Positions 1 through 28,598 of a stretch of 28,598 nt of DNA are shown here, in pieces; within the stretch, counting starts at the first letter, position 1, and each line of letters starts with the position of its first letter. The notes under the pieces were generated by a model. The model was given only the letters and a program-made list of their open reading frames with translations. It did no database searches and was not told the DNA's origin. The DNA is from Dehalococcoidales bacterium (GTDB lineage: Bacteria; Chloroflexota; Dehalococcoidia; Dehalococcoidales; RBG-16-60-22): positions 1 to 28,598 of the forward strand of contig JADHXF010000015.1 of the NCBI GenBank assembly GCA_016783105.1, in the 5' to 3' direction. Position numbers and translations under genes: made by a program.

Positions 1-2
1 GG

Positions 3-932
3 CGGGTTGCTTCCAGATATGTGCTATCAGCGGAAGAAACCGAGCTTCTTTATCAGATAAGGCCCAAGAACAAGACAGCTACGGTGGTCGAGATATGGAC
101 GGCTCAGGATTTTGAACTGTATTTAGATAACATGCTGGTAGAACAGAAACCAAATCCCTACGGGTTTATCCCTTTCATCATTTACCCAAACCTGCGTGAG
201 CCCAAGAAATTCTGGGGCGTGTCTGACCTGCCGCAGATTATGGAGTCGCAGCGCGAGCTGAACCGGGCGATGAGCCAGCTATCACGGATACTGGAACTTT
301 CCGGCAACCCGATTGCCGTTCTGGAGAACGTGGAAGAGTCGGAGGATATCGCCATCAGGCCCGGCGCAGTGTGGAACATACCGGAGGACGCCAAGGCCTA
401 CCTGCTTGACCTGCTTCAGGGCGGCGGCGTTAACCTGCACATCAATTACATTGACCTGCTGTTCCGTACCCTGCACGATATTTCTGAATCGCCCCGCTCC
501 GCATTCGGGGGCACAGAGAGGGACCTCTCCGGGGTGGCGCTGGAAATTGAACTTCACCCGCTGCTGCAGAAGGTGCGGCGGAAGCGAGTCATACGCACCG
601 CCGTGTACAACCGTCGAAATGAGATGGTTCTCAAGTTGCTGGAGAAGTATCAGGGTATGAACTTTGGGAAAAACCATCTGCGGGTGGTATGGGGGCCGGT
701 GCTGCCCCACGATATAACCCGCCAGGTAAACAACGAGCAGATACTCGTCCAGAACGGCATTCACTCCCGAAGGCATGCCATGGACGAACTGGGGGTCAGA
801 GACCCGGATAGCGAGTTCGAGCGATGGCTTGAAGAGCGGGAAACAATTTTAAAAATGAACCGACAGCTTAACGCCAGACCGGTGAGAAACGAAAAGAGAG
901 AGAGCTTTGACGGCTCAGGCGGAAGGCGTTGA
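3..932 (+). CDS. phage portal protein, 5'-truncated by the window edge
   Basis: The reading frame is open to the window's first base, so this is the C-terminal part (about 310 residues) of a larger protein; the GTG at 21 is probably internal. The sequence resembles SPP1 gp6-like or related portal proteins, which form the dodecameric DNA gate at one capsid vertex and usually have 400-550 residues. Supporting features are the run around residues 60-90 (GVSDLP...ESQRELNRAMSQ), typical of the portal stem region, the acidic middle, and the charged C-terminal tail ending in GGRR. It is followed at once by a coiled-coil scaffold-like gene and a capsid gene, the usual portal-scaffold-capsid order. 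The family call comes from recognition and synteny. I cannot name a closer phage. Confidence 0.75.
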   Translation, partial: RVASRYVLSAEETELLYQIRPKNKTATVVEIWTAQDFELYLDNMLVEQKPNPYGFIPFIIYPNLREPKKFWGVSDLPQIMESQRELNRAMSQLSRILELSGNPIAVLENVEESEDIAIRPGAVWNIPEDAKAYLLDLLQGGGVNLHINYIDLLFRTLHDISESPRSAFGGTERDLSGVALEIELHPLLQKVRRKRVIRTAVYNRRNEMVLKLLEKYQGMNFGKNHLRVVWGPVLPHDITRQVNNEQILVQNGIHSRRHAMDELGVRDPDSEFERWLEERETILKMNRQLNARPVRNEKRESFDGSGGRR

Positions 933-957
933 GGAATAACCAGCAGGAGGCATAACG

Positions 958-1446
958 GTGGCTGATGAAGAAAAAGAACTGACCAACGAGCTTGAAGCGC
1001 TTCAGGGGGAACTGGAAAACCTGAAGCAAGAGAAAGAGGCGCTCAATCGTGAACTAGAGGCCAGAGCTGCAACCATGGGTGACCTTCAGGAAACACTGGC
1101 GGCCAGGGATACCGAGACTGTCGGCCTGAAGCAGACCATTGTCGAATCAGAAGGGAAACTGGCTCAAATAAATGATTCGCTGTCCCGGGCAGTGGCCAGC
1201 TATCGGGAACTGGTGGTGACGGCGCATCCGGAGGTACCGCCCGAACTTATAACTGGCGATTCGGTTGAAGTGATAGATGAATCCCTGCAAAGCGCCCAAG
1301 CACTGGTTGACAAGGTGAAACAGGGGATTGAGGCGGAGACGGCAAAAAGCAGAGTGCCGGCTGGAGCGCCACCGCGGGCACCGCTCGACCTGTCGGTTTT
1401 GTCTCCGCGGGAAAAGATTCAATACGCAATAGGAGGTAAGAGATAA
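958..1446 (+). CDS. coiled-coil scaffolding-like phage protein
   Basis: This is a 162-residue protein starting at GTG, preceded by a good ribosome site (GCAGGAGG, 944-951). The first 70 or so residues are a heptad-rich coiled coil dominated by Glu, Leu and Lys. The C-terminal third is Pro/Ala-rich, then ends in a short basic segment (SPREKIQYAIGGKR). Small, acidic, helical proteins placed between portal and capsid genes are usually scaffolding proteins, which guide capsid assembly through a basic C-terminal helix and are then lost. That function is inferred from position and composition. No protease domain or fusion is visible. Its stop directly abuts the capsid ATG at 1447, which suggests coupled translation. 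Confidence 0.6.
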   Translation: MADEEKELTNELEALQGELENLKQEKEALNRELEARAATMGDLQETLAARDTETVGLKQTIVESEGKLAQINDSLSRAVASYRELVVTAHPEVPPELITGDSVEVIDESLQSAQALVDKVKQGIEAETAKSRVPAGAPPRAPLDLSVLSPREKIQYAIGGKR

Positions 1447-2367
1447 ATGGCTTTGACACTTGTAGAAGCGAGTAAACTTTCCAATGATATGCTGCTCCAG
1501 GGCGTGGTGGAGACCATTATCAAGGAATCATCCGTCCTGCGGCAAATGCCCTTCATTGAAATTGTCGGCAACGGGCTGACCTACAATCAGGAGAAGACCC
1601 TGCCCAGCGTGGACTTCTATGATGTTGGCGATACCTGGGCGGAGTCCACGCCCACCTTCGAGCAGATAACGGCCAACCTGAAAATCATGGGCGGGGATGC
1701 TGACGTGGATAACTTTCTCAAGACCACCCGGAGCAATATTCAGGACCTGGAGGCAGCGGTGGTGGAGCTTAAAGCCAAGGCGGTCAAGGACAAGTTTGAG
1801 GAGACCTTAATCTATGGCGATAGCTCAGCCGATGCCAAGCAGTTCGATGGCCTGAGAACACTTATCGACACCACCACGGCCAGCGACCAGGTCATCGCAG
1901 CCGGCGCTATCGGGGCCACTCTGACGCTCTCTATGCTCGACGAGCTTATCGATGCGGTCAAAGGCGGCAAGCCGGGCATGCTCATTATGAGCCGTCGGTC
2001 ACGACGTAAAATCAACGCGCTGGTAAGGGCCAGCGGCGGTATCGTTGATAACGACCGTGACCAGTGGGGTAATTTTGTTCAGCTCTGGGACGGCATCCCC
2101 ATTGGCGTCAATGACTGGATACTGGACACCCACACGCTGAGCGGCGGCGTTGAGACCGGCACCACCGGCGGCGACTGCTCCACCATCTATGCTGTTCAGT
2201 TCGGGGAGTGGGCGCTCTGCGGCCTTACCGCTCCCGGCGGCCTGACCGTGGAGCCCATCGGTTCCATGGAAAGCAAAGACGCCACCCGGACCAGGGTCAA
2301 GTGGTACGTTTCGCTGGCGTTGTTCAGCACGGTGAAGGCGGCGGCGTTAATCGGAGCGAAGGATTAA
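1447..2367 (+). CDS. major capsid protein, HK97-fold type
   Basis: This 306-residue protein starts at ATG behind a strong ribosome site (AGGAGGTAAG, 1431-1440). It looks like an HK97-fold major capsid protein of the non-cleaved kind. An N-terminal helix region (LVEASKLSNDMLLQGVVETI) leads into a beta segment with the characteristic EKTLPSVDFYDVG, then a spine helix (about residues 95-120, ending KDKFEETLIYGD). Later come the MLIMSRRSRRKINAL strand/helix and the GIPIGVNDWI segment. There is no long N-terminal delta domain, which fits a separate scaffold gene upstream. A GC-rich hairpin lies just past its stop and could reduce readthrough so that capsid is made in excess. The fold assignment is by recognition, not by structure. 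Confidence 0.8.
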   Translation: MALTLVEASKLSNDMLLQGVVETIIKESSVLRQMPFIEIVGNGLTYNQEKTLPSVDFYDVGDTWAESTPTFEQITANLKIMGGDADVDNFLKTTRSNIQDLEAAVVELKAKAVKDKFEETLIYGDSSADAKQFDGLRTLIDTTTASDQVIAAGAIGATLTLSMLDELIDAVKGGKPGMLIMSRRSRRKINALVRASGGIVDNDRDQWGNFVQLWDGIPIGVNDWILDTHTLSGGVETGTTGGDCSTIYAVQFGEWALCGLTAPGGLTVEPIGSMESKDATRTRVKWYVSLALFSTVKAAALIGAKD

Positions 2368-2376
2368 AGAAACGGT

Positions 2377-2399
2377 GGGGGAGGGGACTACCCTCCCCC
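2377..2399 (+). terminator. GC-rich hairpin downstream of the capsid gene
   Basis: Left arm GGGGGAGGG (2377-2385) pairs perfectly with CCCTCCCCC (2391-2399) across a 5-nt loop. Only weak T content follows (CTATTAAAGG), so it is more likely a partial terminator or an mRNA-stabilising hairpin than a full stop. The ribosome site of the next gene starts about 8 nt downstream. A similar hairpin, arms reversed, occurs at 24838-24860. Confidence 0.5.
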
Positions 2400-2417
2400 T
2401 ATTAAAGGAGGTAAGAG

Positions 2418-2882
2418 ATGGTACTGGCAGTAATTGAGCATACGGAATATCCCTTTGCCAAGGGTGATCTGACCTCAGACGGCGTTCAGTGGTCGGCGGA
2501 GGTGGATACGACCACCCCAGACACCGATGTTGAGGTTGAGTGTGTCGCCATCAGGCCACCGGCGCTGGGTGAATTGATGGAGATCGAGTTCGGCCTGACG
2601 GCAGCATTACGGGCTGTGTCTTCAGCTACAGCTGACCTCACCTATAAGTGGCAGGGGAGGAACAAGGGTGGCACCTGGGTCGACCTGCACAGCGCGGTCA
2701 CCAAAGCCGATATCGGTACGAGCTATGTTGAGGAGACCCGTAGCGGCCGCTTCCAGATGGTCAGCAACTTTAATTCCCTGCCTTTTGAGGTGAGGCTGGT
2801 CATCCAGTGCAATGAGGCCAACGAAGGCCGGGCCAAAGTGAAGAACTCAAGTTATGTTCGGGTAAGATATTCTGCATCGTGA
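2418..2882 (+). CDS. small beta-rich virion protein, function unknown
   Basis: A 154-residue protein with an ATG start and an excellent ribosome site (AAAGGAGGTAAGAG immediately upstream). The sequence is rich in beta-strand-forming residues with alternating hydrophobic and polar positions (for instance VEVECVAIRPPALGELMEIEF and FEVRLVIQCNEA), and has no membrane segment or coiled coil. Its position right after the major capsid gene suggests a head decoration or head-fibre protein. No motif confirms this. It sits 8 nt ahead of the LamG protein gene, so the two are probably co-translated. Confidence 0.55.
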   Translation: MVLAVIEHTEYPFAKGDLTSDGVQWSAEVDTTTPDTDVEVECVAIRPPALGELMEIEFGLTAALRAVSSATADLTYKWQGRNKGGTWVDLHSAVTKADIGTSYVEETRSGRFQMVSNFNSLPFEVRLVIQCNEANEGRAKVKNSSYVRVRYSAS

Positions 2883-2890
2883 GGTGAGAG

Positions 2891-3532
2891 GTGAGTTTTA
2901 TTTATGACCCAAGTCTGGTTCTCTATGTGCCGTTGTACGAGGGGGACGGCACCTCTTTCGCATCAAGGGATGCCTATGGTCATGCCTGCGCGGTTACCGG
3001 CGCCCGGTGGCGACCCAGCGGGCATTACTTTGACGGTACTGACGACAGAATTGTAATCGCTCACCATTCGGCTTTTAACTTTGGCACCAATGACTTCAGC
3101 CTTGAAATCTGGATAAGGGCGTCTTCAAGCGGTGGCGCCATACAGCGCCTGATTTCCAAACAGTCGGCGGCGTGGTTTTTCTTCCGCCTTATCGGTGGAA
3201 AAGCGACCCTGTCCATCAAGGATGGCACTAATGAGCAGTCAGTAACCGGCTCAAGCGATTTAAGGGATGATATATGGCACCATCTTGCCGTAACCGTGGA
3301 CAGGGATAGTTCCACGGGGCTTATGCTGTCCGTTGACGGTGAAATCGATGTAGTCGATGATGCCACCGGTGTTGGTTCGATTTCTAATACCACCGATTTA
3401 CAGATTGCCAGGTTTTCAGGGGGGGCTGAGTATTTCAAGGGTGCTATCGGCGAAGCCAGAATGTACCGCAGGTTGCTGACACCACTAGAAATGAAGAACA
3501 ACTACATGGCTACGAAATGGAGGTACCGATGA
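2891..3532 (+). CDS. LamG/concanavalin-like lectin domain virion protein
   Basis: 213 residues from a GTG start; the ribosome site GAGGTGAGAGGTG overlaps the previous stop. Almost the whole length is one laminin-G/concanavalin A-like jelly roll. It shows the hallmark YFDGTDDRIVI near residue 50, NFGTNDFSLEIWIRA at 62-77, DDIWHHLAVTVDR near 126-138, MLSVDGEI near 145-152, and a final IGEARMYRRLLTPLEMKNNY typical of LamG_3 domains. Such domains bind glycans or proteins. In virions they act as decorations or adhesion modules. It sits among head genes, not with the tail genes, so capsid-surface display is the simplest inference. The stop overlaps the next start as ATGA (3529-3532). Confidence 0.75.
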   Translation: MSFIYDPSLVLYVPLYEGDGTSFASRDAYGHACAVTGARWRPSGHYFDGTDDRIVIAHHSAFNFGTNDFSLEIWIRASSSGGAIQRLISKQSAAWFFFRLIGGKATLSIKDGTNEQSVTGSSDLRDDIWHHLAVTVDRDSSTGLMLSVDGEIDVVDDATGVGSISNTTDLQIARFSGGAEYFKGAIGEARMYRRLLTPLEMKNNYMATKWRYR

Positions 3533-3756
3533 AGTATCGAGCAAGAATTGATTTGAGCTTTGACAGCGAGGCTGATGCCCGCTCATTGATGGACTATGCC
3601 AGGGAAGTAAGCGGTAAAGCCGTAAGCATCAACGAAGGCAGGGGCGATGAAGAGATTTCCTTCTGTGACCTGGAGCTCTGCCGCCATGACGAGGGCCTGC
3701 CCTGCACGAAGCTGGAAAGAGTGGAGGTCAAAAAGTCGGGGGTGATAACGTCATGA
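3529..3756 (+). CDS. small virion-locus protein, unknown
   Basis: A 75-residue protein. I chose the ATG at 3529 because it overlaps the LamG stop as ATGA and has GGAGG (3519-3523) at ideal spacing. The in-frame ATG at 3517 lies inside that ribosome site. The product starts MKYRARIDLSFDSEADARSLMDYA and alternates strands and helices (a possible ferredoxin-like beta-alpha-beta pattern). It contains two Cys (FCDLELCRHD). No family is recognised. It ends in another ATGA overlap with the next gene, showing tight translational coupling. Confidence 0.6.
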   Translation: MKYRARIDLSFDSEADARSLMDYAREVSGKAVSINEGRGDEEISFCDLELCRHDEGLPCTKLERVEVKKSGVITS

Positions 3757-4385
3757 ACCTGACTGACATGAGAACTGTTGTCCGCCGCGACCTCCATGAC
3801 GAAGATTCCAGCAACTACCGCTGGACCGATGATGAGATGAACCGGCACATTGCCCGTGCGGTAAAAGACTTATCTGAAAATCTGCCCTGTGAGCAGAAGG
3901 CAACCAAGGCTACCACTTCAGGCTCGCGGGAACTGGATATATCAAGCCTTTCCGACAGGGTATCGGTGGTGGCTGTTGAGTATCCCGTAGGCCAGTTCCC
4001 CAGGCGTTACCAGCGGTTCTCACTGTGGGAAGATACACTGACCATCCTGAGTGAGGAAATCCCAGACGGCTCCAGCGCGTATGTCTACTACGGGAAACTG
4101 CACATCCTTGACGCCAGCGGCTCCACCATCCCCGGCCAGTATGAAGACCTGGTTGCTGCCGGTGCCGCCGGCTATGCGGCCGTTGAGTGGGCCATCTTCG
4201 CGGTCAATCAGGTGAATGTCGGCGGGAGCGTTACGCCCGGTGAGTTCCTTGCCTGGGGCAGGGAAAGGCTGAGCGATTTCCGGAAGGAATTGAGGCGGCT
4301 GGGGAGGAGAAACCGGGTCAGGAACAGCACTCTGTATCGGCCATACTATCCAGCGGTCTCGAAGTCAACTGATTATGGTCCCTGA
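3753..4385 (+). CDS. head-tail adaptor-like phage protein
   Basis: 210 residues with an ATG overlapping the previous stop (ATGA). The N-terminus (NLTDMRTVVRRDLHDEDSSNYRWTDDEMNRHIARAV) matches the general pattern of phage adaptor proteins of the gp6/gp15 connector type, whose first helices read like 'R.DL.D.....WTDEEL...I..A'. The C-terminal half carries a YEDLVAAGAAGYAAVEWA helix and a basic tail (KELRRLGRRNRVRN). Adaptors dock below the portal and open the route to the tail. The assignment rests on the N-terminal pattern plus its position between head and tail genes. The stop lies 11 nt inside the longest form of the next gene. Confidence 0.6.
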   Translation: MNLTDMRTVVRRDLHDEDSSNYRWTDDEMNRHIARAVKDLSENLPCEQKATKATTSGSRELDISSLSDRVSVVAVEYPVGQFPRRYQRFSLWEDTLTILSEEIPDGSSAYVYYGKLHILDASGSTIPGQYEDLVAAGAAGYAAVEWAIFAVNQVNVGGSVTPGEFLAWGRERLSDFRKELRRLGRRNRVRNSTLYRPYYPAVSKSTDYGP

Positions 4386-4392
4386 GGCAGCC

Positions 4393-4713
4393 ATGGCAAA
4401 ACGAACGAAACGTACCAGAGAAAACCTGCCCCGCGAAGCGTTTGCCATCGTTGGGGACGCGGAGAATCCGGACACCTGGCGTTTACCGCACCACAAAAGA
4501 AGCATTATACGGGCTCTCAAGGGCGATTTGGATATCGAGCGAACCGTTGACTGGAGTCAGACCGCTGACGCCGTAAGCGCGCTGTCCCCGTTGAACATGG
4601 GCAAAAGAGTGCCTGCCGGCCCGGAAGAGATTCTTGGGGCGGCCATTCACCTGGCTGGACATTATCGAAAAGGAAATAAGTCGCTACCGGATATTCTGGC
4701 GGCACTGGTATAA
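4393..4713 (+). CDS. small phage-locus protein with AFA-x-VGD...LPHH motif
   Basis: 106 residues from the ATG at 4393 (a GTG-type start at 4375 would add six residues and overlap the previous gene; neither has a strong ribosome site, though CTGAGGCAG precedes 4393). After a basic start it reads LPREAFAIVGDAENPDTWRLPHH, a motif I associate with small uncharacterised proteins of tailed-phage genomes. The remainder is helical (ILGAAIHLAGHYRKGN near residues 77-92). I cannot name a function. Nucleic-acid binding or a closure role would both suit the basic N-terminus and the position just before the tail gene. Confidence 0.5.
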   Translation: MAKRTKRTRENLPREAFAIVGDAENPDTWRLPHHKRSIIRALKGDLDIERTVDWSQTADAVSALSPLNMGKRVPAGPEEILGAAIHLAGHYRKGNKSLPDILAALV

Positions 4714-4722
4714 GGAGAAAGA

Positions 4723-6729
4723 ATGCGAAATCTCTCGGCAGCACTGCTGGCCGCGCAGAAAAAGACTACGGCGACGCCGTACGTTAAGGTGGAGGTCAGC
4801 AATAAAAATTCCGGTGTGGTGAGGCTTGACTGGGCCAGGCTGTACACCGGTTCCGAGGATGATTATTACCATGCCGTGACCATGCCCGGTGATGGCTCTC
4901 TCATACGCGTCAGGGCGACTCTGCCCGGTGACTCTCGCAAGCTTTACCGGCAGCGGGTGCCTGACCCCGGCCCGTCAAGCGACTTCAGCCAGTGGACATA
5001 TACTAATCAGCTCAATGCCGCTGCCGTCGCCTGCGTTTCGCTGGGGGCAGAGGTCTCCATTTGCTGGATAGATGGCGTCAACCGCAAGATCCAGCGTATA
5101 AAAAGCACCGATTATGGTGTGAGCTGGGGCAGTCCGGAGGTCATTGATTACTGCCCGACAATCAATATCGGCGGCCTGGCGGCGGCATATAAACCAAACG
5201 GTGACCTGGCAATATTCTTTGCTGACCAGGCGACGCTCTACGTCAAAAAGAACGTCAGCGGCCAGTGGCAGCCGCGCTCCAGTTGGAACAAAAGCACCGG
5301 AGACCTGTCCGGTATCGCCGCTGTCTATGAAAACGACTGGAACCTGCTCATCACCGGCAAGGATTCGTCGGGCAATTTCAAAGTGTGGTCACTCATTTAC
5401 GGCGATGGCGGTGATGTCTCAGCAGGAAACTGGTCGACTTTAAAGGAACTGGCCTCAGCGCCATCGAGCGGTGAATTTGAGTACCTTCAGCCATTTCTGG
5501 ATAAACTGGATGTTTACCGTTGTTTCTTTGTGGAGAAGTTTACCGGCAGCCAGTCGTACAACCGTCCTTTCTGGTCGCATACGGTACTGGACGCCGAGTT
5601 CATCGATAATCTGTGGCGGGAACCGGTGCCGTTCAATCTGTCATCGGCATACGGTCTGGCCATGGCTCACCACGGGGACTACGGCTGGCTTTCCTGCCCC
5701 GCAGGCGTGTGGCGTGCCAAATCGACTGTTCAGAACCTTGACCTGACTGCCGATGTGCTGGTGGTGCGGCAGGAAATAGAAGAGGCATCGGGCAAAATTA
5801 CCGTGGAGCTGAGAAACGACCAGGGGCAGTACGTTTCGGTGGGGCAGGGGGAGCTCTCCGTCCTTGCCATCGGCTGCCAGCTGGAGTTCAGCCCCGGCTA
5901 CCGGACGGAAAGCGGCGACGAGCTAAGTGCCGGGCAGGCTTACTGCCTTGAAGGGTACGAACATACCAGTGCCGGTGGCTCGGCCAGCCTCATATTACAT
6001 GCCCGGGATGGCTGGGAGGCCATCGCCGACTGGAGGGCCAGGCACCAGTTCCGCTGGAACCGGGACTCAGAGGAGATGAGCGTCAAGGATATTCTCGCCT
6101 TTGTCCTGGCCCGGGTGGGGCTGAAGCTCGAAGTGAAGTCGCAGTCATCGGTCATCACCGGTTTTTACCCTGACTTCACCATCAATTCCGGCAACCCTGG
6201 GGAAACAGTGCTCCGAAAACTGCTCTCCTTTGTTCCTGACGTGTTATTTGTTGAAGGCGCGACTGCCGGCATGGTGAATCCCCAGGCGTCAGACAGTTCC
6301 GTGTACAGCTACGGAGGGGAACACTCGGTTCTGGAAGGAAGATACCATCAGGGAGCCTGGGAGCTTAACCGCATCCAGGTGGAGGGCTATGATACCGTCA
6401 GTGATGAGACGATCGTGGTCGACCGCTTTAGCTGGGGCGAGATAGAAAGACTGTATGATAGGTTGAGGCAGCTGGAAGATAAAAATATCGATACTGTGGC
6501 CAAAGCACAGGGACGCGGTGATGCTTATTTAAGACAGGCGGAGGTAGCGTCGGCCAGCGGCACCATACTGGTACCGGTCAACTGCGGCCAGCAACTCTAT
6601 GACGTTATTGACATCACGGACATTCGTGCCGGGCTCGGTGCGGCCAAGCGGCGGGTGCTTGGCTCTGTTCTCGTTTACAGTCCCCGCCGTGGCGAATACC
6701 GCCAGCGTTTGCATCTGGGGGCAGTGTAA
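4723..6729 (+). CDS. large tail protein: beta-propeller plus tail-hub-like region
   Basis: 668 residues from an ATG with an AAGGAG ribosome site (4711-4716). The N-terminal half looks like a sialidase-type beta-propeller. There is a perfect Asp-box (S-x-D-x-G-x-x-W, STDYGVSW, residues 128-135) and repeated strand-turn units such as NWNLLITGKDSSG and GDYGWLSC, but no catalytic sialidase Arg triad I can point to. From about residue 345 onward the sequence (EIEEASGKITVELRNDQGQY, a helix at DGWEAIADWRARHQF, and a C-terminal KAQGRGDAYLRQAEVAS with LYDVIDITD) resembles phage tail-hub/baseplate proteins of the gp27 or gpD kind. The natural reading is a tail-tip protein with a receptor- or glycan-binding propeller. 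The OB-fold gene next to it supports a baseplate site. No tape-measure gene precedes it. Confidence 0.6.
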   Translation: MRNLSAALLAAQKKTTATPYVKVEVSNKNSGVVRLDWARLYTGSEDDYYHAVTMPGDGSLIRVRATLPGDSRKLYRQRVPDPGPSSDFSQWTYTNQLNAAAVACVSLGAEVSICWIDGVNRKIQRIKSTDYGVSWGSPEVIDYCPTINIGGLAAAYKPNGDLAIFFADQATLYVKKNVSGQWQPRSSWNKSTGDLSGIAAVYENDWNLLITGKDSSGNFKVWSLIYGDGGDVSAGNWSTLKELASAPSSGEFEYLQPFLDKLDVYRCFFVEKFTGSQSYNRPFWSHTVLDAEFIDNLWREPVPFNLSSAYGLAMAHHGDYGWLSCPAGVWRAKSTVQNLDLTADVLVVRQEIEEASGKITVELRNDQGQYVSVGQGELSVLAIGCQLEFSPGYRTESGDELSAGQAYCLEGYEHTSAGGSASLILHARDGWEAIADWRARHQFRWNRDSEEMSVKDILAFVLARVGLKLEVKSQSSVITGFYPDFTINSGNPGETVLRKLLSFVPDVLFVEGATAGMVNPQASDSSVYSYGGEHSVLEGRYHQGAWELNRIQVEGYDTVSDETIVVDRFSWGEIERLYDRLRQLEDKNIDTVAKAQGRGDAYLRQAEVASASGTILVPVNCGQQLYDVIDITDIRAGLGAAKRRVLGSVLVYSPRRGEYRQRLHLGAV

Positions 6730-6752
6730 ATAAATAGAGAGGGATGAGTTAA

Positions 6753-6968
6753 GTGAGCTTGAGGAAAGGCATTCTGAAGAGTTTTAATTCCAGTAATTAC
6801 ACGGCGACCGTGCAGCTGGCTGGCAGCTATAAAGCCTATCTGGAGGACATCACCGTGGCCCGCAACCTGCCCGGTGGTGAAATGACCATCGGCAGGGAGG
6901 TGGCGGTCATCTTCTTTGACGAACATAATCCCAGAGAGGCAGTGGTGATTGCGGTCTATACTCAGTGA
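6753..6968 (+). CDS. small OB-fold baseplate/spike-like protein
   Basis: 71 residues from a GTG start, with GAGAGGGATG about 10 nt upstream. The pattern KGILKSFNSSNYTATVQLAGSYKAYLEDITVARNLPGGEMTIGREVAVIFFDEHNPREAVVIAVY is that of the small five-stranded OB fold found at the base of phage tail spikes (gp5/gpV/VgrG-like). These plug the tail tube beneath the hub protein, and here it directly follows the hub-like gene. It lacks the beta-helix needle of a full gpV. It is the last + strand gene of the virion block and converges with the signal peptidase gene, 26 nt away. Confidence 0.55.
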   Translation: MSLRKGILKSFNSSNYTATVQLAGSYKAYLEDITVARNLPGGEMTIGREVAVIFFDEHNPREAVVIAVYTQ

Positions 6969-6994
6969 GTTCTCTTGGGGGAATCAGGCAGGGT

Positions 6995-7930
6995 TTACCC
7001 CGCTCCGAAGACGTCTCGTCCCACCCCGGCAGGCTGTTTGCTTCTCACACAGCCCGGAGGGTATTTCCCCTTTGCCGGTGCCGGCGCCGCTGGCTTCTCT
7101 GGAGGCAGCGTCTCTTCGGTGAATGACCTTCTCTGCTGCAGGGCTTCCACGATGCTTTCGAGGGCCTTGTTCTGCTCGGCAGCACCCCGTTTGAGTTCGT
7201 GAGATGCTTCGGCAAGACCCTGGATAGCGCTGGTGTGGCTTCTCAGGTGCCCGGCATATTCCGTCATGGCGGAAGCGAAGCTGCTCAGCGCTTCCTGTGT
7301 CTGGGCCATAACTTTCTCGGTGCCGTTAATCCGCTGGCTCAGCGTCTCGGTATCGCGCAGGGTCTCTTGAATAACCGGCGCAAATATGCCGCGATGTATC
7401 TTCTGCCCGCCGCGGCTGATGTCAGTGGCGTAGAGATAGAGGGCAAAAAGAGTCAGGGCGATGGCGACGAACATCAGTCCCTGCTGGCTCTGCACGAAGA
7501 GGAAGGGGAAACCCAGGAGAGGAATCTGGTTGCTTACCGTACCCCGCAGGTCCTGGGCGCGAACCGTGAACGGGTCCTCGCCGGAATTATCACCTTTGGT
7601 GCGCCAGGCAATACCGAATTGAGTATCGCGCACGTCAATCACCCGGTGGGCGACGACCGGCGGGTAGTTGTAGAAATCCTGGATTGCCGACGGTACGTTA
7701 TAGACAATAATGTCACCAACTTTAACATCTGCCGGGCTCTTGTCTTTAATCAGGATGAGGTTGCCGGCGTGGAGTTCAGGCTCCATGCTGGTGCCGAAGA
7801 CAGGCAAAAACGGCATAGCGCCCCGTACCGCCATGAAGGCGGTGAGGCATAGCGCCACTACGGTAACGAGCGTGAGCGCCCGCTTGTAGCGGAATGACCT
7901 GGTTAAGATTACTGCTAAAAATCCCCTCAT
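6995..7930 (-). CDS. sipW: SipW-like type I signal peptidase with C-terminal coiled coil
   Basis: 311 residues. The first ~170 form a type I signal peptidase of the ER/SipW (S26B) type, which uses Ser-His instead of Ser-Lys. An N-terminal membrane helix (about 18-36) leads to the catalytic Ser48 in FGTSMEP, His95 in VVAHRV, and Asp114 in TKGDNS, followed by a second membrane helix (about 151-168). SipW enzymes cleave a special class of signal peptides carried by TasA, camelysin and relatives. Four such proteins are encoded just upstream. Unlike ordinary SipW (about 190 residues) this one continues with a helical coiled-coil segment (about 185-268) and a Pro/Ala-rich tail, predicted to lie in the cytoplasm. 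Its promoter region carries a four-unit 11-bp repeat array. The ATG has no strong ribosome site, so the start is moderately certain. Confidence 0.85.
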   Translation of the reverse strand: MRGFLAVILTRSFRYKRALTLVTVVALCLTAFMAVRGAMPFLPVFGTSMEPELHAGNLILIKDKSPADVKVGDIIVYNVPSAIQDFYNYPPVVAHRVIDVRDTQFGIAWRTKGDNSGEDPFTVRAQDLRGTVSNQIPLLGFPFLFVQSQQGLMFVAIALTLFALYLYATDISRGGQKIHRGIFAPVIQETLRDTETLSQRINGTEKVMAQTQEALSSFASAMTEYAGHLRSHTSAIQGLAEASHELKRGAAEQNKALESIVEALQQRRSFTEETLPPEKPAAPAPAKGKYPPGCVRSKQPAGVGRDVFGAG

Positions 7931-7961
7931 TGCGCCTTTTATCCTGTTTCGTTCTAATATA

Positions 7962-8037
7962 AATGTAACACACAGGTATAAAGATTGGCGTAAAAAACAT
8001 AAAGATTTCGTTAAGGTTCCGTTAAACTTTCGTAAAT
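7962..8037 (-). promoter_or_regulatory. sipW promoter with four tandem 11-bp repeats (OmpR-type box)
   Basis: Read on the - strand, four 11-nt units follow head to tail: ATTTACGAAAG (8037-8027), TTTAACGGAAC (8026-8016), CTTAACGAAAT (8015-8005) and CTTTATGTTTT (8004-7994). ACG recurs every 11 nt in the first three. Three bases further on is a poor -35 (CGCCAA, 7990-7985), then 17 nt, then an extended -10 (TGT-TACATT, hexamer 7967-7962). Tandem 11-bp repeats touching a weak -35 are the classical site for OmpR/PhoB-family activators. The same layout precedes the gene at 12563-13348. Binding by the OmpR-type regulator encoded here is inferred. Confidence 0.7.
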
Positions 8038-8051
8038 AAACGGAATTTACC

Positions 8052-9101
8052 CTATCGCTGCTCGGCCTCGCAATACAGTTCCGGGGTCACCGTCCACCCC
8101 GCCTCCCATTCCGAAACCTCGCGGGAAAAGAGCTGGTAGGTACCACCGGTAACCGAAAGTGTATAGCTGCCGCCGCTGATATCCACCAAATTAAAGATGG
8201 CCATGCCGTTCTGCAGGTTCAGCAGCTGGTAGCTGGGCGTTTCACCGGCCTCCACTGAGCTTTCAAGGTACAGATACATGCCCAGGCTGTCGTACGCCTT
8301 CAGCAGGTCATCGGTATTGGTAAGATAGACTCTCACCTGGAGGTTGCCGTCATAATCATCGTTGACGGTGATTTCAAAAAGGTCACCGGTTGGTGTGTTG
8401 CCATTGAGCTCGGGGGCATCAAAATTGACGCTGGTGTAAACCTGCGTGCACAGTGAATCTATGGCCACCCCTCCCTCTCTCAACCCGACGCCACTCTGTA
8501 AATTATCAATTTCGTTCCAGGTCCAGGGGCTGCCGCTTTGCGGGTTATCGCCCCAGGAATTGGAATATTCAGCATAGCTGGTGGTCAGGTTTTCCGAGGC
8601 GCCATTGTACTCAAAGCCGTTGGTCTTGATGTGAACATAAGCTGACTCTTGCGTGATATTGGCGGACGTCCGCGATACCATGAAAACCTCAACGTAGTTA
8701 ATATCTCCCCCCGCCGTCTGCGTGGTGTGATTGGCGGTATCGTATAAATCCTCTTCCCAGGCTAGTGATGGGGTGTAAACGTAGGTGGTATCATCATCAG
8801 CAGTGGTCTCGTCCACTTTATCCCAGTGTTCCCCTGAATCCGGGTACTGGTATTTAATAACAGTCTCGTCACCGGCACCGACGGGTCTGTAAATTATGTC
8901 TTCGTTCGCCGTCGTTAAAACATCATTCCAGTCTGGCTGAGTTTCCGTGGCATTGACGGTGGCAATATCCCCGGTTGGCGTGGGCGTACCGATTGTCCCG
9001 GTAGCCGTGGTGTACGTATAGGCGTATATCCCGCTACTGATGATGATGAGGGCGGCGGCGATGATAAGAAAGAATTTCTTGTTCAGCCTATTCGTTTCCA
9101 T
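8052..9101 (-). CDS. secreted TasA/camelysin-like protein with inserted jelly-roll module (paralogue 4)
   Basis: 349 residues. The N-terminus has a basic stretch, a hydrophobic helix (about 10-27) and SGIYAYTYTTATGTIG, the pattern of SipW-dependent signal peptides, with expected cleavage after Ala27. The core found in all four paralogues lies at 238-310: GDLFEIT, GNLQVRVYLTN, then LLNLQNGMAIF. Between the N-terminal strand and that core sits an extra module (about 76-227), with AYVHIKTNG and NPQSGSPWTW near 154-194, which recurs in the 640-residue neighbour. The protein ends W-x-x-x-x-x-x-Y-C-E-A-E-Q-R. It is probably a surface-assembled subunit processed by the downstream SipW. The start has no clear ribosome site. 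Coupled expression with the gene 32 nt upstream is likely. Confidence 0.75.
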   Translation of the reverse strand: METNRLNKKFFLIIAAALIIISSGIYAYTYTTATGTIGTPTPTGDIATVNATETQPDWNDVLTTANEDIIYRPVGAGDETVIKYQYPDSGEHWDKVDETTADDDTTYVYTPSLAWEEDLYDTANHTTQTAGGDINYVEVFMVSRTSANITQESAYVHIKTNGFEYNGASENLTTSYAEYSNSWGDNPQSGSPWTWNEIDNLQSGVGLREGGVAIDSLCTQVYTSVNFDAPELNGNTPTGDLFEITVNDDYDGNLQVRVYLTNTDDLLKAYDSLGMYLYLESSVEAGETPSYQLLNLQNGMAIFNLVDISGGSYTLSVTGGTYQLFSREVSEWEAGWTVTPELYCEAEQR

Positions 9102-9133
9102 GCGTTATTATTCAGGTTAATAAGTTTGCGCCG

Positions 9134-11056
9134 TTACCGCTGGGTGGCCTCACAGTAAAACTCGGGGGTGGCGGTCCATCCCGCCGCCCACTCCGAGGTG
9201 TTATCCGAAATCAGGCAGTAGCCGCCGCCAATAATCTCCACCTTGTAGCTTGATAGCGCCACGGTGTAGGTGATGGTAACATCACTCAGCTTTGGCGTGT
9301 CATCGCCGGGTCCGGAGAAGGAGGCCTGGTACTGCAGCCAGCGGTAACCATCGTGGACGGAGTTGATGGCCGTGCCAGTCGTTATGTAGTAATCGCCGGT
9401 ACCGGTCGGGCCATACCAGGTTGCCGAGCTGAGACCTCCTTCTGTTGAGGCCGACCTCAACAGAAACTTGATATCTGTTCCGGAAGGCTCATTGATGGTG
9501 AAGTAAATGACCTGCCAGTCCCAGTTGCCGTAATCCCCGCCATCGTGGGTGGAGGAAGTGAGTGTTCCCGATGCGTAATATGAAGAAAAGTAGACTCTTA
9601 TCTCATCCAGCACCGGCGTATCACTGCCGTCAGAGGTAAACTCTGTGAGGTAGTAGAAATTTGACCCGGTCCAGTTCAGGCTGGAGAGGCTGATGGTGGC
9701 CGAGCCCTGCGATAGCGTGTCCCAGCCATCGAGCGTGCCCGCCGAATTGTACCAGGTGGTGTTATCGGTGGAAAACTGTGCTCTCAGGCCGGTTGCGGCC
9801 GGAATCGCCGAGGCATTGTAATAGAAGTCATCAATGCTGGCCACATTGGCACTGGCCAGCAGATTTGTGGAGGTAATGGTGCCCCGTGCATAGTAGGTAA
9901 GCGGGGTGTAGTTGACCTCGGCATAGACCTGGGTGACTCGTGACCATTGATTTGCTTTGCATCTTATAAGACCAATGCCGATTTGCAGGTCGTCAATTTC
10001 GCTCCAGGTCCACGGGTTGCCGGTCTGGGGGTTGTTATTCCACTGGTAGGAATAAGTGGCGTAGCTGGTGGTGAAATATTCTGTAGTTCCATTATGTTCG
10101 GCACCGTTGGTTTTAATGTGGACATACGCGTTGACAGGAAGTTCTGAATTCTCTTCCTTGCCCACCATATATACTCTAACGTAATTGATGGCGCCCTGGC
10201 CGGTGGTATGATTGCCGATGTTGTACAGGTCCTCCTGAAATTGCCAGTCTTCTGTAGAAACGTAGGTGCTGTCACCATCAGAGGTAACATCGTCCACTTT
10301 ATCCCAGTGGGCACCGGTCAGCACAGGAAACTGGTCATCAATGACGGTCTCATCGCCGGCGGCATTTGGCCTCAGGGTCTCGCTGGCGGGAGTACCACTG
10401 GAGAAATCAAGTTTGACCTGACCGCCAGAAATTGTAACATTGGCCGCGGAGGCAACCTTGGACTGGTCATCAAAGCTGTCGGTGACGTTATCGGTGAACT
10501 TCTCAATTAATACATCTCCGGGGCTGGTGGTGGTGTCAAGCTGGCTTAAGGTGCCGCCCTCAAAGTCGGCCTGGGTCGTCTGGACCCAGCTTTTTGCCGA
10601 GGAGGCGAGGCCGGCCAGAGAGAAATTTGCTTTTCCGTTCTGCATGGAAAGGACCTGGTAATCCGGTGTCTTTCCCGCTTCCTCCGAGCCCTCAAGGTAT
10701 AGTTTCATATTGACGTACTTGTAGGCCCGGGTTAAGTTGGCGGCATTGGTCAGGTAAATGCCCACCTGTACGTCGCCGGTATAGGCGGCATTGGGGGTTA
10801 TATCAAACAAATCACCTGCGGGTACTTCCCCACAGGTGGTATTTTCCGAGAGATTATCGGTGACCGAACTCCAGTCGGGCTGACCTGTTGAGACATTGCA
10901 GGTGGCAACGTCAGTCGAGGGCTCGCCGACGCTAACGGTCCCGATGGCAGTGGTATACGTATAGGCAAAGGCCCCGCCACTGAGTATCAGGACAAGGCCC
11001 AGCGCCACGAGCAAATAAAATTTCCTTTTGGTGTTTCTTTCCCACTGCTTGGTCAT
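9134..11056 (-). CDS. large multidomain secreted TasA/camelysin-like protein (paralogue 3)
   Basis: 640 residues. A SipW-type signal peptide (hydrophobic about 13-30, GGAFAYTYTTAIG, cleavage after Ala31) is followed by the family core at 80-150 (GDLFDIT, GDVQVGIYLTN, LSMQNGKANF). The core is then interrupted by about 450 residues: a WVQTTQADFEGG stretch (157-168), the jelly-roll module also present in the 349-residue paralogue (about 233-384), and two related beta-sandwich repeats (about 389-492 and 494-598), each starting YA-x-GT-x-TS and ending near a TP-x-L-D/S-x-I/V. The core resumes with YKVEIIGGGYC (604-614) and the common ending WTATPEFYCEATQR. Five Cys are present, more than in the small paralogues. 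It is likely the big adhesive or capping subunit of the fibre. Start ATG at 11056; the ribosome site is weak. Confidence 0.75.
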   Translation of the reverse strand: MTKQWERNTKRKFYLLVALGLVLILSGGAFAYTYTTAIGTVSVGEPSTDVATCNVSTGQPDWSSVTDNLSENTTCGEVPAGDLFDITPNAAYTGDVQVGIYLTNAANLTRAYKYVNMKLYLEGSEEAGKTPDYQVLSMQNGKANFSLAGLASSAKSWVQTTQADFEGGTLSQLDTTTSPGDVLIEKFTDNVTDSFDDQSKVASAANVTISGGQVKLDFSSGTPASETLRPNAAGDETVIDDQFPVLTGAHWDKVDDVTSDGDSTYVSTEDWQFQEDLYNIGNHTTGQGAINYVRVYMVGKEENSELPVNAYVHIKTNGAEHNGTTEYFTTSYATYSYQWNNNPQTGNPWTWSEIDDLQIGIGLIRCKANQWSRVTQVYAEVNYTPLTYYARGTITSTNLLASANVASIDDFYYNASAIPAATGLRAQFSTDNTTWYNSAGTLDGWDTLSQGSATISLSSLNWTGSNFYYLTEFTSDGSDTPVLDEIRVYFSSYYASGTLTSSTHDGGDYGNWDWQVIYFTINEPSGTDIKFLLRSASTEGGLSSATWYGPTGTGDYYITTGTAINSVHDGYRWLQYQASFSGPGDDTPKLSDVTITYTVALSSYKVEIIGGGYCLISDNTSEWAAGWTATPEFYCEATQR

Positions 11057-11086
11057 TCATGCCCATATTTTGGTATTTCTTTAATT

Positions 11087-11614
11087 TTACCTCTGGGTTA
11101 TTTCACACCATATCTGCGGCTGGTAGCTGCCGCCAGTTAATGACTTAAACGGGTGCAGCCGGTACCCACCGCCGGTGAGCGCTATTTTGTAAGGGGGGGT
11201 GCCGGTGAGGTTCTCCCATGTAAACAGAACCTGGCCGTTCTGCAGGTTGAGAACCTGGACGATTCCCTGTTCATCAACCGTGCTGTTGGTGCTGTCCTGA
11301 AACTCAAGCATCATGTTGACGTGCTGGTATTGCCGTACCAGCTGCCCGGTATTGATCATATATACGGTTACCACCAAGTCACCGGTGTAGTTTTCCGTCG
11401 GCGTGATGTCGAATATTGTGCTCGACGGCCAGGTGCCGGTAAATTTGCCGAAAACGGTCGGTGCGGTTATGCTGGAGCCCGCCGTGATATTGGCAAAGTC
11501 AGATGTCGGTGCGGTAACGCCGATGGTGGCGGTGGCGGTGGTAAAGGTATAGGCGAACATGCCACCGGTTACTACTAGCAATGCCACTAACGCGATCAGC
11601 AGTATTTTCTTCAT
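11087..11614 (-). CDS. small TasA/camelysin-like subunit (paralogue 2)
   Basis: 175 residues, the simplest form of the family and therefore the best guide to its core. A strong ribosome site (AGGAGGCATAAAA) precedes the ATG. The signal peptide is MKKILLIALVALLVVTGGMFA, the SipW-class pattern, with cleavage expected after Ala21, leaving YTFTTATATIGV at the new N-terminus. The core follows: IFDIT at 67-71, GDLVVTVYMIN at 78-88, VLNLQNGQVLF at 121-131, then TGGGYRL and a C-terminal IWCEITQR with the only Cys at 170. TasA-type fibres join by donating the N-terminal strand to the next subunit (established for Bacillus TasA). By analogy this would be the main fibre protein. That role is inference. 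Confidence 0.8.
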   Translation of the reverse strand: MKKILLIALVALLVVTGGMFAYTFTTATATIGVTAPTSDFANITAGSSITAPTVFGKFTGTWPSSTIFDITPTENYTGDLVVTVYMINTGQLVRQYQHVNMMLEFQDSTNSTVDEQGIVQVLNLQNGQVLFTWENLTGTPPYKIALTGGGYRLHPFKSLTGGSYQPQIWCEITQR

Positions 11615-11736
11615 TTTTATGCCTCCTCTTCATGACAGTTGGTGCTTACTTTGCTCAAATTTTACCAATTGTCATAATATCTGTCAACTTATAGCCAGTT
11701 ACCATTTTTACTGTATCAGTACTGTTCTTTTTCCCT

Positions 11737-11773
11737 GTTTCGTGGCTGCCTCCAGGCGAGGCAACCCCGAAAC
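11737..11773 (-). repeat. long hairpin between paralogues 1 and 2
   Basis: Arms GTTTCG...TGCCTC and GAGGCA...CGAAAC pair over about 17 positions (one G-T wobble and one mismatch) around a 5-nt loop. In the - strand transcript it is followed by A-rich sequence, not by a T run, so it is not a typical intrinsic terminator. It may protect or separate mRNA segments between the two subunit genes. Confidence 0.5.
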
Positions 11774-11796
11774 TGAGCGAGTCACCTGCTTCTTCA

Positions 11797-12384
11797 TTAC
11801 AGACCAGCCTGGATCACTTCGCAGGTAAGTGAGGGAGCCCATGACCCGGAACCATCAACGCCCGATAAGTAAGCCCAGGGGAATGCCCGGTGGACACCAC
11901 CCGTCACCTGAACATAGAAGTCTGTGCCGGCGGTGAAATTAGAAGAGGTAGAAACAAAGCTCACTACGCCGTTTTGCAGGGTGAGTGGTTTGGTTATTCC
12001 CTCTACATCCAGAAAATTGCCGGCATTATCTGCAATTTTTATGTTCATCAGGATCATCCCGTACTTGTAACTCAGCTGGTCGAGGTTGCTGAGGTAGACG
12101 TTTATTTCCAGGTCACCGGGATAATCGGAATCGGGTGTTATATTAAAGAGGTTACCGGCCTCTATGGCACCCCGGTAGCTTCCGAGCGCCGCGTAAGTAG
12201 GAACAGTCATGTTGGCGGTGACGTCGGCGAAGCTAGCCGTAGCAGGTGTGACGTCTAGGCTGGTGGAGGTGGTCGTGTACGCATAGGCAAACATGCCACC
12301 GGTAACCACCAGCGATGCCGCCAGAGCGATGATGAAATAGCGTCTCAGTTTGCTTCCCATGATTTCCTTAACTAAGTTGTTCAT
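11797..12384 (-). CDS. TasA/camelysin-like subunit (paralogue 1)
   Basis: 195 residues from the ATG at 12384, chosen because AAAGGAGG sits 7 nt upstream; an earlier in-frame ATG at 12435 lacks such a site. The N-terminus is a SipW-type signal peptide with LVVTGGMFAYAYTTTS, cleavage expected after Ala33. The family core is clear: GNLFNIT, GDLEINVYLSN, then LTLQNGVVSF. The ending (WAPSLTCEVIQAGL) keeps the Cys-Glu-x-x-Gln tail but has AGL in place of the final Arg, making it the most divergent of the four. Its single Cys is residue 188. It leads the block of four secreted genes, so it may be the accessory or first-assembled subunit. Expression is probably from the regulator promoter upstream or a local one not visible to me. 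Confidence 0.75.
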   Translation of the reverse strand: MNNLVKEIMGSKLRRYFIIALAASLVVTGGMFAYAYTTTSTSLDVTPATASFADVTANMTVPTYAALGSYRGAIEAGNLFNITPDSDYPGDLEINVYLSNLDQLSYKYGMILMNIKIADNAGNFLDVEGITKPLTLQNGVVSFVSTSSNFTAGTDFYVQVTGGVHRAFPWAYLSGVDGSGSWAPSLTCEVIQAGL

Positions 12385-12562
12385 TTTGTTTCCTCCTTTT
12401 GCTTGATTGACAATTTTAATTGATTCTTTTGACATATTGCTGACATTTCCTCGGGTGGTAGGTTTTCCTCTCCGCTCTTTCTTTTAGGGATTCCTACCAT
12501 CTTTAATAATGTCTGCTTCCCTGGTCGATTTCACATTGGATCACCCCCCTGTTTCTGCTTGT

Positions 12563-13348
12563 TTAACTTATATCTCCGCTGAGGAATTTGAAGCGTTCTT
12601 TCAGGCTTTCCTTGAAAGCGGTAAATTCCTCTTTGGTAATGTATTCGGTGCCCGGTTTACCGGTGAAACTGACCCTTGATATTGTCGGCAGACTGCTCTG
12701 TGCCACCTCAATCAGCATCAACTTCTGGTCGTTAACGACCAGTTTGTAATGGACAGACTGGAGCCGGTTGTCCAGTGTCTCATCATTGATGCCCAGTGTA
12801 CCGGCCGTCTGTTCTCTCGTGTTGCCATCAGCGATCTGGTGCAGGATTTCCGCCTCGTGAGTGGTGAGATGGGCCAGCAGTTTCCCAACCTCCTCGCCGA
12901 GTGAGGAGAAAGCGGTAAAATCATCCAGAATCCGGGAGGCAATTTCCGGTTTCCAGATGGCCTCGCTTATCGGTTGTTTGCCCTTTACGGCTTCCCGTAT
13001 TGAATTGACGACGACCTCAGGGTCGACGTCCTTGGTGAAGCAGGTACTGGCCCCGCTTTTCAGCGCTTCAAAGAGCTGTCCTTCGTTATAATTATCCATG
13101 ACCAGGATAACGGATACTTCCGGCAGAATCTGTTTAATCTGGCGCGTGGCATCAAAACCATTTACCTTATCATGGCTGGCGTTCAGAATGGCTACCTGTG
13201 GTGGATTGGCTTCAATAAAATCAAGTGCCTGCTCGTTGCCTACGTCCTCGCCAATCACTTCCATATCTTCCTCACCGGACAGGGTGAAGTGAATGCCTTC
13301 GCGGAAGAGCACTTGCCAGTCTGCCAGGAACACAGTTATCTTTTCCAT
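12563..13348 (-). CDS. LuxR/NarL-type regulator with degenerate receiver domain
   Basis: 261 residues. An N-terminal receiver-like domain (about 1-122) is followed by a LuxR-type helix-turn-helix (about 160-212; LTTHEAEILHQIADGNTREQ) and an unusual 45-residue C-terminal extension (TISRVSFTGKPGTEYI and onward). The receiver lacks key residues. The phospho-acceptor position, Asp in NarL-type proteins, is Asn56 (VAILNAS). The acidic pair is reduced to Ala9-Asp10. The switch Ser/Thr is Met84. The Lys is kept (Lys106, CFTKD). It should not be phosphorylated in the normal way and may respond to another ligand or partner. It sits between the two-component pair and the secreted subunit genes, under a promoter matching that of sipW, so it is the likely direct regulator of the subunit genes. 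Confidence 0.85.
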   Translation of the reverse strand: MEKITVFLADWQVLFREGIHFTLSGEEDMEVIGEDVGNEQALDFIEANPPQVAILNASHDKVNGFDATRQIKQILPEVSVILVMDNYNEGQLFEALKSGASTCFTKDVDPEVVVNSIREAVKGKQPISEAIWKPEIASRILDDFTAFSSLGEEVGKLLAHLTTHEAEILHQIADGNTREQTAGTLGINDETLDNRLQSVHYKLVVNDQKLMLIEVAQSSLPTISRVSFTGKPGTEYITKEEFTAFKESLKERFKFLSGDIS

Positions 13349-13387
13349 TCTCAGTTCCTCTAAAGCTGCGATGATTGCTACGTTTTT

Positions 13388-13463
13388 AATCTAACATGCG
13401 GGCATAAAGAGAGGCATAAAAAAAATAAAGATTTCGTAAAGGTTCCGTTAAAGTTTCGTAAAG
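13388..13463 (-). promoter_or_regulatory. regulator promoter with four tandem 11-bp repeats (OmpR-type box)
   Basis: On the - strand the units are CTTTACGAAAC (13463-13453), TTTAACGGAAC (13452-13442), CTTTACGAAAT (13441-13431) and CTTTATTTTTT (13430-13420). ACG recurs at exactly 11 nt. A poor -35 (TGCCTC, 13416-13411), 17 nt, and an extended -10 (TGT-TAGATT, hexamer 13393-13388) follow. Unit order, unit spacing and distance to the -10 equal those upstream of sipW, so both probably answer to the same activator. Confidence 0.7.
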
Positions 13464-13505
13464 AATGGCGTGCGGTATGATGAGTAGTGAAATTTATGGG
13501 AAAGG

Positions 13506-13525
13506 CTCTGGATGTCCGGCCAGAG
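13506..13525 (-). repeat. short hairpin after the OmpR-type regulator gene
   Basis: Arms CTCTGG and CCAGAG pair (6 bp, 8-nt loop) just beyond the regulator's stop. The following - strand sequence is CCTTTCCC, with no real T run. It could weakly end the two-component transcript ahead of the next promoter. The call is low confidence. Confidence 0.25.
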
Positions 13526-13526
13526 G

Positions 13527-14219
13527 TCAGGCGGGACTGATAAATTTGTAGCCCATACCGTGCTCGGTAACGATGATGCGGGGTGACTCAACGTTATCAC
13601 CGAGCTTTTGCCGCAGGTGCTGGATGTGTACCCGGAGCAGGTCTCTGGCGTCACGATATGCTTCGCCGCAGGCTTTGGCGAGCAGGTTTTCATGGGAAAG
13701 CAAACGCCCTTCGTTCTTGATGAGATAGTAGAGCAATTTGTATTCCGTGGAGGTAAGCTTCACCGGCTTGCCGTCAATCTTGACTTCATTGCGGTTAAAG
13801 TCTACCTGCAATTTCCCACCGGTGTAGGGCTGTTCCTCAGCCGGATCGGACCCACCCACGGCGCGGCGCATTACCGCCTGCACCCGGGCCAGCAGTTCAA
13901 TGTGGCTGAAGGGCTTGGTAACATAGTCATCGGCGCCCAGTTCAAGTCCCTTGGCGATGTCCGTGTCCTCGCTCTTCACGGTAAGCATTATTACCGGCAC
14001 CTGAGAGAAGCGCCGTATCTCGCGGAGTACCTGGAAGCCGTCCATATCGGGCAGCCCGATATCAAGTATGACCAGATCAGGGTTTTCCTTCTCGACAAGC
14101 TCCAGCCCCTTGCTGCCATCATTGGCGGGAGACACCGTGGCGTTGCCCCACCGTAGCTGGAAGCACAGTGTCACTACCTCTATTATTTCCGGAGAATCAT
14201 CAATAACTACTATTTTCAT
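13527..14219 (-). CDS. OmpR/PhoB-family response regulator
   Basis: 230 residues with a complete two-domain layout. The receiver (1-120) has the acidic pair Asp7-Asp8, the phospho-acceptor Asp53 (VILDIGLPDMDG), switch Thr80 (IMLTVKSE) and Lys102 (DDYVTKPF). A winged-helix DNA-binding domain follows (about 130-228), with LTSTEYKLLYYLIKN, LLRVHIQHLRQKLG and a final HGMGYKF. It is the natural partner of the histidine kinase 17 nt upstream in the same operon. OmpR-family dimers bind 11-bp direct repeats, and two such arrays lie in this cluster, one immediately downstream of this gene. It therefore probably activates both the pseudo-receiver regulator and sipW. Confidence 0.93.
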   Translation of the reverse strand: MKIVVIDDSPEIIEVVTLCFQLRWGNATVSPANDGSKGLELVEKENPDLVILDIGLPDMDGFQVLREIRRFSQVPVIMLTVKSEDTDIAKGLELGADDYVTKPFSHIELLARVQAVMRRAVGGSDPAEEQPYTGGKLQVDFNRNEVKIDGKPVKLTSTEYKLLYYLIKNEGRLLSHENLLAKACGEAYRDARDLLRVHIQHLRQKLGDNVESPRIIVTEHGMGYKFISPA

Positions 14220-14236
14220 CCGTACAACCCCTGTAC

Positions 14237-14947
14237 TTATCTCCCGTTGGATAGCGGTAGGGAGAAGCTAACGCGACTGCCCTTTCCCAGCGTACTCTCC
14301 AGCCAGACCTTACCGCCGTGAAGTTGTACCAGGAACTTGGTAATGGCCAGCCCCAGTCCGCTTCCTTTGCCCCCGTTAACCTGGTAATAGGGTTGAAAGA
14401 CCAGGCCCTGCTTGTTAGTCGGAATGCCCATGCCGTTATCAACCACCTCAATCATAAGGTTGGAGTCATTGCTGGTGGCGCTCACCGTTATGTTCCCTCC
14501 CTCTGGAGTGAACTTGCTGGCATTGGTGAGCAGGTTCAACAGTATCTGTTCCAGGTAATGGCGGTGGGCCCTGATATGAGGTAGTGTGGCGGGCAAATCA
14601 ACGTGTAAAGTCTGTTTCTTGCTGTGCGTGATTGGATAAATCTGGGAGGTAACGCCATGAATGACCGGTCCAATCTCAAGCAGTTCTGGTTGAAAGGAGA
14701 ACTCTCCGGAAAGTAGCCCGGCCATTTCCGAGAAGTTGGTCAGCTTTTCATCAAGGCTGTGCGCATTGCGAATGATATTCTGGATAAGCCTTAGCGGCAT
14801 ACTTTTATGGTCTGACTGAAGCTCTTCGGCTAGAAGTTCCGCAGAAACAATGATAGCGGTAAGCAGCGTTCTCAGCTCGTGAACGGTAGCATCGCCAAAG
14901 CCAATCTTTTGACTTCTCCTGTTATTAACGTGTTTCAGGCTTTCCAT
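14237..14947 (-). CDS. soluble histidine kinase without sensor domain
   Basis: 236 residues consisting only of the kinase core. The dimerisation/phospho-acceptor region has His23 in VHELRTLLTAI (the usual Pro of HELRTP is Leu here). The ATP-binding domain has the N box Asn138/Asn142 (LNLLTNASKF), G1 DNGMGI (170-175), and G2 KGSGLGLAI (194-202). There are no membrane helices, HAMP or PAS domains, so it is cytoplasmic and must take its signal through a partner. The XRE-domain protein encoded 51 nt upstream, or the coiled-coil tail of the signal peptidase, are possible partners by context only. Its first 20 residues are short and basic. It lies 17 nt before its cognate regulator gene. Confidence 0.9.
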   Translation of the reverse strand: MESLKHVNNRRSQKIGFGDATVHELRTLLTAIIVSAELLAEELQSDHKSMPLRLIQNIIRNAHSLDEKLTNFSEMAGLLSGEFSFQPELLEIGPVIHGVTSQIYPITHSKKQTLHVDLPATLPHIRAHRHYLEQILLNLLTNASKFTPEGGNITVSATSNDSNLMIEVVDNGMGIPTNKQGLVFQPYYQVNGGKGSGLGLAITKFLVQLHGGKVWLESTLGKGSRVSFSLPLSNGR

Positions 14948-14998
14948 GGTCTAACCGCCGGCAGGTCCATTGATTATTATAGTATTTTCGGTAGGGTA

Positions 14999-15394
14999 TC
15001 ACTCGTTTGCTTTACTCATTCCCTTGGCAATGAGTTTTACCGTGTTTAGAATGCCAATGACCGCCCGTTGAATCTCAACTGGCTCTTCCGCTAACAACTT
15101 GGCCACATACGGGTCCAGGCGTCGGTTGCCGTAAGTTGCACTTTTCTCTTCAGCTACTCCGGAAGTCTGTGGCGACAGAAAGCCGGCGAGGGTAAAGAGT
15201 TCATCCTCGTCAAAGCCAAGCGGCTTGGCGATTCTGCGCAGGATGTGAGCTGAAGGAAAGCGCTCGCCCCTTTCAATACGTCCCAGATGAGAGGAAGACA
15301 CGCTCGAAGTAGTGGCAAGTTCCTGAAGAGTCAGCGGAATGGCGATTCTCTGCTGCTTTATTATTCTGCCAAGATCATTATTTACTCGTGACAT
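14999..15394 (-). CDS. XRE-family helix-turn-helix regulator
   Basis: 131 residues. An N-terminal XRE-type HTH (about 8-65) contains IKQQRIAIPLTLQELA, the recognition region SSVSSSHLGRIERGERFPS, and LRRIAKPLGFDEDELFTLAGF. The C-terminal half (about 80-131) is helical and carries no known ligand domain. The ATG has a good ribosome site (GGAGG, about 10 nt upstream). It heads the - strand block, 51 nt before the histidine kinase gene, and its promoter overlaps three related 10-bp sites. Autorepression is thus likely. It may gate expression of the two-component pair. Confidence 0.85.
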   Translation of the reverse strand: MSRVNNDLGRIIKQQRIAIPLTLQELATTSSVSSSHLGRIERGERFPSAHILRRIAKPLGFDEDELFTLAGFLSPQTSGVAEEKSATYGNRRLDPYVAKLLAEEPVEIQRAVIGILNTVKLIAKGMSKANE

Positions 15395-15417
15395 GACTGC
15401 ACTCCTCCATATTTCTT

Positions 15418-15446
15418 ATTCTAATTCGCCAAATGGCAAATGTCAA
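15418..15446 (-). promoter_or_regulatory. promoter of the XRE-kinase-regulator operon
   Basis: On the - strand, TTGACA (15446-15441), 17 nt, TAGAAT (15423-15418): a near-consensus housekeeping promoter about 25 nt ahead of the XRE start codon. The -35 overlaps the candidate operators at 15428-15472. Confidence 0.7.
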
Positions 15447-15472
15447 TATACCTGAATAAGCGACATTTGTCC
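15428..15472. promoter_or_regulatory. candidate XRE operators
   Basis: Three related 10-mers fit G-N-C-AAATG-N-C: GCCAAATGGC (15428-15437, +), GGCAAATGTC (15435-15444, +) and GACAAATGTC (15471-15462, - strand). The last two form an inverted repeat, 11 nt with one mismatch, spaced 17 nt. They overlap or lie just upstream of the promoter's -35, a position suited to autoregulation. The rest of the 310-nt gap (15395-15704) holds the rpsU promoter and no gene I can see. Confidence 0.5.
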
Positions 15473-15572
15473 ATATATATTCATACTTATTCTAAACTGG
15501 CCAGATTAAATTATCGTTAAAATGGTGATAAAATTTCATAAAAATTCGCCGGTTGAAGTTTTTATTTTTTCC

Positions 15573-15602
15573 TTGACATTGGGTTCAGCTGCTGACTAAA
15601 AT
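15573..15602 (+). promoter_or_regulatory. promoter of rpsU-yqeY
   Basis: TTGACA (15573-15578), 18-nt spacer, TAAAAT (15597-15602), about 100 nt before the rpsU start. Confidence 0.6.
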
Positions 15603-15704
15603 GTGGTGGTGCCATATTTTGCAGCGCCGGTACCCTGGTGTAGTCATCTTCTCTGATGTTGAAAATAAAAAATAATCTGGTTTTTAGAAGGAGGATGATG
15701 CTAT

Positions 15705-15893
15705 TTGGCCGAGGTAGTGGCAGGCGATAACGAGAGCTTTGAAAGTTTGCTCAAGCGGTTCAACCGCCGGGTCCAGCAAACCGGCATTTTATCGGAAGTA
15801 CGCCGTCGGGAGCACTATGAAAAGCCAAGCGTCAGGCGCAAACGTAAAAGAGCGGTCAGAAGACGCAGTGTCGCCAGAGAAACGAGAAGATAA
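15705..15893 (+). CDS. rpsU: ribosomal protein bS21
   Basis: 62 residues, the normal length for bS21, a small very basic protein of the 30S subunit near the anti-Shine-Dalgarno region. The typical pattern is visible: an acidic start, then [33 protein letters not shown], and a tail almost entirely of Arg and Lys. The start is a TTG at 15705. The only nearby ATGs (15694, 15697) are out of frame, and the strong ribosome site AAGGAGG (15688-15694) suits the TTG. The pairing with yqeY 18 nt downstream is a common bacterial arrangement. Confidence 0.93.
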
Positions 15894-15911
15894 TCCATTG
15901 AGCAGGAGGAT

Positions 15912-16367
15912 ATGGTAGAAGCAAGCCTGAAACAGAGACTGTCGGAAGACCTTAAACAGGCAATGAGAAGCGGCGATACCGTGAAACGGAACGCTATCCG
16001 GATGGTGATGGCGGCAATCAACAACGCCGAAATTGCCCGGCAGGCCAAGCTGGAGGACAGCGATATCCTTAGCGTTATCACCAAAGAGGTCAGGCAGCAT
16101 CACGAGAGCATAGAGGCCTTCAAGCAGGGAAACCGGCAGGACCTCGTTGATAAGGAAGAGGCGGAGTTAGCCGTACTTCAGGGATACCTGCCGCAGCAGA
16201 TGAACCGGGAAGAGGTTGTTGAGGCCGCTCGAAAGGTCATCACCGAAGTGGGCGCCGAAGGGCCGGGTGATAAGGGCAAAGTAATGCCAAAGCTCATGGC
16301 ACAGCTTAGAGGTCGGGCGGATGGTCGTGAAATCAACGAAATAGTCAGCGAATTACTCAGTTCATGA
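15912..16367 (+). CDS. yqeY: GatB/YqeY-domain protein
   Basis: 151 residues, the usual length. ATG start with AGGAGG 6 nt upstream. It consists of the helical YqeY domain related to the tail of GatB: LKQRLSEDLKQAMRSGDTVKRNAIRMVMAAI at the start, the central QGNRQDLVDKEEAELAVLQGYLPQQM, then a C-terminal GKVMPKLMAQLRGRADGREIN motif typical of the family. The domain in GatB contacts tRNA. The stand-alone protein's role is not settled, though tRNA-related action is proposed. It shares the rpsU promoter, and transcription ends at the hairpin at 16402. Confidence 0.93.
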   Translation: MVEASLKQRLSEDLKQAMRSGDTVKRNAIRMVMAAINNAEIARQAKLEDSDILSVITKEVRQHHESIEAFKQGNRQDLVDKEEAELAVLQGYLPQQMNREEVVEAARKVITEVGAEGPGDKGKVMPKLMAQLRGRADGREINEIVSELLSS

Positions 16368-16401
16368 GTTGGGTGAAGAAGAACGAGCATTTTGAGTGTT
16401 C

Positions 16402-16426
16402 AAGAGGGGCGCAAGCCCCTCTTTTT
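16402..16426 (+). terminator. intrinsic terminator after yqeY
   Basis: Perfect 9-bp stem AAGAGGGGC / GCCCCTCTT closed by a GCAA tetraloop and followed by a T run (TTTTT, 16422-16426). The same stem recurs after gatA at 24807. Confidence 0.85.
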
Positions 16427-16454
16427 AATCTCCGGGTAATAGAGTGAAAAGCGA

Positions 16455-19307
16455 ATGCACCGAATAGAGGTCCGGCTGAAAAGCCATCTGCCAGATGCCC
16501 GAGGGCAGGGGCTGGTCAAAGACATCCATGACCTTGGCATTGCCACCGTATCCGATGTTCGCATCGTGGATATCTACTGGCTTGACGCCGAGCTCGATGC
16601 GCCGACCCTGGATTTGCTCGGGCGCAGTCTCCTCGCCGACCCCGTTACCCAGCTCTACAGCTACCAGCAGGGTTCACCGGCCGAGCCAGTTGATGAATCC
16701 AGATACCATGCTGTTGAGGTCGCCTATAATCCTGGAGTTACCGACCCGGTTGAGGATAGTGTCCTGAAGGCGATTCGGGACCTGAAGGTGGAGGATGTGA
16801 GCGCGGTCAAGACTTCAAAGCGGTATCTTATCGAAGGTAAGCTAAGCGATGAACAGGTGGGAGTCATTTGCAGCCGACTGCTGGTGAACCCCATTATCCA
16901 GCACGCCGTGGAACGGGAACAGCTCAGCTTCCCGGAGAACCCAAAATATCATTTCAAGCTGGAAGTGGTCGATATCCTGACCGCTGACCGGACGGCATTG
17001 CAGAAGCAGTTCGGGTTCACCGCTGACGAATTCAAGGCCATTGTTGATTATTATCAGAAGCAGGGCCGGAATCCAACCGATGTTGAGCTGGAGACACTGG
17101 CCCAGACCTGGTCGGAGCACTGCGTTCACAAGACATTCAGGGGCCGGTTCACGCTGGATAACAAGGTAGTGGATAACCTGCTGAAAAGCACCGTGATGAA
17201 GGCCACGAGGGAGCTCGACAAGCCCTGGTGCCTTTCCGTTTTCGTGGACAATGCCGGTGTCATCGATTTTGATGGCCGGTGGGCGCTGTGTTTCAAGGTG
17301 GAAACGCATAACCATCCCTCGGCGGTGGAGCCGTATGGAGGGGCTGCCACTGGCATCGGCGGTGTCATCCGTGACCCTCTGGGCACCGGACTGGGGGCAA
17401 AACCCATCGCCAACACCGATGTTTTCTGTTTCGGCCCTCCCGATTTACCTTATGACAGGTTACCCCAGGGCGTACTGCACCCCCGCCGTATGTTCAAGGG
17501 GGTGCGGGCCGGGGTGGCCGACTACGCTAACCGGCTCGGCATACCGACTCTCAACGGCGCTGTTCTCTTTGATGAACGCTATGTGGCCAACCCGCTGGTG
17601 TACTGCGGCACGCTGGGTCTGTTGCCAAAAGAAATCGCCCAGTGCGGCCAGCAAAATCCGGGCGATAAGGTGGTCCTCATTGGTGGCCGGACAGGGAGGG
17701 ACGGCATTCACGGTGTTACCTTCGCCTCGGAGCAGCTCACCGAGGCGTCAACGGCCACGTCTTCCAGTTCCGTGCAGATTGGCAATCCCATTGTGGAAAA
17801 GAAGATGATTGATATCCTCCTCCAGGCCCGTGACCGTGGCCTGTATGCCCGTATCACTGACTGCGGCGGCGGAGGCCTTTCCTCGGCGGTGGGGGAGATG
17901 GCGGCGGAGACCGGCGTCCGGGTTGACCTGGACAAGGTGCCCCTGAAGTACGCTGGCCTCACCTATGCCGAAATATGGATTTCCGAATCTCAGGAGAGGA
18001 TGATTCTGGCCGTGCCGCCCGGGAAAGTAAACGAGCTTTTAAAACTATTTGCCAGTGAAGATGTGGAGGCGACCGTTATCGGGGAGTTTACCGGTGACCG
18101 CCGGCTACACCTTTTCTATGATGGGAAACCGGTCGGCGACTTAGAAATGGGATTTTTGCATGATGGTATCCCGCAGTTGCAAAGGGAGGCAGTCTGGGAA
18201 CCAACCCGCCACCCCGAACCCGATTTCGCTGAGCCATTGAACTTGAATGAGCCGCTGCTGAAGATATTAAGTTCGTGGAACGTGTGCAGCAAGGAGTGGG
18301 TCATCCGCCAGTACGACCACGAGGTGCAGGGGGGCAGCGTCCTCAAGCCGCTGGTGGGGAAGCATAATGACGGCCCCGGTGACGCGGCCATCATCCAGCC
18401 AGTACTGGGGTCACCAAAAGGAGTCATCATTGCCAACGGCATCAACCCCGGCTATGCCGATATCGACCCTTACTGGATGGCCGCCTCGGCGATTGATGAA
18501 GTCCTGCGGCAGATCATTGCCGTGGGTGGTGACCTTAACCGGGTGGCGCTGCTGGATAACTTCTGCTGGGGCAGTGCCAGTCGACCCGAGATGCTGGGGG
18601 CGCTCGTCCGCGCCGCGCAGGCCTGCTATGACATGTCCATTGTCTATGAGACCCCTTTTATCTCTGGCAAAGACAGCCTGAACAACGAGTTCGAGTATGA
18701 AGGCAAAACCATATCCATCCCGCACACGCTGCTCGTCTCGGCCATCGGTGTCATGGATGATGTGAGCCGGGCCATATCCATGGACTTCAAGCAGGCTGGC
18801 GACCTCATCTACATCGCGGGCAGCACGCAGTGTGAGCTCGGCGGCTCGGAATATCTGAAGACGCGAGGCTTGGTCGGCAACAGCGTACCAAAAGTTGACC
18901 CGCAGCAGAGCAAACTCCTGATGGACAGGCTGAGCACAGCCACCGGAAAGGGGCTGGTCAGGGCCTGCCACGACTGCAGCGAAGGGGGCATCGGCGTGGC
19001 GGTGGCCGAGATGGCCTTTGCCGGCGGGCTGGGGGCGAGTATCAACCTGAAAAAGGTGCCGCTTGGCGAGTCCATAGACCGTGACGATTTCATCCTCTTT
19101 TCGGAGTCGAACAGCCGGTTCATCGTCGAGGTGGCGCCTGACAAGAAAGACTTTTTTGAAAAAGAAATGGCCGGCACGCCCTTTGCCCTGATTGGTCGGG
19201 TAATCAGTGAGCCGGAGCTTGATGTTTATGGGCAGAAGGGAAATAACGTTGTCTCCATATCTGTAAATGAATTAAAGGAGGCCTGGCAGAAGCCGCTGAG
19301 GTGGTGA
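16455..19307 (+). CDS. purL: FGAM synthase PurL with two fused PurS-like domains
   Basis: 950 residues. Catalyses the ATP- and glutamine-dependent conversion of FGAR to FGAM in purine synthesis, with ammonia supplied by the PurQ encoded next. The N-terminus has two successive PurS-like units (about 1-75 and 84-155), each a beta-alpha-beta fold ending in LLxxP-x-x-Q. A standard PurL follows, with TWSEHCVHKTF (218-228), KVETHNHPSAVEPYGGAATGIGGVIRD, the FCFGPPDLP region, and a second half with DCGGGGLSSAVGEMA. Ordinary small PurL is about 720-750 residues and works with a separate PurS. Here PurS is built in, and doubled. The ATG lacks a strong ribosome site. The stop is 3 nt before purQ. Confidence 0.95.
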   Translation: MHRIEVRLKSHLPDARGQGLVKDIHDLGIATVSDVRIVDIYWLDAELDAPTLDLLGRSLLADPVTQLYSYQQGSPAEPVDESRYHAVEVAYNPGVTDPVEDSVLKAIRDLKVEDVSAVKTSKRYLIEGKLSDEQVGVICSRLLVNPIIQHAVEREQLSFPENPKYHFKLEVVDILTADRTALQKQFGFTADEFKAIVDYYQKQGRNPTDVELETLAQTWSEHCVHKTFRGRFTLDNKVVDNLLKSTVMKATRELDKPWCLSVFVDNAGVIDFDGRWALCFKVETHNHPSAVEPYGGAATGIGGVIRDPLGTGLGAKPIANTDVFCFGPPDLPYDRLPQGVLHPRRMFKGVRAGVADYANRLGIPTLNGAVLFDERYVANPLVYCGTLGLLPKEIAQCGQQNPGDKVVLIGGRTGRDGIHGVTFASEQLTEASTATSSSSVQIGNPIVEKKMIDILLQARDRGLYARITDCGGGGLSSAVGEMAAETGVRVDLDKVPLKYAGLTYAEIWISESQERMILAVPPGKVNELLKLFASEDVEATVIGEFTGDRRLHLFYDGKPVGDLEMGFLHDGIPQLQREAVWEPTRHPEPDFAEPLNLNEPLLKILSSWNVCSKEWVIRQYDHEVQGGSVLKPLVGKHNDGPGDAAIIQPVLGSPKGVIIANGINPGYADIDPYWMAASAIDEVLRQIIAVGGDLNRVALLDNFCWGSASRPEMLGALVRAAQACYDMSIVYETPFISGKDSLNNEFEYEGKTISIPHTLLVSAIGVMDDVSRAISMDFKQAGDLIYIAGSTQCELGGSEYLKTRGLVGNSVPKVDPQQSKLLMDRLSTATGKGLVRACHDCSEGGIGVAVAEMAFAGGLGASINLKKVPLGESIDRDDFILFSESNSRFIVEVAPDKKDFFEKEMAGTPFALIGRVISEPELDVYGQKGNNVVSISVNELKEAWQKPLRW

Positions 19308-19310
19308 TGG

Positions 19311-20075
19311 ATGGTTAAAACAATCGTGCTGCGGGCGCCGGGAACAAACTGTGACGCTGAGACCGTCTTTGCCTTTGCGCAGGCCGGTTCAGCGGTAGAC
19401 CTGGTTCACGTCAACCAGATTATCAGGCATGAACGACGGCTGGCTGACTACCAGATTCTGGTCATTCCCGGTGGCTTCACCTATGGCGATGATATCGCGG
19501 CCGGTAAGGTGCTGGCCAACGAGCTGCAGCTCAAGCTGGGGGAGGACATCAGGCGCTTTTTTGAGGCTGGTGGGCTCGTTCTGGGCATCTGCAACGGTTT
19601 TCAGGTGCTGGTCAAAGCCGGTTTTCTGCCTGAGCCGCAAGATGGCAGCCGGCCGCGGATAACGCTGGCGGCCAATGATTCTGGTAAATTCGAGTGCCGG
19701 TGGGTTCGCCTGTCGGTAAACAAGAAAAGCCCCTGCGTTTTCACGAAAGATATGGAAAGCATGTACGTTCCGGTGGCGCACGGCGAGGGTAAATTCGTTG
19801 CCGAGCCGGATATCCTGCCGCAGATAAACGTCGTCGTTCGCTACGCTGACGAGCAGGGTGATGCCGGGGCTGGTTATCCCCATAACCCCAATGGCTCCAT
19901 AGATAACATCGCTGGCATCTGCGATTCTTCAGGGCGGATATTTGCCCTGATGCCCCACCCCGAACGGCACATCAGGGGCACCCAGCACCCGCAGTGGACA
20001 AGGCTGGGCGCCAAACGGTACGGTGACGGATTTAAGATTTTCCAGAATGCCGTCAGGTGGGTGCAGCAGTCCTAG
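19311..20075 (+). CDS. purQ: FGAM synthase glutaminase subunit PurQ
   Basis: 254 residues, the class I glutamine amidotransferase subunit that releases ammonia for PurL. Catalytic residues are visible: Cys94 in LGICNGFQ, and the His216/Glu218 pair in LMPHPERH. VLRAPGTNCDAE at the start and VIPGGFTYGDDIAAGK (51-66) are hallmarks of PurQ. The N-terminal ATG at 19311 is 3 nt from the purL stop; GGTGGTGATGG upstream could act as ribosome site. With the fused PurS units of PurL, the two genes encode all parts of the complex. No purine riboswitch is seen upstream of purL in this window. Confidence 0.95.
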   Translation: MVKTIVLRAPGTNCDAETVFAFAQAGSAVDLVHVNQIIRHERRLADYQILVIPGGFTYGDDIAAGKVLANELQLKLGEDIRRFFEAGGLVLGICNGFQVLVKAGFLPEPQDGSRPRITLAANDSGKFECRWVRLSVNKKSPCVFTKDMESMYVPVAHGEGKFVAEPDILPQINVVVRYADEQGDAGAGYPHNPNGSIDNIAGICDSSGRIFALMPHPERHIRGTQHPQWTRLGAKRYGDGFKIFQNAVRWVQQS

Positions 20076-20140
20076 CCGAGAGCTGACCTTTGCCTCCAGA
20101 TTCTATTTTGGTATTTTGTTAAGTTCAGTATCCAGTTGGT

Positions 20141-21718
20141 CTAATTCCTGCCGGTATCGATAATATCCCACGGTAATTTCTGGCTTTCCGGCCACGTCTG
20201 GTGAGCATAGTAATCAGTATCCAGTCGGCATTTGGCCGCCGCCTTTCGCCAGCCCGCCAGCGAATTCTCTTCGATGTTATTCAGTACCTGGGCCACTCTC
20301 GTATCGCCGCGGGCGAGCACCGCCTGAACCTCACTCCACGCTGGACTTTCACACTTCAGCTGGATACCCTGCGGTGCCAGGCTGCCCTTTAATCGGGCAA
20401 CCCGTTGTTTCAGTGTCCTGATTGAGGCCATGGGCAAATGCTGAAACGGCGTGCCCGCCTTGGGGACAAACGGGGCGATGTTGAGCGAAAGGCGGGCGCC
20501 TTTTGCCTGCCGGTCGAGTATGCTCTTACACTGAAGGGTAAGCCTGACAATGGCTTCTATGTCCTCATCTGTCTCCGTGGGCAGGCCGACCATAAAGTAT
20601 AGCTTGAGCCGTCTGATTCCGTGCCTGGCCAGCTTGCCAACAGCACCGGTAATATCATCCTCGCAGATACCTTTGTTAATCATCCGGCGCAGGCGCTCCG
20701 AGCCAGCTTCGGGAGCCAGGGTTATCGTGCGTGTGCCCCCGCCGGCGATTTCGGCAAGTATGCATTCCGGGAGGTTGCGGGCACGCATGGAGCTCAAGGA
20801 GAATTGAGCTCCCATCCGGCGCAGACCGGTCAGCAGTTCCTCAAGATGGGGATAATCGGAAACTGCCGGGCCCACCAGGCCCAGGCGCTTGCGGTGAGAA
20901 AGGCCTTCCTTTGCTTGAGCGAGCAGGGTGTCAACCGAACGGAAGCGCATCGGTCGGAAAGCAGTGCTGACGAGGCAGAAATGACAGCGCCACGGACAGC
21001 CCCGCGCCACCTCAATGAGGTACAGGTCGCCGAGCTCGGTGTCCCTGGTCAGTATGACTGACCCGACCGGGAAGTCGTCAAGGTTTTCTGCCCACTGGCG
21101 GGTTACGGGGGTCTTTGGCGGCATCTGGGGAACATAAATGCCGGGCACAGTCGCCAGTGATTTCAATAACTCCTCGCGTTTCGCGTTGATATTATTAGTC
21201 ACTGATGACAGCAGGCCCGGCAGCAATTTTTCTGCCTCCCCGATGCCGAAGCCGTCAAAGAATGGGGCCAGCGGCATAGGGTTGGCCGTGAGGCAGGGCC
21301 CGCCAGCGATAATCAGTGGATGGTTTTCATTACGGTCGGCTGAGAACGGTGGAATGCCGCTGGCTTTGAGTGCGGAAATAACGTTGAAATAGTCAACCTC
21401 GTAAGAGATGGTGAAAGCCACTACTCTGAAAGCGGAAAGCGGTCGTCTTGATTCCAGTGAAACGGGGGGAGCTTTACGTTCCTGGTTATCTATTTCCCAG
21501 AAAACCCGCTCACACACAATGTCGCGGTGTCTGTTGAGCAGGGAGTACAGTGCGTGCAGTCCCAGATTGGACATGCCTATATGATAGGAATTGGGGTAAA
21601 CGAGAGCGATGGGTAATTTGCCGCCCCAGTCTTTGGTGATGGTGCCTTTCTCTCTGGCAAGGCGTTCCCTGGGGCTGATTTCCAGTGCCCTGGCCCGCTT
21701 TCCTCTACGTGGGCTCAT
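20141..21718 (-). CDS. radical SAM protein with N-terminal B12-binding-like region
   Basis: 525 residues. The iron-sulfur motif Cys241-x3-Cys245-x2-Cys248 (VARGCPWRCHFCLVS) sits in the middle, typical of radical SAM proteins that carry a Rossmann-like cobalamin-binding-type domain ahead of it. That N-terminal part shows VYPNSYHIGMSNLGLHALYSLLN (40-62), AGGPCLTANP (138-147) and an FDGFGIGEAEK motif. The C-terminal half has the SAM-barrel signatures TLAPEAGSERLRRMINKG and KLYFMVGLPTETDEDI. Cobalamin binding is unproven here, since the usual DxHxxG is not evident. This group is uncharacterised or tRNA/rRNA-modification-related. It lies 7 nt after the NYN-domain gene and likely shares its transcript. 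Confidence 0.85.
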   Translation of the reverse strand: MSPRRGKRARALEISPRERLAREKGTITKDWGGKLPIALVYPNSYHIGMSNLGLHALYSLLNRHRDIVCERVFWEIDNQERKAPPVSLESRRPLSAFRVVAFTISYEVDYFNVISALKASGIPPFSADRNENHPLIIAGGPCLTANPMPLAPFFDGFGIGEAEKLLPGLLSSVTNNINAKREELLKSLATVPGIYVPQMPPKTPVTRQWAENLDDFPVGSVILTRDTELGDLYLIEVARGCPWRCHFCLVSTAFRPMRFRSVDTLLAQAKEGLSHRKRLGLVGPAVSDYPHLEELLTGLRRMGAQFSLSSMRARNLPECILAEIAGGGTRTITLAPEAGSERLRRMINKGICEDDITGAVGKLARHGIRRLKLYFMVGLPTETDEDIEAIVRLTLQCKSILDRQAKGARLSLNIAPFVPKAGTPFQHLPMASIRTLKQRVARLKGSLAPQGIQLKCESPAWSEVQAVLARGDTRVAQVLNNIEENSLAGWRKAAAKCRLDTDYYAHQTWPESQKLPWDIIDTGRN

Positions 21719-21725
21719 GCCATTT

Positions 21726-22259
21726 TTATGACTTCCAGCAGCCTCTCAAAAACTGCTTGTTTATGGCGATTACTCTATCCGCCACGTTTCGCAACTGCCA
21801 GGAAGTACCCCTTTTCCCGAACAGAGCCACCTCAACGTGATTGCCATTGTCCTTTACTGCTTGAAGAGCTCCGGCGTAGTCACTGTCCCCGGCAACGAGA
21901 ATTGACACGTCGTAATTATTCTTGAAGCTATGCGTCAGCATGTCCGTAGTCAGCTGGACGTCAGTGCCTTTCTCGTACGGCGGTACATTCGGCCAGTTGA
22001 AATAGACCAGCCGGCCAAGGCGCAGCTCCAGGTATGGTATGGCGTTCACCCCGGCGAAAAACGCCTGCTGGTGCAGGTAACGCTCCGGTTCTTCTTTCCT
22101 GCCCACTCTGGCATTGTAATAGTAAATTCTGATTAATTGACGGCGACCCAGAAGCTTTTGGCAAAACCTGCCGATGTCAAGGTCAGTCCGGCCGAATATG
22201 TTTTTCAGTGAGTGGTACACATTGCTCCCGTCGATAAATACCATTACCCGATCGGCCAT
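21726..22259 (-). CDS. NYN-domain (LabA/DUF88-like) protein
   Basis: 177 residues. A single NYN domain, a PIN-like RNase fold. Conserved acidic positions are present: Asp10 and Asn13 in VFIDGSNVY, Asp100 and Asp106 in EKGTDVQLTTDML, and Asp125/Asp127 in VAGDSDY, all as expected for a metal-dependent RNase active site. The family acts in RNA processing or decay. The target is unknown. The ribosome site AGGAGGC is ideal. A -10-like TATAAT (22307-22302, - strand) precedes it without a clear -35. The radical SAM gene follows at 7 nt, suggesting a shared RNA-related role, which is inference only. Confidence 0.85.
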   Translation of the reverse strand: MADRVMVFIDGSNVYHSLKNIFGRTDLDIGRFCQKLLGRRQLIRIYYYNARVGRKEEPERYLHQQAFFAGVNAIPYLELRLGRLVYFNWPNVPPYEKGTDVQLTTDMLTHSFKNNYDVSILVAGDSDYAGALQAVKDNGNHVEVALFGKRGTSWQLRNVADRVIAINKQFLRGCWKS

Positions 22260-22301
22260 TTTAAGCCTCCTTGATGGGGAGAAGACTCCATCTCTCCTTT
22301 C

Positions 22302-22307
22302 ATTATA
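22302..22307 (-). promoter_or_regulatory. possible -10 of the NYN/radical SAM operon
   Basis: TATAAT on the - strand, 43 nt before the start codon. No convincing -35 at 16-18 nt. It lies in the intergene shared with the divergent gatC promoter. Confidence 0.35.
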
Positions 22308-22344
22308 TAGTCTTTTTCGTGAAATTACGACCGCTTTAACTCAT

Positions 22345-22374
22345 TTGCGGGGTTATTAATACGGGTGGTATAAT
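22345..22374 (+). promoter_or_regulatory. promoter of the gatC operon
   Basis: TTGCGG (22345-22350), 18-nt spacer, and an extended -10 TGG-TATAAT (hexamer 22369-22374), 30 nt before the gatC start. Confidence 0.6.
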
Positions 22375-22404
22375 TGGCCGATAAATTGGAACCGGAGCTC
22401 ATGA

Positions 22405-22692
22405 ATGAAACTGAGTCGTGAAGAGGTGCTGCGTATTGCCCGCCTGGCTCGCCTGGGAGTGACCGAGGAGGATGTCGACAGGTTCCGGGAACAGCTATCC
22501 AATATTCTGCAGAACTTCGAAATTTTACAGCAGGTGGACACTGAAGGTGTTCCACCCACCGCCCAGTCGATTGTGCTCCAGAATATAATGCGTGATGACG
22601 ATGTTACTCCGTCCCTTCCCCCGGAGGACATACTGGCCAATGCTCCTCGCCGGGAAGAGGGGTGGTTTCGGGTGCGGGCGGTTTTAGAGTGA
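22405..22692 (+). CDS. gatC: Asp/Glu-tRNA amidotransferase subunit C
   Basis: 95 residues, the usual GatC length. It reads [52 protein letters not shown], the family signature, and a C-terminal [13 protein letters not shown]. GatC wraps around GatA and GatB and stabilises the complex that converts misacylated Glu-tRNA(Gln) or Asp-tRNA(Asn) to the correct form. A GGAG ribosome site lies 10 nt upstream of the ATG. GatA is encoded downstream after an intervening transporter gene. GatB is not in the window. Confidence 0.93.
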
Positions 22693-22711
22693 CTGCAGAG
22701 GACATACGCGG

Positions 22712-23347
22712 TTGTCTTTTAGCAAGAAGGCTGACACTGATAAGCTATACCGGAAAGGACTTAAGCTTGAGTATATTACCGTCGTCTATAATGTTCTTGA
22801 GGCAGTTGCCTCGATTGTTTTCGGCGGTATTGCCGGCAGCATTGCCCTGATTGGCTTTGGACTGGATAGCATTGTTGAGTCATTATCCGGTTTAATCCTG
22901 GTCTGGCGGCTCAGGCAGCACGGTAAAATATCAAAAGAGAAAGAAGAGAGGATTGAAAAAAGGGCAACGAGGTTTGTCGCCGTTACATTTTTCATCCTCG
23001 GCCTGTATGTTTTCGTCGAGGCAATAAGAAAATGGGCTGTGGTTGAGGTCCCGGAGCCATCATTGCCGGGTATTTTGATTGCCATAGCATCTTTAATTGT
23101 CATGCCGGTACTGACCATACAGAAATATAGGACAGGGCAGCTAATCAGCAGTCGGGCACTTGTTGCCGACTCTAAAGAGACACTGGCCTGCGCCTTTCTT
23201 TCGCTGGCTCTATTAATAGGTCTGGGGGCAAACTACTTATTTGGCTTCTGGCAGGCAGACCCTGTTATAGGAATTATAATTGCCGCATTCCTGTTTCGGG
23301 AGGGGTGGGCAGGCTGGAAAGAATCAGACGAGGAAGATAGTGACTGA
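22712..23347 (+). CDS. short CDF-like cation transporter
   Basis: 211 residues from a TTG start (GAGGA about 10 nt upstream). Transmembrane-only relative of cation diffusion facilitators, with about six hydrophobic segments (roughly 23-43, 44-66, 87-106, 118-136, 159-178, 182-198). The usual metal site is altered: Asp52 and Glu56 (LDSIVES) on one helix, and ADSKETLAC with Glu156/Cys160 on another, where classical CDFs have Asp and His. The cytoplasmic C-terminal domain of full CDFs (about 300 residues) is missing, and the protein ends in an acidic tail. The pattern ADSKETLAC...ADPVIG is one I know from a small bacterial 'cation transporter' group. The substrate cannot be told. Its stop overlaps the gatA start. 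Confidence 0.75.
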
Positions 23348-24797
23348 TTATACCGGATTAACCATTCACGAAGCCCACAAATTGCTTAAAAGTCGGCAGC
23401 TCTCGTCCGTGGAGCTGACCCGAGCATATCTGGAACGTATCTCAAAGGTGGAGTCTAAAATTCAGGCCTTCGTTACCGTTACCGATGAGCTGGCGCTTAA
23501 GCAGGCGGAGGAGGCCGACCGTCTCCTGGCGAATGATGGCGTCAGCCCGCTGACGGGCATTCCGGTTCTTATTAAAGACGTTATGTGTACCAAGGGCGTC
23601 AGGACCACCTGCTCCTCCAAGATACTGGAGAATCTGGTACCGCCCTATGATGCCACCGTAGTGGAGAAACTGAAGGCCTGTAACGCCGTGATTATCGGCA
23701 AGGCGAACATGGACGAGTTCGCCATGGGCTCATCAACGGAGAACTCCGCCTTTTTCCCCACCCATAACCCCTGGGACCTGAGCCGGGTGCCTGGCGGCAG
23801 CAGCGGTGGCTCGGCGGCAGCAGTGGCAGCGGGTGAGACCGTCTTTGCCCTGGGCTCGGATACCGGCGGCAGCATCCGTCAGCCGGCCGGCTTCTGCAGC
23901 GTCGTTGGCTTCAAGCCGACCTATGGGCGGGTCAGCCGTTATGGCCTGGTGGCATTTGCCAGCTCCCTCGACCAGATCGGCCCGCTCACCCGGGACGTAA
24001 CCGATTGCGCCCTGGTCATGAACGCTATCGCCGGCCATGATAGCCGGGACTCCACGTCAGCGCCACAGCCGGTGCCTGATTATACGGAGTGCCTGAACGC
24101 CGACCTCAAGGGCATTCGAATCGGCGTGCCTAAAGAATATTTTGTGGAAGGGATGCAGGCGGAGGTGGCAGCGGCAATAGAAGCGGCGGTAAAACAGCTT
24201 GAAGAGCTGGGGGCGGAGGTTGACCGGGAAGTATCATTGCCCCACACCCCTTATGCCCTCGCCGTCTATTACATCATTGCCCCCTCGGAGGCCTCCGCCA
24301 ACCTGGCGCGCTATGACGGCGTCAAGTACGGCTTTTCTTACCAGGCGCCGAGCATGTGGGAGTCGATGGCGAAGACCCGCCAGTTCGGCTTTGGCGCCGA
24401 AGTCAAAAGGCGTATCATGCTCGGCACGTATGCGCTGTCGGCCGGCTATTATGACGCCTACTACCTGAAGGCGCAGAAGGTCAGGACAATGATACGGCGT
24501 GAGTTCGATCAGGCATTCGAGAAATACGATGCCCTGGTGACGCCCACCTCCCCCACCGTCCCCTTCAAGATAGGGGAGAGGGTGGACGACCCGCTCCAGA
24601 TGTACCTCAGCGACGTCTGCACCCTGCCCATAAACATCGCTGGCCTGCCCGCGATTTCTATACCGGCGGGTTTTGCCGATGACCTGCCCATCGGTATGCA
24701 GATAATCAGCAAGCCCTTCGGCGAGGAAATGATTTTAAAGGTCGCCCACGCCTACGAGCAGTCCACCGACTGGCATAAGAGGAGACCGAATATTTAG
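23340..24797 (+). CDS. gatA: Asp/Glu-tRNA amidotransferase subunit A
   Basis: 485 residues, the standard length, when started at the GTG at 23340. An open frame extends 60 nt further back, but that would be inside the transporter gene, while the GTG has GAGGAAG at proper spacing. The amidase-signature catalytic triad is intact: Lys79 ([11 protein letters not shown]), Ser154 (PGGSSGGS) and Ser178 ([14 protein letters not shown]), matching the positions known in Staphylococcus GatA. GatA hydrolyses glutamine to feed ammonia to GatB. The start overlaps the upstream stop by 8 nt, so the transporter gene is co-translated. A hairpin follows it. Confidence 0.95.
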
Positions 24798-24806
24798 GGG
24801 GAGTCC

Positions 24807-24827
24807 AAGAGGGGCGAAGCCCCTCTT
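24807..24827 (+). terminator. hairpin after gatA
   Basis: Perfect 9-bp stem AAGAGGGGC / GCCCCTCTT, loop GAA, followed by only CCC. The stem is identical to the yqeY terminator (16402) but lacks a T run, so its efficiency is doubtful. Confidence 0.5.
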
Positions 24828-24837
24828 CCCAGTACTT

Positions 24838-24860
24838 CCCCCTCCCTGATAGGGAGGGGG
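24838..24860 (+). repeat. second perfect hairpin after gatA
   Basis: Arms CCCCCTCCCT (24838-24847) and AGGGAGGGGG (24851-24860) around a GAT loop, 10 nt past the previous hairpin. Similar in type to the hairpin at 2377, with arms reversed. Possibly an interspersed short palindrome. Confidence 0.55.
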
Positions 24861-24881
24861 ACAAAAGGGGAGAGTTAATAA

Positions 24882-25349
24882 GTGGAAATAAACAATCGCT
24901 GGTATAAAGAGACCACGGAGAAAATCAGCACTTACCAGGGCAGCCTGAGCAAGAAGGAACAGAAAAAGTTTCAACTTGACCTGCTCACGCGGGTGACCAG
25001 AAGAGTTGCCGGGTTTTATGACGAGTGCGGCGAATGCCAGCTATTTCAGCAGGAAATCACGGCATATGTGAACGAGCTGGGCAACATGATTCACCTGGCC
25101 GATAACACACGGCGAAAACAGTACGCCAAGCGACTCAAGCAGACCGTCCGGCACCTGCAGGGCCAGCATAAGCTGGTGTCCAAGGGGCATTATGTTGGTA
25201 TCTGGACTTCTATCGGCACCGGCATCGGGGTGGCTATCGGGGCGGGGATGGACAGCGTGGGTGCGGGAATACCGATTGGTATCAGCATCGGCGTGGCGGT
25301 TGGCATGATGCTGGATGCCAAAGCGAAACGGGAGGACAGGATAATTTAG
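24882..25349 (+). CDS. hypothetical protein with C-terminal glycine zipper
   Basis: 155 residues from a GTG start (GGGGAGAG about 10 nt upstream). The first ~105 residues are charged and helical, with a Cys-x-x-x-Cys-like pair (DECGECQLF). Residues about 108-143 form a hydrophobic glycine-zipper segment with many GxxxG steps (IGTGIGVAIGAGMDSVGAG, then IGISIGVAVGMM), and the tail is basic (KAKREDR). Such segments pack closely in membranes, often as oligomers, and could form one helical hairpin. No family or function is recognised. It lies downstream of gatA, beyond two hairpins, and just before the epimerase gene. Confidence 0.65.
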   Translation: MEINNRWYKETTEKISTYQGSLSKKEQKKFQLDLLTRVTRRVAGFYDECGECQLFQQEITAYVNELGNMIHLADNTRRKQYAKRLKQTVRHLQGQHKLVSKGHYVGIWTSIGTGIGVAIGAGMDSVGAGIPIGISIGVAVGMMLDAKAKREDRII

Positions 25350-25364
25350 CCAGAGGAGGCTGTT

Positions 25365-25397
25365 ATGCTGGAACAAGGGGAAGCAGTTGCAGTATGA
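25365..25397 (+). CDS. 10-residue mini-ORF coupled to the epimerase gene
   Basis: ATG at 25365 behind a very strong ribosome site (AGAGGAGG, 25353-25360), coding MLEQGEAVAV and stopping at TGA (25395-25397), which overlaps the epimerase ATG as ATGA. The epimerase itself has only a weak site (GGGGAAG). It is thus probably a translational lead-in; whether the peptide matters is unknown. Confidence 0.4.
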   Translation: MLEQGEAVAV

Positions 25398-26365
25398 ACC
25401 TTAAGAGCGGAAGGGTACTGATTACCGGTGGTGCTGGCCGTCTCGGGATTACCGTTTGCCGGGCTTTCCTGGAGAACGGGTATCAGGTGCGCGTGCTTGA
25501 CCTGAATACGGCGCGCAATCGGAAGGCAGTCAAGGAACTGCCTGGAGAAGTGGAAATCTTCTGGGGTGACGTTACACAGAAAGAATCGGTCAGAGTAGCC
25601 ATGGAATATGTTGACGCTGTCGTTCACATGGCAGCCGTTTTACCTCCTCTGGCCTATCAAAATCCTGAACTGACCCATCGAGTGAATGTGGAAGGCACCG
25701 GCAATGTAATTGATGTGATTAAGGAGAAAGGCGGCAATTTACCGCTGGTATTTACTTCTTCGGCGGCGGTTTTCGGGCCCTCTCCGGACGCCACTGAACC
25801 TATCAGTGTGGAGAAAAACGTCCCTAATCCAGGGGGTGTATATGCCGAGACCAAGCTTCAGGCCGAGAACCTGATTAAGGAGGCGGGGATAGACTGCGTC
25901 ATATTGCGCCTTACGGTGACCATGTATCTCATCTTCACCGTGAGCGACATGAAGCGCATGCTCACCGTTCCGCTGAAAAATCGAATTGAGTTCTGCCACC
26001 TCGATGATACCGCCCTGGCAATACTCAATGCGGTTAGAAATTTCGACCTTGTGAAAGGTAAAAAGCTCGTGATAAGCGGTGGTTCCGGTCAGCAGATGTA
26101 CTATGAAGATATGATAAGTGCCATTCTGCGGGTTTTGGGATTGCCAATGCCCCCGGCTGGTAAATTTACCAGGGAGCCCTATTATCTGGACTGGTATGAT
26201 ACCGGTACTTCTCAGTTACTACTGCAGTATCAGCGTAAAACGTTTGCCGACTACCTTGATGATTATAAGAGAGAACTTACCAGAAAATTTTCCCCGCTCT
26301 TTTTGCCCTTTATGCGCCGTTTTGTCGGGCCGCTTCTGGGCAGGCTGATTGTGCGGTTAATCTAG
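25394..26365 (+). CDS. NAD-dependent epimerase/dehydratase (extended SDR)
   Basis: 323 residues, typical for extended short-chain dehydrogenases. N-terminal Rossmann motif TGGAGRLG (11-18), an Asp-rich WGDVT (57-61), VHMAAVLPP (77-85), and the active-site set: Ser122/123 (FTSSAAVFG), Tyr150 and Lys154 (GGVYAETKLQAE). The C-terminal half is variable and basic (FMRRFVGPLLGRLIVRLI), possibly membrane-associated. The substrate is not evident, since the sugar-nucleotide-specific motifs are not recognised; sterol, sugar or other carbonyl reduction are all open. Its stop lies one base from the argS stop on the other strand. Confidence 0.85.
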   Translation: MNLKSGRVLITGGAGRLGITVCRAFLENGYQVRVLDLNTARNRKAVKELPGEVEIFWGDVTQKESVRVAMEYVDAVVHMAAVLPPLAYQNPELTHRVNVEGTGNVIDVIKEKGGNLPLVFTSSAAVFGPSPDATEPISVEKNVPNPGGVYAETKLQAENLIKEAGIDCVILRLTVTMYLIFTVSDMKRMLTVPLKNRIEFCHLDDTALAILNAVRNFDLVKGKKLVISGGSGQQMYYEDMISAILRVLGLPMPPAGKFTREPYYLDWYDTGTSQLLLQYQRKTFADYLDDYKRELTRKFSPLFLPFMRRFVGPLLGRLIVRLI

Positions 26366-26366
26366 A

Positions 26367-28025
26367 CTACATCCGCTCCGGTGCGGTCATCCCCATGAGG
26401 TGCAATGTGCGGCTGAGCACGGTCTTGGCTGCCTCCACCAGTTTGAGCCGCGCTCTGGTTAGCGCCTCGTCTTTTGAAACCACCCGGCACTGCATGTAGA
26501 AGCTGTGGAAAACCGTGCCCAGGTCCTGGGCGTAATAGGTGAGGTGGTGGGGCTCCAGAGTGGTGGCGATTGTTTCCACGAGCTCGGGCAGAAGGAGCAT
26601 CTTGCGGATGAGAGTGAGTTCAGGCTCCGTGGTCAGCAGTGAAACATCCCCCTGGTGGTAGTCAATGCCTTTTTCCTGCGCCAGGCACAGGATGCTGGCA
26701 ATGCGGGCATGGGCGTACTGGACATAGTAGACCGGGTTATCCGCCGACTGCTTTTTAGCCAGTTCCAGGTCAAAGTCCATCTGGCTATCGGCGGAGCGGG
26801 ACAGGAAGAAAAAGCGGCAGACATCGGCGCCCACCTCATCTATGAGTTCGCGCAAAGTAACCATATCGCCGCTGCGTTTTGAGATGCGCACTATCTCCCC
26901 GCCACGGCGCAACGTCACCATCTGGGAGATAATGACCTTGAGCTGCTCCGGGTCAATACCCAGTGCGCCAACCACGGCTTTCATCCGTGAGACGTGCCCC
27001 ATGTGGTCAGCGCCCCAGATATTGATCACGGTATCAAATCTGCGTTTCAGGAACTTATCGTAATGGTAGGCGATGTCAGTGGCGAAGTAGGTGGGTGAGC
27101 CGTCGCTGCGTATCACCACGTTGTCTTTATCCTCACCCAGCGCCGTGGAGACAAACCAGGTAGCCCCTTCCTTCTCGCTGATGTGGCCTCCCTGCTTCAG
27201 GAGCGACATAACATCGTCATACTGGCCATTTTTATAAAGGCTGCTTTCGTTGAACCAGACGTCAAAAGTCACGCCCATAAGTTCAAGGTCGGCCTTTATC
27301 TGGCCGATTATCTTTTCCAGACCGGCCTGTCTCATCTGCTCGATTGCCTCTGCCTCGGGAAGGTTGCGGAATTTATCGCCCTTCTGGTCTGCTATTTCTC
27401 TGGCCAGCTCAACCATGTACTGGCCGAAGTAGCCATCTTCGGGCATCTGGGCCTCATTACCCAGGCACTGCTGGTAGCGGGCATAAAGCGAGCGGCAGAA
27501 GGCATCAATCTGGTTGCCGGCGTCATTGATGTAATATTCCTTTTCCACCTGATAGCCGGCAGCAGTGAGGGCGTTGGACAGCGTGCTGCCCAGAATCGCC
27601 CCGCGTCCGTGCCCGACGTGAAGCGGTCCGGTGGGGTTCACGCTGACAAACTCGACCTGCACCCGCTTATCATGGCCGAACTCAATATTGCCATATGCTT
27701 CGCCGGACTCAAGGATTGAATTCACCTGTCCCGTCAGCCACTTGGCGCTCAGGGTGAAATTGATGAAACCCGGTGCGGCTACGTCAACACGCTCAATCTC
27801 GGCAGTACGGGCGATAAAGGCAGCAATATCACTGGCGATGGTCAACGGGTTGCTGCCGATGACGCGGGCCAGTTTTAAGGGCAGGCTGGAGGCATAGTCG
27901 CCGTGTTCCGGGTTCTGCGGGTGCTCCATGATGACTTCAGGCAGAGTAACCGAGGGAAGTTTACCCGACTTTTGTGCTTCAGCGGCTGCCTGAGTTAGCA
28001 GTTCGGCCAGTTTATGTTTCAGCAT
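26367..28025 (-). CDS. argS: arginyl-tRNA synthetase
   Basis: 552 residues, normal for a class Ia ArgRS. An N-terminal Add-1-like domain (1-90) with HGDYASSLPLKLA precedes the HIGH-type signature VNPTGPLHVGHGRGA (129-143, His137/His140). NIWGADHMGHVSRMKA (335-350) and a KMSKS-like ISKRSG (381-386) follow, with the helical DALR anticodon domain ending in TLHLMGM. It charges tRNA(Arg) and needs the tRNA for activation. Start ATG at 28025; the ribosome site is weak (GACAGG). It is transcribed away from the 23S promoter, so the two are divergent. Confidence 0.95.
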   Translation of the reverse strand: MLKHKLAELLTQAAAEAQKSGKLPSVTLPEVIMEHPQNPEHGDYASSLPLKLARVIGSNPLTIASDIAAFIARTAEIERVDVAAPGFINFTLSAKWLTGQVNSILESGEAYGNIEFGHDKRVQVEFVSVNPTGPLHVGHGRGAILGSTLSNALTAAGYQVEKEYYINDAGNQIDAFCRSLYARYQQCLGNEAQMPEDGYFGQYMVELAREIADQKGDKFRNLPEAEAIEQMRQAGLEKIIGQIKADLELMGVTFDVWFNESSLYKNGQYDDVMSLLKQGGHISEKEGATWFVSTALGEDKDNVVIRSDGSPTYFATDIAYHYDKFLKRRFDTVINIWGADHMGHVSRMKAVVGALGIDPEQLKVIISQMVTLRRGGEIVRISKRSGDMVTLRELIDEVGADVCRFFFLSRSADSQMDFDLELAKKQSADNPVYYVQYAHARIASILCLAQEKGIDYHQGDVSLLTTEPELTLIRKMLLLPELVETIATTLEPHHLTYYAQDLGTVFHSFYMQCRVVSKDEALTRARLKLVEAAKTVLSRTLHLMGMTAPERM

Positions 28026-28152
28026 TAACCTGTCTAGTTCACTTCTGACGGCAATATTTTGAGCGCCACAAGTGATGGTTTAGTATGCCCGAATTATAGC
28101 ATAATCGGTGCGGGAAAAGGAAAGAGCGCGAGAAAATAATGATTTATCAGTA

Positions 28153-28181
28153 TTGACAAGGATAATGAGAGGTAGTATATT
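28153..28181 (+). promoter_or_regulatory. strong promoter of the 23S rRNA gene
   Basis: TTGACA (28153-28158), exactly 17 nt, TATATT (28176-28181): near-consensus. It directs a leader of about 145 nt into the 23S gene. Between 28026 and 28152 I see only AT-rich sequence upstream of argS and no gene. Confidence 0.8.
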
Positions 28182-28242
28182 AGTATATGGCAATGATTAT
28201 GCTGTACACATAGTAGGGTTTACCGGTGAAGGAGAACCAGGC

Positions 28243-28273
28243 AGGCGGCTTGGTGCTCGTCACCAAGCCGCCT
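28243..28273 (+). repeat. 13-bp perfect hairpin in the 23S leader
   Basis: AGGCGGCTTGGTG (28243-28255) pairs with CACCAAGCCGCCT (28261-28273) around CTCGT. Followed by TTACTTTG, a weak T-rich tract. It may be an RNase III-type or antitermination element in the leader; it is not a full terminator, as rRNA follows. Confidence 0.65.
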
Positions 28274-28332
28274 TACTTTGTGTGTCGTACCTTAAAAATT
28301 GAATACGAGGTCTAATATTAAATCTGAAGCAG

Positions 28333-28598
28333 GTCAAGCGGGTAAGGGCATATGGTGGATGCCTTGGCATCAAGGGCCGATGAAGGGCGTGGTACGACTG
28401 CGATAAGCCCCGGTGAGCTGTCTAGCAAGCCTAGCCGGGGATTCCCGAATGGGGCAACCCACTCAGGTAAAACCTGAGTACCCCCAGCTGAACACATAGG
28501 CTGGGTGGAGGTAAGCAGGGGAAGTGAAACATCTCAGTACCCTGAGGAAAGGAAATTATTCCCTGAGTAGTGGCGAACGAAAGGGGAAAAGCCCAAAC
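28333..28598 (+). rRNA. 23S ribosomal RNA, 5' part (runs off the window)
   Basis: From GGTCAAGCGGGTAAGGGC on, the sequence aligns by eye to the 5' end of bacterial 23S rRNA: GGTGGATGCCTTGGCA, GGCCGATGAAGGGCGTGG, TGCGATAAGCC, TTCCCGAATGGGG, and the conserved GTGAAACATCTCAGTACC with AGTAGTGGCGA...ACGAAAGGGG. The first base is approximate by a few nt. No 16S or tRNA gene lies in the roughly 300 nt upstream; the gene has its own promoter. The 3' part and any 5S gene fall outside the window. Confidence 0.95.

Follow-up and report, generated by a model that had tools for sequence, protein, structure and literature searches.

The cannula proteins CanA and CanX of Pyrodictium abyssi are small paralogous secreted subunits with an N-terminal segment that possibly bridges one subunit to the next. 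Excerpts of one report state that K1-CanA truncated at its N-terminus does not polymerise, and that CanA has no sequence homologues in the database (PMC12326000). In excerpts of a second report, cannulae are described as exclusive to Pyrodictiaceae and as linked to DUF58/DUF447 proteins (PMC13140500). The tapA-sipW-tasA and camelysin operons likewise combine secreted jelly-roll subunits with a dedicated signal peptidase, and an excerpted source gives SinR as the XRE-type regulator of the Bacillus tapA-sipW-tasA operon (PMC9674648). In the gene transfer agents RcGTA, BaGTA and BhGTA, phage-type head genes are conserved and bear signs of both purifying selection and vertical inheritance. Neither bacterial cannulae nor gene transfer agents in Chloroflexota came up in the open-licence literature searched, and a term search of two gene-transfer-agent reviews returned no mention of Chloroflexota or Dehalococcoidia.

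The window analysed here is a 28,598-nucleotide stretch from a Dehalococcoidales bacterium. The initial annotation placed a block of nine genes on its minus strand, and this block is real: all nine are co-directional within 6995–15394 at the coordinates claimed, and their domains were confirmed with Pfam and NCBIfam (Table 1). The block is more than a relative of the TasA system: it is a conserved bacterial cassette that encodes CanA-fold surface proteins together with the means to process and control them. Probably, this dedicated, self-regulated gene set of Dehalococcoidia builds an extracellular filament or tube whose subunits are CanA-fold jelly rolls. The basis comprises a kept gene order, four secreted paralogues with a common core, kinship to CanA in predicted fold and, weakly, in sequence, a tailed archaeal-type peptidase and a near-private promoter element; that a polymer forms, what shape it takes and how the signal travels are what we infer.

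Table 1. Positions of the cassette genes, candidate control elements and adjoining head gene cluster in the window.
Feature	Position	Strand	Basis
Head gene cluster: portal, scaffold-like, HK97-type capsid, adaptor, 668-aa protein, further genes; convergent with cassette	3..6955	+	PHROGs, SU10_adaptor, synteny
Archaeal-type signal peptidase (S26) with cytosolic coiled-coil-like tail	6995..7930	-	TIGR02228 80.2 bits; alignment A3
Three 11-bp direct repeats before peptidase gene	8004..8036	-	28/33, 0/200 shuffles
349-aa subunit: CanA-like core with inserted carbohydrate-binding-module-like domain	8052..9101	-	
640-aa subunit: common core interrupted by inserted modules	9134..11056	-	
175-aa core subunit, CanA-like fold	11087..11614	-	
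Intergenic region: stable hairpin and TTGACA-17-TAAAAT site (11659-11687)	11615..11796	-	
195-aa core subunit	11797..12384 (ORF reaches 12435)	-	Alignment A5
LuxR-type regulator with pseudo-receiver	12563..13348	-	Response_reg, weak GerE; no phosphoacceptor Asp
Upstream of luxR: three 11-bp direct repeats (13430-13462), then a promoter-like sequence	13388..13462	-	30/33, 0/200 shuffles
OmpR-family response regulator	13527..14219	-	Response_reg and Trans_reg_C
Soluble histidine kinase	14237..14947	-	HisKA and HATPase_c; alignment A4
XRE-family regulator	14999..15394	-	Pfam HTH_31/HTH_3; orthologues head the cassette
TTGACA...TAGAAT promoter-like site with palindrome TTTGCCATTTGGCGAA in spacer, candidate XRE operator	15418..15446	-	Read from sequence and pattern search

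The same gene order, for which a comparison across genomes had been proposed, recurs in relatives as xre-kinase-OmpR-LuxR-subunits-peptidase, with either four subunits or two. Of 50 pattern stretches found by scanning genome contigs, 12 were confirmed as loci, and 20 more regions were annotated as well. The nine-gene, four-subunit set is complete in the window, L001 and L005, and L002, L003, L004, L006 and L077 match this order as far as their contigs extend. L008, L010, L067, L068 and L069 carry a complete shorter cassette that has a single core subunit and a single 349-aa-type subunit; L012 shares this two-subunit form, its peptidase being truncated where the contig stops. Among the looser or partial variants are L066, L071, L073, L078, L079 and L080; of these, L071 and L073 are missing the usual regulators immediately upstream, and L079 and L080 show a subunit and peptidase only. 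Synteny of yqeY, purL, rSAM, NYN and gatC was also found in relatives; together with the taxa of the named relatives of the 175-aa protein, it makes the window most likely a Dehalococcoidia contig. The 212-aa ORF of the cassette probably starts at 12384, giving 195 residues, because orthologues begin there.

Subunit matches were obtained in 27 of the 156 genomes of the order of genome G001, where every candidate was scored. At most eight first-look candidates were scored per genome in the class and phylum samples, so that misses are possible in the resulting counts of 6/393 genomes (G001 and G008 among them) and 5/400 genomes; in the phylum sample, all matches except G001 were weak and partial (E 1.9e-5 to 3.6e-4) and were not counted. 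For the 175-aa protein, 269 of 561 candidates are relatives at E<=0.001, and the named ones among the best 120 of these 269 belong to Dehalococcoidia, Dehalococcoidales, Chloroflexota or 'subsurface metagenome'. An origin of the subunits as known phage cargo was rejected: 147 pattern stretches from viral contigs yielded no confirmed close relative of the 175-aa subunit, and phage records gave no match.

Subunit fold compared with cannula proteins and TasA

The four secreted proteins are paralogues, as first proposed, with BLASTP E values of 3e-40 (175 vs 212 aa) and 6e-48 (349 vs 640 aa). The predicted subunit structure has the CanA jelly-roll fold, and the CanA family is clearly ahead in both structural models (175-aa and 349-aa). 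The predicted jelly-roll core is shared with CanA, CanX and the Hyper2 tube protein (PDB 7uii, 9dlo, 9hdi, 9h8b, 9bab) over most of its length, with 9–16% identity to cannula proteins in the structural alignments. CanA was absent from Foldseek's own top 50 for the 349-aa model, in which CBM-like folds were present. Sequence profiles also found CanA, weakly, at E values of 0.0071 (A6), 0.071 (A5) and 0.58 (A8, ranked third); profiles A1, A7 and A9 did not find it (A7 and A9 represent the 349-aa family), and a PDB sequence search with the close-relative alignment A1 returned noise only. A jelly roll held in common shows neither polymerisation nor a hollow tube.

The initial annotation described a TasA-like surface system. 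The self-contained locus with its own regulators stands; the TasA kinship is not supported by the TasA/camelysin profiles, which fail to match, and CanA is nearer in fold. The camelysin profile PF12389, with which a search had been suggested, had no match at E<=10 in the four window subunits. The SipW-class label for these proteins likewise finds no support, as the SipW-type signal profile TIGR04088 matched neither the two short subunits nor the first 50 residues of the long ones at E<=10, and none of the full-length subunits at E<=0.01. In a genome search, any PF12389 match at E<=1 was confined to 3 of 11 genomes (G003, G005 and G279) and lay away from the cassette; the B. subtilis control was positive. 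Unlike the window subunits, L063 matches PF12389 at 2e-6, and two L063 proteins match TIGR04088 at 0.0082 and 0.00084. The cassette shares an XRE regulator with the Bacillus operon, but differs from the tapA-sipW-tasA and camelysin operons in its archaeal-type peptidase and in having two-component genes and a pseudo-LuxR within the cassette.

The subunits could instead form solid fibres or a sheath resembling TasA or archaeal bundling pili, with the CanA match reflecting a fold common to donor-strand jelly rolls. The two unmatched profiles argue against this reading, as does the lead of the CanA family in both models, and CanA is the only one of these proteins found by sequence; solid fibres are unlikely. 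Compared with CanA and CanX, the cassette is bacterial, has a tailed signal peptidase of its own, two-component genes and a pseudo-receiver, and adds long paralogues with inserted domains; tube formation here is a prediction from genes. A bacterial CanA-fold family equipped with a processing enzyme and a control circuit of its own would make it possible to study, in a second setting and outside hyperthermophiles, how such polymers are assembled and turned on.

The tailed signal peptidase and the neighbouring head genes

The peptidase had been called SipW-like. It is a signal peptidase, but not of the SipW type: it reaches 53.3 bits against a cut-off of 190 for the Bacillus SipW model NF046067, and passes the archaeal-type signal peptidase I model TIGR02228 (cut-off 51.85). 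Residues Ser48 and His95, which we take to be catalytic, are conserved in alignment A3. In contrast with archaeal-type signal peptidase I, the catalytic part is followed by a second hydrophobic helix and then a conserved tail, which is cytosolic by the expected topology and is elsewhere paired with a GAF domain. The tail motif SHTSAIQ is invariant in eight aligned rows, and a PGC motif lies close to the C-terminus in 6/7 complete rows; a similar tail occurs in the divergent L035, L044 and L060.

The tail is also found apart from the catalytic part. The protein of G467 (locus L112) has two hydrophobic helices and the tail alone, with no subunit between it and luxR, while in L113, L114 and L115 the tail follows a different N-terminal domain (GAF in L114, E 1.5e-11) beside other small secreted proteins. 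The kinase is soluble as claimed, with HisKA and HATPase domains and no sensor domain found by Pfam or NCBIfam. Judged from these arrangements, the tail is likely to be a signalling domain, and may be a candidate input for the sensorless kinase. It provides a precise, testable case of a signal peptidase as sensor. Across the 156 order genomes, 43 match the peptidase alignment at E<=1e-10, and in 20 the match reaches 4.9e-49 or lower and spans 70% of the model or more; all of these 20 except G467 also carry subunits. Eight of the 27 subunit-positive genomes have no tailed-peptidase match, and several have contigs that end early.

A phage-type head gene cluster adjoins the cassette. In 21 loci the tailed peptidase is full-length and the sequence continues past it; the 668-aa gene and the peptidase gene meet tail to tail in 15 of them (the window, L001, L002, L005, L008, L010, L011, L067, L068, L069, L070, L075, L077, L116 and L117) and not in L071, L073, L078, L079, L080 or L111. 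The capsid protein occurs in 84/156 order genomes, mostly full-length at 60–95% identity, the others being partial and a few remote at 32–37%. Capsid dN/dS against the window is 0.05–0.13 (10 pairs), and over eight genomes capsid distances track those of luxR (r 0.95) and ompR (r 0.82). Twenty capsid-positive regions were inspected in genomes picked for having no cassette there, although G279 has a variant cassette on another contig. With ORF labels denoting similarity to genes of this analysis only, the head genes stood together in these regions: 19 had a labelled portal (L131 being cut off before it by its contig), 18 the 668-aa gene and six the terminase large subunit. Four contained an xre homologue, directly adjoining the head cluster in three.

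Capsid identity to phage records is at most 39% among the matches listed, and below 60% for all 265 records. In IMG/VR, 166 stretches encode capsid relatives; the 80 kept lie on contigs of <=12.7 kb, as would result if pieces of chromosome had been deposited as viruses. An ordinary prophage was rejected as the sole account of 3–6955, since many genomes have this cluster in conserved surroundings. As in gene transfer agents, the head genes show signs of vertical inheritance and purifying selection, which points to a domesticated head module as a gene-transfer-agent candidate. Compared with RcGTA, BaGTA and BhGTA, this cluster is a candidate known from its genes, for which a particle, packaging and a tail module would be predictions. 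It prompts the question whether Dehalococcoidales harbour a gene-transfer-agent-like element not yet described.

One broad scenario, which we regard as rather improbable, is that a domesticated phage-head element is widespread in Dehalococcoidales and that in some lineages it became linked to a bacterial cannula system. Tubes of the CanA fold, bearing side domains that bind sugars, would be released by a signal peptidase that itself senses for a built-in two-component circuit, and capsids and tubes would together form a cell-contact and DNA-exchange apparatus. It is distinctly improbable that the cassette works for the head cluster, for instance by providing a gene-transfer-agent-like element with a receptor, an anchor or a delivery structure. 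The convergent 668-aa gene, the correlated capsid and luxR distances and the presence of tail-only proteins beside head genes in all four of L112–L115 would fit such a role. However, the two clusters are not neighbours in six of the 21 loci, subunits are missing from most capsid-positive genomes (capsid in 84, subunits in 27 of 156), and a repeat-pattern search of 12 genomes found no common promoter element upstream of head genes. Furthermore, G391 retains the cassette while its capsid gene seems lost, portal and 668-aa sequence being fused in one frame.

Assembly and transcriptional control

The carbohydrate-binding-like insert of the 349-aa protein would suit separate surface adhesins that do not polymerise, but this reading deserves very little credence given the strongly conserved N-terminal segment and C-terminus of the two short core-only paralogues, and a cannula fold that is a fold of polymer subunits. 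For the filament or tube favoured above, it is proposed that the peptidase trims subunits after a conserved GGxFAY signal, freeing an N-terminal segment that would insert into the next subunit. The 195- and 175-aa proteins would make up the shaft, and the 349- and 640-aa proteins would be decorated subunits with inserted domains that bind surfaces or sugars. The XRE regulator may control its own promoter, and the kinase and OmpR regulator would turn on luxR-subunit transcription and the peptidase. The cytosolic tail of the peptidase could be the missing sensor input of the soluble kinase, such that secretion load would feed back on expression.

The LuxR receiver is degenerate, as had been noted: the phosphoacceptor Asp occurs in 0/22 distinct loci (23 rows, with L106 a repeat of L010), and the position is Asn in 14, Ser in 7 and Gly in 1. 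The pseudo-receiver would presumably work without phosphorylation.

The 11-bp repeats were found upstream of luxR in 17/18 loci scored, with 0/200 shuffles reaching each, a test that is partly circular because the consensus was taken from these same promoters; this applies less to the genome-wide specificity. In L003, the one exception, the ORF is over-extended and the repeat is present (31/33). L112–L115 also carry it (25 to 30/33), for a total of 22/22 loci. Peptidase upstream regions were positive in 5/19, all from four-subunit loci, and xre upstream regions were intermediate in 3/12. None of 14 kinase, 16 ompR, 37 core-subunit and 26 long-subunit upstream regions had the repeat at the same score. 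Some core-subunit upstream regions were borderline (L009, L079 and L085; 21/33, 3 to 5 of 200 shuffles).

With up to three mismatches allowed, 12 whole genomes contained 14 matches to the repeat pattern. Of these, 13 lie in the cassette, eight before luxR and five in front of the peptidase gene or where it would stand, and one lies elsewhere in G005. The pattern was absent from three of the 12 genomes, and the reversed control had no match. This promoter element is almost private to the cassette; the repeats look OmpR-type, and the regulation looks dedicated to the cassette. The palindrome pattern near xre gave 25 matches in 14/15 genomes, 12 of them just upstream of xre by coordinates, and one match with the reversed control.

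A hairpin with a 9 to 17 bp stem follows the first subunit gene in 20/20 cassettes (folding z -6.1 to 0.1), a count that leaves out the variants L078 (7 bp) and L080 (none). A TTGACA-17-TAnnnT site precedes the 175-aa gene in 5/8 four-subunit loci. Stems of 7 to 9 bp are also present in gaps preceding the first subunit gene.

Variant cassettes and their cargo

In three loci (L113-L115), related regulators and a tail protein (the carrier of the peptidase-type cytosolic tail) are present, but the CanA-fold subunits are replaced by three small secreted proteins of another type. Because of this replacement, the cargo of cassette-type loci is suggested to be exchangeable. Another cassette (L078, genome contig G046:C11) is a variant whose kinase is 766 aa long and which encodes additional receivers that are degenerate. 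It also has a small regulator that looks ribbon-helix-helix-like and ends in a LuxR-like C-terminal tail.

Core subunits of the short cassettes carry an additional domain ahead of the membrane segment. This N-terminal domain is presumably cytosolic and seems to resemble a beta-grasp (ThiS/ubiquitin-like) domain; the L010 subunit gave no Pfam match above the cut-off. Six distant solo subunits of 168–177 aa (L036, L043, L047, L048, L059 and L061) lie close to CheY/OmpR-type genes, with no adjoining peptidase labelled in the regions viewed. Upstream of the solo second core subunit of L009, the three 11-bp OmpR-type direct repeats occur in a weak version (21/33, 3/200 shuffles). Camelysin-type proteins are encoded in genomes of the same order (L063 in G279:C4; L062 and L065 in G005:C67), apart from the CanA-fold cassette.

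Coordinates of features in the window and related loci
Feature	Location	Strand	Detail
Phage-type head gene cluster	window 3-6955	+	also L001, L002, L005, L008, L010, L011, L067-L070, L075, L077, L116, L117, L120-L139
Fused portal and 668-aa sequence	L067:2451-4673 (G391)		single open frame
Core subunit with extra N-terminal domain	L010:8401-9201; L012:4905-5645		short cassettes; also L019, L034, L049-L052, L054-L056
Second core subunit	L009:9773-10555 (G008:C79)		solo
Leader preceding first subunit gene	window 12436-12562		TGGTAGG...CCTACCA pairing
Short frame between xre and yqeY	window 15705-15893	+	TTG start

The neighbouring head cluster

The phage-type head cluster is kept across the order, usually as a single copy per genome, and is a candidate gene-transfer agent. 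IMG/VR lists pieces of it as viral contigs. In L067, the capsid genes seem to have been deleted, or else the contig is misassembled.

Leader and upstream frame

The pairing in the leader is also present in L004 and L077. The short frame upstream of xre resembles ribosomal protein S21.
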